This document shows positions 1 through 64,000 of a DNA stretch of 64,000 nt, in pieces. Made by a program: the position numbers and the translations under genes. This stretch comes from Streptomyces sp. B21-083. Its GTDB lineage: Bacteria > Actinomycetota > Actinomycetes > Streptomycetales > Streptomycetaceae. Under the pieces are notes generated by a model. That model saw nothing but the letters and a program-made list of their open reading frames with translations, had not been told where the DNA came from and made no database searches. Location: assembly GCF_036898825.1 (NCBI RefSeq), contig NZ_JARUND010000002.1, positions 496,001-560,000 on the forward strand. Direction: 5' to 3'. Position 1 is the stretch's first letter; the number at the start of each line of letters is the position of its first letter.

Positions 1-807
1 CGGCAGGGTGGCGGAGATGGCGGTGCTGCCCTGTCCGGTGGACGGCAGCGACGCCGCATTGGAGTAGGACGTGAGTCCGGAGTAGCGGAACAGCGGGATC
101 GGCCGCTGGACGAGGTCGTTCCAGGGGGCGGCTCCCGCGGCGCCGAAGTCGGTGGGCGCGCTCCAGCCGCTGTCGTCGAAGCCGGGTGACTGCCAGCCCG
201 CGAGGGCGGTGGCGTTGCGGGCGTCGTAGTAGATGTTCGACTCGGGCAGCCGGAAGTTCGCCTGCGAACCGCCGGTGTTGTTCGAGTAGCCGGCGTGCAC
301 GGTGTGCTTCCAGCTGGTGTCGCTGACGATCCGGGTGGTCGTGGAGCCGGTGGTGATGTCCGACTGGAACAGCAGTCCGCCCTTGCCGCTGCTGTTGTGC
401 GAGAAGCCCTGCTTGCCGAAGTGCCACACCAGAAGTGCGACGGTGTTGGTGCCGCTGGTCAGGTACGGGGCGAGGTCGATCACGTCGTGGTAGGTGCCCG
501 TGCGGTTCGGGCCGCGCTTGAGCTGGCCCTCGAAGACCACGAGGGTCCCGTTCACCCACAGCCAGTACTTGGAGTCGGCGGCGATCCGCGTGACGGCGCT
601 GCCCGGCTTGGCGGCCAGGTCGAACGACTTACGGAAGGCCACCCATTGGTTCGCCGTGGTGGACGGCGCCCAGATCCACTTGGCCGTCCAGGGGTCCGCG
701 GCGGCGGCCGTCGGGGCGAGGGTGGGCAGCACCAGGGAGCCCAGCACGGGGGCGAGCGCCACGGCTGTGGCGGTGCGGAGGACAGACCTGCGGCTCAGCT
801 GTCGCAT
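1..807 (-). CDS. Secreted alpha-L-rhamnosidase (GH78-like), N-terminal part, cut by window edge
   Basis: An open frame reads from ATG at 807 to the window start without a stop (269 codons), so the C-terminal catalytic part lies outside. Residues 1-36 form a Tat-type signal (SRRSVLRTA, a hydrophobic run, then an A-rich cleavage region before ADPWTAKW). From about residue 38 the sequence has the look of the N-terminal beta-sandwich of bacterial rhamnosidases (WTAKWIWAP, then FRKSFDL, DSKYWLWVNG, YHDVIDLAPYL, NTVALLVWH). The family removes terminal alpha-L-rhamnose from pectins and plant glycosides; this copy would act outside the cell. It lies 69 bp downstream of, and co-directional with, a second rhamnosidase, so the pair is probably one operon. 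The family call rests only on this N-terminal domain. Confidence 0.75.
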   Translation of the reverse strand, partial: MRQLSRRSVLRTATAVALAPVLGSLVLPTLAPTAAAADPWTAKWIWAPSTTANQWVAFRKSFDLAAKPGSAVTRIAADSKYWLWVNGTLVVFEGQLKRGPNRTGTYHDVIDLAPYLTSGTNTVALLVWHFGKQGFSHNSSGKGGLLFQSDITTGSTTTRIVSDTSWKHTVHAGYSNNTGGSQANFRLPESNIYYDARNATALAGWQSPGFDDSGWSAPTDFGAAGAAPWNDLVQRPIPLFRYSGLTSYSNAASLPSTGQGSTAISATLP

Positions 808-876
808 CGGGTGTTCCGTTCATGAAGAAGTACGGGTTCGGAAGGCGGTGGGGAAGGATTGGGACCGGCGCGGCTG

Positions 877-3684
877 TCAGCAGCCCTGTACGCCGCTCAG
901 CAGCGTCTCCAGGTCGGCGGCGGCACCGGCGCCGCCGTCCTCGAAGAGGACCTTGTCGGCCAGCGTGGGCAGCTCACGCGCCGGCACGTCCAGATACGGT
1001 TCCAGTCGCCGGGCCAGCCGGGCGGGGTCCGTGCCGAGGCCGTGCCGGGCCAGGACACCGACGGTGGCTTCCCACAGACCGGGGACGTCCATCAGGTCCC
1101 GTACGGTCGCCACCGTGGCCGTCGCCGGCAGGCAGGGGTCCTCGGTCGTCCAGGTGTGTGTGCCGTGTGTCGCGGCCAAGGTCGGCCGCCCCTCGCCGGG
1201 CAGGTGAACGGTGGCCCGCGTCCCCACGGGCACGGTCACCTCCAGGTGGAAGCGCCCCGCCTCGCGCCGCCAGCTCACGGAAGCCTCCCCGTACGGGGTG
1301 ATGTGCCGGGCGGAGGCATGGGTGAGTGCCCGGTCCGGCAGCGGACGTACGGTCAACTCCCGGTATCCGGGAGCCGCGGGGGCGAGTCCCGCCACCGTGC
1401 GGTGCATCCAGTCGGCGACCGCTCCGAGCGCGTAGTGGTTGAAGGACGTCATCTGGCCGGGGTTGACCGTGCCGTCCGGGAGCATGCTGTCCCAGCGTTC
1501 CCAGACGGTGGTGGCGCCCATCGTCACCGGATACAGCCAGGAGGGGCAGCCCTTCTCCAGCAGCAGCCGGTAGGCGAGGTCCGGGCGGCCGGTGGAGGTG
1601 AGGGCGTCGGTCATCAGCGGGGTGCCGACGAATCCGGTGGCGATCCGGAAGCCGTTCGTGCGAACGAGGTCGGCAAGCCTGAGTCCAGCGGTCGCACGCT
1701 GTTCGGACCCGGCGAGCAGCTCCCACTGCAGGGCCATGGCGTACGCGGTCGGCGAGTCGCCCACGATCCGGCCGGCCGGTGTGACGAACGCGCGGGCGAA
1801 CGCGTCCCGGGTCCGGGCGGCGAGCGCACGGTACTTTCCGGCCTCCTCCGCGCGGCCCAGCACCTCGGCGGTACGGGCGACGACGTCCGCGCACCGGACC
1901 AGGCAGGCGGTGGCGACGACGTCCGCGGGCGTGCGGGCGGCGAACGGGTCGTCCGGCGGTGCGGCCGGGTCCAGCCAGTCACCGAACTGGAAGCCGCCCA
2001 CCCACACGCCGTCGGTGGTGAGCGAAACCGTCTTGTCGACCCAGGCGCGCGCACTGGCGTACTGACGCCGCAGGACGTCGAGGTCGCCGTACCGCTCGTG
2101 CAGCACCCAGGGCACCACCGCGGCCGCGTCGCCCCAGGCCGCCGCGGTCGGCGTGTCGACGTCCAGGACGTCGGGGATCACCCAGGGCACCGCGCCGTCT
2201 GGATGCTGGTCCGCGGCGAGGTCGGCGAGCCACGAGGAGAGGAAGCCCGCGGAGTCGAAGAGGAAGGAGGCGGTGGGCGCGAAGACCTGGATGTCTCCGG
2301 TCCAGCCGAGCCGTTCGTCACGCTGCGGACAGTCCGTGGGCACGTCGAGGAAGTTGCCGCGCGTGCCACGGACGACGTTCTCGTGGAACTGTTCGAGATC
2401 CGGGTCCGAACAGGAGAACCAGCCGGTGCGGCGCAGGTCGGTCCCCACGACCACGGCGTGCAGATCCTCGGCCCTCAGGTCCGGCACCCCGGTGATCTCG
2501 GCGTAGCGGAACCCGTGGAAGGTGAGTGAGGGTTCGAGGACGGCCTCGGTGGATTCGGCCAGCAGGTAGGTGTCGACGGCGTCGGCCGTACGCAGCGGCC
2601 TGGTGCACAGCTCCTCGTCCTCCAGTACCTCGGCGTGCCGGACCGTGACCTCCCGGCCGTCCTCGGCGCCGCGCACCCGTAGCCGCACCCAGCCGACGAC
2701 GTTCTGACCGAAGTCCGCGAGCGTACGGCCGGACGGCGACTGCCAGACCCTCAGCGCGGGCAGCTCCTCGGTGACGCGTACGGGCGGGCCCTCCGGGGCG
2801 ACGAGCCGCGACAGCGCCGCGTCCTCTTCGGACAGCAGCGCCACCGGGCCGGTCGCCGGGCCGGGTGTGAAGCGCAGATCGGTGCGCTGGCCCTTGTAGA
2901 GGTCGTCCGCGACGACACCGGTGTCTCTGGCCCGCCACTCCTCGTCGGTGCCGAAGACGTCCACCGACCCGTCGGCGTACCGGACTTCGAGCTGAGCGAG
3001 GAGGGCGAGGCGGTCGCCGTACAGTGCGCGGGCGCGCCACCAGCCGAGATGACCGCGGAACCAGCCGTTGCCGAGCAGGACGGCGACGGTGTTCGCGCCC
3101 TCTGTCAGGAACGCGGTGACGTCGTGGGTCTGGTAGCGCAGCCGGTGGTGGTAACTGGTCCAGCCGGGTGCGAGGACCTCGTCGCCGACCCGGGTGCCGT
3201 TGAGGGAGGCGGCGTAGACGCCGTGGGCGGTGGCGTACAGCCGTGCGCTCACCATCCCGGAGCGCAGGACGACCGTTCGGACGAGTTCCGGGGCGGGTGA
3301 GTCCAGGCCGCCGTGGTCGCGGGGGGTGATGAACCTGGCGCTCCAGTCCTGTGGCCGCAGCAGTCCCGTCTCTACGGTGGCGGGTTCGCTCCACCCGCTC
3401 CAGCTTTCCCCGGCGGCCACCCGTATCCGAACGGTCGCCTGAGCGCGGGGACCCAGGGGCTCGAACGGCCAGGGCACCAGGATCTGCTCGTCCGACTCGA
3501 CCTGGACGACGTCGGCGCCGTCCAACTCCACCTCGTACGCCGTCTGCCGCCACTCGGGGTCGTCCGTGCGCACCTGCCAGGAGAGCCGTGGCGTCGGGGT
3601 GCCCACACCGAGCGGATCGTCCCGGTGTTGGAAGCGGATCGCGGCAACGGTGGTGGTGCTGGGCTCCGGATGCTGCAGGGGCAT
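877..3684 (-). CDS. Alpha-L-rhamnosidase, GH78
   Basis: This 935-residue protein has the full GH78 architecture: an N-terminal Fn3-like domain (about 10-100), beta-sandwich domains, an (alpha/alpha)6 catalytic barrel and a C-terminal sandwich. The catalytic signature CPQRDERLGWTGD is at about residues 445-460, and WERWDSM, carrying the second catalytic Glu, at about 728. There is no signal peptide, so it probably acts in the cytoplasm on imported rhamno-oligosaccharides, complementing the exported paralogue downstream. I chose ATG 3684 because GAGGGAGGGACG precedes it; a start 16 codons earlier is open but has no ribosome site. Two LacI-like palindromes lie 20-47 bp upstream of the start, so the adjacent LacI regulator probably represses it. 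Confidence 0.9.
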   Translation of the reverse strand: MPLQHPEPSTTTVAAIRFQHRDDPLGVGTPTPRLSWQVRTDDPEWRQTAYEVELDGADVVQVESDEQILVPWPFEPLGPRAQATVRIRVAAGESWSGWSEPATVETGLLRPQDWSARFITPRDHGGLDSPAPELVRTVVLRSGMVSARLYATAHGVYAASLNGTRVGDEVLAPGWTSYHHRLRYQTHDVTAFLTEGANTVAVLLGNGWFRGHLGWWRARALYGDRLALLAQLEVRYADGSVDVFGTDEEWRARDTGVVADDLYKGQRTDLRFTPGPATGPVALLSEEDAALSRLVAPEGPPVRVTEELPALRVWQSPSGRTLADFGQNVVGWVRLRVRGAEDGREVTVRHAEVLEDEELCTRPLRTADAVDTYLLAESTEAVLEPSLTFHGFRYAEITGVPDLRAEDLHAVVVGTDLRRTGWFSCSDPDLEQFHENVVRGTRGNFLDVPTDCPQRDERLGWTGDIQVFAPTASFLFDSAGFLSSWLADLAADQHPDGAVPWVIPDVLDVDTPTAAAWGDAAAVVPWVLHERYGDLDVLRRQYASARAWVDKTVSLTTDGVWVGGFQFGDWLDPAAPPDDPFAARTPADVVATACLVRCADVVARTAEVLGRAEEAGKYRALAARTRDAFARAFVTPAGRIVGDSPTAYAMALQWELLAGSEQRATAGLRLADLVRTNGFRIATGFVGTPLMTDALTSTGRPDLAYRLLLEKGCPSWLYPVTMGATTVWERWDSMLPDGTVNPGQMTSFNHYALGAVADWMHRTVAGLAPAAPGYRELTVRPLPDRALTHASARHITPYGEASVSWRREAGRFHLEVTVPVGTRATVHLPGEGRPTLAATHGTHTWTTEDPCLPATATVATVRDLMDVPGLWEATVGVLARHGLGTDPARLARRLEPYLDVPARELPTLADKVLFEDGGAGAAADLETLLSGVQGC

Positions 3685-3703
3685 ACCCGTCCCTCCCTCG
3701 ATG

Positions 3704-3715
3704 TGGAACGTTCCA
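3704..3715. promoter_or_regulatory. LacI-type operator, perfect palindrome TGGAACGTTCCA
   Basis: A perfect 12-bp palindrome with the central CG typical of LacI-family operators. It lies 20-31 bp upstream of the rhamnosidase start and fits the pattern of four other sites in this locus. Confidence 0.6.
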
Positions 3716-3719
3716 TGTT

Positions 3720-3731
3720 TGAAACGACTCA
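3720..3731. promoter_or_regulatory. LacI-type operator, TGAAACGACTCA
   Basis: Near-palindrome with central CG, 16 bp centre to centre from the neighbouring site. It differs by one base from TGAAACGATTCA upstream of the ABC binding-protein gene at 5107, which suggests that one regulator controls both. Confidence 0.6.
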
Positions 3732-3796
3732 ACCATGAGCCGGAGAGGACGGGACGTCAAGAGGGGACGGGAAGGAAATCCGTGCGTCGGATCGAC

Positions 3797-4837
3797 TCAG
3801 GGGCACGGGGGCGCGGTGCTGCCGCGCACCACGAGGTGCGGTGTCGACGCCATGACGACGGCACGGTCGCGGCGGTTCTCGATCCGTTCCAGCAGGAGCC
3901 GGGCCGCGGTGCCGCCCATCATGGCGCCCGCCTGGTCCACGCTGGTCAGGTTCACCGGAGCGAGGGCGGCCACGGACGTGTTGTTGTATCCGGCGAGCGA
4001 GAGATCCTCGGGAATGCGCAGGCCCAGCTCGCCCGCGGCCCGGAAGACGCCGGTCGCGGCGACGTCGGCGCCGGCGAAGATCGCGGTGGGCGGACGTGCG
4101 GAGGTGAGCAGTTCCATGGCACCGCGGTAGCCGCCCTCGTCCGAGTACCCCGAGTTCACGACCCGGGCCAGGTCGGCCAGACCGTGCCGGGCCATCGCCT
4201 CGCCGTAGGCGGCCCGGACATGGTGTTCCGGCCGCTGCTGCCACTGGATGCCGCGGACCGTGGGGTGCGACAGATGGGCGATGTCCCGGTGCCCCAGGCC
4301 GACGAGGTGGTCCACCACGAGATCGACGCCGATCCCGTCCTGGTTGACCACGCAGTCGTACGCCGGCGAGGGGTCGTGATGCCCGAGGACCACCGTCGGC
4401 ACGTCGGCGGCGACACGCACCACCTCCGCACGGGGGACGGCGGGGGCGATCAGGATCAGGCCGTCCATCTGCCGGTCCACCATGGCGTGGATCAGTTTCG
4501 TCTGGTCGTCCTTCTCGGCGGAGCCGCTGGAGCCGATGAACACCGCGTACTCGGTGTTCCGCAGCGTCGCGTCGACCCCCTCCAGGAGGTCGGCGTAGAA
4601 GGCGTTGCGGATGCTCGCGAGCAGCACGCCGATCGTGTAGGTACGGCCCCGCATGCCACGGGCGGCGGCGTGCGGGCGATAGCCGAGTTCGGCCATCGCG
4701 GCCCGCACCCGCTCACGCATGGCCGGGCTCACGCCATAGGCGTTGGTCAGCACCTTCGACACGGCGGAGGTCGACACTCCAGCACTGCGCGCGACGTCGG
4801 CGATGGTTACTCTCTTCGAGCCGCCCGTTGGACGCAT
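3797..4837 (-). CDS. LacI-family transcriptional regulator of the rhamnoside/arabinan locus
   Basis: This 346-residue protein has an N-terminal LacI helix-turn-helix (VTIADVARSAGVSTSAVSKVL), hinge residues at about 45-65 and a periplasmic-binding-protein-like sugar sensor (about 65-340). ATG 4837 is preceded by GGAGGTGGGGAC; an earlier ATG 13 codons upstream is open but less likely. It lies between the GH78 genes (same strand) and the sugar ABC importer (divergent), the usual place for a local repressor released by a sugar. Palindromes of one pattern occur upstream of the GH78 gene, of this gene and of the binding-protein gene, which suggests control of both sides and of itself. The inducer is not visible; rhamnose or a rhamnose-containing oligosaccharide is an inference from the neighbours. 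Confidence 0.9.
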   Translation of the reverse strand: MRPTGGSKRVTIADVARSAGVSTSAVSKVLTNAYGVSPAMRERVRAAMAELGYRPHAAARGMRGRTYTIGVLLASIRNAFYADLLEGVDATLRNTEYAVFIGSSGSAEKDDQTKLIHAMVDRQMDGLILIAPAVPRAEVVRVAADVPTVVLGHHDPSPAYDCVVNQDGIGVDLVVDHLVGLGHRDIAHLSHPTVRGIQWQQRPEHHVRAAYGEAMARHGLADLARVVNSGYSDEGGYRGAMELLTSARPPTAIFAGADVAATGVFRAAGELGLRIPEDLSLAGYNNTSVAALAPVNLTSVDQAGAMMGGTAARLLLERIENRRDRAVVMASTPHLVVRGSTAPPCP

Positions 4838-4887
4838 GGGGTCCCCACCTCCGCTGTCGTGCACCACACGCCCCACTTCGGCGTTTC

Positions 4888-4899
4888 CGGAACGTTACC
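4888..4899. promoter_or_regulatory. LacI-type operator, CGGAACGTTACC
   Basis: Imperfect palindrome sharing the GGAACGTT core with the perfect site at 3704. It is 51 bp upstream of the LacI start, in position for autoregulation. Confidence 0.45.
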
Positions 4900-4954
4900 C
4901 GCAGATGACTTGACGGCTCCGCCGGTGCGCCTCAATCTTTGGGCATTCCCTTTG

Positions 4955-4966
4955 TGGCACGTTACA
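4955..4966. promoter_or_regulatory. LacI-type operator, TGGCACGTTACA
   Basis: Imperfect palindrome (GTG..ACGT..CAC when extended by one base at each end) in the 306-bp divergent region between the LacI gene and the ABC binding-protein gene. It matches the perfect site at 3704 in 10 of 12 positions. Confidence 0.45.
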
Positions 4967-5106
4967 CGAAGGGCCTGGAACGACAAGCCCGGCGGACAGC
5001 CACATCGCAGCGGACCTCCCGGGACCCGACAATCGGCCGCGACGGAAGGCAGACCGATCCGGCATCGAGCCGCACCACTCCGCGCCCGGTCGCCCCGATT
5101 CCTGAC

Positions 5107-5118
5107 TGAAACGATTCA
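5107..5118. promoter_or_regulatory. LacI-type operator, TGAAACGATTCA
   Basis: Near-palindrome with central CG, 26-37 bp upstream of the binding-protein ATG. It differs by one base from the site at 3720. The rest of the 4838-5143 intergenic region holds only this and the sites at 4888 and 4955. Confidence 0.6.
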
Positions 5119-5143
5119 TCGACGCTCGAACGAAGGAACTTCC

Positions 5144-6469
5144 ATGAGGTCAAGCACTCTCGCCAAGAGAAGGGCTGTGGTGGCCGCGGCCGTCGTCATG
5201 CCGCTCGTGCTCAGCGCCTGCAGCGCCGGATCCCTCGGCTCGTCCAGCGAGGACGGCGCTGCGACGTCGATCAAGCTCCTCGTCGACAACGCGCCCGACA
5301 ACCTCCAGTCCGCCCAGCAGTTGGCCAAGGCCTTCGAGGTGAAGAACCCGGAGATCAAGGTGAGCGTGGAGACACGTCCCGGCGGCACCGAGGGCGACAA
5401 CCTCATCAAGACCCGGCTGCAGACGGACAGCATGGACGATCTCTTCGTCTACAACGTGGGTTCCCTGTTCCAGCAGATCGACCCGACGAAGACGCTCACG
5501 CCGATCACCCGGGACCCGTATGTCAAGAACCTCGACGAGTCCTTCCTCCCGCAGGTCACGGTGGGTGGCCAGACCTACGGCGTCCCGCTGGGCTCGGCTC
5601 TCGGCGGCGGCGTCCTCTACAACAAGAAGGTCTACGACAGCCTCGGTCTGACGGTGCCCAGGACCTGGGCGGACTTCATCGCCAACAGCGAGAAGATCAA
5701 GGCGGCCGGTATCGCCCCGGTCATCCAGACCTACCAGGACACCTGGACCTCCCAGCTCCTGGTGCTGGGCGACTTCCACAACGTGGCGGCGGCGCGGCCG
5801 GACTTCGTCAAGGACTACACCGCCGACAAGGCGAAGTACTCCACGGACCCGAGCGCGTTCAAGGGCTTCCAGCACCTGCAGCAGATCCACGACCTGAAGC
5901 TGCAGAACTCCGACTACGCGTCGGCCACCCTCGTCAAGGGTCTGCAGATGCTGGCCACCGGCAAGGGCGCCCAGTACCCGATGCTCTCCACCGTCATCAG
6001 CGCCATCAGGACGAGCAACCCGGACCAGCTCAACGACATCGGCTTCTTCGCGCTGCCCGGGGACGACGCCGCCGCCAACGGGCTGACCGCCTGGTTCCCG
6101 AACGCCCTCTACGTTCCGAAGACCACCACGGGTGACAAGCTCGCCGCGGTGAAGAAACTCCTCGCGTTCGCCGCCAGCCCGGCCGGCTGCGCGGCCCAGG
6201 CCAAGGCGTCGACGCCGACCGGGCCCTACCTGGTCAAGGGCTGCACCCTGCCGACGGACGTTCCGACGATCACCAAGGACGTCGCCGCCTACTTCACGGA
6301 CGGCGCCCAGAGCCCGGCGCTGGAGTTCCTGTCCCCGGTGAAGGGGCCGAGCCTCGACCAGATCAGCGTCCAGGTCGGCTCCGGCATCACCAACGCCAAG
6401 ACGGGCGCGACCCAGTACGACAAGGACACCAGGAAGCAGGCTCAGCAGCTCGGTCTGCCGGGCTGGTAG
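5144..6469 (+). CDS. Sugar ABC transporter substrate-binding lipoprotein (CUT1, SBP family 1)
   Basis: This 441-residue protein starts with a lipoprotein signal (MPLVLSACSAG, lipobox LSAC at about residue 23-26) and continues as a family 1 extracellular sugar-binding protein (KLLVDNAPDN near the start, YGVPLGSALGGGVLYNKK, and PRTWADF in the middle). It would sit on the outer face of the membrane and deliver an oligosaccharide to the two permeases that follow. ATG 5144 has GAAGGAAC upstream and lies just after a LacI-like operator. No ATPase gene follows, as is usual for Streptomyces CUT1 systems that share MsiK. Substrate inferred from context: rhamno- or arabino-oligosaccharides. Confidence 0.88.
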   Translation: MRSSTLAKRRAVVAAAVVMPLVLSACSAGSLGSSSEDGAATSIKLLVDNAPDNLQSAQQLAKAFEVKNPEIKVSVETRPGGTEGDNLIKTRLQTDSMDDLFVYNVGSLFQQIDPTKTLTPITRDPYVKNLDESFLPQVTVGGQTYGVPLGSALGGGVLYNKKVYDSLGLTVPRTWADFIANSEKIKAAGIAPVIQTYQDTWTSQLLVLGDFHNVAAARPDFVKDYTADKAKYSTDPSAFKGFQHLQQIHDLKLQNSDYASATLVKGLQMLATGKGAQYPMLSTVISAIRTSNPDQLNDIGFFALPGDDAAANGLTAWFPNALYVPKTTTGDKLAAVKKLLAFAASPAGCAAQAKASTPTGPYLVKGCTLPTDVPTITKDVAAYFTDGAQSPALEFLSPVKGPSLDQISVQVGSGITNAKTGATQYDKDTRKQAQQLGLPGW

Positions 6470-6545
6470 GAACGCACGTCAGTGCCTCCCCGCCCCCACC
6501 GAAGGAAAAAAGTGGGAATGGGTGGCACCCGAGAGAGGTCGAACG

Positions 6546-7478
6546 ATGACCACAGTTGTACCGACCGGGCCCCCGACGGCCGAGCAGCCGAAAGCACCGG
6601 GCAGGGCACACCGGTCCCGCGGAACTCACAGTTCCTATCCCACCTGGTTCTACCTTCCCGCGGCGGCCGTCTACGGGGTGCTGTTCCTGGTCCCCACCCT
6701 CGCGTCGTTCTACTTCAGCCTCACCAGGTGGACGATCTTCAAGTCGACCTTCATCGGGCTGGACAACTACACCGAGTTCTTCCAGGAGCCCGCCCTCGTC
6801 AAGGGCTTCGTCAACACGTTCCTCTACGCGGTCGTCACCTCGGGACTCAAGGTCGTCATCGGCCTCGCCCTCGGGATCCTGCTGACCAGCCAGATCCAAG
6901 CGCGCGGCTATCTGCGCTCAGTGGTGTTCTTCCCCGTGCTGGTCAGCACCGTGGGCGTCGGCATCACCTTCACCGCCTTCATGGATCCTTCCACCGGCGC
7001 GATCAACAAGGCCCTCGCCACGATCGGCATCGACGGCCCCGGATGGCTGACCGAGCCGTCGCTCGCGTTGTTCTCGGTGGCCCTCGTCGACGTGTGGAAG
7101 GGCGTCGGCCTGGCGACCGTCATCTACATCGCCGGCATCGTGTCCATCCCGGACGAGTACTACGAGGCGGCGAAGCTCGACGGTGCGGGGGCGTGGCAGC
7201 TGCTGCGCAACGTGGTCCTGCCGCTGAGCTGGCCGGCCACCTCCACGGTGATCATCCTGTCCCTCATCGGTGGTCTGCGCTCCTTCGACCTCATCTGGGC
7301 GATGACCCGCGGCGGACCCGGCTTCAGCTCCGACGTGGTCGCCTCCGTCATCTACAAGCAGTACCAGGCGGGCTTCTACGGTCTGTCGACCGCCGGGAAC
7401 GTCATCCTCTTCCTGGTCGTGACGGCGATCATCGTCCCGCTGTCGCGTTTCCTGGCCCGCAAGGAGGTGCAGCGATGA
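6546..7478 (+). CDS. Sugar ABC transporter permease, MalF type
   Basis: 310-residue integral membrane protein with about six transmembrane segments and the inner-membrane-component EAA loop (EYYEAAKLDGAGAWQLL, about residues 205-221) that contacts the ATPase. The N-terminus (first 30 residues) is cytoplasmic and rich in P and T. ATG 6546 follows GAGAGAGG. The gene is 76 bp after the binding-protein gene, a spacer with G+C-rich arms that could form a weak hairpin, and overlaps the next permease by ATGA. It forms the membrane channel with that partner. Confidence 0.9.
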   Translation: MTTVVPTGPPTAEQPKAPGRAHRSRGTHSSYPTWFYLPAAAVYGVLFLVPTLASFYFSLTRWTIFKSTFIGLDNYTEFFQEPALVKGFVNTFLYAVVTSGLKVVIGLALGILLTSQIQARGYLRSVVFFPVLVSTVGVGITFTAFMDPSTGAINKALATIGIDGPGWLTEPSLALFSVALVDVWKGVGLATVIYIAGIVSIPDEYYEAAKLDGAGAWQLLRNVVLPLSWPATSTVIILSLIGGLRSFDLIWAMTRGGPGFSSDVVASVIYKQYQAGFYGLSTAGNVILFLVVTAIIVPLSRFLARKEVQR

Positions 7479-8302
7479 GAAACCCCACCCGCACCTGGCT
7501 GGGAGTCCTCTCGGTCGCCGTCAGCATCGTCGTCTTCGTGGTGCCGTTCGCGTTCATCGTGCTGACCGCCGTCAAGGACCCGCAGCAGGCCGCGCAGCTC
7601 GACTTCTCCTGGCCACGCCACTTCCGACTCGTCGACAACTTCGTGCAGGTGATCGAGGCGCGGGACTACATCCTCGTCATCGCGTTCGTCAACAGCATGG
7701 TCCTGACCGTCGCGAGTGTGACGGCGATGGTCGTGCTCGGTGCGATGGTCGCCTTCGTGCTGCAGCGCCGGATCACCCGGTGGACAGGGTTGATCAACTT
7801 CCTGGTCCTGTCCGGGCTGATCATCCCGCCGGCGGTCGTCCCGACGATCTGGGTCCTGCAGAAGGCCGGACTGTTCGGCACTCTGCCCGGGCTGATCCTC
7901 GTGGAGATCGCTTTCGGACTCTCCTTCTCCATTCTGCTGTTCCGCGCCTTCATCGCCACCATCCCGCGCGAACTCGACGAGGCCGCGATCATCGACGGCG
8001 CCTCCCCGCTGCGGCTCTTCTTCCGGGTCGTCCTCCCAATGCTCCGCTCGGTCGTCGTGACGGTGATCGTCGTCCAGTCGGTGGCCGTCTTCAACGACTT
8101 CACCAACCCGCTGTACTTCCTGCCCGGCGAGCAGAACGCCACCGTCCAGCTGACCCTCTTCAACTTCCAGAGCCAGTACAGCACCAGCTACAACCTCCTC
8201 TTCATGGACATCCTCCTCATCACGATCCCGCCGCTGGTCATGTTCCTGTTCTTCAACCGGCAGATCGTGGCGGGCATGACCGCGGGGGCGGTCAAGGGCT
8301 GA
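7475..8302 (+). CDS. Sugar ABC transporter permease, MalG type
   Basis: 275-residue permease with six predicted membrane spans and an EAA loop (ELDEAAIIDGASPLRLF, about residues 166-182). ATG 7475 overlaps the stop of the preceding permease (ATGA) and is preceded by AAGGAGGTG inside it, so the two are translationally coupled. Its C-terminus GAVKG is typical of MalG-type components. It is the second channel subunit of the importer in this rhamnoside/arabinan locus. Confidence 0.9.
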   Translation: MRNPTRTWLGVLSVAVSIVVFVVPFAFIVLTAVKDPQQAAQLDFSWPRHFRLVDNFVQVIEARDYILVIAFVNSMVLTVASVTAMVVLGAMVAFVLQRRITRWTGLINFLVLSGLIIPPAVVPTIWVLQKAGLFGTLPGLILVEIAFGLSFSILLFRAFIATIPRELDEAAIIDGASPLRLFFRVVLPMLRSVVVTVIVVQSVAVFNDFTNPLYFLPGEQNATVQLTLFNFQSQYSTSYNLLFMDILLITIPPLVMFLFFNRQIVAGMTAGAVKG

Positions 8303-8345
8303 GCACTGCCCCTAGCAACACCTCACCGATACAAAGGAGTTTCGT

Positions 8346-9776
8346 GTGACCACCCCGCATGCCGAAGGCATCCTCCTCCGGATACCCGGACGACGGCACC
8401 GTCCCGTCCTCGCCGCTCTGCTGGCCGCCACCCTGGCCGTTCTCGGTCTGATCGCGGCCGGCCGAGCGCAGGCGCTCGGCGGTGACATCCGTATGCACGA
8501 CCCGTCCGTCATCAAGGTGGGCAACTGTTCCTACGGCTTCTCCACCGGGTTCGAGAACGACCCGCTCAATCCCAGCGGGTCCATCACCGAGCGCCGGACA
8601 TGCGACGCCACGGCGGCGACCGGCTGGACCAAGATCGGCAACATCTGGGAGTCGACGCCGTCCTGGATCACCACCAAGCTCGGTGCGACGCCGCCGAACA
8701 TCTGGGCCCCCGACATCAAGTACTTCAACGGCAAGTACCACCTGTACTACGCCGGTTCGCGCTGGGGCACCTCGTACGCGGTGATGGGCCTGGCCACCGC
8801 CACCAGCATCGAGGGCCCCTGGACCGACCAGGGCATGGTCACCGACGTCGACTACCCCATCGACCCCAACGTCGACTGGGGACCCGACGGCCGGCTGTAC
8901 GTCTCCTGGGGCTCCTGGACCGGCTCCGGCACCTATATGCACGTCCTGGACGAGTCCACCGGCAAGCTGTCCACCACGGACAACAACCTGTGGCACATCG
9001 CCGTCGGCATCGAGAACCCGACGATCATCCTCAACGGCGGCTACTACTACCTCTTCGGCTCCAAGGGCCTGTGCTGCAGCGGAACCAACAGCACCTACTA
9101 CACGGTCGTCGGACGGTCCACCGCCATCACCGGCCCCTACCTCGACCAGGCCGGCACGGACATGGCGTCCGGCGGCGGAACGACGGTGCTCGCGGGTGCG
9201 TACCCCAAGGTGGCGGCCGGGGGCGCGGACGCCTTCGACGACGGCGCGTCGAAGTTCCTCGCCTACCACTACTACGACGGCGACAACAACGGGCAGGAGT
9301 CACTGGACATCCGCCAGGTCACCTTCGCCGGGGGCTGGCCCGTCCTCGCCGCCCCGCTGGGCTCCGCGAACAACCACCTACTGAACCGCAACAGCGCCAA
9401 GTGCGCGGACGTCTGGTTCGCGAGCGGCGCCGACGGTGCGTCGGTCAACTCCGGGAACTGCAACGCCGGAACCAACCAGCAGTGGATGCTGAGCCCATCC
9501 GGGTCGAACTTCCGTCTGATCAACGTCAACAGCGGCAAGTGTCTCGAAATCCCGGGCGGCGCCACGGCCGACGGTGCGACCGCCGACCAGTGGACCTGCG
9601 ACGGCGGCACACACCAACTCTGGCGCAGGACATCGGTGATCGGCGGCTATGTCACCTTCACCAATGTCACCAGCGGACTGTGTCTCCAGGTCACCGGAGG
9701 GTCGACCGCCAACGGAGCCACCCTGAACCAGTCGAGCTGCAACAGCGGCGCGAACCAGCAGTGGCTCCCTGTCTGA
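8346..9776 (+). CDS. Secreted arabinan endo-1,5-alpha-L-arabinosidase (GH43) with C-terminal ricin-type domain
   Basis: 476 residues. Residues 1-42 are a signal peptide (RRHRP, hydrophobic run, AQA cleavage region). Residues about 45-335 form a GH43 five-bladed propeller: HDPSVIK carries the base Asp (about 52), NIWAPDIKYFNGKYHLYY is a hallmark arabinanase stretch, YPIDPNVDWGPDG carries the second Asp, and GIENPTII the acid Glu. Residues about 345-476 are a ricin B-like/CBM13 beta-trefoil with QxW repeats (NQQWML, HQLWRR, NQQWLP). The GTG start has AAAGGAG seven bases upstream. It would cut arabinan side chains of rhamnogalacturonan outside the cell, which matches the rhamnosidases and importer upstream. 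Substrate of this exact enzyme is inferred from family; a related GH43 activity is possible. Confidence 0.85.
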   Translation: MTTPHAEGILLRIPGRRHRPVLAALLAATLAVLGLIAAGRAQALGGDIRMHDPSVIKVGNCSYGFSTGFENDPLNPSGSITERRTCDATAATGWTKIGNIWESTPSWITTKLGATPPNIWAPDIKYFNGKYHLYYAGSRWGTSYAVMGLATATSIEGPWTDQGMVTDVDYPIDPNVDWGPDGRLYVSWGSWTGSGTYMHVLDESTGKLSTTDNNLWHIAVGIENPTIILNGGYYYLFGSKGLCCSGTNSTYYTVVGRSTAITGPYLDQAGTDMASGGGTTVLAGAYPKVAAGGADAFDDGASKFLAYHYYDGDNNGQESLDIRQVTFAGGWPVLAAPLGSANNHLLNRNSAKCADVWFASGADGASVNSGNCNAGTNQQWMLSPSGSNFRLINVNSGKCLEIPGGATADGATADQWTCDGGTHQLWRRTSVIGGYVTFTNVTSGLCLQVTGGSTANGATLNQSSCNSGANQQWLPV

Positions 9777-9786
9777 CGCTTCGCTG

Positions 9787-9818
9787 GCGGCTGCGGTGCC
9801 GAGGGGCACCGCAGCCGC
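9787..9818. terminator. Strong hairpin after the GH43 gene
   Basis: A perfect 14-bp stem (GCGGCTGCGGTGCC paired with its complement) around the loop GAGG begins 10 bases after the GH43 stop. No T-run follows, as is common in Streptomyces terminators. Confidence 0.75.
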
Positions 9819-9954
9819 GTCGCGCGTCCGGTCGGCGGGGGTCCGTCAGCGGAGTCGGGCGTTGACGCGGCAGCGCCCGGACGCCAGCCGGCAGACGTAC
9901 ACCCCGTCGGTGTGTTCGATGAAGCGGACGCCCTCCGAACGCGCCGGCGGAGCA

Positions 9955-9986
9955 CGTCCCTCGCGGACCGCGTCCCTCGCGGACCG
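9955..9986. repeat. Tandem 16-bp repeat, two copies
   Basis: CGTCCCTCGCGGACCG occurs twice head to tail, followed by a further CGTC. It lies in the 9777-10052 stretch, where otherwise only the hairpin was seen. Confidence 0.7.
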
Positions 9987-10052
9987 CGTCGGCCGACACC
10001 GCCGGGTCGCCCTCGTCTCGCGTGACGTCAAGATGCCGCGCGCGCCGCACGA

Positions 10053-10355
10053 TTGTTTCGGCGGCGGCCTCGCGCGGCGGTGACGAGGCGTCCGCCGGGC
10101 GGGAGTTTCAACTGGCAGCTGTCGACGGAGACGCAGAACAACTCCTTCAACGGCTGGTCCGTCCGCACCGACATCACACCCCCGGCCGGTCTGAAGCCGA
10201 TCTGGGAGTACCCGGACGCCCACGTCGACGGCTTCCCCCGCTTCATGTCCGACCGCGCTGCCGTCGAACGCTGGAAGCAGACCTTCGCCCTCTACTTCGG
10301 CGAGGTCAAGGGCGACCCCACCCCCGGCTCGCTCGGACCGCACCCGGGGGCGTAG
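10053..10355 (+). pseudogene. Unrecognised C-terminal gene fragment
   Basis: A 100-residue frame whose first 16 residues are low-complexity, followed by a protein-like part from GSFNWQLSTETQNNSF through GWSVRTDITPPAGLKPIW to ERWKQTFALYFGEVKG. The composition (W, Y, F, N spread as in a folded domain) differs from shadow frames, but there is no ribosome site or convincing start. It is most likely the 3' end of a gene whose front was lost. I do not recognise the family. An intact small protein is possible but less likely. Confidence 0.35.
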
Positions 10356-10526
10356 CGGCGGGCGGACGTCGGTCCATGCCGAGCAGCGACGATGTGGACC
10401 TGCGCCCGAGAAGGGCCGGGTGGTGGCACGGGGACTCCGCGCGGTTCGCGCTCCCTCGGGCCGGTGTGCGGTCGACGCACGCCTTGCCGGAGCCCGGCCG
10501 CGTACGGACGGTTCGACCGCGTCGGG

Positions 10527-11645
10527 TCAGGCCTCGGCCAGGGGAAGGGTCACCTCGAAGCGGCAGCCGCCGGGTACGTTGCGCACGGCGGCCTGTCCAC
10601 GGTGTGCCTCGACGATGCCCCGGACGATGGCGAGGCCGAGCCCCGCGCCCGCCGGAGGGGTACGGGCATGCGTGCCGCGCCAGCCGGTGTCGAAGACCCT
10701 CGGCAGGTCGTCGTCCGGGATGCCTCCGCAGCCGTCGGTGACGGACACGACGACACCGTCCGGGGATCGCTCGGCGGCGACCGCGACCGTGCCGTCCGAG
10801 GGCGTCCGGCGGATCGCGTTGACCAGCAGATTGCTCAGTACCCGGCTCATCTCCTTGCCGTCGACCTCGACCGGCACCGGCTCGATGCGATCGCCGATCA
10901 GCCAGACGCCGTGCTCTCGGGCGAGAGCGTCCGCTCCGGCGAGGGCGTCGCCGACCAGGTCGTACATGGAGATGCGCGAAGGGGAGAGCGCGAGCGCCCC
11001 GGCGTGTATGCGGGAGAGTTCGAAGAGGTCCCCGACCATGTCGTTGAGACGTTCGACTTCCGTGCGCATCTGCCGGAGGTAGCGCTGAGGGTCGGCGGCG
11101 ACTCCGTCCTCCAGGGCCTCGGACATGGCGCGCAGTCCCGCGAGTGGGGTGCGCAGGTCGTGCGAGATCCACGCGACCAGTTCGCGCCTCGATGTCTCCA
11201 GGGCGCGCTCACGGTCGCGGGACGTGGCGAGCTTCGCACTGGTGCTGGCCAACTCCCGGCTCAGCTCGGCGAGTTCGGCGTTCGCCGAGCCGTGGGGAGC
11301 CGCGAAGTGGCCGCCGTCGCCGAAGGAACGGGCAGCGGCGGTGAGCGCCCTGCTGCCGGCGACGACCCACCGGCCGAGCAGCAGGGCGGTGGCCAGGGAG
11401 ACGACCGCCGCCATCGCGACGACCATCGTGACGACGGTCAGGTCGTGCGTGGACAGGAACATGGCCCTAGCCACGGACAGCGTGCCCGCCAGCATGGCCG
11501 TCACGGCCACGGCCGCGACCACAGCGAGAGACGTGGTCAGCGAGCGTCGCCTGATCAGCCACAGGACGCCCGCCCCGAGCAGCCCGGCCGCGACAGCGCC
11601 GAGAAAGGCGAACAGGGCGATCAGCAGGAGGTCACGCACGCTCAT
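10527..11645 (-). CDS. Two-component sensor histidine kinase
   Basis: 372 residues. Three hydrophobic segments fill roughly residues 5-100, followed by a HAMP-like linker. The H-box ISHDLRTPLAG puts the phospho-acceptor His at about 163, the N-box is NLLVNAIRR, and the G-boxes are DGCGGIPDDD and GAGLGLAIVRG. It would phosphorylate the response regulator encoded directly upstream; ATG 11645 overlaps that gene's stop by ATGA, so the pair is coupled. There is almost no extracytoplasmic loop, which suggests sensing within the membrane rather than of an external ligand. It may control the membrane-protein/glycosyltransferase block on the same strand, though nothing in the sequence proves it. Confidence 0.9.
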   Translation of the reverse strand: MSVRDLLLIALFAFLGAVAAGLLGAGVLWLIRRRSLTTSLAVVAAVAVTAMLAGTLSVARAMFLSTHDLTVVTMVVAMAAVVSLATALLLGRWVVAGSRALTAAARSFGDGGHFAAPHGSANAELAELSRELASTSAKLATSRDRERALETSRRELVAWISHDLRTPLAGLRAMSEALEDGVAADPQRYLRQMRTEVERLNDMVGDLFELSRIHAGALALSPSRISMYDLVGDALAGADALAREHGVWLIGDRIEPVPVEVDGKEMSRVLSNLLVNAIRRTPSDGTVAVAAERSPDGVVVSVTDGCGGIPDDDLPRVFDTGWRGTHARTPPAGAGLGLAIVRGIVEAHRGQAAVRNVPGGCRFEVTLPLAEA

Positions 11646-12331
11646 ACCGCCTCCTCGAACGGGGTGGCGTCGAAGCGGTAGCCCACTCCCCACACCGTCT
11701 GGATCAGCTGCGGCCGGGCCGGATCGTCCTCCACCTTGCCCCGCAGCCGACGTACATGGACGGTGACGGTGGACAGATCGCCGAAGTCCCAGCCCCACAC
11801 TTCCTTCATCAGTTCCTCGCGACTGTAGGCACGCCCGTGGTTGCGCAGAAGAAAGGCGAGGAGGTCGAACTCGCGGAGTGTGAGGCTGAGTTCGGCGCCG
11901 TTCTTGGTGGCGCGTCGGGCGGCCGGGTCGACGGTGATGCCTGCCCCGTGCACCGGGTGAGCCGCTGGGGCGGGCCGGGACCGGCGCAGTACCGACTCGA
12001 CCCGCAGGACCAGCTCACGGGGGCTGAAGGGCTTCGTGACGTAGTCGTCGGCGCCCACTTCGAGGCCCAGGATCCGGTCGCCCTCGTCGCCCCGGGCGGT
12101 GAGCATGATGACCGGCACAGGCCCGCGGGCCCGGATACGGCGGCACACCTCCAGGCCGTCCATGCCGGGCAGCATCAGGTCGAGCACCACCAGGTCCGGC
12201 CGGTGCGCGGCGGCCCGCACGAGCGCTGACGGCCCGTCCCCGGCCCGGTCCACGTCGTACCCGGCACGGTCGAGATAGCCGGAGACGACCTCGGCGACCG
12301 TCGGATCGTCGTCCACGACGAGGACGCGCAT
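11642..12331 (-). CDS. OmpR/PhoB-family response regulator
   Basis: 229 residues. The receiver domain (1-120) has the acidic pocket VVDDDP, phospho-acceptor VVLDLMLPGMDG (Asp about 51), LTARG and the invariant Lys in VTKPFSP. A winged-helix DNA-binding domain (about 135-225) ends in the usual TVWGVGYRF. ATG 12331 is chosen for GTGGAGG seven bases upstream; the frame is open further and an ATG about 20 codons earlier cannot be excluded. It is the partner of the kinase that overlaps its 3' end. Confidence 0.92.
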   Translation of the reverse strand: MRVLVVDDDPTVAEVVSGYLDRAGYDVDRAGDGPSALVRAAAHRPDLVVLDLMLPGMDGLEVCRRIRARGPVPVIMLTARGDEGDRILGLEVGADDYVTKPFSPRELVLRVESVLRRSRPAPAAHPVHGAGITVDPAARRATKNGAELSLTLREFDLLAFLLRNHGRAYSREELMKEVWGWDFGDLSTVTVHVRRLRGKVEDDPARPQLIQTVWGVGYRFDATPFEEAV

Positions 12332-12510
12332 GGCGCCTCCACGCCCACGTGGAGGAAGCTCGGAACCCGCCGATTCGTGCGACTGCTGCATGCCTCCAGT
12401 TTCCCACCTGCCTCGATTCCGTGCGGCACGGCCGTCCGCACGTCCGCGTTTCGTAAGAACCTGGCTCCGCCGCCCGTGGGGCTCGATCGAGCGGGCATCG
12501 CTGTCAGTTG

Positions 12511-14001
12511 TCACCACCCCGTCAGCAGCAGGTGGTTGAGGAGCAGAGCGAGGGTGGCCTGTGCGGCCAGCCAGGCGCGTGGGCGGGTCAGGAACGCGCA
12601 TGCGGGGAGCAACCAGAGTGCGAACGGCAGCCAGATACGCTCCGTCTCCGCCTTGCTCATGCCTGAGAGGTCGGCGGCGAGGAGGGCGAGCAGCGCGGCG
12701 AACACGAGCACCGCGAGCCGGGATTCGGGGGCGTCGACGCTCGCGCGAGGGAGCCCACGAAGCCCCTTGCGAACCGGCGCCGCGCCGGCTCGCCGCAGGC
12801 CCGCGACCGTCGCCGGCCCCACCAGCAGCACCGTGCACGCGAGGTTCGCCCACACCCAGTAGCCGTACGGCCGGACACCGCCGGCCCCCTGGAAGTAGCG
12901 GGTGACGAGCAGGTGGTACGCCTCCCACCAGTTGAAGCCGGCGAAGGTGAAAGCGGCCGGGACGACCACGAGTCCGGCGAGGACGTACGGGAGCGGGCGC
13001 AGGCGTCGGGAGCCGAGCAGCACGACGCCTGCGGCGATCACGGCGAACAGTGTCAGGCCGTACGAGAGATACGCGGTGAGGCCGAGGAGGAGCCCGGAGG
13101 CGAGGCCCGTCGACCGGGGCCGGCGTCCGGTGACCGCGAGGGCGAGGAAGGCGAGGGCCCAGGCGGCGACGGCCGCGAAGTAGCCGTCCGCGGAGGTGCC
13201 CATCCACACGGCTGCCGGGGCCAGGACGAGGAAGGGGGCCGCCCGGCGCGCGAGCGCCTCCCCGCACAGGACGCGCACGGTGACGAGAACCGCCACGGCC
13301 GCTGTCGCGCCGACGGTGACGCACCAGACGCCCGCCCAGGCGCCGCCGCCGAGCCCGATGCGGTCGAGGAGGACGAAGGTGAGGGTGGCTCCGGGGGGAT
13401 GTCCGGCGACGTGCGCGGGCCAGGCGCCGGGTGAGTGGATCAGAATGTGGTGAGTGAAGTCCCGTAGGGCGGCGGGAATGTCGTGGAAGCGGTTGACGGG
13501 GTCGATGACCTGCAGGTATTCGTACTTGGTCGTCAGTCGCCGGGCGATCCCGCGCTGCCAGCCGTCGACCAGGGCGAGCGAGAACGTCCACGCCGTGGCG
13601 GTGCCGTAAGCGGTGACCAGCAGGGCGCGCCAGGGCAGCCGGGCGGCGAGGAGCGGCCCGTACGCGACGACGGTGACGGCCACGATGATCGCGGCGGGGG
13701 TGCCGGGGCCGAGGTGCGGCTCCCAGTGGCCGTACAGGGGCGGGAAGCTGACATGAAGGGTGCCGTATCGGTGCTCGATGGCGGTACCGATCACAGCGGC
13801 CGTCGTGACGAGCAGGGCTGCGGTCAGGACCGCGTAGAGGTCCCGGAGAAGATCGCGGTTCACACCCGGCACGCTAGGCCGGGGCGGGCCGGACATGGCC
13901 CTGGCGAGCCAGGGCGTCAGGGTTTCGTCATGAGTCTCGGGCCCTGTCTTCCCCGAGCCGGGAGGTGCGGTTGAGGAGACAGGGGGGAGAGCCTTTTTCA
14001 T
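12511..14001 (-). CDS. Polytopic membrane protein, possible GT-C type glycosyltransferase
   Basis: 496 residues with about ten to twelve hydrophobic spans and a proline/threonine-rich N-terminal tail of about 45 residues. A conserved-looking extracytoplasmic stretch HHILIHSPGAW...GHPPGATLTF sits between spans, a layout seen in lipid-linked-sugar glycosyltransferases of GT-C fold. ATG 14001 has GGCAGGGAG upstream and overlaps the methyltransferase stop (ATGA). The block of methyltransferase, DUF2064 transferase, GT2 and epimerase before it suggests it uses or exports the product of that pathway. The specific function is unknown; the GT-C idea is an inference from topology. Confidence 0.6.
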   Translation of the reverse strand: MKKALPPVSSTAPPGSGKTGPETHDETLTPWLARAMSGPPRPSVPGVNRDLLRDLYAVLTAALLVTTAAVIGTAIEHRYGTLHVSFPPLYGHWEPHLGPGTPAAIIVAVTVVAYGPLLAARLPWRALLVTAYGTATAWTFSLALVDGWQRGIARRLTTKYEYLQVIDPVNRFHDIPAALRDFTHHILIHSPGAWPAHVAGHPPGATLTFVLLDRIGLGGGAWAGVWCVTVGATAAVAVLVTVRVLCGEALARRAAPFLVLAPAAVWMGTSADGYFAAVAAWALAFLALAVTGRRPRSTGLASGLLLGLTAYLSYGLTLFAVIAAGVVLLGSRRLRPLPYVLAGLVVVPAAFTFAGFNWWEAYHLLVTRYFQGAGGVRPYGYWVWANLACTVLLVGPATVAGLRRAGAAPVRKGLRGLPRASVDAPESRLAVLVFAALLALLAADLSGMSKAETERIWLPFALWLLPACAFLTRPRAWLAAQATLALLLNHLLLTGW

Positions 14002-14816
14002 CTCCCTGCCACCACCCTGCCCGGCGACAGGTCACTGTCCTGCCGACTGCTGATCACGGTGGTGATCCCCCTCTGGTCACTGCGGTCACCGCGGTTGCGC
14101 AGGGCGACGAAAGAGCGGCCGCCGGTCGTCCACTGGCGCTCCGGGTGCCAGCCCGCGTGCGTCGCGAGCCGGAGGAGGGCGGGAGTGCCGAGGCGGGCCC
14201 AGGGGAAGGGTGGCCCGGCGGACCCGTGAGCGTCGGCGGTGAGTCGGACGACCTGGACGGTGACGCGTTCGCCGACCTCGCTGTCGGGGGCCGTCTCGGT
14301 GATCAGGAGGCCGCCATGGCCGAGGAGTTGGGACATCCGCCGCAGGAGGGCGCCCGGATCGCCGCCGATACCGATGTTGCCGTCGATGAGGAGGACGGTG
14401 TCCCAGCGTCCTTCGGCGGGAAGCGGTTCGAAGACGGAGCGGCGCAGCGCCTGGCCGCCGAGCCGCACGGTGCGGGTGACGGCGGCTTCGCTGATGTCGA
14501 CGCCTAGGGCGGGCAGGCCACGGGAGGCGAGTTCGGCGACGAGCCGCCCCGGCCCGCATCCGACATCGAGTACGGCCCCTTCACAGTGGTCCAGGACCCT
14601 CATGTCCGCCGCGTCGGCTCCGGCACACCAGCGTTCCACTTCCAGCGGCAGCAGCCAGCCGTCGGACCGACGCAGGAAGAGCGGCCCTCGGCCTTCGACC
14701 AGGGCCTCGGAGTACGGGTCGGCGGACCAGGGGCGCTGGGTGCCGGGCAACGTGACAGTCGCGGGACAGTCCGAGCCGGTCGTCCTGGGCGAGGTGATCT
14801 CGTGTGCGGTGCTCAT
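13998..14816 (-). CDS. SAM-dependent methyltransferase, class I
   Basis: 272 residues with the SAM-binding motif VLDVGCGPGRL at about residues 82-92, acidic loop GVDIS, and LLIDGNIG in the next strand. The first 60 residues (PYSEALVEGRGPLFLRRSDG) may hold the substrate. It overlaps the genes on both sides by 4 bp (ATGA), so translation is coupled with the DUF2064 transferase before it and the membrane protein after it. It probably methylates an intermediate of the same glycan or small-molecule pathway; the substrate cannot be read from the sequence. Confidence 0.8.
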   Translation of the reverse strand: MSTAHEITSPRTTGSDCPATVTLPGTQRPWSADPYSEALVEGRGPLFLRRSDGWLLPLEVERWCAGADAADMRVLDHCEGAVLDVGCGPGRLVAELASRGLPALGVDISEAAVTRTVRLGGQALRRSVFEPLPAEGRWDTVLLIDGNIGIGGDPGALLRRMSQLLGHGGLLITETAPDSEVGERVTVQVVRLTADAHGSAGPPFPWARLGTPALLRLATHAGWHPERQWTTGGRSFVALRNRGDRSDQRGITTVISSRQDSDLSPGRVVAGR

Positions 14817-15430
14817 CGGCCGGCGGCCACCCCGAGGCGCCCCAGCTCGGCGGCGAACCGGCTGTCCGGGGCCGACGCGGCGACCGCCTCCGCGTCGCGG
14901 GCGGTGTCCACGTCCCGGAGGCGCGGCAGCTCGCGCACCCGCAGGCCCGCCATGACGAGCCGCTCATGCTGTACGGCGCCTGTCGTGGGCGTCGACATCG
15001 GCACACCCCGCAGCAGTTCGGGGTCGGGGCGGGCCAGGCCAAGCGCCCAGAAGCCGCCGTCCTCGGCCGGGCCGAAATACGCGTCGCAGTCGGCGAAGTC
15101 CACGGTGAGCAGCGCGGGCGTCACCTGCGGGGTGTCCATACCGATGAGCAGCGCGGGTCCGTCGCAACCGGCGAAGGCGGCGGCCAGGCGCTCGTCCAGA
15201 CCTCCCGCGCACTGCGGGACGACGTCGAAGCCGGGCGGCAACCAGGGGCCCGGAACACCGTCGAGCACCAGTACGCGACGCCGGGCGGGGGTGGCCGCCA
15301 CTGCCCGCAGGGTGTCCACGAGCGCGGCCTCGGCGAGCGCCGCCGCTTCCTGGGGTGTGAAGGGCGGGGTGAGCCGGGTCTTGACCCGACCCGGCCTCGG
15401 CTCCTTGGCGATGACGAGGAGTGTGGTCAC
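14813..15430 (-). CDS. DUF2064 (TIGR04282-type) nucleotidyl/glycosyltransferase-fold protein
   Basis: 205 residues resembling the family named rSAM/selenodomain-associated transferase 1, a GT-A fold related to CofC/MobA nucleotidyltransferases. Visible features are VTTLLVIAKEPRPGRVKTRL at the N-terminus, LLIGMDTPQV (the D-x-P metal-site region, about 105) and DAYFGPAEDGGFWALGL (about 120-137). The GTG start has AAGGA about eight bases before it; the frame is open further upstream without good starts. It overlaps the methyltransferase by ATGA and follows a GT2 gene by 32 bp. The two transferases side by side are typical of this family's neighbourhoods. Its true substrate is not established. 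Confidence 0.8.
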   Translation of the reverse strand: MTTLLVIAKEPRPGRVKTRLTPPFTPQEAAALAEAALVDTLRAVAATPARRRVLVLDGVPGPWLPPGFDVVPQCAGGLDERLAAAFAGCDGPALLIGMDTPQVTPALLTVDFADCDAYFGPAEDGGFWALGLARPDPELLRGVPMSTPTTGAVQHERLVMAGLRVRELPRLRDVDTARDAEAVAASAPDSRFAAELGRLGVAAGR

Positions 15431-15462
15431 TGAGCGGTTCCTTATGCGGTTCACTGGGTGGT

Positions 15463-16266
15463 TCACTGAGCGATTCCTCCTGGGAGTACGGCGACCGGGC
15501 CGGCGACAGCCTCTTCCCTGGCCACCGGCGGTTCGGACAGGACCCGGCCCATGTCCCGTACCGCCTGCCAGGTTCCACGCCACGTGCCGGTGACCTTGGA
15601 GGCACCGGTGCGCGGCAGGTACGGCACGTCGTGCTCGACGACACGCCAGCCGGAGTCGGCGGCTCGGACGACCATCTGCAGCGGGTAGCCGCTGCGCCGG
15701 TCCGTGAGATCGAGGTCGAGCAGTTGTTCGCGGCGCCCGGCGCGGAGCGGGCCGAGGTCGTGCAGGCGCAGCCCTGTGCGGCGGCGCATCATCCGTGCCA
15801 GCGCGAGGTTGCCCACGCGGGCGTGCGCGGGCCAGACGCCTCGGCCCTGCGGGCGGCGGCGCCCGAGTACGAGGTCGGCCTCGCCCTCCCGGACCTCGCG
15901 CACGAAGGGTTCGAGCAGGGACGGGTCGAGTGAGGCGTCGCAGTCGCAGAAGCACACGATGTCCGCGGTGGCCGCGGTCAGCCCGGCGTGGCAGGCGGCG
16001 CCGAAGCCGCGCCGGGTCTCCCGCACGACGGTCGCGCCGAGAGCGCTGGCCAACTCCGCCGAACCGTCCGTGGAACCGTTGTCCACCACCAGCGCACGCC
16101 AGGTGGCCGGGATACGGGCGAGCACCCAGGGCAGGGCCTCGACCTCGTTCAGACAGGGAAGGACCACGTCGACAGGCGCGATGGTCTCCGCCACCGATGC
16201 GGCTGCGGATGCGAATGCGGAGGGGGATGCGGAAGGGGACTCAGGAGGGGTCATCACGACTTTCAC
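15463..16266 (-). CDS. Glycosyltransferase family 2
   Basis: 267 residues. After an A/S/P-rich tail of about 30 residues comes a GT-A domain: PVDVVLPCLNE, VVDNGSTDGS (nucleotide-sugar site) and CFCDCDASLDP, which supplies the metal-binding acidic pair. The C-terminal part lacks long membrane spans, so it is a soluble or peripheral enzyme. The GTG at 16266 and the ATG at 16254 are both possible; AGGTGA fits the ATG. It would transfer a sugar in the pathway shared with the DUF2064 protein downstream and the epimerase upstream (52 bp apart). Confidence 0.85.
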   Translation of the reverse strand: MKVVMTPPESPSASPSAFASAAASVAETIAPVDVVLPCLNEVEALPWVLARIPATWRALVVDNGSTDGSAELASALGATVVRETRRGFGAACHAGLTAATADIVCFCDCDASLDPSLLEPFVREVREGEADLVLGRRRPQGRGVWPAHARVGNLALARMMRRRTGLRLHDLGPLRAGRREQLLDLDLTDRRSGYPLQMVVRAADSGWRVVEHDVPYLPRTGASKVTGTWRGTWQAVRDMGRVLSEPPVAREEAVAGPVAVLPGGIAQ

Positions 16267-16317
16267 CTAGGAGATCAGTCAGATCAGTTCGGTCGGGGAC
16301 GCGCGGGGGGGCGAGAG

Positions 16318-17313
16318 TCACTCCCCGCGCAGCTTCGCTCTCGCGAACTCCCGCATCCCCTCCTCGAACCCGACCTCGGCCTTCCAGCCCAGCTCGGCTC
16401 GCAGCCGGGACGAGTCCGCCGTGATGTGGCGGACGTCCCCCAGGCGGTACTCCCCGGTCACCACCGGCTCGGGCCCGCCGTACGCGGAGGCCAGCGCCCG
16501 CGCCATCTCCCCCACCGTGTGCGGCTCCCCGGTGCCGGTGTTGTACGCGACCAGCGCCCCGGCTCGGGCCTCCGCCTCCAGGGCCGTCACGTTCGCCGCC
16601 GCCACGTCACGCACATGGACGAAGTCACGCCGCTGCCCACCGTCCTCGAAGAGGCGCGGACCCTCACCCCGGGCGAGCGCGGACCGGAAGAAGGACGCGA
16701 CGCCGGCGTACGGGGTGTCGCGCGGCATGCCCGGCCCGTACACGTTGTGGTAGCGCAGCGAAATCGCCGAGCCGCCCGTCGACCGGGCCCATGCCGCCGC
16801 CAGATGCTCCTGGGCCAGCTTGGTCGTGGCGTACACGTTGCGGGGGTCGACGGGGGCGTCCTCCTCGACCAGCCCCGGGTTCAGCTGCTCCCCGCACCGC
16901 GGGCACCGGGGGTCGAACCGTCCCGCGTCCAGATCCGCCACGGTCCGCGGGCCGGGCCGTACCGGCCCGTGCCTCTCGCAGGCGTACGCCCCCTCGCCGT
17001 ACACGACCATGGACCCGGCCAGCACGAGGTGCCGTACCTTGGCGTCGGCCATGGCGGAGAGCAGCACGGCCGTACCCAGGTCGTTGTGGGAGACGTACTC
17101 CGACGCGTCACCGAAGTCCTTCCCGAGGCCCACCATCGCGGCCTGATGACAGACGGCGTCGACGCCCGTCAGTACGGCGGCGACCGAGTCGGGGTCCCGC
17201 ACGTCCAGGCCGTCACGCAGGTCGAACACGATCGCCTGGTGGCCCCGCGCGGTCAGGGCCTCCACTACATGACACCCGATGAACCCGGCTCCGCCGGTGA
17301 TCAGTACTCGCAT
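16318..17313 (-). CDS. NAD-dependent sugar epimerase/dehydratase (extended SDR) with a Cys-rich insert
   Basis: 331 residues from ATG 17313 (a GTG eight codons upstream is also open; neither has a clear ribosome site, so a leaderless transcript is possible). The Rossmann motif GGAGFIG is at residues 7-13 and the catalytic Tyr-Lys pair is YATTK. Between them lies an insert with ACERHGP, then CPRCGEQLNPG, whose Cys/His spacing looks like a small zinc site; ordinary UDP-glucose-type epimerases lack it. It probably interconverts a nucleotide sugar used by the GT2 enzyme downstream. The sugar is unknown. Confidence 0.85.
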   Translation of the reverse strand: MRVLITGGAGFIGCHVVEALTARGHQAIVFDLRDGLDVRDPDSVAAVLTGVDAVCHQAAMVGLGKDFGDASEYVSHNDLGTAVLLSAMADAKVRHLVLAGSMVVYGEGAYACERHGPVRPGPRTVADLDAGRFDPRCPRCGEQLNPGLVEEDAPVDPRNVYATTKLAQEHLAAAWARSTGGSAISLRYHNVYGPGMPRDTPYAGVASFFRSALARGEGPRLFEDGGQRRDFVHVRDVAAANVTALEAEARAGALVAYNTGTGEPHTVGEMARALASAYGGPEPVVTGEYRLGDVRHITADSSRLRAELGWKAEVGFEEGMREFARAKLRGE

Positions 17314-17539
17314 GACCGAAACGCTAGGAGCAGACACGCACCGCGCGGCAGCACCACGCCCATGCCGTCACAGGTCCGTAAGACCTCGGCAGAGCCACCT
17401 CATCCGCGTTTCGCGGCCCTGCCGACCGCCGTGACTCTGCGGTCGAACTGGAAAAACAACGACACCGCCGGGGGCCCTGACGGCCTTGTCTACACCGCCC
17501 GCCTGCCGCTGTCGGGCGCCGGGCGCCCACCCAGGTCCA

Positions 17540-17746
17540 GTTGCACTGATCCTCCATGGCGGCGCCGACCACCTCGTCTTCGCAGAACACTCGAAAGCAT
17601 TCGCGGACCAGCTCACCGCCGCCGGCGTCACCCACCGGTACGTCCAGCTCCCCTTCATGGAGCACGGCTACGACGGCAGCGTCGCCAACATCGGCATGCA
17701 GACCACCCGCGCCCTGACCCTGCCCTGGCTGCGGGACCACCTCGGG
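17540..17746 (+). pseudogene. C-terminal remnant of an alpha/beta-hydrolase
   Basis: About 69 residues in frame (VALILHGGADHLV, a lid-type region, QLPFMEHGYDGS, then TRALTLPWLRDHL) match the last strand-helix part of an alpha/beta-hydrolase, including the candidate catalytic Asp and His. There is no nucleophile elbow upstream and no start. About 140 bp before it (17395-17535) there may be more decayed sequence of the same gene, but I could not recognise it. Confidence 0.6.
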
Positions 17747-17926
17747 CAAGTGCCTGCGGTCCGCGAGCCGGTAGGTGGGGCGCCCGGAGGCCGGACACCC
17801 CACCTGGTCCGCGTCCCACGCCGTACGTCCAGTGCCGAGCAGCCGAGGGGAGTCTCGCGCACCGCTGGGTGTGTCGACGGGTCGGCGTCCCGCGCATCTG
17901 CCTGGGCCACCTTGAGAAGCATCAGC

Positions 17927-19420
17927 TCAGCACACCGGTGCCGTGATCTCACGCTTGAGGATCTTGCCGCTCGGGCCCATCGGCAGGGCGTCCGCCAGCC
18001 ACACGCGGCGCGGGTACTTGTAGGCGGCCACCCGCTCGCGGACGAACTCCTGGAGTTCCTCGACCGTCGCCTCGGCTCCCTGACGGAGGACGACCGCTGC
18101 CGCCACCTCCTCACCGAGGCGCTCGTCGGGCAGGCCGACGACGGCTGCGAGGGCGACGGCGGGGTGCTCGTGCAGGACTTCCTCGATCTCGCGCGGGTAG
18201 ACGTTGTAGCCACCGCGGATGATGAGGTCCTTCTTGCGGTCGACGATGTACAGGTAGCCGTCCTCGTCCTGGCGGGCCAGATCGCCGGTGCGCAGCCAGC
18301 CGTCGGGGATGGCGGCGGCGGTCTCTTCCGGGCGGTTCCAGTAGCCCTTCATCAGGTTCGGTCCGCGAACCGCCAGTTCGCCGACCTCGCCCGGCGCCGC
18401 CTCCCGGCCGGCGTCGTCCAGCAGGCGCACCTCGACGTCGCGGACGGGGGTGCCGATGGATCCGGCCTTGCGCGGACGGCCAGGGTGGTTGAAGGAGACG
18501 ACCGGGCTGGTCTCGGACATGCCGAAGCCCTCCAGAATCATGCAGCCGAAGCGCCGTTCGAAACTGTGAAGGATCTCCACCGGCAGGGACGCGCCGCCCG
18601 AGATGCACATACGCAGGGTCGACACGTCTGCCTCGGCGGCACCCGGATGCTGAAGCAGCGCCGCGTACATGGTGGGCACGCCCTCGAAGACCGTGGCCCG
18701 GTCGCGGGCGATGGCGTCGAGCACCGTCTGCGGATCGAAGCGGGGAACGATGATGAGCGAGGCACCGCTGAACACGGCGGTGTTCATCGTGCAGGTCTGC
18801 CCGAAGATGTGGAACAACGGCAGACAGCCGACGATGACGTCCTCGCTGGTGAGCTGCTCCACGTCCACGGCGCTGACCTCGGTGTTGTGGCGCAGCCCGC
18901 CGTGAGTGAGCGCGGCGCCCTTGGGGCGGCCGGTGGTGCCGGAGGTGTAGAGCAGCACGGCGATGTCGTCACCGGCCGCGGCGGCGACCTCGTACCGCGG
19001 CTCCTGCCCGGCGAGCAGGCCGGCGAAGGCCGCGGGCTCGACCGAGCGGTGCCGCACCCCGGCGGCAGCCGCTCCCTCGGCGCCCTGGCCGGGCGCCGCG
19101 TGCCACTCGAAGAGCAGCACGGCACCGGAGTCCCGCAGGTGGTAGTCGGTCTCCCGGGACTTGAGCAGCGGATTCATCGGCACCACGATCCCGCCGGCGC
19201 GCAGGATGCCGTAGTACAGGACGACGAACTCGGGGACATTCGGCAGCATCAGTGCGACACGGTCGCCTGCGCGCAGGCCCTCGGCACGCAGCAGCGCGGC
19301 GGCCTGTGCGCTCAGCCGGTCCAGTTCGGCGTACGTGGTGGTCGCCGTGCCCAGCCGCAGCGCCGGGCTCTCGGGCTGCCGACGCGCCGTCTCCGCCAGG
19401 AATTCCGCCAGATTGGCCAT
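17927..19420 (-). CDS. AMP-dependent long-chain acyl-CoA synthetase/ligase
   Basis: 497 residues of the ANL superfamily: AMP motif YTSGTTGRPKGA (about 160-171), adenine motif GFGMSETSP, hinge-region GDLARQDEDGYLYIVDRKKD and the C-terminal catalytic Lys in PMGPSGKILKREI. It activates a carboxylic acid to acyl-AMP and then acyl-CoA in the cytoplasm. ATG 19420 has AAGGAGG seven bases upstream; the 30 codons before it in frame are not protein-like. It is divergent from a PucR regulator with a 22-bp palindrome between them, so the two are probably functionally linked. The chain length cannot be told from the sequence. Confidence 0.92.
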   Translation of the reverse strand: MANLAEFLAETARRQPESPALRLGTATTTYAELDRLSAQAAALLRAEGLRAGDRVALMLPNVPEFVVLYYGILRAGGIVVPMNPLLKSRETDYHLRDSGAVLLFEWHAAPGQGAEGAAAAGVRHRSVEPAAFAGLLAGQEPRYEVAAAAGDDIAVLLYTSGTTGRPKGAALTHGGLRHNTEVSAVDVEQLTSEDVIVGCLPLFHIFGQTCTMNTAVFSGASLIIVPRFDPQTVLDAIARDRATVFEGVPTMYAALLQHPGAAEADVSTLRMCISGGASLPVEILHSFERRFGCMILEGFGMSETSPVVSFNHPGRPRKAGSIGTPVRDVEVRLLDDAGREAAPGEVGELAVRGPNLMKGYWNRPEETAAAIPDGWLRTGDLARQDEDGYLYIVDRKKDLIIRGGYNVYPREIEEVLHEHPAVALAAVVGLPDERLGEEVAAAVVLRQGAEATVEELQEFVRERVAAYKYPRRVWLADALPMGPSGKILKREITAPVC

Positions 19421-19485
19421 GATGCCTCCTTGCACACATGCTCCGTGGCGCCGGCCGAGTTCACCTCCGACGCTCACGGAATGGT

Positions 19486-19507
19486 GACGGCCGCGATCGC
19501 GGCCGTC
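19486..19507. promoter_or_regulatory. 22-bp perfect palindrome between divergent genes
   Basis: GACGGCCGCGA followed directly by its reverse complement, in the 159-bp region between the acyl-CoA ligase and pucR-type genes. It could be an operator for the PucR protein or only a G+C-rich hairpin. Confidence 0.35.
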
Positions 19508-19579
19508 CATGGCGGCGCGGACAGCCGACGCAGGCCGGGATTGTTCCGGAGCACAAACAGGGCGTCGTACGCTGCGAGG

Positions 19580-20746
19580 ATGGATCTGTCAGGTGTGAGT
19601 GCCGCCCTGCGCGAGCGCCTTCCCGAACTCGGTGAGCGGATGGCTCAGCGCATCCGCGCGGAGGTCGAGTCCTACACGGACGACTCGCTCACGCCCTTTG
19701 TCTCGCTGCGGGATTCCTGCGAGAGCAACGCCGACCTGGTGCTCCGGCATTTCGCCTCCGGTGCGGAGCCCGACGTACGGCCCGCGCAGGAGACCGGGCG
19801 GCTGCGCGCCGAGCAGGGCGTGCCCCTGGCCGACACGCTGCACGCCTACCGGGTCGGCTTCGAGTACCTCTGGTCGCAGATGGTCGAGGAGGCTCGCAGG
19901 CATCCGGAGGTCACGGACGCGCAGCTGGTGGCAGGGTCGTCGCGGATCTGGGCGCTGTTCGGCCGCTACGCCGAGGCGGTCGCGGCCGCCTACCGGGAGG
20001 CCAGCGCGGAGTTGGCGCTGCGCCGCGAGGCCCGCCGTTCGGCGCTGGCCGAGGCGCTGTTCACGGGCGCGCTCGCGGACCCTACGACGCTGCGGGAGGC
20101 GGCCAGGCAGCTCGGCCTGCCCGAGCGGGGCCCGTACGCGGTCGTCGCCGCGTCCGTGCCGGACCCGGGCCAGGAGCCGCTGCCCGGCATCGAGGCCGTG
20201 CTGCGCCAGGTCCAGGTGCCCTCGGCTTGGCGGCTGTTGCCCGACCAGCAGATCGGGCTGGTCTCCCTCCTGCACCGGGACGCGGAGACGGTGAGCCTGC
20301 CGGCGCTGCGCCGAAGCCGCGCCCGGGTGGGGGTCAGTCCACGCTTCGACTCGCTGCGGGACACTCCACAGGCACTGCGGTTCGCCCGGCTGGCGCTCGC
20401 CGGGCTGCCGGGCGACGGACCCGGGGTGGCCCGCTTCGACGACAGCCCCCTCGCCATGCTGGTCGCCGCGGCGCCCGCTGAGGCGACCCGCCTCGTGGAG
20501 GTCGTACTCAGGCCGGTCCTGGACCTGCCGGCAGCTGAGCGGGCGCGACTGCTGGAGACCCTCGGGCACTGGTTCGCCGCGGGGGGCGTCGCCGCCGAGG
20601 CCGCCGACCTGCTCTTCGTCCACCCCAACACCGTGCGCTACCGGCTGCGCCGCGTCGAGAAGCTGACGGGCCGCTCGCTCTCCGAACCCAACACCCTGGC
20701 CGACCTGGGCGCCGCCCTGCACGCGCTGCGGCTCCTGCCACGGTGA
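19580..20746 (+). CDS. PucR/CdaR-family transcriptional regulator
   Basis: 388 residues. The N-terminal part (about 1-150) looks like the RsbT-associated/helical sensor common in Streptomyces PucR proteins, a central GGDEF-like region spans about 170-280, and the C-terminal PucR helix-turn-helix is clear (LLETLGHWFAAGG, then ADLLFVHPNTVRYRLRRVE). ATG 19580 has only GAGG touching it, so the message may be nearly leaderless. It is divergent from an acyl-CoA ligase and probably activates that gene in response to a fatty acid or its breakdown product (inference). Confidence 0.88.
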   Translation: MDLSGVSAALRERLPELGERMAQRIRAEVESYTDDSLTPFVSLRDSCESNADLVLRHFASGAEPDVRPAQETGRLRAEQGVPLADTLHAYRVGFEYLWSQMVEEARRHPEVTDAQLVAGSSRIWALFGRYAEAVAAAYREASAELALRREARRSALAEALFTGALADPTTLREAARQLGLPERGPYAVVAASVPDPGQEPLPGIEAVLRQVQVPSAWRLLPDQQIGLVSLLHRDAETVSLPALRRSRARVGVSPRFDSLRDTPQALRFARLALAGLPGDGPGVARFDDSPLAMLVAAAPAEATRLVEVVLRPVLDLPAAERARLLETLGHWFAAGGVAAEAADLLFVHPNTVRYRLRRVEKLTGRSLSEPNTLADLGAALHALRLLPR

Positions 20747-20849
20747 GCCCGCGACCGACCCCGCCGTCGAACTCCCGCACATCCCATTACGAGCGGGGCG
20801 ACTTACCGGCGGGGCGACCTCGGCCACAAGCACCCGAGCCGTCAGCCGG

Positions 20850-21845
20850 CTATGTCGTTTCGCGCTCTACGACTGCGAGGATGTCGCCCGCGCCAGGCTC
20901 ACTTGGCGCTGCCGGGGCCGCGGCGCCGGCCATCGAGAGGATCCGTGCGGTGAGATTGCCGGCTGCCACGGTGAGGGCCATCCCGATGGTGGTCAGGGAC
21001 GGTACGGCGAGCGAGCTCACCGGGAGGTCGTCGACGCCGATGAGCGCCAGGTCGTCCGGGACGGCGATGTGCTGCGTACGGCAGCTCGCCAGGACGGCGA
21101 GCGCGATCAGATCGTTGAACGCGGCGACCGCGGTGACCGGGGTGGCGCCCTGCGTCCACTCCGCGACGGCTGCCTGGGCGCTGGCCCGCGAATAGCGCAT
21201 GCTGACCACGTGCGGCGATGGCAGACCCAGGTCGCTGCAGGCCCGGGTGGCTCCCTGCAGACGGGGTAGGCAGAAGGGCCGCTCGCGGGGGTCGTCCAGC
21301 GCGGCGTAGCCGATGTGCCGGTGCCCGCGTGCCGCGAGGTGCTCGATCTGCATGCGTCCGACAGCTTCCTGGCTCAGTCCGGTCAGGCTGGTGTCGTCCG
21401 GGGCGAACACGCCATTGAGCAACGGGATTTCAGCTCGAAGCAGTGACCGCGCATCGGCGGGCGGCAGGCCACCGAACGCGACGACCACCGCCGGCTGGAC
21501 GTGCTGCCACAGCTCGGCCAGCGGCGTGGTCGTACCGGCGTGGTGCAGATATACGCAGGTGTAACCGGCCTCGCTCAGTGAGCGGCCGAGAGCCAGTTTG
21601 AACCGCTCCATGGCCTCGGCGACGGGAAGGTCAGGAACCACGCAGAGCACGACGTTGCTACGGCCCTTGCGCAGCGCACGGCCGGCTCCCGACGGTACGT
21701 AGCCGAGACGCTCCGCCGTCTCCAGCACCCGGCGGCGGGTCTCCGCGGAGAGACCGTGCTCGTCCCTCCCGTTGAGCACGAAGCTCACGGTGGTCTGTGA
21801 GACCCCGGCCTCTCGCGCCACGTCCTTGCTGGTGATCCTCGGCAA
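20850..21845 (-). CDS. LacI-family transcriptional regulator of the Opp-type importer and hydrolase cluster
   Basis: 331 residues with a textbook LacI N-terminus (ITSKDVAREAGVSQTTVSFVL, then RALRKGRSNVV) and a sugar-sensor-type ligand domain (about 60-320). The start is TTG 21845, supported by GGGAGGGG five bases upstream. A 24-bp perfect palindrome centred 69 bp upstream of the start is its likely operator, between this gene and the divergent importer operon. LacI regulators usually bind sugars, so the importer, though of peptide type, may carry an oligosaccharide or glycoside; this is an inference. Confidence 0.9.
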   Translation of the reverse strand: MPRITSKDVAREAGVSQTTVSFVLNGRDEHGLSAETRRRVLETAERLGYVPSGAGRALRKGRSNVVLCVVPDLPVAEAMERFKLALGRSLSEAGYTCVYLHHAGTTTPLAELWQHVQPAVVVAFGGLPPADARSLLRAEIPLLNGVFAPDDTSLTGLSQEAVGRMQIEHLAARGHRHIGYAALDDPRERPFCLPRLQGATRACSDLGLPSPHVVSMRYSRASAQAAVAEWTQGATPVTAVAAFNDLIALAVLASCRTQHIAVPDDLALIGVDDLPVSSLAVPSLTTIGMALTVAAGNLTARILSMAGAAAPAAPSEPGAGDILAVVERETT

Positions 21846-21901
21846 TGCCCCTCCCGAACTCTTGCCACACCTTCCGACAAAGGCTACGGTACGGCGATCA
21901 G

Positions 21902-21925
21902 CGATCTAATACGTATTAGATCGCC
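21902..21925. promoter_or_regulatory. 24-bp perfect palindrome, likely LacI operator
   Basis: The half-site GCGATCTAATAC is followed at once by its reverse complement, with a central CG and an A+T-rich core that stands out from the surrounding G+C. It lies in the 481-bp region (21846-22326) between the LacI gene and the divergent importer operon. The rest of that region holds three short chained frames at 22051-22270 and nothing else recognisable. Confidence 0.75.
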
Positions 21926-22050
21926 GCTTCGGTAGCCGCAATGGCCTGTAGGGGGACGCCCCGCACCTGTTTTGCCCGAGCCGCCCACCCCAGCCGATCA
22001 CCGCGTTCGTGCGCGCCGACGGGGTGGATCCACACGAAGAGAGATCTGTC

Positions 22051-22125
22051 ATGGACGACACGATCCCGTCACCACCGACACGACACCCCGCCGCTTCGCC
22101 TCCCCCGTCGAACCGGATCTCGTGA
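22051..22125 (+). other. Possible leader ORF (24 codons) with two chained short frames after it
   Basis: ATG 22051 has GAGAGA upstream and gives a 24-residue Pro/Ser-rich peptide ending in a TGA that overlaps a GTG. A second frame (25 codons) follows, then an ATG right after its TGA opens a third ending near 22270. None resembles a known peptide. They may be the decayed front of a gene or a translated leader; I place little weight on them. Confidence 0.2.
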
Positions 22126-22326
22126 CCACGACACCTCCGCGCCACGCCACTGCGGCACTCCCGAGCCTGCCCGCTCGCGCCACGAACCCGTTCTGATGCG
22201 GCTGTCGGGCACTCGCCGCGACCAGGTCGAGCAGACCTGCCGACGCCTGCCGCAGTTCCCGCACAAGTGACCGACGCAGGTCAACACGCGACTCGTGGCC
22301 CAGTTGAGACTTCCAGGAGAACACGC

Positions 22327-23865
22327 ATGAACCGCAAACCCTTGATCGCACTGCTCGCCGCATCGGCGCTGGCACTCGGCACAACAGCATGCGGCGCCGG
22401 CAGTCAGCAGGGGGACGGACCGGCGCGCACCAGCGCGAATGAGCTGCGCATCGGCCTCTCGGCCGGGCCGGCCACGCTCGACCCGGCCAAGGACGGCGCC
22501 GGATTGCAGAACGTGATGCGTTCGCTGACCAATGAGTCCCTGTTCCACATGAACGCCGACTACACCGCCAGCCCCGGTCTGGTGAGCGACTACGAGTACG
22601 TCGGAAAGGGGAACAAGGTCTTCGAGTTCACCCTCAAGAAGGGGATCCGCTTCACCGACGGCAGTCCGCTGAACGCGGCGGCGGTCAAGACCTGGCTGGA
22701 CTATTTCGCGAAGCAGCCCGGGCCGTTCGCCTCCTCACTCTCGATCGGCTCCGTCGAGACCAAGGGCGAGTACACGGTCCGGCTCAATCTCGCCTCGCCG
22801 TGCCCGATCGTGCCCTTGATCCTGTCCCAGTACGCGAACCGGGGCGCCATCTCGAGCCCCAAGTCCGTCGCCGACCCCGGCAGCCTGGCGAAGGGCACGT
22901 ACGGCGTCGGCCCCTATGTCCTTGATGCCGCCGACTCGGTGGTCGGCGACCACTACACCCTCGTGCCCAGCAAGTACTACCACGATCCGTCGAAGGTCCG
23001 TTTCAAGAAGGTGACCGTCCGGATCATCTCCAACCCGTCCTCGATGCTGCGCGCGTTCCAGTCCGGGCAGATCGACTTCGGCAACCTGGACCCGTCCACC
23101 GCGCCCGCGGCGAAGAAGGCGGGCGTGAAGGTGATGCACTGGCGCAGCGGCACCGTGTTGGTGACGCTCCTCGACCGCAACGGGACAGCCACCAAGCCGC
23201 TCGCCGACGTCCGGGTCCGGCAGGCGCTGAACTACGCCGTCGACCGTGAGCCGATCACCAAGGCGCTGGTCGGCGAGTACGGCCGGCCCACATCCCAGTA
23301 CCAGACCGAGTTCACCGACCCGGCCCTGGAAGATCGCTACCCCTACGACCCGAAGAAGGCGAAGGCGCTGCTCGCCCAGGCCGGCTACCCGGACGGGTTC
23401 AGCATGGACGTCCTCGACCCGGGGGCCATGGTCGGCAATTGGGGCGACCTGACGATGCAGTCGGTCGCGCAGGACTGGGAAAAGATCGGCGTCCACGTCA
23501 AGGTCGCCCAGGCAACCACCGACTTCGTCCAGCAGGCGCTCTCGAAGAAGTTCGCCGCGGTCGAGTGGACTCCGGACATCTCCCCGACATCGCTCACGTA
23601 CTCGCTCCTGTATGCCCCCAAGGCATCGATAAACCCCTTCGGTGCTTCGGACGCCAAGATCGACGCGCTCTACCGCCAGGGTCAGACAGCGCAGGGCGAT
23701 GAGACAGCGAAGACGTTCAGAAAGCTCAACAGCATGGTCACCGAGCAGGCCCCCAATGTGCCGATCTACGAGTACAACATCCCGTGGGGCATGAATGAGC
23801 ACCTCACCGGAGTCGAGAAGGGCTCCTGGATGGTCTTCGGCGCCGACCTCGGCTGGAAGGGCTGA
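22327..23865 (+). CDS. Opp/Dpp-type ABC transporter substrate-binding lipoprotein (SBP family 5)
   Basis: 512 residues. The signal ends in a lipobox (LGTTACGAG, about residue 22). The mature part is a family 5 binding protein: LRIGLSAGPATLDPAKDG, FTLKKGIRFTDGSPLNA, and VRQALNYAVDREPITKAL are all characteristic. ATG 22327 follows CAGGAG; the 20 codons before it in frame are ignored. Such proteins capture oligopeptides, nickel, or in many bacteria oligosaccharides. It begins an operon with two permease domains and two ATPases, and the LacI gene upstream hints at a sugar-containing ligand. Confidence 0.92.
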   Translation: MNRKPLIALLAASALALGTTACGAGSQQGDGPARTSANELRIGLSAGPATLDPAKDGAGLQNVMRSLTNESLFHMNADYTASPGLVSDYEYVGKGNKVFEFTLKKGIRFTDGSPLNAAAVKTWLDYFAKQPGPFASSLSIGSVETKGEYTVRLNLASPCPIVPLILSQYANRGAISSPKSVADPGSLAKGTYGVGPYVLDAADSVVGDHYTLVPSKYYHDPSKVRFKKVTVRIISNPSSMLRAFQSGQIDFGNLDPSTAPAAKKAGVKVMHWRSGTVLVTLLDRNGTATKPLADVRVRQALNYAVDREPITKALVGEYGRPTSQYQTEFTDPALEDRYPYDPKKAKALLAQAGYPDGFSMDVLDPGAMVGNWGDLTMQSVAQDWEKIGVHVKVAQATTDFVQQALSKKFAAVEWTPDISPTSLTYSLLYAPKASINPFGASDAKIDALYRQGQTAQGDETAKTFRKLNSMVTEQAPNVPIYEYNIPWGMNEHLTGVEKGSWMVFGADLGWKG

Positions 23866-23867
23866 CG

Positions 23868-24902
23868 ATGGCCAACTCGTCGGTTGACGCGATGGGAGCG
23901 CCGCTCACGCGCTCCCGTCGCGGGCGCGCCATCCGCAGACGCGGCACCGGAGGCGGCAGGCTGACCTCGCTGCTGGGCCACCGGATGTTGACGGCAGTCC
24001 CCCTGCTGCTGGTCGTGTCGAGCTTCAACTTCCTGTTGCTGTCGCTCACCCCGGGAGACGCCGCCCGCCAGATCCTCGGAGCCAGAGGCACACCGGACCA
24101 GTACGAAGCGCTGCGCCGGCAACTCGGGCTCGACCTCCCGGTCCACGAGCAGTACTGGCACTGGCTGAGCCATGCGGTCTCGGGTGACTTCGGTGATTCG
24201 ATCACCAACGGCAGCCCGGTCCTGGAATCGATCGTGAGTCGAGTGCCTGTCACCATGTCACTCATCGGCTGCTCTCTGCTCGTGAGCGTGGTGGCCGGCG
24301 TCAGCCTCGGCGTGTTCAGTGCCGTCCGTGGTGGAGTGATCGGCAGGGCGGTCGACGCGCTCGCTCTCCTCAGCTGGGCACTGCCCGTCTTCTGGGTCGG
24401 CTCCGTGCTGGTCGTCGTCTTCGCCGTCAAACTCGAGTGGTTCCCGGCGCTCGGGTACGTGCCGTTCACCGAATCACCCCAGGACTGGGCCCGATCGCTG
24501 GTGCTGCCGGTGACCGCGCTCTCCCTCGGCTCCGTCGCCGCCGTGCTGAAGCAGACCCGGGAATCCGTTCTCGACGTGCTCGGAAGCGAGTACATCAGGA
24601 TGGCCGCCGCCAACGGGGTGTCCCGATCGTCACTGATCTATCGGCATGCCCTCAAGAACGCCGCCATCCCGGTCGTCACCGTCCTGGGTATCCAGACCGT
24701 CGGCCTGCTGGGCGGCACGGTTCTCATCGAGAACGTCTTCTCCGTGCCGGGCCTTGGTTCGCTCGTCGTCGGTTCGGCCCTGGCCCACGACATCCCGACG
24801 GTCCAGGCGGTCGCGGTGTTCTTCACCGTGATGGTCATCGTCGTCAACCTGGCGGTCGATGTCGCCTATGGGCTGCTCAACCCGAGAGTGAGCGCAGCAT
24901 GA
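23868..24902 (+). CDS. Opp/Dpp-type ABC permease, DppB-like
   Basis: 344 residues with a basic N-terminal tail of about 35 residues and six membrane spans. DppB hallmarks are LSLTPGDAARQILG, LRRQLGLDLPVHEQY (about 83-97) and the EAA-type loop EYIRMAAANGVSRSSLIYRH (about 244-263). ATG 23868 is two bases after the binding-protein stop, and the gene overlaps the next by ATGA. It forms half of the membrane channel. Confidence 0.92.
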   Translation: MANSSVDAMGAPLTRSRRGRAIRRRGTGGGRLTSLLGHRMLTAVPLLLVVSSFNFLLLSLTPGDAARQILGARGTPDQYEALRRQLGLDLPVHEQYWHWLSHAVSGDFGDSITNGSPVLESIVSRVPVTMSLIGCSLLVSVVAGVSLGVFSAVRGGVIGRAVDALALLSWALPVFWVGSVLVVVFAVKLEWFPALGYVPFTESPQDWARSLVLPVTALSLGSVAAVLKQTRESVLDVLGSEYIRMAAANGVSRSSLIYRHALKNAAIPVVTVLGIQTVGLLGGTVLIENVFSVPGLGSLVVGSALAHDIPTVQAVAVFFTVMVIVVNLAVDVAYGLLNPRVSAA

Positions 24903-26839
24903 CCGTGACTGTGACTGTGGCCGATGCCGAACCCTCGGCATCATCCCCGGTGACCCCCCGCTTCGCGCGCCGTCTGCTGCGCCGGCCGCTGGCCGTCGTA
25001 TGCCTGGCGTACCTGGCGATCCTCGTCGTCATCGCCATCGGTGCCCCGATGCTGTTGCCGCATGTCGGGACCGAAAGGGCCGGCGATCTCGGAACCGCCC
25101 TGCACGGCCCGAATTCCGCTCACCCCCTTGGCGTCGACAGCCTGGGCCGCGACGTTCTCCAGCGCCTGCTGGTGGGCACCCGGGTCACGTTGGTCGGCGT
25201 CGTCGAGGCGATGGCCGTCGTCCTGGTGCTGGGCATCCCCATCGGTCTCGTGGCCGGCTACGTCGGCGGCAGGACCGACCGGGCGATCATCTGGCTGGCG
25301 GATCTCGTGTTGTCGCTGCCGGCGATCATCCTGGTCATCGTCGTGCTCTCGGTCTTCCCACAGAGCGTGCCGGCCGCGATGGCGACTCTCGGTGTCCTGG
25401 CCGCCCCAGGTCTCGTGCGCGTCGTGCGAGCCGCGACACTGCCGGTACGCGAACAGCTCTACGTCGCCGCCGCTCGGGTGTCCGGCATGTCGCGGACCTA
25501 CATCGTCACCCGGCACGTGCTGCCGCGGGTCATGGGACCCATCATCGTGCAGGCGTCCCTGCTGGCGGCAACTGCCTTGCTGGTGCAGACCGGGCTGGCC
25601 TTCCTCGCCCTCATTGCCGCGCCTCCGGAGCCCAGCTGGGGAGGCATGGTCGCCGACGGGGTCGCCGCCCTCTTCCAGCAGCCCTGGTTGATCTGGCCGC
25701 CCGGCCTGGCGATCGCGCTGACGATTCTGGCGTTCGGACTTCTGGGCGACGCGGTCAGAGACGCGAGCACCGAGGGCTGGTCTCCCAAGTCCGCCCTCCC
25801 ACTTGACGGCAAGCGCCGAAGCGCGCCCGCGCGAGCTGCCTCTCTCGTTCCCGCGAGCACGACCGACAGCCTGCTCTCGGTCCGCGACCTCACGGTGTCC
25901 TACGCCACGCCCACCGGCCCCATCCTTGCGGTCGACAGTGTGTCCTTCGACATCGCCCGTGGAGAGACCGTCGGAGTCGTCGGAGAGTCCGGTTGCGGGA
26001 AGACCACGACAGCCCTCGCCATCATCGCGCTGCTCGGCGGCGGCGGACGGATCGACTCCGGACACGTCCTTTTCGACGGCAGGGACCTTGCGGCCCTCTC
26101 GGAGTCCGAACTCCAGGCTGTCCGAGGCACCGAGATCGGCTACGTCTCCCAGGAACCGATGGTCGCGCTCGATCCCGCCTTCCGGATCGGCTGGCAGCTC
26201 GCCGAAGCCGTCCGGACCAACACCGGAATGAGCCGCGCCAAGTCCAGGAGACGCGCCGTCGAACTGTTGGAACAGGTGCAGCTCCCCGAGCCTCATCTCG
26301 TGGCTCGCCGCTACCCGCACGAGCTGTCGGGCGGCATGGCCCAGCGAGTCGTCGTCGCGCGTGCCCTTGCCGGCGAACCGAAGCTCCTGATCGCCGACGA
26401 GCCGACCACCGCCCTCGACGTCACCATCCAGGTGGAGATCCTCGATCTGCTGCGCGCGCTTCAGCGCGACCGGGGCATGGCGATCATGTTGGTCACCCAC
26501 GACCTGGGCGTGGTCGCCGACATGTGCGACCGCGTCGTGGTGATGTACGCCGGCCAGATCGCCGAACGGGCCGGCGTGGAGGCGCTGTTCGGTAACCCAC
26601 ACCACCCCTACACCCGAGCACTGCTCGCCTCGAATCCGCACAACCAGCACGGCTCGGCGGTGCTGCCCACCATCCCGGGTGCGGTCCCCATGCCGGGCTC
26701 GTGGCCGCAGGGCTGTCACTTCCGGCCGAGATGCGCGCGCGCCACCGAGCAGTGCGGCAGCGGCGGGATCCCCCTCCTCGAGATCGGCGCCTCCCATGAG
26801 GCCCGCTGCCTCTACGCCCACCAGATCGAAGGTGCGTGA
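24899..26839 (+). CDS. Fused Opp/Dpp permease (DppC-like) and ATPase (DppD-like)
   Basis: 646 residues in one uninterrupted frame. Residues about 1-285 are a DppC-like permease ([16 protein letters not shown] and [18 protein letters not shown] loop). A 40-residue linker rich in A, S and P leads to an ATP-binding domain from about 320: Walker [11 protein letters not shown]-loop YVSQEP, signature LSGGMAQR, Walker B LLIADEP, H-loop VTHD. The C-terminal OppD/DppD extension with Cys residues ([15 protein letters not shown]) is present. The genes are normally separate; fused forms are known in actinobacteria but less common. ATG 24899 overlaps the preceding stop. Confidence 0.92.
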
Positions 26840-26840
26840 C

Positions 26841-27920
26841 GTGAACGACGAGACGAATCTCCTCGAAGTCCGCGATCTGTCGGTGCACTTCCGCCGCGGC
26901 CACCGCTCGCCCGTCCTGCGAGCTGTCGACCAGGTGAGCTTCTCCGTGGCCGAGCGGGAGACGCTGGGCGTCGTGGGCGAATCGGGCTCGGGCAAGACCA
27001 CCATCGGTCGGGCCGTGCTCGGCCTGGTGTCGCCGACCGACGGCCGGATCGAGTTCGCGGGCGAGGACATCACCCGAGCCGACCACAGACGGCGCCGTGC
27101 GCTCAGCCGGGACCTGCAGGTGATCTTTCAGGATCCGTACAGTTCTCTGAACCCGACCCGTACCGTCGCTCAGACGCTGGGCGAGTCACTGCGGGCGGAG
27201 AAACTGGCCGCGGACGAGGTCCGTAGCCGGGTCGTCGCCATGCTCGAGCGCGTCGGACTCCCCGCGACCGCCGCGGACCGGCACCCGTCGAGCTTCTCCG
27301 GCGGCCAGCGGCAACGCATCGCCATCGCCCGGGCTCTCGTCGCACAACCGCGGCTGGTGATCTGCGACGAGCCGGTCAGCGCGCTGGACCTCTCGGTCCA
27401 GGCCCAGGTGCTCAACCTGCTCCGGGAGCTGCAGGACGAGTTCGCGCTCGGCTACCTGTTCGTGGCCCATGACCTGGACGTCGTCAGGCACCTCTCGCAC
27501 CGCATCATGGTCCTGTACCGCGGACAGATCATGGAGCAGGGCCCCGCCGACATGGTCTACGCCACGCCGACGCACCCTTACACCAGGACCCTGCTCGAAG
27601 CAGCGCCCGTCCCGGACCCGGTACGCCAAGCAGAACGCCGCCTGCGCCGCGTGCGCACGGGTGACAACACCGGCCCCGTCTCCGCCGAGGGATGTCCCTT
27701 CGCCAGCCGCTGTCCACACGCGGCCCCGCTGTGCCACGGCGAACGGCCACCCCTCGAACAGACCCCGGCAGGCACGACCGTCGCTTGTCACCGATGGCAA
27801 GAACTCAGCACTGCGCCGACGGAGGCGGCGGCCGGTCCTCCAGTGTCTGTCACGTCTTCGCCCACCCGACCTGGAGCGCTTCAGCACAACTCCCGGAAGA
27901 GCCCGAGTCGTGCCGAGTGA
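26841..27920 (+). CDS. Opp/Dpp-type ABC transporter ATPase, DppF-like
   Basis: 359 residues with Walker A GESGSGKTT, Q-loop VIFQDPYSSLNP (typical OppF/DppF wording), signature FSGGQRQR, Walker B LVICDEP and H-loop VAHD, then the Cys-rich C-terminal extension (CPFASRCPHAAPLC). GTG 26841 lies one base after the previous stop; a GTG nine bases earlier is equally open. It powers the importer together with the ATPase domain of the fused protein before it. The last 40 residues are T/S/P-rich and variable. Confidence 0.9.
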   Translation: MNDETNLLEVRDLSVHFRRGHRSPVLRAVDQVSFSVAERETLGVVGESGSGKTTIGRAVLGLVSPTDGRIEFAGEDITRADHRRRRALSRDLQVIFQDPYSSLNPTRTVAQTLGESLRAEKLAADEVRSRVVAMLERVGLPATAADRHPSSFSGGQRQRIAIARALVAQPRLVICDEPVSALDLSVQAQVLNLLRELQDEFALGYLFVAHDLDVVRHLSHRIMVLYRGQIMEQGPADMVYATPTHPYTRTLLEAAPVPDPVRQAERRLRRVRTGDNTGPVSAEGCPFASRCPHAAPLCHGERPPLEQTPAGTTVACHRWQELSTAPTEAAAGPPVSVTSSPTRPGALQHNSRKSPSRAE

Positions 27921-28059
27921 GCCACTCCTCACATCGCCGGCGCACTCATCAGCCTCGGCGGCGACGGCTCACTGCTCAGCGTCAGCGGCCCGTACGCCCT
28001 GGTCGCCGATGCGCCGGCCATGTGCATCCGCTCGATCCGACAGCCGAACGGAGCCTTCC

Positions 28060-28887
28060 ATGCCCATGATCACCACGCCCACGCGAGTGACGCTCTGCTA
28101 CGACACCTTCGGCGATCCCGGCCACCCCCCGCTGCTGCTGATCCAGGGCCTCGGGGCCCACATGCTCGGCTGGCACGCCGCTCTGTGCAGGCAACTCGCC
28201 GACGTGGGCTTCCACGTCGTCCGCTTCGACAACCGGGACGTCGGCCTCTCGCAGAAGTTCCCGCAGGGCGGCTACACCCTGGCCGACATGGCGAACGACG
28301 CCGCGGGCCTCCTCACCGCCCTCGGCATCCCCGCAGCACACATCGTGGGCCAGTCGATGGGCGGCATGATCGCGCAGCAGCTCACCCTCGGCCACCCCAC
28401 ACGGGTGCTGAGCCTCGCTCTGATCTACACGGCGCCCAGCACCGACTTCGTCGCCGGCCGCGACCTGGTCGACGAACGCACCCAGCGCCCCCGAGCCCCC
28501 GACGAAGACGAGGCCATCGCGCTGTACCTGGACAACGAAGCGGCGTGCGCCTCACCGGGATACCCCCAGGACATCGCCTGGCTGCGCGAACTCGGCGGCC
28601 AGATGTACCACCGGGGCTACGATCCCGACGGCGTCGTCCGCCAGGTGGGGGCACTCGACAACTCCCCCGACCGCACGGCTCACCTGCACCGCATCACGGT
28701 CCCCACCACGATCACGCACGGCGACGGCGACCGCTTGATCGATCCCGGTGCGTCCCGGGTCATGCACGAGCTGATCCCGGATTCACACCTGACCATCCAC
28801 CACGGGATGGGCCACGAACTTCCGCGCCCGCTCTGGCCCGAGATCGTCACCCAGATCCGGGACAACACCGCACGAGGGAGGGCGTGA
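28060..28887 (+). CDS. Alpha/beta-hydrolase, cytoplasmic
   Basis: 275 residues with the classic order LLLIQGLGAHMLGW (oxyanion strand), VVRFDNRDVGLS, nucleophile elbow GQSMGG (Ser about 98), acid HGDGDRLIDP and base GMGHELP (His about 249). There is no signal peptide. ATG 28060 has CGGAG six bases upstream. It follows the importer by 139 bp on the same strand, so it may act on the imported compound. The family includes esterases, epoxide hydrolases and lactonases (FDNRDVGLS wording is common in the pimeloyl/aclacinomycin-esterase-like group); the substrate is unknown. Its 3' end is copied in a scar at 30036-30092. Confidence 0.85.
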   Translation: MPMITTPTRVTLCYDTFGDPGHPPLLLIQGLGAHMLGWHAALCRQLADVGFHVVRFDNRDVGLSQKFPQGGYTLADMANDAAGLLTALGIPAAHIVGQSMGGMIAQQLTLGHPTRVLSLALIYTAPSTDFVAGRDLVDERTQRPRAPDEDEAIALYLDNEAACASPGYPQDIAWLRELGGQMYHRGYDPDGVVRQVGALDNSPDRTAHLHRITVPTTITHGDGDRLIDPGASRVMHELIPDSHLTIHHGMGHELPRPLWPEIVTQIRDNTARGRA

Positions 28888-28888
28888 C

Positions 28889-29977
28889 ATGGCCGAGGGA
28901 GGAGACGGGTCACGGACCCGACCCGCAGCCCGGCGGGTACTGCCGATGTTCGTTTCAGCACTCATCCTGTTCCTCAGCGTGACAGCCCCGAGCCCGGCCT
29001 CGGCGGCTGACAGCCCGTTCTGCGTGCCCCGGACCACGCAGCCCGAGGTGGGACTGACCCTGATCTCGGTCGAGCGCATCGACGCCCGTACGCAGATGTA
29101 CGCGTTCCGCTCGAAGGCGGTCGGCGACGCCATGTCCGACGGGCTTGTCCGGGTGCGCGTCATCCTGCCCGCCGACTACGACCGCTCGCCCGGCAAGCGC
29201 TACCCGGTCATGCTGCACCTGCACGGCACCAACAACTCGCCCAGCACCTGGCCCGCCGGCGAGGCGGAGCAGGTGCTGGGCGACAACGACGTGATCTTCG
29301 TCGAGCCCGACGGTGGCCCGGCCGGCTTCTACGCCGACTGGTACGGCACCCCCGTCACCGGCGGCGATCTCTTCAACGGACCGGTGCCGTTCCCGCCCCC
29401 GGCGTGGGAGACCTTCCACATCCGCGAGCTGCTCCCGTGGCTGGACAAGACCTTCCGTACCACCGGCCGACGCGCGATCACCGGTAGCTCGATGGGCGGC
29501 TTCGGCGCGATGGCGTACCCCGCCCGCAACCCGGGGGTCTTCGTCGCCGCCGGCTCCTTCTCCGGCGCTGTGGACCTCGACGCGCTGTACCCGATCAGTC
29601 CTGTGCTGATCTCCCTGGCCTGGGACCCGTGCATCTTCGGGGACCGGACCCTGCAGGCCGACAACTGGAAGGCGCACAACCCGGTCGATCTGGCTGCCGA
29701 GCTGCGCGGAGTGTCCCTGTTCGTCGCCAGCGGCAACGGGCTGCCCGGCCGCTACGACGACGCCGTGAGCGCCGTCGCGGGAGCCCCGCTGGAAATCCTC
29801 GTGCACCAGATGGCCGAGAACTTCGTCGCCGCGCTCGACCGGGCCGAGGTGCCCGTCACCACCTGGTTCTACGGCAACGGCACTCATCCGGGCGGGACGA
29901 CGAGGACGCGGTTCTACGACTACGACGATCTGAGCCGCTTTCTGCCCCAGGCGATGAGCGCCCTCAACCGCAAGTAG
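28889..29977 (+). CDS. Secreted esterase of the D/feruloyl-esterase-like alpha/beta-hydrolase group
   Basis: 362 residues. A signal peptide (about 15-40: VLPMFVSALILFLSV, then SPASAADS) directs export. The mature protein has MLHLHGTNNS, nucleophile elbow GSSMGGFGAM (Ser about 198) and a late GNGTHPGG that may carry the catalytic His. This pattern is that of the esterase family that includes feruloyl and acetyl-xylan esterases, S-formylglutathione hydrolase and mycolyltransferases. It begins one base after the preceding hydrolase stop (GAGGGAGGG ribosome site inside it), so it is co-transcribed. Outside the cell it could remove acyl groups from a plant polymer before uptake by the importer; this is inference. 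Confidence 0.85.
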   Translation: MAEGGDGSRTRPAARRVLPMFVSALILFLSVTAPSPASAADSPFCVPRTTQPEVGLTLISVERIDARTQMYAFRSKAVGDAMSDGLVRVRVILPADYDRSPGKRYPVMLHLHGTNNSPSTWPAGEAEQVLGDNDVIFVEPDGGPAGFYADWYGTPVTGGDLFNGPVPFPPPAWETFHIRELLPWLDKTFRTTGRRAITGSSMGGFGAMAYPARNPGVFVAAGSFSGAVDLDALYPISPVLISLAWDPCIFGDRTLQADNWKAHNPVDLAAELRGVSLFVASGNGLPGRYDDAVSAVAGAPLEILVHQMAENFVAALDRAEVPVTTWFYGNGTHPGGTTRTRFYDYDDLSRFLPQAMSALNRK

Positions 29978-30035
29978 CCGGTGCGAGAAGGCGATACGCG
30001 CGCAGAGCAGTACGGCTGACCGGTGAGCCGGGGCC

Positions 30036-30092
30036 GTGCACGAACTGATCCCGGATGCGACGCGGGACAACACCACACGAGGAAGTGCGTGA
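30036..30092 (+). pseudogene. Scar of a duplicated alpha/beta-hydrolase 3' end
   Basis: The 57 bases read VHELIPDATRDNTTRGSA and stop. They match the two ends of the last part of the hydrolase at 28060-28887 (MHELIPDS... and ...RDNTARGRA, including the downstream GTGACATG), with the sequence between them deleted. A second hydrolase copy therefore once stood here, and only its tail, which provides the ribosome site for the next gene, remains. Confidence 0.7.
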
Positions 30093-30093
30093 C

Positions 30094-31239
30094 ATGACAG
30101 CAGTACAGGTGAAAGGCCGCGTGGACAGCGGATTCGAACCGATCGCGGACGCCTTCGCCGACAATTTCCGGCAGCGCGGCGACACAGCCGCCTCCTGCGT
30201 GGTGTACGCCCAGGGAGCCCCGGTCGTGGACATCTGGGCTGGTCAGACCGCCCGGGGCAGCTGGACGCCAGACACCCGCACCGTCGTGTTCTCCGTCAGT
30301 AAGGGAGTCACCACCGTCTGCCTGCTGATGGCCGCCGAGCGCGGACTGATCGACCTCGACGCCCCCGTGGCGAAGTACTGGCCGGAGTTCGCCCAGAACG
30401 GCAAGGAGACGACGACGGTACGCCAACTCCTCGCGCACCAGGCCGGCTTGGTGGCGCCCGAGGCGGATGTGACGCTGGAGAACCTGCGCGCCTGGGAGCC
30501 GGTGACGGAGGCGCTGGCCCGGCAGGCGCCGGCCTGGTCCCCGGGAACCGCCTATGCCTACCACTCGGTCACGTTCGGCTGGCTGGTCGGCGAGGTGCTG
30601 CGCCGGACCACGGGACTGCGGCCCGGCCAGTGGCTGCGCGAGCACGTGGCGGCTCCCCTGAACCTGACCATGACGTACGGCGCCGACCCCACGGCCGCCG
30701 ATCTCCACCCCCTGGCAGACCCGCTGCCCCACACCGACCTCGAAGCCGCCGCGTCGATGGCCACCGCTCTCGCCTCACCGATGGTCGAACGCTCGACGAG
30801 CCTGGGTGGCGTCTTCGACGCCACCGACTTCATCCGGACCGCCAACGGGGAGGCCTGGCTGTCGGTCGAGATCGCGGCGGGCAATCTCGTGACCAGCGCC
30901 CGCAGCCTGGCACGGCTGTACGCGGCCACGGTGGGCGAGGTCGACGGAGTCAGGCTGCTGGGCCCGGACACCGTACGTGATGCCCGCGTGCCACGCTCCG
31001 AGGGCCGGCCGTTCGTGGGGCCCGACGAGGGCAACCGCTGGGGCACCGGCTTCATGATCAGCTCGGCCCACCGGCCGATGGCCGGCCCGGGCAGCTTCGG
31101 CCACGACGGCTTCGGCGGCGGCCTCGGTTTCGCCCACCCGGAATCGGAGATCGCCTTCGCCTACCAGACCGCACAGCCCGGCGGTCTTCCCGACGATCGA
31201 TCCAACGCTCTCTGCCGCGCGCTGCGCGCCTGCCTGTGA
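30094..31239 (+). CDS. Class C beta-lactamase-like serine hydrolase/esterase
   Basis: 381 residues of the penicillin-binding-protein-like serine hydrolase fold: SxxK motif SVSK (about 67-70), a Tyr motif AYAYHSVTFG (about 152) and GHDGFGGGLG in the place of the KTG-type strand. There is no signal peptide, which separates it from true secreted beta-lactamases and fits the EstB-like esterase group. ATG 30094 has GAGGAAG upstream, inherited from the hydrolase scar before it. As part of the cluster it probably hydrolyses an ester or amide of the imported substrate (inference). Confidence 0.85.
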   Translation: MTAVQVKGRVDSGFEPIADAFADNFRQRGDTAASCVVYAQGAPVVDIWAGQTARGSWTPDTRTVVFSVSKGVTTVCLLMAAERGLIDLDAPVAKYWPEFAQNGKETTTVRQLLAHQAGLVAPEADVTLENLRAWEPVTEALARQAPAWSPGTAYAYHSVTFGWLVGEVLRRTTGLRPGQWLREHVAAPLNLTMTYGADPTAADLHPLADPLPHTDLEAAASMATALASPMVERSTSLGGVFDATDFIRTANGEAWLSVEIAAGNLVTSARSLARLYAATVGEVDGVRLLGPDTVRDARVPRSEGRPFVGPDEGNRWGTGFMISSAHRPMAGPGSFGHDGFGGGLGFAHPESEIAFAYQTAQPGGLPDDRSNALCRALRACL

Positions 31240-31297
31240 ACCGACTCCGGCACGTCAGGTCCCGACCCCGTCCACCGAAAGAACCGGAGAGCAGGCC

Positions 31298-32998
31298 ATG
31301 ACCGCCACACTTCCCTCGCGCACCGCGCCGGCGCCCCCGAGCCTGACCGCTCGCACGACGGACCGGATCCTGACCCGCCTGATGCGGCTGCCGGGCACGC
31401 GATACGACTACCGGGTCGAGCGGAACCTCCCGACGCCCGCGCGCGACGGCGCCGTTCTGGTCACGGACCACTACGCCCCCGTCACCGACCGGCCGAAGGG
31501 CACAGTCCTCCTGCGCACACCGTACGGGCGCGGCTTCCCGGGTGATCTGGAGGCCAGGGTCTACGCGGGCCACGGGTATCACGTCGCGGTGCAGAGCTGC
31601 CGCGGCACGTTCGGCTCCACGGGAACCTTCTACCCGATGGCCAACGAGGCCGACGACGCCCAGGACGCGGTGGCCTGGCTGCGGACCCAGCCGTGGTTCG
31701 ACGGGCGCCTCGCCACCGCCGGGGGCTCCTACGTGGGCTGGACCCAATGGGCGCTGCTGATGGACCCGCCCCCTGAGCTGCGCACCTGCCTGATCGCCGT
31801 CGCCCCCCACAACATGCACGACACGGTGTACGGAGCGGGAGCATTCCGGCTCGGCGACTTCCTGTCGTGGGCGGCGATGATGGTCAACCAGGAGCGGTTC
31901 ACCGGGCTGCGTGGTGTGGCTCGGCTGCTGACGACGAGTCGGCGACTGGCCCCGGTCTTCGGCGCCCTCCCGCTGGCCGATGCGGCCGACGCGGCGACGG
32001 AGCACCGCGCGCCGTGGTTCCGGGACTGGCTGACGACACCTGACCCCGACGATCCCCTGTGGGACCGCCTCAAACTCGACGACGCCCTTCAGCGAGCGCA
32101 CGTACCGGTACGGCTCACCGCCGGCTGGCAGGACCTCTTCCTCGACCAGACCCTGCACCAGTACCAGACGCTGCGCGCGCGTGGAGTCGACGTCTCACTC
32201 ACCGTCGGCCCCTGGACCCACCAGGAATCGGGTCAAAAAGCCATGGGCCGTCTCCTCCGCGGCAATCTCGACTGGCTCCGGACACACCTCGCCGACGGCG
32301 AGACGCCGACACCCCCACGGCCCGACCTGCCTGTCGAGGTGTACGTCACCGGCCAGGACACCTGGCGACGGCTCGCGGAGTGGCCGCCGGCGGCCGGAGA
32401 GACCGTGCGCTACCTGCAGCCGGGCGGACAGCTCCTGGCCGATGAACCGAGTGGCGGCCCCCCGTCCACGTTCGTCTACGACCCGGCGAACCCCACACCG
32501 ACCCTCGGTGGCCCGCTCCTCACCCTCGACAGCGGCGTCAAGGACAACGCCGACCTGCAGAACCGCCCCGATGTGCTCACCTTCACCACGCCTCCGCTGA
32601 CCGCCGCGCTGGAGATCATCGGAACACCCGTCGTCGAACTGGCGCACACCAGGAGCAATCCGCACGCCGACGTCTTCGTACGGCTCTGCGACGTCGACCC
32701 GAAAGGTGTGTCCCGCAATTTCGCCGAAGGACTCCTGCGCCTCGATCCCACCTCGCCCATCGACCAGGTGCGGTACGTGCGCGTGCGCCTCGACGCCTGC
32801 GCACACAAGGTCAAGCCCGGACACCGGATACGCCTGCTGACAGCCGGCGGCTCCCACCCGCGGTACGCACGCAACGAGGGCACAGGTGCGGTGCCTGGCA
32901 CCGGGAACGAGTTGCGGCCGTGCACACACACCATCCACCACGACACCGGCGCGATCTCCCGCGTGCTCCTGCCAACGCCCTCCGAGCGGCACGAGTAA
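31298..32998 (+). CDS. CocE/NonD family hydrolase (X-Pro dipeptidyl-peptidase S15 fold)
   Basis: 566 residues. The N-terminal alpha/beta-hydrolase domain contains PARDGAVLVTDHYAP, LRTPYGRG, and the nucleophile elbow GGSYVGW (Ser about 144). A helical cap follows, then LTAGWQDLFLDQ with the acid, GPWTH with the base His, and a C-terminal jelly-roll (from about 370; PVVELAHTRSNPHADVFVRL). ATG 31298 has GGAGAG upstream. The family cleaves esters or X-Pro amides (cocaine esterase, nonactate hydrolase, glutaryl acylase relatives). No secretion signal. It is the last gene of the importer-hydrolase cluster. Confidence 0.88.
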   Translation: MTATLPSRTAPAPPSLTARTTDRILTRLMRLPGTRYDYRVERNLPTPARDGAVLVTDHYAPVTDRPKGTVLLRTPYGRGFPGDLEARVYAGHGYHVAVQSCRGTFGSTGTFYPMANEADDAQDAVAWLRTQPWFDGRLATAGGSYVGWTQWALLMDPPPELRTCLIAVAPHNMHDTVYGAGAFRLGDFLSWAAMMVNQERFTGLRGVARLLTTSRRLAPVFGALPLADAADAATEHRAPWFRDWLTTPDPDDPLWDRLKLDDALQRAHVPVRLTAGWQDLFLDQTLHQYQTLRARGVDVSLTVGPWTHQESGQKAMGRLLRGNLDWLRTHLADGETPTPPRPDLPVEVYVTGQDTWRRLAEWPPAAGETVRYLQPGGQLLADEPSGGPPSTFVYDPANPTPTLGGPLLTLDSGVKDNADLQNRPDVLTFTTPPLTAALEIIGTPVVELAHTRSNPHADVFVRLCDVDPKGVSRNFAEGLLRLDPTSPIDQVRYVRVRLDACAHKVKPGHRIRLLTAGGSHPRYARNEGTGAVPGTGNELRPCTHTIHHDTGAISRVLLPTPSERHE

Positions 32999-33315
32999 GC
33001 GTGTCCAGCCCGGCCTCGCGGGCTGCGTCGCCCCACGGCCACCCGCCTCGCCGCCGTGCCGGCGGCACCCGTTTCCCCCAGCCCCGCGCCGCGTCATCGC
33101 GCCATCTGTGGCGTCTGCCGGTGCCGAAGTCGCCGGTTGCGCAGGGGACTCCGAGACCGGCAGACGCCTCGCGGTGCTGACCGACCGCGAGGCTGGCCAC
33201 GTTGGGATCCTGACTGCCCGCACACCTTGGCCTCCCGAGCCCACAGAGAGCCCGTCCGGGGGCGTTGACGCCGAGGCGGGGGAGGTCAGGACGGGCCCAG
33301 ACTCCATACCCGGAG
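32999..33315. other. Non-coding stretch, nothing recognised
   Basis: G+C-rich sequence between the CocE-type gene and the metallo-hydrolase remnant. Its frames are low-complexity Arg/Pro shadows, and I see no hairpin or operator worth naming. Confidence 0.5.
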
Positions 33316-33660
33316 GGCCCGCCGTGGTCAGAAACCGAGCACAGGGTCCTGATCGCGCAGGACCTCGTCTACCACGGCACCCACCTGTTCCTGGGCAACA
33401 ATGACATCGACGGCTGGCGGCGGGCCGTCGCCGGCCTGGCCGCCGACACGTCGTACGACACGATCCTGGCCGGCCACGGCCTGCCCACCGGCGCGGAGGT
33501 GTACCCCGAACTGCGCGGCTACCTCGCCGACGCCCGCGAGCTGCTAGGCGACGACGGCGAGGCGTACAAGAAGGCGATCCTGGAGCGCTACCCCTCCTAC
33601 GGTGGCCCCTTCCTGATCGACATCGGCAACCAGTACCTCTTCGGCCCGCAGAACGCCTGA
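33316..33660 (+). pseudogene. C-terminal remnant of an MBL-fold metallo-hydrolase
   Basis: About 110 protein-like residues (HRVLIAQDLVYHGTHLFLG, then TILAGHGLPTGAEVY with a metal-site His, ending GNQYLFGPQNA) resemble the back half of a metallo-beta-lactamase-fold hydrolase. The HxHxDH metal site of the front half is missing, and there is no believable start, so the gene is truncated. It is followed after 25 bp by a frameshifted reductase on the same strand. Confidence 0.65.
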
Positions 33661-33685
33661 ACCCGTACCGCGAGGAGATCGAGAA

Positions 33686-34328
33686 ATGAGCAGGATCGTC
33701 GTCTTCGGGGCCGCCGGGAAGGCAGGCTCCCGCGTCGTCGCCGAGGCCGCGGCGCGCGGTCACGAGGTCACCGCCGTCGCCCGCGACATCGCGCGGCTCG
33801 GCCATCTCCCCGAGGGTGTGCGGCCGGTGGCGGGCGACGTCACCGACACCGAGGCGGTCGCCGCCCTGGCCGAAGAGGCCGACGCACTCGTGCTGACCGT
33901 CGGCGGCCCCGACGCGGGCCTGTACACCGAGGCGGTGGACAGCGTCGCCGCGGCCGTTCGCGCCCTGGGCCCCAAGGGCCCGCGCATCGTGCACATGGGC
34001 GGCGGGGCAAGCCTGCTGAACGAGGATGAGGTGCGCTACTTCGCCCCCCCAGTTCCCGGAGGAGTTCAAGCCGTACGCCGTCGGGCAGATCCAGGCCCTC
34101 GACGCCTACCGGACGCTCGGCGATGACGTCACCTGGACGTATGTCTCCCCGCCTCCGGTCCACTTCGCCCCCGGTGAGCGCACCGGCAGCTACCGCACCG
34201 GCCTCGACCACCCGGTCGCAGGCGACGACCGTCAGGCCCGCATCTCCTACGAGGACTACGCGGTCGCCCTCCTCGACGAGATCGAGACCCCCCGACACCT
34301 CAACCGCCGCTTCACCGTCGGCCACTGA
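33686..34328 (+). pseudogene. NAD(P)-binding SDR-like reductase, frameshifted
   Basis: ATG 33686 with GAGGAGATCGAG upstream opens a Rossmann protein (IVVFGAAGKAGSRVV, DVTDTEAVAAL, RIVHMGGGASLL) that leaves frame at a run of seven C at 34044-34050. The following frame continues the same protein (QFPEEFKPYAVGQIQALDAY to RRFTVGH) up to the stop at 34328. Removing one C restores a single product of about 213 residues of the NmrA-like/atypical SDR group. It is either a true frameshift or a sequencing error in the homopolymer. Confidence 0.8.
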
Positions 34329-34367
34329 CCCACCCGGCAGCGGCGCGCGCGGTCGTCTGTGACGCGT

Positions 34368-34418
34368 CGGTGCGCACGGGCCTGTCGAACGAGCGTTTTC
34401 ACAGTCCCGTGCGCACCG
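34368..34418. terminator. Bidirectional terminator hairpin between convergent genes
   Basis: A 13-bp perfect stem (CGGTGCGCACGGG with its complement) around a 25-base loop. It lies between the frameshifted reductase and the convergent SDR gene. Confidence 0.6.
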
Positions 34419-34431
34419 GCCCCCGCAGGTT

Positions 34432-35193
34432 CTATGCCTGCCGGGTCGGCAGGACCATGATCTGCCGGAGGTTGACGTGCCGGGGGCGGCTGGCCGTGTA
34501 GGCGACGAGGTCGGCGAGCTCCTCGGAGGCCAGGAAGCCGCTCTCAGCCGCGATCCCGGCGATCTGTGCGCGCAGATCGCCACTGTCGATGTGTGAGGCG
34601 AGTTCGGTCTCGGTCAGCCCCGGCTCGATGTTGGTGACCCGCACGTTCCGCGGCCCGAACTCGGTGCGCAGGGACTGGGAGAGATAGGTGACCGCGGCCT
34701 TGGTCGCCCCGTACACCGCGTAGGTGGGGAAGGGGATGTGCGCGCCGATGGACGAGATGTTCACCAGGTCCGCCGTACGGCCCTGTTGAGCGGCGGCCAC
34801 CAGATCGGCGGTGAAGGCGCGGATCACCCGCAGCACTCCGGTGACGTTCGTGTCGATCATCCGCTGCCACTCGTCGATCCGGCCCGCGTCGACCGGATTG
34901 GGGAGCATGACGCCGGCATTGTTGACGATCATGTCGACGGTGCCGTACGCCTCGCGTACCCGTGCGGCGGCCGCGTCGACCGACCCGTCGTCGGTGACGT
35001 CCGCGACGACGGCGAGAGCTTCGCCCCCATCGGCCCGGATCTTCCCGGCGATCGCCTCCAACCGCTCGGCGCGCCTGGCCAGCAGCGCCACCCGCGCCCC
35101 TTCCGCGGCCAGCCGCACGGCGACGGCCTCACCGATACCGCTGGCGGCCCCGGTGACGACGACGGTACGTCCGGCCAGGTTCTCGTACGACAT
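34432..35193 (-). CDS. Short-chain dehydrogenase/reductase
   Basis: 253-residue classical SDR: NAD(P) motif TGAASGIGEAV (about 12), VNNAGV, catalytic Ser in NISSIGAHIP and YAVYGATK (Tyr-Lys). The Arg in LLARRAER favours NADP(H). ATG 35193 has AGGAG upstream; the 65 codons ahead of it in the same frame are not coding. It is divergent from an XRE regulator at 35342, a pairing common in Streptomyces in which the regulator controls the reductase. The substrate is unknown. Confidence 0.92.
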   Translation of the reverse strand: MSYENLAGRTVVVTGAASGIGEAVAVRLAAEGARVALLARRAERLEAIAGKIRADGGEALAVVADVTDDGSVDAAAARVREAYGTVDMIVNNAGVMLPNPVDAGRIDEWQRMIDTNVTGVLRVIRAFTADLVAAAQQGRTADLVNISSIGAHIPFPTYAVYGATKAAVTYLSQSLRTEFGPRNVRVTNIEPGLTETELASHIDSGDLRAQIAGIAAESGFLASEELADLVAYTASRPRHVNLRQIMVLPTRQA

Positions 35194-35341
35194 GAAGTGC
35201 TCCTGAGTGATCGGATCGCCGCCGGTCCGTCCGGCGGTGATCACCACTCTCGGCGGCCCGACCGGTCCTACCCAGGGATGCGTTTTTCCTGGGTCTGCCA
35301 GTACCAGGCTCGGGATGCGCGGGTCGCCTAGGCTCGACCCC

Positions 35342-36169
35342 ATGAACGGGGAACTCGGAGACTTTCTGCGCTCGCGCCGCGCCCGCATCCAGCCCGAGGA
35401 ACTGGGGCTTGCCTCCCACGGGCGACGCCGCGTGCCCGGGCTGCGCCGCGAGGAGGTGGCGCAGTTGGCGGGGGTGAGCGTCGACTACTACATCCGCCTG
35501 GAGCAGGGACGTGGACCCTCCGTGTCGGACGCCGTGCTGGACGCCGTCGCGCGTGTCCTGCGGCTGGACGAGACCGAGCACGCCTACCTGCGTACGGTGG
35601 CCAGGCCGCCCGGCAAGGACAAGGCCCTCCGCTCCACCGCGCCCCGCGTGCGCCCCGGCGTGCAGCTGCTGCTGGACAGCATGGACCGCGCACCGGCGTT
35701 CGTCCTGGGCCGCCGCATGGAGGTCCTGGCCTGGAACACCCTCGGTGACGCGGTGAACGGCTTCAGCCGGATGGCCCTCAGTGTCCGCAACGTCGCCCGC
35801 TATGCCTTCCTCGACCCCGCCGCGCGTGATCTGTACCCCGACTGGCCCGCGGTGGCCGCCCAGACCGTCGCCCATCTGCGGCTGAACGCCGGCCATCACC
35901 GCGACGACCGCGCGCTGAGTGCCCTCGTCGGTGAACTCTCCGTCAAGAGCGAGGAGTTCCGCCGCCTGTGGGCCGACCACCAGGTCGCGCTGTGCATGTA
36001 CGGCGTCAAGCGCCTCCAGCACCCGGTCGCGGGCCTGCTGACCCTCCCGTACGAGACGCTGGCCGTGCCGTCGGACCCCGATCAGACCCTCGTGGTCTAC
36101 ACGCCGGAGCCGGCTTCGGAGACGGCGGAGAGGCTGGCGCTCCTGGGGAGCTGGGCCACCGCCCGCTGA
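35342..36169 (+). CDS. XRE-family regulator with MmyB-like ligand-binding domain
   Basis: 275 residues. The N-terminal helix-turn-helix is typical of this Streptomyces family (LGDFLRSRRARIQPEE, RRVPGLRREEVAQLAGVSVDYYIRLEQGR). The rest (about 105-270) is the MmyB-like PAS-type domain (GRRMEVLAWN, LWADHQVA) that binds a fatty-acid-like ligand in characterised members. ATG 35342 has no ribosome site, so a leaderless message is likely. It faces the SDR gene across 148 bp and probably regulates it. Confidence 0.9.
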   Translation: MNGELGDFLRSRRARIQPEELGLASHGRRRVPGLRREEVAQLAGVSVDYYIRLEQGRGPSVSDAVLDAVARVLRLDETEHAYLRTVARPPGKDKALRSTAPRVRPGVQLLLDSMDRAPAFVLGRRMEVLAWNTLGDAVNGFSRMALSVRNVARYAFLDPAARDLYPDWPAVAAQTVAHLRLNAGHHRDDRALSALVGELSVKSEEFRRLWADHQVALCMYGVKRLQHPVAGLLTLPYETLAVPSDPDQTLVVYTPEPASETAERLALLGSWATAR

Positions 36170-36254
36170 GCCGCTGGTCCTCGGTCAGCACGTGGAGCTG
36201 ACACATGACGGACCCGGCGCAGGGGCGACCCTGGGGACTGGAGGGGCCGGGAGG

Positions 36255-36457
36255 TCAGGTTCGGCGGCGTCTGGCGATGGTGCAGCCGATCAAGGCGGTG
36301 CCGACAGCGACGAGGCCCAGACCGGCGGCTGTTTCGGCAGATCCTGAAACGCGAAGTCACGGCAATCGAGGTCGGCTTGGGCATGTGCGATGCCTGACAG
36401 CGGTGCGAGTGCGGCGACGGCCAGGCATGCGCCAACCACCGTGTTACGACATCTCAT
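36255..36457 (-). pseudogene. Small secreted excalibur-like protein, frameshifted and internally deleted
   Basis: ATG 36457 has a strong GGGAGG site and opens a signal peptide (TVVGACLAVAALAPLSG, IAHAQA) followed by DLDCRDFAFQ, the start of an excalibur-type calcium-binding motif. The frame then runs into a stop, while another frame continues with a C-terminal membrane anchor (GLGLVAVGTALIGCTIARRRRT, stop at 36255). The middle, including the second Cys of the motif, is gone, so the gene is broken. Confidence 0.6.
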
Positions 36458-36560
36458 AGCGATCCTCCCGCTCGGTCACGTTCCCGCATCGACGTTATGG
36501 ACCGGGGGGTTTGGCGTGGTGCCCGGCGGGACGCCGGGACAGTCACTTCCAGATGGGCTG

Positions 36561-36658
36561 CGGGCAGGCACGCCCTCGGTGACACCGTCACCCTCCCGGT
36601 CCGCGACGAGGTGGCCGCGCTCGCCGTCAAGGTCCAGGACCACACTGGCTACGAATGA
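36561..36658 (+). pseudogene. Short C-terminal gene remnant, unrecognised
   Basis: The last 28 codons before TGA 36656 read ALGDTVTLPVRDEVAAL then AVKVQDHTGYE, which is more protein-like than the neighbouring frames. No start or upstream part remains, and the family is not recognised. Confidence 0.25.
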
Positions 36659-36692
36659 AACGAACACAGGCCCTGGCCGGGCAGCCCCGGGG

Positions 36693-37361
36693 TCAGTTGA
36701 GGCCGAGCTTGGCGAGCGCGGTGGTCCAGTCGATGACGATCGCCTGTTGTGCCTGCGTGAGGGTGACCTTGCCGGCGCAGACCGCAGTGTGCAGCTTTGT
36801 CTCCACCGGGTCCTTCGCGTTGTTGACCCCGCTGCCTTTCTTGTGGCCCGGGTCGGCGGGCTCTACCCACAAGTTGCGGTAGTCGTTGGGGTCGCCGCCG
36901 AGCTGCAGGCTGATCAAGTGGTCGTACTCGGCGTCGCGCATGCTCCCGGCGAAGCCGTAGGAGGCGGCGTTGAGCCTCTTCTCTTTGCCGGTTATGTACG
37001 TGGACGGCCTCACGCCGGACGTGTAGCCGCCCTTGCGGCAGATGGTCGACTTCAGGTTCGCCTGCGTGACGGCCGGGGAGATGGCGCCCGGCGTGCACTG
37101 GGGATCCTCCAGCGGCTCCCCCTTCTCGTACCGGTAGTGGCAGCTGGCCGCTGCGGGCTGCTGCTGCACCGTGTACTTCTTCTGCGGGCCGGCCCCCACC
37201 GCTATCGATCGGGCCCCGCCCTCGTCACCCGACGCAGGCGTCGGCGGCGCCCCAGCGCCGGATGACGAAGGGTCCGACGTACCCAGCGGAACGGACGAAC
37301 AGCCCGCCAGGAACAGGCAGGACAGCAGCACGGGCGAAGCGACGCGGCGGGTAAAGCGCAT
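36693..37361 (-). CDS. Secreted lipoprotein with HNH-like nuclease domain
   Basis: 222 residues. The signal ends in a lipobox (LFLAGCSS, Cys about 21) and an S/G/P-rich linker follows to about residue 60. The C-terminal domain has paired Cys residues (SCHYRY, PQCTPG, STICRKG, AVCAGK) and the core EYDHLISLQLGG...YRNLWVEP, whose D-H and N residues fit an HNH-type metal site. ATG 37361 has GAGGGG upstream. A homologous protein with a plain signal peptide is encoded at 54714-55238 in the same window. Nuclease activity is an inference; the HNH resemblance is short. Confidence 0.75.
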   Translation of the reverse strand: MRFTRRVASPVLLSCLFLAGCSSVPLGTSDPSSSGAGAPPTPASGDEGGARSIAVGAGPQKKYTVQQQPAAASCHYRYEKGEPLEDPQCTPGAISPAVTQANLKSTICRKGGYTSGVRPSTYITGKEKRLNAASYGFAGSMRDAEYDHLISLQLGGDPNDYRNLWVEPADPGHKKGSGVNNAKDPVETKLHTAVCAGKVTLTQAQQAIVIDWTTALAKLGLN

Positions 37362-37795
37362 GACGACCCCTCACGGGCAGGCGATGACTGAGCAGATGCT
37401 GCCCTACCGGAAATTCCGTACACCGGGCGGGGTGCCCGGGCGGGAGCACCCACGCCATCCGGCGAGGCGCGCTGCGGGCGTACCGGACCGTCGGCCGGCC
37501 AGGACGTCGCCGGGGTGGGGTCCGTGTCGAGTGTCGAGTGCAGGTGTCGACGAGGGGGAAATGCTGTGCTTCCGCTGACGTAGGGGGATGACGTGTCAGC
37601 ACTGACTTCACAACGGCCGCGGCCGCGTCGTCGGAAGAGTTCGGCGACCAGGCCACGCTCCGCCGCCGGCACGGTGACCGTCTCCCCGGCGCGAGACGCC
37701 CCCGGCACGCCTGCCGCATGCCCGCCGGAACCGCTCGTCCGTCGTACTCGTCTTGTGCGCTGACTGTGTGGGAGCAAGGAAAGCGGGGGAACGTC
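37362..37795. other. Divergent intergenic region, little recognised
   Basis: 434 bp between the HNH-like lipoprotein and the S8 protease. Its minus-strand frame (GETVTVPAAERGLVAELF) is faintly protein-like and could be decayed coding sequence. No clear operator or hairpin was seen. Confidence 0.3.
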
Positions 37796-38923
37796 GTGAT
37801 GCGGAACATGACGAGGGCCGGTCTCACGGTGATGGCCATCGGGGCCGTACTCGGGGCCTCTGCCTGCGGCGGCGACGCCGACGCGGCGGCGGGGGCCGGA
37901 AACGGGGGGACACTCCGCGCGCACGGCAAGGAGTCCCCCGTGCCGCCCGCCGGGGCCGGGGTGTCGTTCGACAAGGCGCCCGCGTCGGCCGGCATCGTGG
38001 GCACGTCGTCCGGAGCAGTGCGAAGCGCGGCGGCTTCGCTCACCCGGCACGTGCCGTGGAACCTGGACATTCTGGACCAGCGGTCGCGGCCCCTGAACGG
38101 AAAGCTCACCACCACCGCCACGGGCAAGGGCGTTCACGTCTATGTGATCGACACGGGGATGGACATCGCCCACACGGAGTTCGGCGGACGCGCCCACCTG
38201 GGCGCCGACTTCGTGGGCGCGGGGGACTCCGGCGACTGTTTCAGCGAGGACGGGATCGGCCACGGCACGTTCGTCGCGGGCGTCATCGGCGGGGCGAAGT
38301 ACGGGGTGGCGCCCAAGGCGCAACTCGTCCGGGTCCAGGGCATCCTGTGCGAGAGCGCGGGCGGCGGCTCCCCCGCCGCTGCCGAGGCCGCTCTGGTGAA
38401 GTCGGTCAAGTGGGTCACCGCGCACGCGCAGAAGCCCGCGGTGGTGAACATGTCTCTCAACCTCGGCCACCGGTCGGCGGCCCTGGAGTCCGCCGTGAAG
38501 AAGATGGTCGACGCGGGAATCCCGACGGTGGTGTCGGCCGGCAACTTCCATGACGACGCCTGCAAGCACTCCCCCGCCGGCGTCCCCGGCACCATCGTCG
38601 TGGCGGCCTCCACGACGAACGACCGCCCGTGGAGCGACGGCGGCTCCTACGGTTCCGGCTACGGACGGTGCGTGGACCTGTACGCCCCCGGCCAGAAGGT
38701 GACCGCCGCCCTCGCCGGCGGCGGCACGGTCACGGAGGAGGGCGGCGCGACGTCCTGGGCCGCACCCCATGCGACCGGCGTGATCGCCCTGTACCTGTCG
38801 GCCCACCCCCACGCCACGGCCGCCCAGGTCCACACCTGGCTGGACCACACAGCCACCCTCGGCGCCCTGCACGGCGTACGCTCCGACACCCCCAACCGGC
38901 TGCTCAACACCGGCGGCCTCTGA
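37796..38923 (+). CDS. Subtilisin-like serine protease (S8), probable lipoprotein
   Basis: 375 residues from GTG 37796 (ATG at 37799 also possible; GGGGGAA site). The signal ends in GASACGG, a lipobox, so the enzyme is probably tethered to the membrane. A short propeptide is followed by the S8 domain with the triad Asp in YVIDTGMD (about 118), His in GHGTFVAG (about 156) and Ser in GATSWAAPHATG (about 319). The usual GTSMA is changed to ATSWA, but the Ser is kept. Fungal proteinase-K-like order of motifs (PWNLDILDQR) is visible. It would degrade extracellular protein. Confidence 0.9.
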   Translation: MMRNMTRAGLTVMAIGAVLGASACGGDADAAAGAGNGGTLRAHGKESPVPPAGAGVSFDKAPASAGIVGTSSGAVRSAAASLTRHVPWNLDILDQRSRPLNGKLTTTATGKGVHVYVIDTGMDIAHTEFGGRAHLGADFVGAGDSGDCFSEDGIGHGTFVAGVIGGAKYGVAPKAQLVRVQGILCESAGGGSPAAAEAALVKSVKWVTAHAQKPAVVNMSLNLGHRSAALESAVKKMVDAGIPTVVSAGNFHDDACKHSPAGVPGTIVVAASTTNDRPWSDGGSYGSGYGRCVDLYAPGQKVTAALAGGGTVTEEGGATSWAAPHATGVIALYLSAHPHATAAQVHTWLDHTATLGALHGVRSDTPNRLLNTGGL

Positions 38924-39001
38924 CCGGGCCCGGTCGCACCTGCGAGGGGGGCGCGCCCCGGCGGGCGCTGCTCCTGTTCTCGTCGGCACCGTCAGTGACG
39001 C

Positions 39002-39234
39002 TCAGCGTCCGGTCGCCCCGAGGAACACCACCAGGTCGGCGATGACGAGCACGGCGGGCGGAGAGGAAGGTGGGCCCAGTCGTCGACCCGCCCCACGGCG
39101 AGCAACGAGCCGCCGCCGAGCAGCAACGCGACTACGGCGCCGGTGGCTGCGAGGGTCCACCGCGCGGCCTCCCTGCTGTCGGCAACGGAGGCCAGCGGCG
39201 CGGGATCTTCTGCAGCAACCCGCCGGTCGGCGCT
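39002..39234 (-). pseudogene. Remnant of a small membrane protein, frameshifted
   Basis: A frame with one convincing membrane span (ARWTLAATGAVVALLLGGG) continues to about 39064. The neighbouring frame then gives a second span (VLVIADLVVFLGATGR) to a stop at 39002. The change of frame suggests a broken two-span membrane protein, joined at its upstream end to a dehydrogenase remnant. The family is not recognised. Confidence 0.35.
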
Positions 39235-39247
39235 GTCGCCCTGTTGC

Positions 39248-39352
39248 TCCGGATGCGGTGGCGCCGATGATCGCGGCGGTGAGGTTTTCGATCTTCGGCT
39301 CGTGAACGTTCTCCACCCGGATGTCGCCGGAGGCGTGAAATAACGCGTTCCC
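39248..39352 (-). pseudogene. N-terminal remnant of a zinc-dependent alcohol dehydrogenase
   Basis: About 34 residues (ALFHASGDIRVENVHEP, then KIENLTAAIIGATASG) match the conserved start of medium-chain zinc alcohol dehydrogenases just up to the point where the first zinc ligand is expected. The rest is absent, replaced by an unrelated membrane-protein remnant. Confidence 0.5.
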
Positions 39353-39438
39353 TCCAATAGACGGAACGGTCGGCCACACCACGTCCGTGCCGACGCGGTG
39401 TGAGTACGGGGGGTGAGGGAGCCTGTGGCGGACCGGGC

Positions 39439-40383
39439 TCAGAAGACGAGCACCACTCGGCCGCGCAAGCCGCCCTGGGCGAGGAGGCGGTGGGCCTCGA
39501 CGGCCTGCTCGACGGGCAGGGTCCGGGCCACCCGCAGCGTCAGGCGGTCTTCCTCCGCGAGCTTACGCAGGCGTTCGAGGTGGGCGTGTTCGCGGGCGTA
39601 AGCAGCCACGAACGTCTGCTGGATCGTGACGCCGCGCTCACGCTCGGCGGTGGCGAGTTCTCCCATGGCCGAGGTGGCTACCCGGCCGCCGTCGCGTACG
39701 GCCCGGCCGGCGTCGGCGGCGATACCGGCACAGTCCACCAGCCCGTCCACGCCCTCCGGGGCGTGCTTGCGGACCTGGTCGGCGAAGTCCTCCCCGCGCG
39801 GGACGACGATGTCGGCACCCAGGTCCCGGACGAGCTGCTCGTCCTTGGGCGCGGCGTCGGCGATCACGCGAAGGCCGTCGGCCTTCGCCAGCTGCACGGC
39901 GTATCCGCCGACCGCGCCGGCGGCCCCGACCACCGCGACGGTCCCGTGAGCGGGCATGGCGAGCAGGTCCAGAGCCATCCGTGCGGTCAGCCCGTTCATC
40001 GCCAGCGTGGCGGCCTGCGCGTCGCTGGCCCCCTGTGGGGCGAGCACGACGGAGTCCGCCGGGACGACCAGGTACTCGGCGTAGGCACCGTGGGTGCCGG
40101 AGGTCACGGCGATCACCGAGACCCGGTCACCGACACTGACGCCGGTCTGCACGCCGGAGCCGACCTGGTCGACGATCCCGGCCGCTTCCATGCCCGGCAC
40201 ATACGGGGGCTCCGCATCGTCGACGAACACGTACCCCTGGCGCACCATCGCGTCGATCGGGTTGACCGTCGCGGCGCTCACCCGGATCCGGATCTCTCCC
40301 GCGCCCGCCTCGGGCACCGGAAGCTCCAGAAGACGCAAGGATTCGGGTCCGCCGAACTCACTCACACCAATGGCTTTCATCAC
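39439..40383 (-). CDS. Quinone oxidoreductase-like NADP-dependent MDR
   Basis: 314 residues of the zinc-free medium-chain reductase group: N-terminal ATVNPIDAMVRQG, PYVPGMEAAGIV, and the NADPH motif VVGAAGAVGGYAVQLA (about 150-165). It lacks the structural-zinc Cys cluster. GTG 40383 or ATG 40380 follow GGAGGG. It reduces quinones or enones with NADPH. It is divergent from a broken flavodoxin-like gene, which could have been a partner in redox defence. Confidence 0.9.
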   Translation of the reverse strand: MMKAIGVSEFGGPESLRLLELPVPEAGAGEIRIRVSAATVNPIDAMVRQGYVFVDDAEPPYVPGMEAAGIVDQVGSGVQTGVSVGDRVSVIAVTSGTHGAYAEYLVVPADSVVLAPQGASDAQAATLAMNGLTARMALDLLAMPAHGTVAVVGAAGAVGGYAVQLAKADGLRVIADAAPKDEQLVRDLGADIVVPRGEDFADQVRKHAPEGVDGLVDCAGIAADAGRAVRDGGRVATSAMGELATAERERGVTIQQTFVAAYAREHAHLERLRKLAEEDRLTLRVARTLPVEQAVEAHRLLAQGGLRGRVVLVF

Positions 40384-40505
40384 GCCATGCCCTCCATGAA
40401 TTCCCCTGCGCAGCCAGTGCGCCTGACGTCACCAAGAATGCCCTTGGGGAAGATTCCCCGCCTGACGGGGCACGCCGAAACGCCATTTGCGAGGAACAGA
40501 AAGTA

Positions 40506-40760
40506 ATGCGTCAGTCGAGTCGCTCACTGGTCGCTATCGCTTCTCACTCCGGCCAGGGTCACACCGCCGTCCTCACCATCACCGACGCGCCGTGGACCCC
40601 GCTCGACGGCGAACGCCATCTTCGGCGCGCCACCTACCTGGGCTCCGCCTCCGCCGCCGGCTTCACCGACTCCGGCGCCAAGAACGGCGCCGAGTCCTCC
40701 ACCCTGAGCTGCTTCGCCACGCTGGTCCAGTGCATGCCGTGCTTGCCGGCCAGGTCAGCC
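40506..40760 (+). pseudogene. WrbA/flavodoxin-like NAD(P)H oxidoreductase, degraded
   Basis: ATG 40506 opens a frame starting SLVAIASHSGQGHTAVL, the FMN-phosphate loop of flavodoxin-like proteins. Further on, RATYLGSASAAGFTDSGAK matches the second FMN region, but the stretch between is far too short, and the sequence after about 40690 loses resemblance. Internal deletion and frameshifts have destroyed the gene. It is divergent from the quinone oxidoreductase. Confidence 0.55.
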
Positions 40761-40867
40761 GACAAGAAGACCGCGGCCGACCGGGAGCCCGGATGCCGAC
40801 ACCGGTGGTGCGTTCTGACCATGCGTCGTTCGAGGCCATGGACGCCGCACCGGTGTCGAAGGGTGCC

Positions 40868-42244
40868 CTACGGTTTCATCGAAGGGGGCTCGTTTCTCTT
40901 AAGTCCGGCTTGGCCGGGCCTGCAGACGGTGACGGTCGTGGTGTTGGTGGCCGTGGTGCCCTTCGAGTTGATCAGTTCGGCCCGGTACACGTAGGTGCCG
41001 TCGGGCTTGTCCGTGAAGGTCGTCTCGACCGACTGCGAAGTGCCTCTGACCGTGTCGGGCACCCGTGCGGAGACGAGCTTGCCGTTCTCGTACAGGCGGT
41101 AGAAGCTGCTCCGGGTCCCGTGCCGGAGGTTCATCGTGACGCTGTAGTCGCCGTCGTGGCGGCCGTGCGTCCGTCTGCTGGTGTTCGAGAGGGTGCCGGC
41201 GCCCGGTGCCGAAGTGTTCTGGACGAAGCTCCGCAGCGAGTCCCGCACGGCGAAGTAGGCCGGCTTGGGGTTGTAGTCCTCGTCGTACATGAGCGGCTTC
41301 GCGCCGGGCAGCCAGGTGTAGGCGTGCTTGTCGGTGAAACCCCAGAAGCTGATGTCCCGGATTCCGGCCGCCAGCGCCTCGGCGACGATGTCCCCGTAGA
41401 TCTGCGTCTGCTGGTCGACGTCGTAGGTGTGCACATCGAGTTCGGTGATGGCGACGTCGAGTCCGAGAGCGTGGTAGGAGTTCGCCATCTGCGTGATGAC
41501 CCCGGGCTCGGGCCCCGCCTGGGTCTCGTGCATCTCAAGGCCCACGCCGTCGATGGGGACGCCGTCGGCGACCAGACCGGCAACGAGGTCGTAGAGCTCC
41601 TGACGCTTCTCCGGGGAGAACTCCACCAGGGATTCGTTGATGAACAGCTTGGCCTCGGGATCGGCGGCGTGCGCGATGCGGAATGCTTCCGCGATGTAGT
41701 CCGCGCCGAGAACCTTGTAGAAGTCGTTGTGCACCAGGCCCGTTCCGCCCTCGATGGAGAACGGCTCGGTCACGACGTCCCACCGGTTTATCTTGCCGGC
41801 GTAGCGGTCCATGATCGTGTTGAAGTGGGTGTTCATGACCGTGCGGAGTTTGTCCGGGTCGGTGATCGCGGTCACGTAGTCCGGGTTGCAGCAGCCTGAG
41901 ATGAGGCCGTGCCCCTTGACCACCATGTGGTTGTCTTCCGCGAAGCGGACCAGCCGGTCGAGACCGGCGAAGTCGAAGCTGCCTTCGTGGGGTTGGACGA
42001 AGTTCCACTTGAGCTCGTTCTCGGGCGACAGGCTGTTGAACTGATCCGCCAGGACCTCGCCGAACTGAGGTTCGTCGAGGTAGTTGGGGTTGATCGCCCC
42101 GGACCCGATGAGGATCCCCTCGCGCGCCGCCAGTTCGCGGAGCGTGGGGGACGAACTGGCTGAGGCGTCGGCGACTGGCACGGCCGCCGTCGCCAGTCCC
42201 ATGGTTACGGTTGCGAGCGCCGCAACGATGCGGTGCGTTCTCAT
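40868..42244 (-). CDS. Secreted GH10 glycoside hydrolase, divergent; candidate tomatinase-type saponinase or xylanase
   Basis: 458 residues. Signal peptide 1-29 (ALATVTMGLATAAVPVADASA). The GH10 barrel spans about 32-340: ENELKWNFVQPHEGSFDF is the family hallmark, the acid Glu lies in WDVVTEPF (about 158; usually WDVVNEAF) and the nucleophile in VAITELDVHTY (about 268). The usual GHTLVWH loop reads KGHGLISGCCNPDYV, so the conserved Trp and His of the xylose-binding subsite are absent. A C-terminal Ig-like domain (about 365-450) follows. Start ATG 42244 is placed before the signal; GCGAGG lies upstream. Linked to GH1, a sugar importer and two GH3 genes, this resembles tomatinase loci (TomA is GH10) of Clavibacter and Streptomyces scabies. 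An endo-xylanase remains possible. Confidence 0.8.
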   Translation of the reverse strand: MRTHRIVAALATVTMGLATAAVPVADASASSSPTLRELAAREGILIGSGAINPNYLDEPQFGEVLADQFNSLSPENELKWNFVQPHEGSFDFAGLDRLVRFAEDNHMVVKGHGLISGCCNPDYVTAITDPDKLRTVMNTHFNTIMDRYAGKINRWDVVTEPFSIEGGTGLVHNDFYKVLGADYIAEAFRIAHAADPEAKLFINESLVEFSPEKRQELYDLVAGLVADGVPIDGVGLEMHETQAGPEPGVITQMANSYHALGLDVAITELDVHTYDVDQQTQIYGDIVAEALAAGIRDISFWGFTDKHAYTWLPGAKPLMYDEDYNPKPAYFAVRDSLRSFVQNTSAPGAGTLSNTSRRTHGRHDGDYSVTMNLRHGTRSSFYRLYENGKLVSARVPDTVRGTSQSVETTFTDKPDGTYVYRAELINSKGTTATNTTTVTVCRPGQAGLKRNEPPSMKP

Positions 42245-42482
42245 TGAATGGTGCCTCGCCTTCATGTGTGATGGATGTCCCGAGAGCGCGGCAGCGCGCC
42301 GGGGTACGGGGTGATTCGCGGGAGGCGGGATCGCCGGCAGGGTTCGGCCGGGGGCCGCCGCTCGGGGTTCGCCGACTGCGGGAACCGACCTGGCCAGTGC
42401 TGCGTCGGGCACATCGTCGCCGTATGACTTCCTCATGTGGCCCCGACGTCGTGAAGGGTCCGTCCGGACCCACCGGGTCATC

Positions 42483-43916
42483 TCACTGGTTGGCGAGGAC
42501 CGGGATGACCTTCGTCGTGCAGAGCTCGGAGAGCCAGTGCGCGCTCAGCTTCGGAATGCGTTCCTGAGTCTCGTAGTCGACGCGGATGATTCCGAAGCGA
42601 GGGCCGTAGCCTTCGGCCCATTCGAAGTTGTCGAGCAGCGACCACACGATATATCCGACGACGTTCGCGCCGAGTTCCCGAGCGCGGTGGGTCGCCGTTG
42701 CGTGATCGATGAGGAACTGCGTCCGGTCGCGATCCAGGACCACGCGCTGTCCGTTGGATTCGCTGACCGCATCCGCGAATGCCGCGCCGTTCTCCATGAC
42801 CATGATGGGCAACTCGGGGAACTCCTTCGAGAGGGCGACCAGGTGGTCCTCCAGCCCTCGTGGCTCGATTCCCCAGTCCATGGCCGTTCGCTCCAGATCG
42901 TCGCGGCGAACGATTTCGATGCGCTCCGAGCCCGGAAAGGCGGTGCCTCCAGTGGCTTCGGTGGCGGGGTCGAAGTCCGGCCTCACGCGTACGTGCATGA
43001 CCTCGTAGTAGTTGACCCCGAGCAGGTCGATCGGTTGATGGCAGATCTCCACGTCGCCCGGGTGCACGAAGCTCCAGTCGGTGAAGGTCCGGGTGTCGTC
43101 GAGGAGGTCGGCCGGGTACTCCCCGCGGAGCATCGGCCCCGTGAAGACGCGGTTGGCCACGGCGTCGAAGCGACGCGCGGCCTCGGCGTCCTCCGGGGTC
43201 TCGGCTTCGATGCGGAAGACGTTCAGCACAACGGAGATCTGAGCGTCGGGGTGCTTCACGGTTCGCCGCAGTGCCGCCACCGCGAGCCCGTGCGAGAGGT
43301 TGAGATGATGTGCGGCCTTGAGTGCGTCCGCGTGGCTCTTCACACCGGGCGCGAACGCACCGCTGCCGTACCCGGCGAACGAGTTGTTCCACGGCTCGTT
43401 GTGCGTCGACCACATGGCGACCCGGTCTCCGAAGGCGGCGCCCACGATCTCCGCGTACCGCTCGAAGGCGAAGGCGGTCTCGCGTCCCCGCCAGCCGCCG
43501 TAGCGGTCCTCCAGTGCCTGCGGGAGATCCCAGTGGTTCAGCGTCACGATCGGTGTGATTCCGCGTGCGAGCAGGCCGTCGATGAGCCTCTGGTAGAACG
43601 CCAGGCCCTCTGGATTGACTTCGCCTTCACCCGTGGGCATCACACGCGGCCAGGAGATGGAGAACCGGTAGGCGTCGAGGCTGAGGGAGGCCATCAGGTC
43701 GAGATCGGTCTCGACCTGGTGATAGTGGTCGGCGGCGACGTCACCGGTTGCGCCCTGGGCGGTCTTTCCCGGCGTGCGGCTGAAGGTGTCCCAGATGGAC
43801 GGCCCCCGTCCGCCCTCGTCCGCGCCGCCTTCGATCTGGTAGGCGGCGGTCGCGGCGCCGAGGATGAAGTCGGGCGGGAACGTCAGATGCCCGCGAGCGA
43901 ACAAGTCGCAAGTCAT
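42483..43916 (-). CDS. GH1 beta-glucosidase family protein
   Basis: 477 residues, the full GH1 barrel without signal peptide, so cytoplasmic. Visible motifs are FILGAATAAYQIEGG at the N-terminus, the acid/base in STHNEPWN (about 172) and the nucleophile in MVMENGAAF (about 374), followed by the substrate-site WSLLDNFEWAEGY. ATG 43916 has GAGAGG nine bases upstream. It probably cleaves beta-glucosyl or beta-galactosyl residues of imported oligosaccharides. A 12-mer shared with the promoter of the ABC importer lies 38-49 bp upstream, so both are probably under the local TetR protein. The GH10 gene follows on the same strand after 238 bp. Confidence 0.93.
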   Translation of the reverse strand: MTCDLFARGHLTFPPDFILGAATAAYQIEGGADEGGRGPSIWDTFSRTPGKTAQGATGDVAADHYHQVETDLDLMASLSLDAYRFSISWPRVMPTGEGEVNPEGLAFYQRLIDGLLARGITPIVTLNHWDLPQALEDRYGGWRGRETAFAFERYAEIVGAAFGDRVAMWSTHNEPWNNSFAGYGSGAFAPGVKSHADALKAAHHLNLSHGLAVAALRRTVKHPDAQISVVLNVFRIEAETPEDAEAARRFDAVANRVFTGPMLRGEYPADLLDDTRTFTDWSFVHPGDVEICHQPIDLLGVNYYEVMHVRVRPDFDPATEATGGTAFPGSERIEIVRRDDLERTAMDWGIEPRGLEDHLVALSKEFPELPIMVMENGAAFADAVSESNGQRVVLDRDRTQFLIDHATATHRARELGANVVGYIVWSLLDNFEWAEGYGPRFGIIRVDYETQERIPKLSAHWLSELCTTKVIPVLANQ

Positions 43917-44415
43917 AAATCAGCCTCTCTGGTGACGTGGCGCCAAAACCTAACACCTGAACTGTAATCAGCACAGGGGCTGAACGAACTCTGGCGTCTC
44001 GTCCCCGGAGGGCCCTCACGCGGCGGCCGGTGTCCGGCGGCATCACAGCTGATCAGGGACGCGTGGGGTTCGTTGGTTGAAGGGCATGACCGAGCGCCGT
44101 GGGTGGGCGTGAACGGCCTTCCTTGAGGCGTGCCGCTCCAGCGAGTCGGAGCCTGGGGGCACTGAAGAGCGCACGTATGGGCGCAGGCGCGTGAGGTTCT
44201 CCGCGAGCGCGAACCCCATCGCCGCCGGCGCGCTCCCACCCCGTGCGTCAGGGGCTGCGCGCACACATGACCATGAGAAGGCAGGCTGCACGGCCCCCTT
44301 GCAGGGTCCCCGCGTGCGTCGGCGGTCCTGCCTCAGTTCCCTGCGCCCGCGATCGTTGGCCAGCTCGTCAGGTAACGAGCCCGACGTCGCCTGCGCCGTC
44401 GACGTCGACCGGCAT
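43917..44415. other. Intergenic region between GH1 and the TetR gene
   Basis: 499 bp. Apart from the operator-like 12-mer at 43954-43965 I see nothing recognisable; a minus-strand frame of about 80 codons (44043-44291) has no family resemblance. Confidence 0.4.
43954..43965 (-). promoter_or_regulatory. Shared operator-like box CACCTGAACTGT upstream of GH1
   Basis: It matches CACGTGAACTGT at 45144-45155 in 11 of 12 bases. It lies 38-49 bp upstream of the GH1 start, where a repressor would overlap the promoter. The matching base order is on the plus strand, although the gene is on the minus strand. Confidence 0.5.
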
Positions 44416-45066
44416 TCAGGCGGAGTCGTCGCCGTCGCGCCGGTCGGGTTCTTCCGGAGTCGGCTGCTGTGACCAGTGCGCCCGGGCAGCTGCCACGAGG
44501 CGCCAGAAGGCGTCGACGGCCTCGACGACGTCGAGGTCGTCGCGATATCGCCGCTGGAGCTGCAGTCCGTCCTGTACGGCGATCCCCAGGGTGGCGATCA
44601 CCTCCGCGCTGACCCCCATGGGGGCGCGCTCGGAAGCCTCGGGACCGGGATCGAGCGTCTGCGTCTGCGCCGAGTGGTAGTGCTCGACGAAGTAGGTGTG
44701 CGCGGGGTGATCGCGATCGATGGCCTCGGCGGAGAGGATGATGAACAGGGATGTCAGTCCCTCGTGCTCCGCGGAATGCCGCGCGACCTCCCGCGACCGG
44801 GTGGCGACATCGGTGGCGTGGAGCTCGGACAGGTAGTCGGCGACTGACGAGTCACGCAGACCGAGCACTTCTACGAGGAGTTCTTCCTTGTCGGCGAAGT
44901 GGTGAAGGACCCCTGTTTGTGTGAGACGCATGCGCCTGGCGAGCTCGCGCATCGACGAGTGCTCGTATCCGGATTCCGCGAAGAGCTCGGCTGCAGCGGC
45001 GATGATCTCTCGGCGGCGCTGAAGCCCCTTGCGATAGGGCCCCCGAGGCCCGGTGCGTTCCGCCAT
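44416..45066 (-). CDS. TetR-family transcriptional regulator of the GH10/GH1/GH3 locus
   Basis: 216 residues. The N-terminal helix-turn-helix is clear (REIIAAAAELFAESGYEHSS, RELARRMRLTQTGVLHHF, then ADKEELLVEVL), and the rest is an all-helical ligand domain (about 70-200) with an acidic tail. ATG 45066 has TTGAGGAC upstream. It stands between GH1 on the left (same strand) and the sugar importer operon on the right (divergent), and both of these carry the same 12-mer, so it probably represses both. TetR rather than LacI control of a sugar locus is unusual. Confidence 0.9.
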   Translation of the reverse strand: MAERTGPRGPYRKGLQRRREIIAAAAELFAESGYEHSSMRELARRMRLTQTGVLHHFADKEELLVEVLGLRDSSVADYLSELHATDVATRSREVARHSAEHEGLTSLFIILSAEAIDRDHPAHTYFVEHYHSAQTQTLDPGPEASERAPMGVSAEVIATLGIAVQDGLQLQRRYRDDLDVVEAVDAFWRLVAAARAHWSQQPTPEEPDRRDGDDSA

Positions 45067-45143
45067 GTCCTCAACATACAGCGAGGTGGTGTCGCGCTTG
45101 GCCCGAGTGCGGCCGTGACGATGAGAACTCCGCGAATACTTGT

Positions 45144-45155
45144 CACGTGAACTGT
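45144..45155 (+). promoter_or_regulatory. Shared operator-like box CACGTGAACTGT upstream of the sugar importer
   Basis: Same 12-mer as at 43954 with one change. It continues into TGAACTGTGTTGA, an imperfect inverted repeat (T.AAC...GTT.A), as expected for a TetR dimer. It lies 178-189 bp before the binding-protein ATG and 78-89 bp before the TetR ATG, within the divergent promoter region. Confidence 0.5.
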
Positions 45156-45332
45156 GTTGAGTGATACTGGCCGCCGCCGCACCTTCCGAGACGACACCTC
45201 AGCTGGGGACGCAGCGGCTTGTGCGACCTCCGGGCGACAGGGTTCGCGCATGACGCAGGAGCGCGCAGCGGCCCGGGGCGGCCGCCTTGTCGCCGCGGAT
45301 CTAGGCACATCGCCTGAGACAAAGGACTACAC

Positions 45333-46607
45333 ATGCGATCCACCCGAAGAGCCATCGCTGTGCTTGCAGCGGCCTCGCTGACCGTCCTCGCCGCTGGTTG
45401 CGGATCCAGCGACGAGGGCGACGCCGACGGCAAGATCACCCTCAAGGTGTCGACGTTCAGCGAGTGGGGGTACGGCGACCTGCTCAAGGAGTACCAGAAG
45501 CTTCACCCCGAGATCACCATCAAGCACAACCGCTTCGCCACGAGCGACGCGGCCAAGGAACAGTTCCAGACCGCCCTCGGCGCGGGCTCGGGGCTCGCCG
45601 ACGTGGTCGGTGTCGACAACAGCTGGCTCCCGCAGGTCCTGCAGCACCCGGACAACTTCGTGGACCTCTCCTCTTCGAAGGTCAAGGGCCGCTGGAAGGA
45701 CTGGACGTCCAAGCTCGCGACCACCAACGACGGCAAGCTGCTCGGCTACGCGACGGACATCGGCCCGCAGTCCATCGCGTACCGCAGCGACCTGTTCAAG
45801 GCGGCCGGCCTGCCGACGGATCGCGAAGCGGTGGCCAAGCTGTTCGGGGGCGACAAGGCGACATGGGACGACTTCTTCGCCGTCGGCGAGAAGTTCAAGG
45901 CCGCCAAGACGGGCCCGGCGTTCTACGACGCGTCAGCCTCGGTCGCGACCAGTTGGGGCGACCAGTACAAGGTGCTCTGGGAGGACCCCAAGACCGGCGA
46001 CATCATCGCAGGCCATAACAAGGACCTTCGGAACATCTACGACACGGTGACGTCGCACGAGGACCTCTCGGCACACCTGGCGCGGTGGAGCGAGGACTGG
46101 GTGAGCGCGTTCCAGAAAGACAAGTTCGCCGTCATGCTCGCACCGTCGTGGATGCTCGGCGTGATCAAGGGCAACGCTGCCGGCGTCAAGGGATGGGACA
46201 TCGCCGATGTCTTCCCCGGCGGGGGTGTCAACAGCGGCGGGTCGTACCTCACCGTGCCGACGCAGTCGAAGCACCCCAAGGAAGCGCAGGCGCTCGCGGA
46301 GTGGCTCACCGCTCCTGAGCAGCAGCTGAAGGCGTTCAAGACGACGGGTAACTTCCCCAGCCAGGTCGCGGCCCAGAGCAGCGACCAGTTGCAGAAGGTG
46401 ACCGATCCCTTCTTCAGCGATGCGCCCGTGGGCAAGATCCTCACCCACCGCGCGTCGGCGATCACCACTATTCCCTACAAGGGTGACAACTACTTCGCGA
46501 TCACGGCGGCGTTCAACAACGCGATCAACCGTGTCTCGGTCGACAGGACCGACTCTCCGAAGAAGTCGTGGGACACGTTCGTCGATGATCTGGACGCGCT
46601 GAAGTGA
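45333..46607 (+). CDS. Sugar ABC transporter substrate-binding lipoprotein (CUT1)
   Basis: 424 residues with a lipoprotein signal (LTVLAAGCGSSD, Cys about 23) and a family 1 sugar-binding domain (ITLKVSTFSEWGYGDLL, KEQFQTALGAGSGLADVV, PTQSKHPKEAQALAEWL). ATG 45333 has AAAGGAC. It is the first gene of an importer operon; a 36-bp perfect palindrome follows its stop. The neighbouring intracellular GH1 and GH3 enzymes suggest a beta-linked oligosaccharide as ligand. Confidence 0.92.
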   Translation: MRSTRRAIAVLAAASLTVLAAGCGSSDEGDADGKITLKVSTFSEWGYGDLLKEYQKLHPEITIKHNRFATSDAAKEQFQTALGAGSGLADVVGVDNSWLPQVLQHPDNFVDLSSSKVKGRWKDWTSKLATTNDGKLLGYATDIGPQSIAYRSDLFKAAGLPTDREAVAKLFGGDKATWDDFFAVGEKFKAAKTGPAFYDASASVATSWGDQYKVLWEDPKTGDIIAGHNKDLRNIYDTVTSHEDLSAHLARWSEDWVSAFQKDKFAVMLAPSWMLGVIKGNAAGVKGWDIADVFPGGGVNSGGSYLTVPTQSKHPKEAQALAEWLTAPEQQLKAFKTTGNFPSQVAAQSSDQLQKVTDPFFSDAPVGKILTHRASAITTIPYKGDNYFAITAAFNNAINRVSVDRTDSPKKSWDTFVDDLDALK

Positions 46608-46622
46608 CCGGTTCGTCCGCGC

Positions 46623-46658
46623 ACTCGGGGACGCCCGCCATGGCGGGCGTCCCCGAGT
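46623..46658. promoter_or_regulatory. 36-bp perfect palindrome between binding-protein and permease genes
   Basis: ACTCGGGGACGCCCGCCA followed at once by its reverse complement, 16 bp after the binding-protein stop. As RNA it would form a very stable hairpin. Such intercistronic hairpins usually lower read-through and protect the upstream message, giving an excess of binding protein over permease. Confidence 0.7.
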
Positions 46659-46678
46659 CACCACCGAAGGAAGAGCGC

Positions 46679-47758
46679 ATGGCCCATCCGGCAGCGAGCG
46701 CGTCGACCCGCACCGGCGCCTCCCCTCCACAACCGCCTGCCTCCTGGCGTCAGCGTCTCGGCCGCTGGGACATGAAGGCGTCGCCGTACGCCTATATCTC
46801 ACCGTTCTTCATACTGTTCGGGCTCGTCGGCCTGTTCCCGCTCCTCTACACCGCATACGTCTCGCTGCACGACTGGGACCTCATCGGCGGCCAGGGCGAC
46901 TTCGTCGGGCTCGACAACTTCACCTTCGTTCTCGATCAGCCGGTCTTCTGGGACTCGCTGGGCAACACCGTGAGCATCTTCCTGCTGTCGACGGTCCCCC
47001 AGATCGTGATCGCGCTCGTACTCGCCAGTCTTCTGCACGCGAACATCCGCGCGCGGACCTTCTGGCGGATGGGGGTGTTGCTGCCGTACGTCATCGCCCC
47101 CGTCGCCGTGTCGCTGATTTTCTCGCGCATGTTCGCGGACCAGTCCGGCCTGGTCAACGCGGTGCTCGGGCATCTGGGAGTGGACCCGATCGGCTGGCAC
47201 CGGGACAGCATGCCGGCGCACATCGTCATCGCGAACATGGTCAACTTCCGGTGGACCGGCTTCAACACGCTCGTGCTGCTCGCCGCCATGCAGGCGATCT
47301 CCCGTGACCTGTACGAAGCGGCGATCCTCGACAGCGCGGGCCGGATGCGGCAGTTCTTCTCCGTCACGGTTCCGTCCGTGCGTCCGACGATCATCTTCGT
47401 CGTGATCACGTCCACGATCGGCGGCCTGCAGATCTTCGACGAGCCGCGGCTGTACGACACGCAGGGGCTCGGCGGGAGCTCAGGGCAGTGGAAGACGATC
47501 ACGCTGTACCTGTACGAGCTCGGTTGGAATCAGCAAAGGCTGGGCCGCGCCGCAGCCGTCGCATGGCTGCTCTTCCTGCTGATCATCGTGTTCGCGCTGG
47601 TCAGCAACTGGCTGTCGCGCCGCATCGCCTCCGGCGACGATCCAGTCGCCGTCCCCCGAAAGGCACGCCGCGCCGCCCGACGAGACGCGAGCGGGTCAGC
47701 AGCTGGTACGCCCGCCTTCTCCGCATCGTCCGGTGACACACCCGGGAGCAACACGTGA
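46679..47758 (+). CDS. Sugar ABC transporter permease, MalF type
   Basis: 359 residues with six membrane spans between about 40 and 310, an EAA-type loop (LYEAAILDSAGRMRQFF, about 222-238), and long cytoplasmic tails: a P/S/T-rich N-terminus and a basic, A/S-rich C-terminus. ATG 46679 has GAAGGAAG upstream and lies after the intercistronic hairpin. Its last codons overlap the GTG start of the partner permease. No ATPase gene is in the operon. Confidence 0.92.
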   Translation: MAHPAASASTRTGASPPQPPASWRQRLGRWDMKASPYAYISPFFILFGLVGLFPLLYTAYVSLHDWDLIGGQGDFVGLDNFTFVLDQPVFWDSLGNTVSIFLLSTVPQIVIALVLASLLHANIRARTFWRMGVLLPYVIAPVAVSLIFSRMFADQSGLVNAVLGHLGVDPIGWHRDSMPAHIVIANMVNFRWTGFNTLVLLAAMQAISRDLYEAAILDSAGRMRQFFSVTVPSVRPTIIFVVITSTIGGLQIFDEPRLYDTQGLGGSSGQWKTITLYLYELGWNQQRLGRAAAVAWLLFLLIIVFALVSNWLSRRIASGDDPVAVPRKARRAARRDASGSAAGTPAFSASSGDTPGSNT

Positions 47759-48669
47759 GCAGACCCTCCGTCCCGTACATCGAGCAGACATCCGGCCGCG
47801 GTGCGGCCCGGGCGGCACGCCGCCGTCGAGGGCGGGATCACGGTGCCGCGCGCCGGCCCGGACGGATGACCTACGTCGTCCTCACAGTGGTCGCGCTCAT
47901 CTCGATCTTCCCGCTCTACTACGCGCTCCTGCTCGCGTCGTCGACATCGGCGGAGGTCGCGCAGCACCCGATCCCCTCGCTGATCCCGGGCGGGCATCTG
48001 GGCGACAACCTCGTACGCGTCTTCGAGTCCGACATCGATCTGCCGCGCGCGGTCTGGAACTCCGTCTTCGTCTCGGTGACGACGGCGCTCGCGGTCGTGT
48101 TCCTGTCCACGCTGGCGGGCTTCGCCTTCGCGAAGCTTCGGTTCAAAGGGCGGGCCGGTCTTCTCGCGTTCGTCGTGGCCACCATGGCGGTCCCGACACA
48201 GCTGGGCGTGGTGCCGCTGTTCATCGTCATGCGCGAGCTGGGACTGACGGGAAGCCTGTGGGCAGTGATCATCCCTGGCCTCGCATCCGCCTTCGGGGTG
48301 TTCTGGATGACGCAGTACCTTCAGGCGGCCCTGCCCTATGAGCTCGTCGAGGCCGCCCGAATCGACGGTGCCACGACATTCCGGATCTTCCGGTCCATTG
48401 TGCTGCCGGCCGCCCGCCCCGCGTTGGCGATGCTCGGACTGTTCACCTTCATCGGGGCGTGGACCAACTTCTTCTGGCCGTCGATCGTGCTGGGAACGAC
48501 CAACCCGACGCTGCCTGTCGCTCTGCAGCTGCTGCAAACCGGGTTCTTCAAGGACATCCCCCTGATCATGACCGGCGTGCTCGTGTCGGTGGTGCCGCTG
48601 CTGACGCTGTTCGTCATCCTCGGCAAGCAGCTCGTCGCCGGCGTCATGCAGGGAGCCATCAAGGGGTGA
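47755..48669 (+). CDS. Sugar ABC transporter permease, MalG type
   Basis: 304 residues with a basic N-terminal tail of about 35 residues, six spans and an EAA loop (YELVEAARIDGATTFRIF). It ends in the MalG-typical AGVMQGAIKG. GTG 47755 overlaps the stop of the first permease (GTGA), so the two are coupled. It is the second channel subunit for the putative beta-oligosaccharide or lycotetraose-like sugar. Confidence 0.92.
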   Translation: MSRPSVPYIEQTSGRGAARAARRRRGRDHGAARRPGRMTYVVLTVVALISIFPLYYALLLASSTSAEVAQHPIPSLIPGGHLGDNLVRVFESDIDLPRAVWNSVFVSVTTALAVVFLSTLAGFAFAKLRFKGRAGLLAFVVATMAVPTQLGVVPLFIVMRELGLTGSLWAVIIPGLASAFGVFWMTQYLQAALPYELVEAARIDGATTFRIFRSIVLPAARPALAMLGLFTFIGAWTNFFWPSIVLGTTNPTLPVALQLLQTGFFKDIPLIMTGVLVSVVPLLTLFVILGKQLVAGVMQGAIKG

Positions 48670-48764
48670 CGCCGCGGTGTCCTGCCGCTGAGTCCTGGCC
48701 CCCACCTCGCCGAGGCCGCCCCCGAGGCCCCGGAGACGAATGTGAGAGGAACTACCGACCCCCC

Positions 48765-50600
48765 ATGCACAACACGACCGCACCGGACCGCATCGAATTC
48801 CGCGACCTCAACGGCAACGGCCGCATGGACCCGTACGAGGACCCGCGGCTCAGCGCCGAGGAACGTACCGAGGACCTGTTGTCCCGGCTCTCGCTCGAAG
48901 AGAAGGTCGGTCTCCTCTTCCACACGGTCATCGAGATCGGCCCAGAAGGCACTGTCCTCGAAGAGCCCGGCGCGATCAGCAAGTCGCCCACCAGCGAGGT
49001 GATCCTCGACAGGGCGATGAACCACTTCAACGTGCACCGCATCGAAGACGCCCGGGCGGCCGCACGATGGAACAACGCGATCCAGCGGCTGGCCGAGAAG
49101 ACGCCGCACGGCATCCCGGTGACGATCTCCACCGACCCGCGCCACGGGTTCCTGGAGAATGTCGGGGCGTCGTTCACGGCGGGCCCGTTCTCGCAGTGGC
49201 CAGACGGGCTCGGCCTCGCGGCGCTTCGCGACCCGGATGTCGTGCGCGAGTTCGCGCGACGGGCGCGCGACGAGTACCGCGCCGTGGGAATCCGCATGGC
49301 GCTGCATCCCCAGGTCGACCTGGCCAGCGAGCCCAGGTGGGCACGTCAGCTCCAGACCTTCGGCGCTGACACCGATCTCGTGGTGGCGTACACACGCGCG
49401 TACCTCGAAGGCTTCCAGGGCGCCACTCCCGACTCGACGAGCGTCGCCTGCGTCACCAAGCACTTCCCCGGCGCCGGCGCTCAACTGGACGGCGAGGACG
49501 CGCACTTCCCGTACGGCCGCGAGCAGGTCTACCCGGGCGGGGCGTTCGAGGAGCACCTGCGCCCGTTCACCGCCGCCGTGGAACACGGCACCGCCGCGAT
49601 CATGCCGTACTACGGGATGCCCGTCGGGCTCGAGATCGACGGCGTACCGATCGAGGAAGCCGGGTTCGGGTACAACAAGCAGATCCTCACCGGACTCCTG
49701 CGCGAGAAGCTCGGCTACGACGGGCTTATCATCACGGACTGGGAGCTGGTGAACGACAACCCCGTCGGGGACCAGGTCCTGCCGGCCCGCGCGTGGGGCG
49801 TCGAGGAGCTCGACGCCCGCGAGCGCCTGGTCAGGATCCTCGACGCCGGCGCGGACCAGTTCGGCGGCGAGCAGTGCACGGACCTGCTGCTCGACCTCGT
49901 ACGGGACGGCGTCGTCGCGGAGAGCAGAATCGACGAGTCGGCGCGCCGCGTCCTGCTGGTCAAGTTCCGGCTCGGCCTCTTCGACGACCCCTTCGTCGAC
50001 GAGGAGGCAGCCGCGGCCATCGTGGGCAACGCCGAGACCCGTCAGGCCGGCTCGGAGGCGCAGGCCCGATCGGTCACCGTCCTCAAGAACTCCGTCGTCC
50101 TCGGCGCGCCCCTCCTCCCCCTTTCCAGAGGCGCGAGAGTGTACGCGGAGGGCATCGAACCGGAGGCCCTCGCACGGGCCGTCACTCCCGCGGCCACGCC
50201 ACAGGAGGCGGACCTCGCCATCGTGCGCATCGACGCGCCCTTCGAACCACGGGACGACCTGTTCCTGGAGTCGTACTTCCACCAGGGGTCTCTCGAACTG
50301 CCGCCCGGCCTCGTGCACCGACTGGGCATGATCGCCCAGCAGACCCCGCTCATCGTGGATGTCGCCCTGGACCGCCCCGCCATTCTCACGCCGCTGATCG
50401 ACGCGCTCGCCGGCCTCACGGTGACCTTCGGCGTCTCGGACGACGCCTTGCTCGCCGCCCTCACCGGCCGCATCACCCCCCAGGGCAGACTCCCCGTCGA
50501 GCTGCCGCGATCGATGCAGGCCGTGCGAGAGTCCGCGCCTGACGCGCCGGCGAACACCCCCGACCCGCTGTTCCCCCTGGGATCCGGGCTGGAGATCTGA
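48765..50600 (+). CDS. GH3 glycoside hydrolase (beta-glucosidase/exo-glucanase type)
   Basis: 611 residues, no signal peptide. It has the GH3 N-terminal barrel (RLSLEEKVGLLFHTV, ISTDPRHGF, CVTKHFPGAGAQLDGEDAHF) and the nucleophile Asp in LIITDWE (about 325), then a shortened C-terminal alpha/beta sandwich ending in PLGSGLEI. The first residues (FRDLNGNGRMDPYEDP) resemble a calcium loop and occur in GH3 proteins of this subgroup. ATG 48765 lacks a well-placed ribosome site; GAGAGGAAC lies further upstream. The gene is 95 bp after the importer and 28 bp before a second GH3. It probably removes terminal beta-D-glucose or xylose after uptake. Confidence 0.92.
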   Translation: MHNTTAPDRIEFRDLNGNGRMDPYEDPRLSAEERTEDLLSRLSLEEKVGLLFHTVIEIGPEGTVLEEPGAISKSPTSEVILDRAMNHFNVHRIEDARAAARWNNAIQRLAEKTPHGIPVTISTDPRHGFLENVGASFTAGPFSQWPDGLGLAALRDPDVVREFARRARDEYRAVGIRMALHPQVDLASEPRWARQLQTFGADTDLVVAYTRAYLEGFQGATPDSTSVACVTKHFPGAGAQLDGEDAHFPYGREQVYPGGAFEEHLRPFTAAVEHGTAAIMPYYGMPVGLEIDGVPIEEAGFGYNKQILTGLLREKLGYDGLIITDWELVNDNPVGDQVLPARAWGVEELDARERLVRILDAGADQFGGEQCTDLLLDLVRDGVVAESRIDESARRVLLVKFRLGLFDDPFVDEEAAAAIVGNAETRQAGSEAQARSVTVLKNSVVLGAPLLPLSRGARVYAEGIEPEALARAVTPAATPQEADLAIVRIDAPFEPRDDLFLESYFHQGSLELPPGLVHRLGMIAQQTPLIVDVALDRPAILTPLIDALAGLTVTFGVSDDALLAALTGRITPQGRLPVELPRSMQAVRESAPDAPANTPDPLFPLGSGLEI

Positions 50601-50628
50601 TGTCTCGTTCGTACAGAAGGAGCACGCC

Positions 50629-53049
50629 ATGACCGACGCACGGTCCCGCGCCGTCGAGTTGCTGGGTCGGATGACCATGCACGAGAAGGTCGCCCAGCTG
50701 ACATCGGTCATACCGACGATGCTCTTCGACGCGAAGGGCATCCGTCCTGAGGTCGCCGCGGCCAAGCTCGCCAACGGCATCGGCTACGTCGAACCGCACA
50801 TGGGCGGGTTCCCGGCGAACGCGGCCGAACTCGCCCGGCTGAACAACGCGTTGCAGCACCATCTTGTGCACAGGACCCGGCTGGGCATTCCGGCGATCAT
50901 GCATATCGAGGCGCTCAACGGCGTGAACGCGCCCACCTTCACCTCGTTTCCCACCGCGATCGCTCTCGCCGCCACCTGGGACACAGCCGGGGTCGGCGAG
51001 ATGGCCGCCCTGACGCGCCGGCAGATGCGATCCGTGGGCCTGCACCACGCCCTGTCCCCGCTGCTCGATGTCGCCCGCGACGCGCGATGGGGCCGCGTAC
51101 ACGAGACCTACGGTGAGGATCCGTACCTGGTCAGTGCGCTCGGTGTGTCCTTCGTACGCCATCTGCAGGGCGAGTCGTTCCAGGACGGGGTCATCGCCAC
51201 CGGCAAGCACTTCCTCGGGTACGCCATGAGCGAGGCCGGTCTCAACATGGCGACCGTGCCGGTGGGAGCGCGCGAGCTGCGGGAGGTGTACGCGCGGCCC
51301 TTCGCCGCCGCGATCCAGCTCGCCGGTCTCGGATCGATAATGAACTCGCTCGCCGACTGGGACGGAGTTCCCGCGGCCGCCGACCCTCGCGTCTTCCGCG
51401 AGATGCTGCGCGACCAGCTCGGCTTCGACGGCACCGTCGTGTCGGACTGGTCCTCGATCGAGAACCTCGTGACACATCATCGCGCCGCGCGCGACGCACG
51501 CGAAGCCGGCGTACTGGGGCTGCGGGCCGGCATCGACGTGGAGATGCCCGAGCCGTTCGGCTACGGCGACAACCTCGTCGAGGCCGTCCGCGCCGGCGAG
51601 ATCCCCGAAACGACCGTCGACGAGTCGGTGGTGCGCGTACTGACGCACAAGTTCCAGCTGGGCCTGTTCGACAACCCGTACGTGGAGACCGACCCGATCG
51701 AGATCATGTCCGTGGCCCAGGAAGGACGTGACCTCTCGCTGCGCCTGGCGCGCGAGTCGGTCACCCTGCTCAAGAACGCCGGCGGAGTGCTTCCGCTGAG
51801 CGGCGCTCCCCGTATCGCCCTCATCGGGCCGCACGCCGACCGGATCGGCGCGGCCTTCGCGCCGTACACCTTCCCCTCCTTCATCGCACTCACCCGTGCG
51901 ATGCTGAAGGGCGCGACGAGCTCGATGGTCGGTGTCGACGACATCGGCTCCTTCGGCCCTGACGACGCCTACGTGCACCGGGAGATCGGCGACCTTCTCG
52001 CGATGGACGAGGACGAGTTCGCCCGGACGCAGTACGGAGCGGTCTCCCTCGCGGACGCGCTGCGCGCCGCGCTGCCCGACGCGGACATCGTCGTTGCCGC
52101 GGGATGCGGGATCACCGATGGCGCCGAGGGGATCGAAGCCGCCGTGGAGGCCGCGCGTGACGCCGACATCGTGATCCTGGCGCTCGGCGGCCTGGCCCGG
52201 TGGTTCTTCACCGAACGGACGGAGGGCGAGGGCGCGGACACCGCCGATGTGCGGCTGCCGGACGTGCAGCGCCGGCTCGTGCACGAGGTCGCCGGGCTCG
52301 GCCGGGCGACCGTCGGCGTGATCTTCTCCGGCCGCCCCGTCGCCCTCGGTGACGTCGAGTCCCGACTCGACGCGATCCTGCTCGGGTACTACGGCTCGCA
52401 GTACGGCACACGTGCCGTCGCGGACATCCTGACCGGCGCGGCCGAGCCGCAAGGACGCCTGCCCTACACGATCCCCCGCGCCGGCGGACAGGTTCCCGTT
52501 CACGCGGGCCAGCGGTTCGGCAGCGGATACCGCCGCCACGAAGGCGACCCGCACGGCGGCTACGTGGACGAGTCGGCGGCACCGCTCTACCCGTTCGGCC
52601 ACGGCCTCACGTACACCCGTTTCACCTACTCCGACCTCAGGCTCAGCAGCTCAGCGGTCGCGCCCGACGGCACCGTCGACGTCACCGTCACCGTCGAGAA
52701 CAGCGGCGACCGCCCGGGCGTGGAGCTCGTCCAGCTCTACGTCGAGGACGACGCCCCCGGCATCGCGCGACCGGCACTCCAACTCACAGGGTTCCACCAG
52801 CTCGAACTGCAGCCGGGCGAGTCGGCAACGGTGACGTTCGCGCTGGAGCTTCCTCTCCTGGCCTATCTGTCCCTGGACGACAGATGGGTCGTGGACCCGG
52901 GCCCCATGTGGATCTCTGTCGGCTCGTCGTCGAGCGACCTCCCCCTGCGGAGCCGCTTGGACGTCGTCGGTGACACCGCCGACGTCACCGAGCGGAGGGT
53001 CTATCTGACCCACTCCACCACGACCTCGCGTCCCGCGACCGGGACGTGA
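50629..53049 (+). CDS. GH3 glycoside hydrolase with C-terminal Fn3-like domain
   Basis: 806 residues, no signal peptide. The order is GH3 barrel (MHEKVAQLTSVIPTML, DARWGRVHETYGEDP, GKHFLGYAMSEAGLN, nucleophile Asp in TVVSDWSS at about 271), alpha/beta sandwich (VTLLKNAGGVLPLSG) and a Fn3-like domain (about 680-780, FTYSDLRLSSSAV). A long insert between 385 and 520 is usual for beta-xylosidase/beta-glucosidase members. ATG 50629 has AGAAGGAG upstream. It ends the operon before a strong terminator. Together with the other GH3 and the GH1 enzyme it covers the beta-Glc, beta-Xyl and beta-Gal links of a branched oligosaccharide. Confidence 0.93.
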   Translation: MTDARSRAVELLGRMTMHEKVAQLTSVIPTMLFDAKGIRPEVAAAKLANGIGYVEPHMGGFPANAAELARLNNALQHHLVHRTRLGIPAIMHIEALNGVNAPTFTSFPTAIALAATWDTAGVGEMAALTRRQMRSVGLHHALSPLLDVARDARWGRVHETYGEDPYLVSALGVSFVRHLQGESFQDGVIATGKHFLGYAMSEAGLNMATVPVGARELREVYARPFAAAIQLAGLGSIMNSLADWDGVPAAADPRVFREMLRDQLGFDGTVVSDWSSIENLVTHHRAARDAREAGVLGLRAGIDVEMPEPFGYGDNLVEAVRAGEIPETTVDESVVRVLTHKFQLGLFDNPYVETDPIEIMSVAQEGRDLSLRLARESVTLLKNAGGVLPLSGAPRIALIGPHADRIGAAFAPYTFPSFIALTRAMLKGATSSMVGVDDIGSFGPDDAYVHREIGDLLAMDEDEFARTQYGAVSLADALRAALPDADIVVAAGCGITDGAEGIEAAVEAARDADIVILALGGLARWFFTERTEGEGADTADVRLPDVQRRLVHEVAGLGRATVGVIFSGRPVALGDVESRLDAILLGYYGSQYGTRAVADILTGAAEPQGRLPYTIPRAGGQVPVHAGQRFGSGYRRHEGDPHGGYVDESAAPLYPFGHGLTYTRFTYSDLRLSSSAVAPDGTVDVTVTVENSGDRPGVELVQLYVEDDAPGIARPALQLTGFHQLELQPGESATVTFALELPLLAYLSLDDRWVVDPGPMWISVGSSSSDLPLRSRLDVVGDTADVTERRVYLTHSTTTSRPATGT

Positions 53050-53099
53050 CGCGCAAGACCGTCGCCCGAAGCACCGCCGCATAGCCGGCGCCCGCAGCA

Positions 53100-53137
53100 G
53101 CCCGTGGGGAGCGGCCCTGACACCGCTCCCCACGGGC
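53100..53137. terminator. Terminator after the GH3 operon
   Basis: A perfect 15-bp stem (GCCCGTGGGGAGCGG with its complement) around an 8-base loop, followed by CCTTT. It also lies downstream of the convergent sigma-factor gene, so it may serve both. Confidence 0.8.
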
Positions 53138-53348
53138 CCTTTCGCCCAGCGTTGGTGTGCGGGGCGCGGACGCCGGTGCCGCGGCGCCAGGACGCGGCGT
53201 CGCGTTCGAGGACCGGACCGGGCCGGGCCTCCGTCGCGCAACCCCAACCGCACCCGCGCGCGGGTGACGCCGCCGAACGCGTCGCACCGCTCCTCCGTTT
53301 CCACCGCGACACGCGCGCCACCGCACAGCGTGAGCGTCCACACCGGGA

Positions 53349-54347
53349 CTACTCCGTGCCGTCCGCCGGCAGGCGCTCCGGTAGCCCGAGCCGCGGGAAC
53401 CGGTCGCTGTGGAAGGTGATGATCTCGGTGATCACCCCGCCGGTGACGCGCAGGACATCGATCGTCAACGGCAGGTACGCGCCCTCGTCCTTCTGCCACT
53501 GGTAGAAGGCGACCGCGGGCTGCCGGTTGACGGAGGTGAGGACTGGGCGCAGGCCCGTCATGCCCTCGAAGCCGCTCTCCACCCAGTCGTTCACCACCGT
53601 GTCGCGGCCGACGTACAGGCCCGGCGTGGGCGGCATCGAGACGCGGACGTCGTCCCGTAGGAGCGCGGCGAGCCCGTCGATGTCCGTGGCCACACTGGCC
53701 TCGGTGAAGCGGCGCACCAGCTCGCGCGTCCCGGCGTCCTGGTCGCCGCCGGTCCAGTCCTGGCGCTCGGCGGGCAGATGCTCCCGCATGCCCGCGCGCG
53801 CCCGCTGCAACGCGCTGTTCACCGAGTTGACGGAGTCCCCGAGCAACTCCGCGACGCCCTTCGCCGGCCAGCCGAGCACGGCCCGCAGAATCAGCACGGC
53901 CCGCGGGCGCGGCGCGAGGTGCTGGACGGCGACCAGGTACGCCAGCTCGATCGTCTCCCGCGCGACGGCGGCACTCTCCGGCTCGTCCGCGTAGCCTGCC
54001 GGCAGCTCGTCGAGCAGCCGGTCCGGGTACGGCTGCAGCCACAGCACCTCGCCGCCCGTCGCAGGCTCCGGGCGGCACTTGGCGAGCAGGTCCAGGCAGG
54101 CGTTGGTGGCGATCCGGTACAGCCAGGCCCGGAACGTCGACCGTCCCTCGAAGGTCTCCCGCCGCCGCCAGGCACGCAGGAATGTCTCCTGCACGGTGTC
54201 CTCGGCATCCTCGAACGACCCGAGCATCCGGTAGCAGTGCACGTGCAGCTCCCGCCGGTGCAGCTCCGCCAACCCTGAGAACGCCGACTCGTCGAGCTCG
54301 CCCAGACCCCTCGCGCCCAGCTCCTCCAGCCGCGTGTCCGCACTCAT
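53349..54347 (-). CDS. ECF RNA polymerase sigma factor with SnoaL-like C-terminal domain (SigX5/SigG-like)
   Basis: 332 residues. Sigma region 2 (about 22-90) contains LHVHCYRMLGSFEDAEDTVQ and RAWLYRIATNACLD, region 4 (about 140-195) contains LAPRPRAVLILRAVLGW and SVNSALQRARAGM, and a SnoaL/NTF2-like domain (about 205-325) replaces an anti-sigma factor. This is the layout of the long ECF families whose fused domain tunes activity. ATG 54347 has GAAGGACGAC upstream; the frame is open much further, but that part (54348-54713) shows no coding features. No target promoter is visible. Confidence 0.9.
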   Translation of the reverse strand: MSADTRLEELGARGLGELDESAFSGLAELHRRELHVHCYRMLGSFEDAEDTVQETFLRAWRRRETFEGRSTFRAWLYRIATNACLDLLAKCRPEPATGGEVLWLQPYPDRLLDELPAGYADEPESAAVARETIELAYLVAVQHLAPRPRAVLILRAVLGWPAKGVAELLGDSVNSVNSALQRARAGMREHLPAERQDWTGGDQDAGTRELVRRFTEASVATDIDGLAALLRDDVRVSMPPTPGLYVGRDTVVNDWVESGFEGMTGLRPVLTSVNRQPAVAFYQWQKDEGAYLPLTIDVLRVTGGVITEIITFHSDRFPRLGLPERLPADGTE

Positions 54348-54713
54348 CACGTCGTCCTTCCGCCTCGTCGTGTCCCGTCGTAGGTATGACGGGTGCGGGC
54401 GCGAAAACTCATCACCAGAGGCTCCTCCGGCCGACCCGGGCCCCTGCCATCTGTCAGGGGCCACTGCGCGATTCGCCTTCCTGGTTTGAGGGAACTGGTC
54501 CAGCAGGGCGGAGAGGGACGGTGCCTGGAGGAAGTCGTGGGCAAGCGGCTCGCGGCTTCTGTCTCCGCCGATGACGACGGCGCCGGGGAAGCGCTTCTTC
54601 CTCCTCCCGAGGCCGGGGTGAGGCATCCGACCTGTCTCTTTCGCCAGCTCGGCACGCCGAGAGGGGCCGGCTGCTCCCGGAGGAGGAGACCGACCCCTTC
54701 CCGAGCGAGAGGA
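54348..54713. other. Non-coding stretch upstream of the sigma-factor gene
   Basis: 366 bp between the sigma-factor gene and the HNH-like gene, both on the minus strand. It presumably holds the sigma gene's promoter; no hairpin, repeat or gene was recognised. Confidence 0.4.
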
Positions 54714-55238
54714 TCAGCTCAGGCCGAGGTCCGACAGTGCCGTCGTCCAGTCCGTGACAATCGCGTCCTGGGCGTCTGCGAGGGTGACGGTGCGGGCGCA
54801 GACGGCCTTCTTGAGCTTGTTCTCGACGGTGTCCTTGTTGGCGGCGGTCATGGTGCCGTACTCCGGCTCGGGCCAGAGGTTGAGCGCGCTCTTGGGGGAA
54901 CCGCCGAGTTCGAGGGGGACGAAGTGGTCCTCCTCGTAGTCCGATGTGCTGGTGTCCGTGAAGCCGTACTCGACGATCTGTTTCTTCTTCAGCGCGGTGG
55001 TGTAGGAGCTGGACGGCCGGACGGTCGCCGTCCATCCGGAGACGCAGATGGTGGAGCCGATGGTGGACTGGGTGACGTCCGGATTGAAGTCGCCGGGCTG
55101 GCAGCTGGAGTCGGGGAGGGGAAGGTAGTCCTGGCTGCAGCTCTGCGCGTGGGCGGCGCCGGCTGCGACGGTGAGACCGCCGGCTGCGAGGGCGAGGGAG
55201 GAAAAAGCGGTGACCAGCGAGCGGGATATTCGGGGCAT
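54714..55238 (-). CDS. Secreted HNH-like nuclease-domain protein
   Basis: 174 residues. Signal peptide 1-27 (LVTAFSSLALAAGGLTV, AAGAAHA). The mature part has paired Cys residues (QSCSQDY, SSCQPG, STICVSG, AVCART) and the core YEEDHFVPLELGG...ALNLWPEP, matching the D-H...N pattern of HNH enzymes. Its C-terminal end (VTLADAQDAIVTDWTTALS) is nearly the same as that of the lipoprotein at 36693-37361, so the two are paralogues. ATG 55238 has GGGAG upstream within a short palindrome. Function untested; an extracellular nuclease is an inference. Confidence 0.75.
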   Translation of the reverse strand: MPRISRSLVTAFSSLALAAGGLTVAAGAAHAQSCSQDYLPLPDSSCQPGDFNPDVTQSTIGSTICVSGWTATVRPSSSYTTALKKKQIVEYGFTDTSTSDYEEDHFVPLELGGSPKSALNLWPEPEYGTMTAANKDTVENKLKKAVCARTVTLADAQDAIVTDWTTALSDLGLS

Positions 55239-55486
55239 GGGAGATCTCCCGGAGCGGTGCCCGGCAGGGATTCCGGGCGGTCGCGAACATGACAGCACCG
55301 ACGTCATCTATGCGGGTAGATCTCTTTGCCGCCCACGGAGACTCTTTGTTGAATATTTGAGTACGGTGGGACTGGCGGAGGGCAGGCCATGGCCCGCCCT
55401 TGGTTGTCGGCATCGCGCGCCGAACCCCACGAGGCCTTCCCCCGTCACCCCGTCACCCCGTCAGCTGTGAGCGAGGGCGCGGCTAT

Positions 55487-55707
55487 CGGCGTACCAATCC
55501 GTGACGGTCGGCCCATGCGCTGATCGCGGCGGCCAGTTCCTCGGGTCCGGGGAGTAGTGGCCGGCGAGGCCGTGACGGGAGACTTCCAAAGCCGCGATGT
55601 GCTTCTCGCACCAGGCCTCGGACGGATGGCGGCCAGGGTGGCCGCGTGCGGGCGGGTGAGGAACGTCCGTGCGGCGGCTGGCAGTTCGGCGGTCGCTCGG
55701 CTCACTT
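55487..55707 (-). pseudogene. Decayed gene coupled to the NmrA-like reductase
   Basis: A GTG overlapping the end of the reductase gene opens TAELPAAARTFLTRPHAATL, like the start of a pyridoxamine-phosphate-oxidase-fold protein. The frame is then lost; a second frame gives EAWCEKHIAALEVSRHGLAG and HYSPDP, and a third gives EELAAAISAWADRHGLVRR and a stop. At least two frameshifts and a deletion are needed to explain this. The middle part is not recognised. Confidence 0.4.
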
Positions 55708-56394
55708 CTTCTTCACGCCCTCGTCCCATATCAGCTTGGCGATGTTCGGCTTCACGGCCGTGGTGATGACGCCCATGGCCGTGTGGACGTACCGTCGTTC
55801 CTCCAGTTCGCGCACCATGCTCGCGGCGAGGTCCGCGCGGGCGGTGAAGACGCCGTCGGCGCTGGCCTCAGCGGTGCGGTAGTCCGTGACGGCCGGGTGC
55901 TCGAAGAGGCCCGAGGGCCGGACGAGGGTCCAGTCGAGGCGCGTCTCCCGGATCACGGCCTCCATGCGGCGCATGTCCTCGTGGAGGGTGCGGCCCAGCC
56001 GCCGATTGACCAGCGGGTCGAGTACGTGGTTGAAGAAGTGCGCGCCGGTCGGCCGCCACTTCGGGTCGGCGATGCTGGAGCTGACGGTGAGCAGTCGATT
56101 GATGCCGTGGCGGGTCATGGCCGCGGTGATGACCGTGGCGCTCGCCGAGTACGTGGTGATGGTCTCCTTGCTGAAGCGCGAACCCAGCGCGGAGAGAACG
56201 GCGTTCGTCCCGCTGACCGCGGCGTCGACGGCCGCCGGGTCGGTGGCATCGGCGACAGCCACGGTCAGGCCGGGTCGTGCGGGCAGAGAGCCGGGGCGGC
56301 GGGTCACGGCGACGACCTCATGGCCGGCGGCGAGGGCCTGGTCAGTGAGGTGGCGGCCGGTCGGCCCGTTGGCGCCGAAGACTGCGATACGCAT
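55702..56394 (-). CDS. NmrA/SDR-like NAD(P)H-binding reductase
   Basis: 230 residues from ATG 56394 (an ATG four codons earlier sits directly on the ribosome site, so it is less likely). The Rossmann motif FGANGPTGRHL is at 5-15; TRRPGSL, DATDPAAVDAAV and TVSSSIADP follow. The active Tyr-Lys of classical SDRs is not obvious, as in NmrA-like and flavin-reductase-like members. The C-terminus ends in KKK. It is divergent from a TetR gene (75 bp between starts), which probably regulates it. The substrate is unknown. Confidence 0.88.
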   Translation of the reverse strand: MRIAVFGANGPTGRHLTDQALAAGHEVVAVTRRPGSLPARPGLTVAVADATDPAAVDAAVSGTNAVLSALGSRFSKETITTYSASATVITAAMTRHGINRLLTVSSSIADPKWRPTGAHFFNHVLDPLVNRRLGRTLHEDMRRMEAVIRETRLDWTLVRPSGLFEHPAVTDYRTAEASADGVFTARADLAASMVRELEERRYVHTAMGVITTAVKPNIAKLIWDEGVKKK

Positions 56395-56469
56395 GGTGTC
56401 GGGCATCCCTTCGTGTGGATCGCGGAACGCCCTTGACTGTGCCGATCACGAAATGCAGGCTCAACGCTG

Positions 56470-57126
56470 ATGAATAACGCCGCCCCTGCCCCCGTCCGCA
56501 GCCGAGGCCGTCCCCGCGGCAACCCGCCGACCCGTGAGTCGATTGTCTCGGCGGCCCGGTCGCTGTTCCTGGAGCGCGGCTACCGGCGCACCACCCTGCG
56601 TGTGGTAGCCGGGGCAGCCGGGGTCGACCCGGCGCTGATCGCGTACCACTTCGGCTCGAAGAAGGGCCTGTTCGCGGACGTGATGCAGTTCCAGTGCGCT
56701 CAAGCGCTGACGGTGGACGACGTCCTCGCCGGCGACCTGGCCACCCTCCCCGAACGCCTGATCGACGCGGTGACGGACCTGTGGGAAGACGCCGACTTCC
56801 GTCGGCTCACCGTCCAGGGTGATGAGGCGGCCGAGGCCATCCGCGAATACCTGGAACGGGAGCTGCTGACCCCGCTTGTTGAATTTCTGGGCGGCCGGGA
56901 CGCGACCGCCCGAGCCACGGCCGTGGTGACGATCCTCGGCGGCCTCATCTACACCCGCTACCTCAACCCGCTCCCCACACCTGCCGCCCTCACCCCGTCC
57001 GAGGTCCGCCACATCCTCGCCCCGACGCTCCGCGCGGCACTGGCCCCGAGGCCACGTACCGCGGCAACCACCAGAGCGGGCCACCGTGGCTCGCCGACCT
57101 TCGGCGGGCAACTCGTCCGGCCTTGA
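56470..57126 (+). CDS. TetR-family transcriptional regulator
   Basis: 218 residues. The helix-turn-helix is clear (ESIVSAARSLFLERGYRR, TTLRVVAGAAGV, IAYHFGSKKGLFADVM), with a helical ligand domain (about 75-190) and a variable basic tail (about 190-218). ATG 56470 has no strong ribosome site. It faces the NmrA-like reductase across a short region and probably controls it, a common pairing in which the repressor senses the reductase substrate. Confidence 0.9.
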   Translation: MNNAAPAPVRSRGRPRGNPPTRESIVSAARSLFLERGYRRTTLRVVAGAAGVDPALIAYHFGSKKGLFADVMQFQCAQALTVDDVLAGDLATLPERLIDAVTDLWEDADFRRLTVQGDEAAEAIREYLERELLTPLVEFLGGRDATARATAVVTILGGLIYTRYLNPLPTPAALTPSEVRHILAPTLRAALAPRPRTAATTRAGHRGSPTFGGQLVRP

Positions 57127-57704
57127 CCACCTCTTGAGCGGGGCCGGCTGATCGACTGAGGATGCCACCGCGGCCCGGACACCCTCGGTTTTTCGCCGTA
57201 CGTCCGCGAGGAAGTCGATGCACCTCGGCCACCGACTACCGGCTGCCGACGGCATCGGCGCTGACTCAGCAGTCGCTGTGCACGGTGACGTACATGTTCC
57301 CCACCACACCACCGTGCTTTCACTTGCCCCGCCCGCGCCTGCGCCACAGCGAGATCACCCCTCCACCTCATACCGGCTCCGCCACTTCCCGATCCGACCG
57401 GGAATCGTGGCCGTGCCGAAGGGGCTCGCTGATGTTCTGGCGCGCCTTCGGAGCCGCGCACGTGACCTTCGCTACCGCAAGGTCGATACTGCCGACAGCA
57501 GCGTTTCGCCGACCCGTCCCGATCCAGCCCGTGGACCAGACGGCCTGACGACCTGTCACCGAAGTCAGCACTGAGTCAGCATCAGCCCGCCACGACCCGC
57601 TTCCAACCGCCGCAGGGCGCCGAGATCAACTACTTGCGTAAACTTGCCTGACCTGCAAAGACGCAGGTCAGGAGCCCATCTGACATCCTCACCAGGAGGT
57701 ACCC
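57127..57704. other. Intergenic region upstream of dhaK
   Basis: 578 bp with only the hairpin at 57647-57672 recognised. Several frames are open, but none is protein-like; the stretch 57410-57550 is the least shadow-like and may be decayed coding sequence. Confidence 0.35.
57647..57672. promoter_or_regulatory. Hairpin in the dhaK leader
   Basis: CCTGACCTGC, a 6-base loop and the exact complement, ending 32 bases before the dhaK ATG. It may be a 5' untranslated-region hairpin or a terminator for upstream transcription. Confidence 0.5.
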
Positions 57705-58697
57705 ATGAAGCTGCTCATCAACGTTCCGGAGACCGTGGTCACGGACGCGCTGCGGGGCATGGCGGCGGCCCATCCCGAGTTGACCGTCGACGTGGAGAAC
57801 CGGGTGATCGTACGGCGGGACGCGCCGGTTGCCGGAAAAGTGGCCCTCGTCTCCGGTGGTGGGTCGGGGCACGAGCCGCTGCACGGAGGGTTCGTGGGAC
57901 CGGGGATGCTGTCGGCGGCCTGTCCGGGTGAGGTGTTCACCTCTCCGGTGCCCGATCAGATGGTGCGGGCCGCGGCTGCCGTGGACAGCGGGGCGGGCGT
58001 CCTGTTCGTGGTGAAGAACTACACCGGCGACGTCCTCAACTTCGACATGGCGGCCGAACTCGCCGGGGACGAGGGCATCCAGGTCGCGAAAGTCCTCGTC
58101 AACGACGATGTCGCCGTCACCGACAGCCTCTACACGGCCGGGCGGCGCGGTACGGGCGGCACCCTGTTCGTCGAGAAGATCGCCGGTGCGGCGGCGGACG
58201 AGGGGCGTCCGTTGGAGCAGGTGCGCTCCGTCGCCCAGCGGGTCAACGACCGGTCCCGCAGCTTCGGCGTCGCCCTCGGCGCCTGTACCACCCCGGCCAA
58301 GGGCAGCCCCACCTTCGATCTGCCGCCGGGCGAGCTGGAGTTGGGCGTCGGCATCCACGGCGAACCGGGCCGGGAGCGGCGCCCGATGATGACCTCGGGC
58401 GAGATCGCCGACTTCTCGGTGGAGGCCGTGCTGGAGGATCTCAACCCGCGTAATCCCGTGCTGGTCCTGGTCAACGGGATGGGCGCGACGCCGCTGCTGG
58501 AGCTGTACGGGTTCAACGCCGAGGTGCAGCGGGTGCTGGCTGGACGCGGGGTCGCCGTGGCCCGCACGCTCGTCGGAAACTATGTCACCTCACTCGACAT
58601 GGCCGGGGCCTCGGTGACCCTGTGCGAGATCGACGAGGAACTGCTGCGGCTGTGGGACGCGCCGGTGCGGACGGCGGGTCTGCGCTGGGGCATGTGA
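57705..58697 (+). CDS. dhaK: PTS-dependent dihydroxyacetone kinase, substrate-binding subunit DhaK
   Basis: 330 residues. LVSGGGSGHEPLHGGFVG holds the His (about 57) that positions dihydroxyacetone, and GIHGEPG (His about 217) the His that binds it covalently as a hemiaminal; both are intact. VNGMGATPLLELY is also typical. The subunit hands the bound sugar to the DhaL~ADP phosphoryl donor. ATG 57705 has AGGAGG upstream. It is followed by dhaL and dhaM in one operon. No local regulator is seen. Length is as usual for DhaK (about 330-355). Confidence 0.96.
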   Translation: MKLLINVPETVVTDALRGMAAAHPELTVDVENRVIVRRDAPVAGKVALVSGGGSGHEPLHGGFVGPGMLSAACPGEVFTSPVPDQMVRAAAAVDSGAGVLFVVKNYTGDVLNFDMAAELAGDEGIQVAKVLVNDDVAVTDSLYTAGRRGTGGTLFVEKIAGAAADEGRPLEQVRSVAQRVNDRSRSFGVALGACTTPAKGSPTFDLPPGELELGVGIHGEPGRERRPMMTSGEIADFSVEAVLEDLNPRNPVLVLVNGMGATPLLELYGFNAEVQRVLAGRGVAVARTLVGNYVTSLDMAGASVTLCEIDEELLRLWDAPVRTAGLRWGM

Positions 58698-58798
58698 GGG
58701 CCTGTGGGGCCATGTGAGCCCGGCCGGACGCGCAGAGCGTCACGCCCGTCCCCCGGGGTGCGACAGCGACCGACGTACCTACCACGCAAGGAGATCCT

Positions 58799-59398
58799 GT
58801 GCTCGACGCCGACTTCTTCCGCCGCTGGATGACGGCGACGGCCGTGTCCGTCGGCCGCGAGGCGGAGCGGCTCACCGCCCTGGACTCGCCCATCGGCGAC
58901 GCCGACCACGGCAGCAATCTGCGGCGCGGATTCGACGCCGTGGCCGCCGTCGTGGCGGAGAAGGTACCGGACACGCCCGGTGCCGTCCTCGTGCTCGCCG
59001 GAAGCCGGCTCATCTCGACGGTCGGCGGCGCCTCCGGACCCCTGTACGGCACGTTGCTGCGCCGCACGGGCAAGGCGCTCGGCGATGCGCCAGAGGTGAG
59101 CGAGGAGCAGTTCGCGGACGCGCTGCGCGCCGGGGTGGACGCGGTGATGGCGCTCGGCGGTGCGACGCCCGGCGACAAGACGATGATCGACGCCCTGGTA
59201 CCCGCCGTGGACGCTCTCACCGACTCGTTCGCCGCCGCGCGCACGGCCGCCGAAGAGGGCGCCCTCGCGACCGTACCGCTGCAGGCCCGCAAGGGCAGAG
59301 CGAGTTACCTCGGCGAGCGCAGCATCGGTCACCAGGACCCGGGGGCCACCTCGGCGGCCCTGCTCATCGCGACTCTCGCGGAGACCGCCGGTGAGTGA
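58799..59398 (+). CDS. dhaL: Dihydroxyacetone kinase, ADP-binding subunit DhaL
   Basis: 199 residues. The three Asp residues that bind two Mg ions and ADP are in SPIGDADHGSN (about 31-41), and the nucleotide lid region TVGGASGPLYG is intact, as is GATPGDKTMIDAL. DhaL keeps a permanently bound ADP that DhaM rephosphorylates. GTG 58799 has AAGGAG upstream. It starts 101 bp after dhaK and overlaps dhaM by 8 bp. Confidence 0.95.
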   Translation: MLDADFFRRWMTATAVSVGREAERLTALDSPIGDADHGSNLRRGFDAVAAVVAEKVPDTPGAVLVLAGSRLISTVGGASGPLYGTLLRRTGKALGDAPEVSEEQFADALRAGVDAVMALGGATPGDKTMIDALVPAVDALTDSFAAARTAAEEGALATVPLQARKGRASYLGERSIGHQDPGATSAALLIATLAETAGE

Positions 59399-59825
59399 CA
59401 CGACCGGCCTGGGCGGCGAGAAGGGCCAACAGTTGGTCGGGGTGGTGCTGGTGTCGCACAGCGCGGCGGTGGCCGCCTCGGTGGCGGACCTGGCCCGGGG
59501 TCTCGTCCACGGCGCGACCGCTCCCGTCGCAGCCGCGGGCGGCACCGAGTCCGGCGAACTCGGCACAAGCGCCGAACTGATCACCGCGGCGGCCCGTTCC
59601 GTGGACCGGGGTGCCGGGGTCGCCGTACTGACGGACCTGGGCAGCGCGGTCCTCACCGTGAAGGCGCTTCTTGCGGAGGGTGACGAACTCCCGGACGGAA
59701 CCCGCCTGGTGGACGCCCCCTTCGTCGAGGGAGCGGTGGCGGCGGTCGTCACGGCGTCGACGGGGGCCGACCTCGCGGCGGTGGAGGCGGCGGCCGGGGA
59801 GGCGTACGCGTACCGCAAGGTGTGA
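59391..59825 (+). CDS. dhaM: Dihydroxyacetone kinase phosphotransfer subunit DhaM (EIIA domain only)
   Basis: 144 residues with the EIIA-mannose-like fold: VGVVLVSHSAAVAASVADLA carries the phospho-accepting His (about 23), and DLGSAVLTVKALL and APFVEGAVAA are typical. There is no fused HPr or EI-like domain, unlike the E. coli form, so it must take phosphate from the general HPr. GTG 59391 lies within the end of dhaL. The three subunits together phosphorylate dihydroxyacetone to DHAP for glycolysis. Confidence 0.93.
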   Translation: MSDTTGLGGEKGQQLVGVVLVSHSAAVAASVADLARGLVHGATAPVAAAGGTESGELGTSAELITAAARSVDRGAGVAVLTDLGSAVLTVKALLAEGDELPDGTRLVDAPFVEGAVAAVVTASTGADLAAVEAAAGEAYAYRKV

Positions 59826-59928
59826 GGGAGCGCGCGGAGGAAGCGAGGGGGAGGGGGAGAGCGCGCCAGCGAGCGGTTCACGACCGGGCCGCCGCCCCTC
59901 CCCTCGCCTCCCGTTCCGTTCCGTCGGC

Positions 59929-60699
59929 TCAGTCGTCGGCCACGGTCGCGTCGTTCTCCGCGTTCCCGGAACTCTCGGTGCTTTCTGCGCTCTCGGTGCC
60001 ATCGGTGCTCTCCGCCTCCTGGCCCACGAACTGTCTCGCCAGCCGCTCCCCCGTCTCCAGCGCCGCCGTGTGGTTCTCGATCGGCGACACCCTGGCGTTC
60101 TTGAAGACGATGTACGTGACTCCGGAGGCAGCTCCGCCGCCGTGCGGGTCAGGGTTGATGCCCAGGGCCGCGGCGGCGGCGTAGGACGCCTCGCCGATGA
60201 TGTCCTGCGGGCCGGTGTCGCCGACGACCGCGTACTGCACGCGGTCCTTGTAGATGACGGCGGCGACCGAGCCACCCCGGATGCCGTGGTCGCGGTAGTT
60301 CCAGATGTCGCTGGCCATCGGGACGACGATGAACGGCAGGCGTTCGGGGTCCAGATAGCGGCCGTCGGACTGCTGGTAGGCGGTGGTGTCCGCGAAGTAC
60401 GGGTCGGTGCGCCCGTTGCAGCGCGGCCCGGCCTGACCGTCGCAGTCGATGTCCATGTCGGCCTTCCAGAAGACGACGTCGTCGGTGCCGCAGACGGGGA
60501 TGTCCGCGGGGGCTCCGGCGTCGCTGCGGTAGTGGCCGCTGGACACGGGCGCGCAGTCACGCACCTTGGCCAGCAGGTCGGAGGCCCGGACGCCGCCCTC
60601 GTACCGCACCGGCTCGTTCGGGTGGACGGCGGCGGGCAGCGCGGTCGGGGCGAGCAGGGCGGCGCCGGCCACGGCGAGCGTCAGCGTCTGGACACGCAC
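59929..60699 (-). CDS. Secreted chitosanase, GH75
   Basis: 256 residues. Signal peptide about 1-25 (TLTLAVAGAALLAPTALPAA). The GH75 domain (about 45-220) contains KADMDIDCDGQ, YAVVGDTGPQDIIGEASYA (the catalytic Asp and Glu in GD...GEAS) and YIVFKNAR. The last 30 residues are an unusual Ser/Thr/Glu/Asp-rich tail (GQEAESTDGTESAES and further repeats). GTG 60699 has AGGAG upstream. The enzyme cleaves chitosan outside the cell. It is divergent from a truncated Fn3 lipoprotein with a DasR-like box, which suggests a chitin/chitosan context. Confidence 0.9.
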   Translation of the reverse strand: MRVQTLTLAVAGAALLAPTALPAAVHPNEPVRYEGGVRASDLLAKVRDCAPVSSGHYRSDAGAPADIPVCGTDDVVFWKADMDIDCDGQAGPRCNGRTDPYFADTTAYQQSDGRYLDPERLPFIVVPMASDIWNYRDHGIRGGSVAAVIYKDRVQYAVVGDTGPQDIIGEASYAAAAALGINPDPHGGGAASGVTYIVFKNARVSPIENHTAALETGERLARQFVGQEAESTDGTESAESTESSGNAENDATVADD

Positions 60700-60901
60700 G
60701 ATAGGGGCCTCTCCTGGGGGATCTGACGGACACTCGGTCCAATCTGGTGCCGGTCCTGTCACGCGTCCACCGTTAGGGGGCCGTACGGTGCACGCCCCGA
60801 ACTCCCGACAGGGGCCGGTCACCTGAGTCCGTGTCGGTTCCGGTCGGTCCCGACCACGGAGCGCTTGCACCCCTCTTGATGCGCACGTCCCACCGGGCCC
60901 A

Positions 60902-60919
60902 TATTGGTCCGGACCAATA
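60902..60919. promoter_or_regulatory. 18-bp palindrome resembling a DasR (dre) box
   Basis: TATTGGTCC followed by GGACCAATA. DasR sites have the consensus TGGTCTAGACCA, and Streptomyces chitinase promoters carry TGGTCCAGACC; this site is a close, fully symmetric variant. It lies 32-49 bp upstream of the Fn3 lipoprotein start and could also influence the divergent chitosanase. Confidence 0.55.
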
Positions 60920-60950
60920 CCGTGCGGGATGGGCGCAGGAGGGAGCGGCC

Positions 60951-61466
60951 GTGCGACGCGTCGTCCGGTACGTCATGTCCGGCTGCGGGGCACTGCTGTT
61001 GACCGTGTCCTGCGCCTGGAGCGGGGACGGGAGCGGCGCGGAGAGGCGGCCCCCGTCAGCACCGGCCGGGGTGACGGCCGTCGCGGGCAGCGCGACCAGC
61101 GTGCACGTGATGTGGAACCGGTCACCGGGCGGGCCCGAGGTCGTCGCCTACGAGGTGTACCGCGGCGAGGTGAAGGTGAGGGAGGTGCCCGGCTCGGAAC
61201 GCATGGTGGACGTCGTCGGGCTGTCCCCGTCCACCGCGTATGTCTTCACCGTGCGGGCGCGGAACAGCGACGGGCGCTCCGGACCGCGCAGCGAGGGCGT
61301 CCGCGCGACGACCCCCGCCGCGTCCACCGCGGACACCACGGCCCCGACCCGCCCCGGCCGCACGCGGGGCAGGCCTGCCGGCAGCCGGTCGGTCCAGTTG
61401 TCCTGGGGGGCGTCCACGGACGAGCGGGGTGTGGTCTCGTACGACTTCTCTGAACTCGCCGAATAG
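60951..61466 (+). CDS. Truncated Fn3-domain lipoprotein, possible chitinase N-terminus
   Basis: 171 residues. GTG 60951 has AGGAGG; a lipoprotein signal (YVMSGCGALLLTVSCAW) is followed by one complete fibronectin type III domain (about 40-125: PAGVTAVAGSATSVHVMWN to VRARNSDGRSGPRS) and a T/P-rich linker. A second Fn3 domain starts (RSVQLSWGASTDERGVVSYD) but breaks off after a few residues and runs into a stop. In Streptomyces such domains commonly precede GH18 or other chitin-active modules, and the promoter has a dre-like box. The break at about 61440 coincides with the start of the integrase region, so the gene was probably cut by an insertion or deletion there. Confidence 0.7.
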   Translation: MRRVVRYVMSGCGALLLTVSCAWSGDGSGAERRPPSAPAGVTAVAGSATSVHVMWNRSPGGPEVVAYEVYRGEVKVREVPGSERMVDVVGLSPSTAYVFTVRARNSDGRSGPRSEGVRATTPAASTADTTAPTRPGRTRGRPAGSRSVQLSWGASTDERGVVSYDFSELAE

Positions 61467-61568
61467 TCTCCGCGCGGGGGACCAACGTTCGCACTTCGCC
61501 TTCCGGCGAGGTGCTGCTTCGTTTCTGGGGTCGGGTTCCTGTCAGCGGCTCCTGTTAGGGTCCGCGCC

Positions 61569-62153
61569 GTGACCTCAACCGATCATTTGCTTGCATTGAT
61601 CCGGGACACCCCCGGCATCGCTGACCTGCTGCATTCGTCCTTCGAGTTCGGAGTCTCCCGCAACGAACACGGCGAGGCGGTCCGAGCGGCCTCGGGTGCC
61701 TCACTGGAGGCCATCGCTGGTGACTGGGCCGGCGGGACCTTCTTTCTGTGCCATGACGAGGACGGGCATCGGCCCGTGGTGTTCGCGAGCTCCGAGGGGC
61801 AGGCCGGCCTTGTCGCTGACGACTTGAAGGCAGCGCTGGAGATCATCACTGGGCTGGCTCTGTGGCAAGACTGCCTGAAGTTCTCGGGCGGTGGCAGGTC
61901 AGAGGCCATGGAGGCCGCCGCTTCGCTCCTCGAAGGGGACCTCATTCGTGACGAGCCTGAGATTGCCGAGCACCGTGCCCGTGTCGCTGCTGCTCTGTCG
62001 CTGCGCCAGGTGTCCGTGACCGAGCTTGTCTCCCGACTCCAGAGTGCGGTAACCAGGACCGAACCGGACCATGTGGTGGTCACCGAGTCGGGCGATGAGT
62101 ACGAGTCACTCTTCGGCACGTTCCTGCCCTCCGACAACCCGGGCTGGCGATGA
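61569..62153 (+). CDS. Hypothetical protein of a Streptomyces SUKH-like/unknown family
   Basis: 194 residues, acidic and soluble, without signal or membrane spans. The first part (DHLLALIRDTPGIADLLHSS, then WAGGTFFLCHDEDG and VVFASSEGQAGLVADDL) looks like an alpha/beta domain, and the second half is helical with repeated A/L/E. The style resembles SMI1/KNR4 (SUKH) immunity-type proteins, but I see no decisive motif. GTG 61569 has a weak AGGG site. It is convergent with the integrase and may belong to the integrated element. Confidence 0.65.
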   Translation: MTSTDHLLALIRDTPGIADLLHSSFEFGVSRNEHGEAVRAASGASLEAIAGDWAGGTFFLCHDEDGHRPVVFASSEGQAGLVADDLKAALEIITGLALWQDCLKFSGGGRSEAMEAAASLLEGDLIRDEPEIAEHRARVAAALSLRQVSVTELVSRLQSAVTRTEPDHVVVTESGDEYESLFGTFLPSDNPGWR

Positions 62154-62190
62154 TTGAGGACCGGGATCGTCGCGTCAGCCATCGTCTTCA

Positions 62191-62210
62191 GACGGCCCCG
62201 GGCGGCCGTC
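62191..62210. terminator. Hairpin between convergent hypothetical and integrase genes
   Basis: GACGGCC, six-base loop, GGCCGTC. It lies in the 55-bp gap between the two convergent stops and could terminate both. Confidence 0.4.
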
Positions 62211-64000
62211 ATGAGGATGGCGTCCGCTTGACGGGAATGCCGAGGTCGACGACGACACGGGATGGGCGCCGGTCTAGTTGGGCGAGCTTTTCCTCTGCTC
62301 CGACGAGGCTGATCTGCAGCCCTTCCATCTCGCCGAGCCATCCTTCGCGTTCGGCCTCGGCGATGCGGGCGAGGAGGTTGTCGCGGATCTCGACGAGCCG
62401 GTCGCGCTGGGCGGGGTCGGGCCAGAGCATCGGGCAGCGCACGCAGGCGTGTTCGTGGATGCAGGGGGTGGCGAACGCACGGCCGCAGGCGCCGATGGAG
62501 ACTTTGCGCCGCTCGAAGTGACCGAGGAACTCTTGCCATTCCTCGTCGGTGGGGACGCGGTATTCCTCGCTCGGGCGGAGGGACCTGCGGCGGGCGAGGA
62601 AGGCCATGTGCGCCCGGATCGTCTCTTCGGGGTAGACGGCCTTGTAACCGAGAGTCACGTTGATGTCCTGATGGCCGGCGATCACCTGGGCGATGTGTGG
62701 TGGCAGCCCGTTGAGGATGGCATCGGTGATGAACAGCCGGCGGAAGTCGTGCGGTGTGTAGCGAAGTGGGGCCCCGGTGACGTCGGTCAGGCCCGTGTCG
62801 ATGAGGGCCTGGTCGAGCATGGTGCGAACGGTTTCATCGGTGAACGCGCAGTCCTCACCGCGGATGCGTCGTTGGAACAGCAGCGGGGCCGGCTCCTGCC
62901 ACGCGCATTCGCGGCGGTCGTAGGAGCGGGCCAGGGGAACGGCCCCGGCGGTCTGCCGCGCTCGGCAGATGATCGCGCTCAGGACGTCGGCGAGCTCGGG
63001 GCTGACCAGCAGCAGCCGCTCGGTATCCGTCTTGGACGGGACGATCTGAAGGAGGGGGACGAGTTCACCGGTGGTGGGCAGCCGGTATTGGACCAGGCTG
63101 TGGTGGCTGAGTTCCATCAGTTCCTCGATGCGGATGCCGGTGGCCCGCAGGACCTCGACCACGGCCCAGGTCCAGAAGGCTCTCTCGTCCTCGAGTCCCA
63201 GATCGCGGCGTTTCCCGGTGGGCGGGTCCTCCGCCCAGATCCTGCCGGCTGTTCCGTGCGGAACCACGGCGCGTACGAGTTGCTGACCGGCAGCCGTGAA
63301 CACCTCGCCGGGGCCGGCATAGCGAGCGGCCTCCAGTACCGCGGAAGCGTCCTTGCGGCGCTGGTCGACCGTGCGGACGAGGATCGGCAGGACCGGCAGG
63401 CGCTCGCGGGTGCGTGCGTCCATCCTTGCTTTGCGCCGCCGTTGTACTTTGCGGTTCTCCAGCTCGTCAGCCTTCACCGGGCTCGGTGCCACCCACGGGC
63501 CCCAACGGCCGGGATCTTCCAGTGCCCACTGGGCGATATCGAGGTAGAAGGCCCGCACCTGGGTGAGCGTGTCCCGGTGGTTGAGCCTCTCGACCTTCGT
63601 GCTGCTGCGCCGGCCGTCGGGTCCGGTGACGGTCTTGTCCTTGGTGCGCATCCTCTGCTTCCACTGCCCGATGACGTCCGGGGCGAGGCGGAGACTGGCG
63701 GCGTCGGGGTGGTGCTGCTCGATGTCGTGCCAGAAGCGCTTGCCGAGGTGGTAGGAGAGAGACTTCAAGCTGGTGTAGTCCAGCGCGGGCTGGCGTTCAC
63801 GGAGATAGTCCACGAGCAGGTCACGGACGGGACGGCAGCGCAGTCCGTAGCGGTCGACCAGTTCCTCGGGGGTTCGCTGTCCCCGGTTGCGGACCCCGCG
63901 CAGATTCTGCGGGGCAGCCTCGCCCAGGGCTCCGAGCTGGTGCAGTAGCCGGTAGAACACCTCGGTCCCCGCCGTCATCCGCTTGAGGAGCGTGGCCTGA
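62209..64000 (-). CDS. Tyrosine recombinase/integrase, possibly cut by window edge
   Basis: At least 589 residues from ATG 63978; the frame stays open to the window edge and no ribosome site precedes that ATG, so the true start may lie outside. A SAM-like core-binding part (about 45-180) precedes the catalytic domain (about 260-470): Arg in GIRIEEL, Lys in PSKTDTERL, HDFRR, and GHQDINVTLGY with the nucleophile Tyr (about 443). After it comes a Cys/His cluster (CGRAF...CIHEHACVRCPML, about 500-520) and a helical tail. Long recombinases of this form usually act in groups of two or three neighbouring genes, and the second may lie beyond the edge. It would move or fix the element that interrupts the Fn3 gene. 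Confidence 0.85.
   Translation of the reverse strand, partial: QATLLKRMTAGTEVFYRLLHQLGALGEAAPQNLRGVRNRGQRTPEELVDRYGLRCRPVRDLLVDYLRERQPALDYTSLKSLSYHLGKRFWHDIEQHHPDAASLRLAPDVIGQWKQRMRTKDKTVTGPDGRRSSTKVERLNHRDTLTQVRAFYLDIAQWALEDPGRWGPWVAPSPVKADELENRKVQRRRKARMDARTRERLPVLPILVRTVDQRRKDASAVLEAARYAGPGEVFTAAGQQLVRAVVPHGTAGRIWAEDPPTGKRRDLGLEDERAFWTWAVVEVLRATGIRIEELMELSHHSLVQYRLPTTGELVPLLQIVPSKTDTERLLLVSPELADVLSAIICRARQTAGAVPLARSYDRRECAWQEPAPLLFQRRIRGEDCAFTDETVRTMLDQALIDTGLTDVTGAPLRYTPHDFRRLFITDAILNGLPPHIAQVIAGHQDINVTLGYKAVYPEETIRAHMAFLARRRSLRPSEEYRVPTDEEWQEFLGHFERRKVSIGACGRAFATPCIHEHACVRCPMLWPDPAQRDRLVEIRDNLLARIAEAEREGWLGEMEGLQISLVGAEEKLAQLDRRPSRVVVDLGIPVKRTPSS

Follow-up and report, generated by a model that had tools for sequence, protein, structure and literature searches.

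A probable tomatinase-type (tomA) locus carried as a compact cassette in Streptomyces sp. B21-083

Layout, borders and transcription units

The window (the whole stretch of DNA that was analysed, 64,000 nucleotides) holds a 12.3-kb cassette which, as read from open reading frames and Pfam, codes for a secreted GH10 enzyme, a GH1 enzyme, a TetR regulator, a CUT1 importer and two GH3 enzymes (Table 1). All eight genes were found where the original prediction had placed them, and their frames are open across the length of their family matches; two of its start positions likely lie too far upstream. An open frame for GH10 spans 40868-42481 (minus strand), and a start at 42265 (465 aa) or 42244 (458 aa) is more likely on sequence grounds because relatives begin at the signal peptide; a signal-peptide-like stretch was read in the sequence and aligns with TomA starts. 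For GH3a, 48765 is more likely to be the start than 48459, since the product of the window is 611 aa long in the database (P0121).

Table 1. Features of the cassette, with positions in the window.
Feature	Position	Strand	Evidence and relatives (protein identity)
Whole cassette	40832..53152	.	DNA homology to genome G110 (91-94% identity)
tomA-type secreted GH10, one C-terminal Ig-like domain	40868..42265 (likely start 42265 or 42244)	-	Pfam GH10, 253.5 bits
Cytoplasmic GH1 beta-glucosidase, upstream of tomA on the same strand	42483..43916	-	NCBIfam TIGR03356, 530.9 bits (cut-off 478.5)
Candidate TetR operator CACCTGAACTGTAAT, upstream of GH1-tomA	43954..43968	.	match of CANNTGAACTGTNWT
TetR-family regulator, divergent from importer	44416..45066	-	Pfam TetR_N; 89% S. 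scabiei, 67% C. michiganensis
Candidate TetR operator CACGTGAACTGTGTT, tetR-SBP intergenic region	45144..45158	.	match of the 15-bp motif
CUT1 solute-binding lipoprotein (SBP)	45333..46607	+	Pfam SBP_bac_8; lipobox LAAGC read in sequence
CUT1 permease 1	46604..47758	+	Pfam BPD_transp_1; 83% C. michiganensis
CUT1 permease 2	47755..48669	+	Pfam BPD_transp_1; 75% C. michiganensis
Cytoplasmic GH3 (a), 611 aa	48765..50600	+	Pfam GH3 N-terminal domain
Cytoplasmic GH3 (b), 806 aa, beta-xylosidase/beta-glucosidase type	50629..53049	+	Pfam GH3 N, C and Fn3-like
Perfect 15-bp inverted repeat 3' of GH3b	53100..53137	.	terminator-like, without clear T run; near right end of conserved block

When 40 kb of S. 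scabiei and 60 kb of G110 were compared with the window, DNA homology ceased at the edges of the cassette, whose limits are those of the match to G110. The borders are sharp against both relatives; on the right, homology runs to 53146 against S. scabiei and to 53152 against G110. The grouping of the eight genes is not due to chance, as the same eight are collinear in S. scabiei 87.22 and, at 91-96%, in G110. Each flank was searched in 199 genus genomes, of which 101 matched one flank and 35 the other, and no genome listed had both flanks adjacent as an empty site. A modest GC dip was seen at the cassette.

The 15-bp motif CANNTGAACTGTNWT, which was derived from the same promoters that it marks, has two matches in the 10.5-Mb genome, both inside the cassette and one per transcription unit, and the reversed pattern used as control had 0. 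Sites stand at corresponding places in G110 and at both promoters in S. scabiei; the motif is not exactly retained in the loci L005 and L012.

Solved relatives of the SBP include 5ixp and 8bfy, a putative cellobiose-binding protein, and its relatives in the protein database are frequently named cellobiose-binding; identity to the C. michiganensis protein is 75%. The ATPase energising the importer is presumably of the MsiK type and encoded elsewhere. The SBP was present in 2/199 and 3/392 sampled genus genomes, every one of which also carries tomA; the three genomes among 392 are G000, G110 and G598, the coordinates in the last being those of the S. scabiei gene. Entries from S. mirabilis, S. 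olindensis, Streptodolium and Yinghuangia have GH3a and the SBP, and none of these names occurs among the 120 listed of 859 TomA matches; hidden cluster members may account for this, or the importer module may exist without tomA.

Among the intracellular enzymes, GH1 is 85% identical to its counterpart in S. scabiei, 73% in C. michiganensis and 78% in Arthrobacter StoSoilB13. The closest solved chain to GH3a is 9ul7 (named 'beta-glucosidase', 912 bits); GH3a is 77% identical to the C. michiganensis protein and at 1e-250 was found in 1/394 family genomes. GH3b is closest to 7zb3 (named 'Beta-xylosidase') and has 87% identity to S. scabiei and 72% to Arthrobacter StoSoilB13.

The GH10 enzyme and the TomA clade

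The window GH10 has the fold and both catalytic glutamates of GH10 xylanases (e.g. S. halstedii Xys1, 1nq6, and Cex), and it has Foldseek matches to xylanases, but it differs from them at W85, Q88 and N127 (XlnA numbering), which we take to be subsite positions. HMMER alignment to solved xylanases upheld the predicted loss of subsite residues: the W of 'VWH' is S, the Q of 'HSQ' is C and the N preceding the acid/base E is T. The GH10 site has an unusual pair of adjacent cysteines. Among the listed matches (120 of 859), W85 and N127 are replaced in 120/120 relatives; both are retained in 69/69 other GH10 loci retrieved (replacements thus 0/69). Three other GH10 enzymes of the same genome all keep W and N and fall outside the TomA clade.

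Comparison with TomA in a GH10 tree (61 rows, quick search, SH-aLRT support, without bootstrap) gave the grouping that the original prediction had anticipated: the window protein lies with TomA of S. scabiei, S. turgidiscabies and C. michiganensis, apart from 20 canonical GH10 rows, and the branch that sets this clade off has SH-aLRT 100. Protein identity is 80% to S. turgidiscabies (P0007) and 59% to C. michiganensis (P0076). The latter is TomA, for published tomA PCR primers, decoded by hand, give DKHLYTW, TLKSGIN, ENLVEF and GLTIGS, all of which occur in P0076. The nearest named kin within the clade are tomA of scab-associated Streptomyces (P0003, L005-L010). Among the matches listed, TomA-clade proteins are widespread in soil actinobacteria, e.g. 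Nonomuraea, Kribbella, Planobispora and Terrabacter, and tomatine is therefore not necessarily the substrate of every member.

TomA of S. turgidiscabies and C. michiganensis has a second C-terminal Ig-like domain, whereas the window GH10 is without it, and a search 3' of the window tomA gave chance-level matches only (E 2 and above). The S. scabiei tomA frame extends further in the C-terminal direction and counts 570 residues from where the match begins. The window has the short form, as do P0001-P0004 and P0014 (446-456 aa), among them the protein of the CR.C strain WI04-05B (P0003, 456 aa). The single stop inside the G110 match falls at residue 465, at the extreme C-terminus of that match.

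Counterparts in other actinobacteria

The gene order expected of a tomA region was recovered in both reference organisms. In S. scabiei 87.22, for which Seipke and Loria reportedly described a functional tomatinase in 2008, eight of eight genes have the order and strands of the window at 77-89% protein identity. About 1.9 kb between GH1 and tetR in S. scabiei, with a frame that is LacI-like by eye, is not in the window, and in the surroundings of the S. scabiei locus DNA homology to the window ends at the cassette edges.

For C. michiganensis, no Clavibacter whole genome was among the best 80 of 324 in a contig scan for TomA, and P0076 at 1e-100 matched 1/299 sampled genomes of the family of the Microbacterium centre, namely the centre itself; the record was then obtained from the plasmid collection (NZ_CP076350.1). 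Its chp/tomA island carries TomA, GH1, TetR, SBP, two permeases and GH3a in the linear order of the window (seven of eight genes, 59-83% protein identity). tomA and GH1 lie on the strand of the importer there but on the opposite strand in Streptomyces, and GH3b, present in the window, had no match in that record (limit 1e-120). As GH3b was not found there and its best match in an Agromyces genome is 49%, three intracellular glycosidases per cassette are not obligatory. The Arthrobacter StoSoilB13 plasmid NZ_AP024648.1 carries tomA, GH1, GH3a and GH3b within 12.3 kb (85317-97588), with no match to the window SBP (1e-120), TetR (1e-30) or permeases (1e-80).

Published background was drawn from passages of PMC10711302, PMC4057263, PMC8844524, PMC10653915, PMC9597252, PMC7692107, PMC8305413, PMC12089995 and PMC12102755. 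According to these passages, the Streptomyces colonization region (CR) is a mobile element in which tomA is flanked by some 16 conserved genes, and strains with tomA and/or nec1 yet without txt have been reported. Steroidal glycoalkaloid degradation by Sphingobium RC1 and Glutamicibacter S2 is likewise bacterial removal of saponin sugars, but the enzyme families named in the passages differ from those of the window: GH3, GH39, GH78 and GH106 in Sphingobium RC1, and GH2, GH3 and GH78 in Glutamicibacter S2 and an Arthrobacter cluster.

The host genome had no match to the nitric-oxide-synthase family, which we take to be a marker for the thaxtomin cluster. A thaxtomin-type pathogenicity context is thus unsupported, and the host may not be a scab pathogen.

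Substrate and biological role

Membership of the TomA clade and the gene order common with S. scabiei and C. michiganensis place the cassette in a known kind of system, not a new kind, and bear out its first reading as a tomatinase-type locus. It is probably orthologous to the tomA locus, was probably gained whole as a self-contained unit, and probably removes the sugar chain from a plant defence compound, either alpha-tomatine or a similar saponin, and feeds on the sugars; that it acts on alpha-tomatine is inferred from the orthology. New here are the borders against two relatives, the motif confined to the cassette, and the Arthrobacter plasmid with tomA and three glycosidases.

The sugar chain of tomatine is lycotetraose. 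In the proposed mechanism, the secreted GH10 would cut the beta-linked galactose-aglycone bond of alpha-tomatine or a close saponin and release the intact oligosaccharide (lycotetraose for tomatine), which the CUT1 importer with an ATPase from elsewhere would take up; inside the cell, GH1 and the two GH3 enzymes would cleave the three beta bonds still left in it. TetR would repress both transcription units from the two candidate CANNTGAACTGTNWT sites until an inducer (oligosaccharide or aglycone) frees it from them.

The same machinery might instead serve another steroidal or triterpenoid glycoside from soil or rhizosphere, with tomatine at most a side substrate. The spread of the TomA clade over genera without stated tomato link in the matches listed would fit this, as would a host that may not cause scab and, in the published passages, the strains with tomA and/or nec1 that lack txt; with scab-associated tomA genes as nearest named kin and all eight genes collinear with the S. 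scabiei locus, we consider it unlikely. An ordinary utilisation locus for xylan or cello-oligosaccharides, in which GH1 and GH3 enzymes are common, with a GH10 that has drifted, would account for the fold, the Foldseek matches and an SBP akin to cellobiose binders, but it is very improbable and was rejected on the tree and active-site residues: the W85, Q88 and N127 columns are replaced, the enzyme stands in the TomA clade while the other three GH10 enzymes of the genome lie outside it, TetR is conserved along with the cassette, and the gene order is that of tomA loci. That the cassette is a remnant of a transferred island and no longer used, as its sharp borders in surroundings unlike those of the two relatives, the GC dip and the missing Ig-like domain could suggest, is hardly credible given open frames, intact catalytic residues, both promoter motifs and a short GH10 form common to other TomA proteins.

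As a tentative and bolder extension, the cassette could be a self-standing unit for the use of saponins, passed between soil actinobacteria independently of virulence islands. TetR might then respond, at an operator specific to the cassette, to the aglycone or oligosaccharide that GH10 sets free, the GH10 site may have been rebuilt round the adjacent-cysteine (possibly vicinal-disulfide) pair where xylanases have the Trp/Gln subsite, and TomA and three glycosidases might be inherited as a unit while the importer is exchangeable. Testable predictions are that the motif is the TetR operator, that the SBP binds lycotetraose and that the three glycosidases serve the three sugar bonds; the unusual cysteine pair of GH10 is a further point for experiment. 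Here a complete tomatinase cassette stands in surroundings without DNA homology to the compared S. scabiei island stretch, and the genome around it had no NO-synthase family match, which is relevant to the question of whether tomA serves virulence or feeding in soil. If the extension is true, the 'virulence gene' for tomatinase would be one particular instance of a saponin-feeding trait that is widespread in soil.

Gene content and the GH10 enzyme

The cluster originally noted (secreted GH10, GH1, TetR regulator, CUT1 importer and two GH3 enzymes) was found complete, with all eight genes present in the 10.5 Mb host genome (see table). GH1 exceeded the NCBIfam cut-off for GH1 beta-glucosidase; a solved close relative of GH3a (9ul7, 912 bits) is entered as 'beta-glucosidase', and no paper naming this entry was found in a literature search. 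In the family search of the eight genes, none matched an ABC ATPase family. MsiK-type ATPases are shared among importers, and the importer is assumed to use one encoded elsewhere.

Named relatives of GH10 were found in Streptomyces sp. WI04-05B (87%), S. turgidiscabies Car8 (80 to 82%) and C. michiganensis (59 to 60%). The C. michiganensis protein P0076 is identified as TomA, since peptides decoded from published PCR primers for that species' tomatinase gene occur in it. A quick tree was built from 61 GH10 domains, author-selected out of 203 scored sequences. Serine occupied the W85 position (S. lividans XlnA numbering) in 41 rows, which a branch with SH-aLRT 100 separated from the rest; the window GH10 grouped with the WI04-05B protein (P0003, support 94) and then with scab Streptomyces (95), which places it with the TomA rows.

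The noted loss of conserved xylanase-subsite residues was general among the 120 TomA-like relatives listed, of 859 matches: in 120/120, S stood in place of W85 and T, S, A or I in place of N127, with no change at H207 or at either catalytic glutamate. W and N were kept in 69/69 other fetched GH10 loci, including the host's three other GH10. The S87 and Q88 columns were two adjacent cysteines in 97 of the 120 listed relatives, and Q88 was F or L in the remaining 23. Since disulfides between adjacent cysteines that contact bound sugar are known in other proteins (PMC12102755), a similar role in sugar contact is conceivable by analogy. The AlphaFold2 model (16 aligned sequences) was a confident barrel, and its 50 listed Foldseek matches were GH10 xylanases, their mutants, or designs on that fold.

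Gene order and borders

Comparison with known tomA regions bore out a common gene order. S. scabiei 87.22 shares order (GH10, GH1, TetR, SBP, permeases, GH3a, GH3b) and strands with the window at 77 to 89% identity; in S. stelliscabiei, S. europaeiscabiei, S. acidiscabies and S. turgidiscabies (L006 to L009) the seven genes that could be reached were ordered identically. Two diverged copies of the cassette are present in S. turgidiscabies Car8, on different contigs (L005, L009). Seven orthologues (60 to 81%) follow this linear order in Agromyces albus (L012), but its GH10 and GH1 share the importer's strand; for GH3b, the top match in the Agromyces genome was 49%. C. michiganensis NZ_CP076350.1 is arranged like Agromyces. 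As tomA lies outside GH1 in both arrangements, they differ by a strand change of both genes, and a simple flip of the pair is ruled out. In S. scabiei (L099-L100), ~1.9 kb absent from the window separates GH1 and tetR and holds a frame LacI-like by eye, which may be a second regulator.

DNA homology to G110, a relative genome with the same eight genes, ran from 40832 to 53152 (91 to 94% identity); beyond it were three short matches far outside (68 to 76%, under 230 bases). Homology to S. scabiei ran from 40907 to 53146, with no further match of at least 150 bases. GC was 0.65 to 0.70 across most of the cassette versus about 0.70 to 0.72 alongside, and equally low stretches occur elsewhere in the window. 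The left edge coincides with the position of a second Ig-like domain in other TomA proteins; the window protein shares its shorter form with P0001 to P0004 and P0014, whereas the tomA frames of S. scabiei, S. turgidiscabies and Agromyces extend beyond its end. TomA was found in 2/199 and the cassette binding protein in 3/392 sampled genus genomes.

Coordinates of features in the window and in other tomA loci
Sequence	Feature	Position	Remark
Window	Eight cassette genes	40868-53049	GH10, GH1, TetR, CUT1 SBP, two permeases, two GH3
Window	GH3a	48765-50600	
Window	Perfect 15-bp inverted repeat	53100-53137	near right end of cassette
Window	Small secreted-looking protein	36693-37361	left of cassette
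Window	Small secreted-looking protein	54714-55307	right of cassette
Window	Phage_integrase family gene	62209-63978	
Window	Second sugar-uptake group	877-9776	
Window	GH78 alpha-L-rhamnosidase	877-3732	left-edge group
Window	SBP_bac_1 protein	3566-6469	left-edge group
Window	Permease	6522-7478	left-edge group
Window	GH43 with ricin-type lectin	8346-9776	left-edge group
C. michiganensis NZ_CP076350.1	GH3a	32556-34346	
C. michiganensis NZ_CP076350.1	Permeases	34461-35369 and 35492-36439	
C. michiganensis NZ_CP076350.1	SBP	36526-37698	
C. michiganensis NZ_CP076350.1	TetR	38043-38615	
C. michiganensis NZ_CP076350.1	GH1	38875-40302	
C. michiganensis NZ_CP076350.1	tomA	41970-43307	
Arthrobacter StoSoilB13	tomA, GH3a, GH3b, GH1	85317-97588	

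Importer and regulation

In Arthrobacter StoSoilB13, tomA, GH3a, GH3b and GH1 lie inside about 12 kb, with no match to the window's SBP, TetR or permeases at the limits used. In Arthrobacter NtRootA1 (L014), tomA (56%), GH3a (65%) and GH3b (72%) resemble the window's, but the permeases and TetR amid them reach only 30 to 34%. These arrangements suggest a functional core of TomA plus glycosidases with a replaceable importer. Such a core fits the bonds of alpha-tomatine, one to the aglycone, which would be cut extracellularly, and three between sugars, which would be cut inside the cell. Protein-database names hint at some Streptomycetaceae that have the importer and GH3a but lack tomA; no such case was present in the genome samples.

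An alignment of promoters from the window, from G110, from S. scabiei and from L005 revealed CANNTGAACTGTNWT both ahead of GH1-tomA and in the tetR-SBP intergenic region. It matched exactly twice in the window (none in 100 shuffles); as the motif was built from these same promoters, the independent part is the genome-wide count, with two exact matches in the host genome and 0 for the reversed control pattern. Two copies were present in each of the loci L006 to L010 and in G110; the exact motif was absent from L005 and Agromyces L012, so its sequence conservation beyond the nearest lineages is partial. TetR would bind this motif. A TetR regulator is unusual for a sugar operon, which makes a hydrophobic aglycone plausible as inducer.

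Genomic context and substrate

Some 9 kb to the right of the cassette is a gene of the tyrosine-recombinase family. The small proteins flanking the cassette share similar motifs (DHLISLQLGG, DHFVPLELGG) and look HNH-nuclease-like by eye, with no Pfam match at 1e-5. The sugar-uptake group at the left edge of the window is lower in GC too.

A thaxtomin cluster is unlikely, as the host genome had no match to the nitric-oxide-synthase family, which we take to be its marker. PMC10711302 reports four mobile-element subtypes carrying tomA, as well as eight strains that lack txt while possessing tomA and/or nec1; the cassette is therefore a further member of an already known kind of locus. Its vehicle may be a colonization-region element (CR.B, CR.C or CR.D) or another. 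We infer the substrate, transport and inducer of the cassette; for the substrate, the closest named relatives suggest tomatine-type glycoalkaloids, and the breadth of the TomA clade suggests saponins in general.
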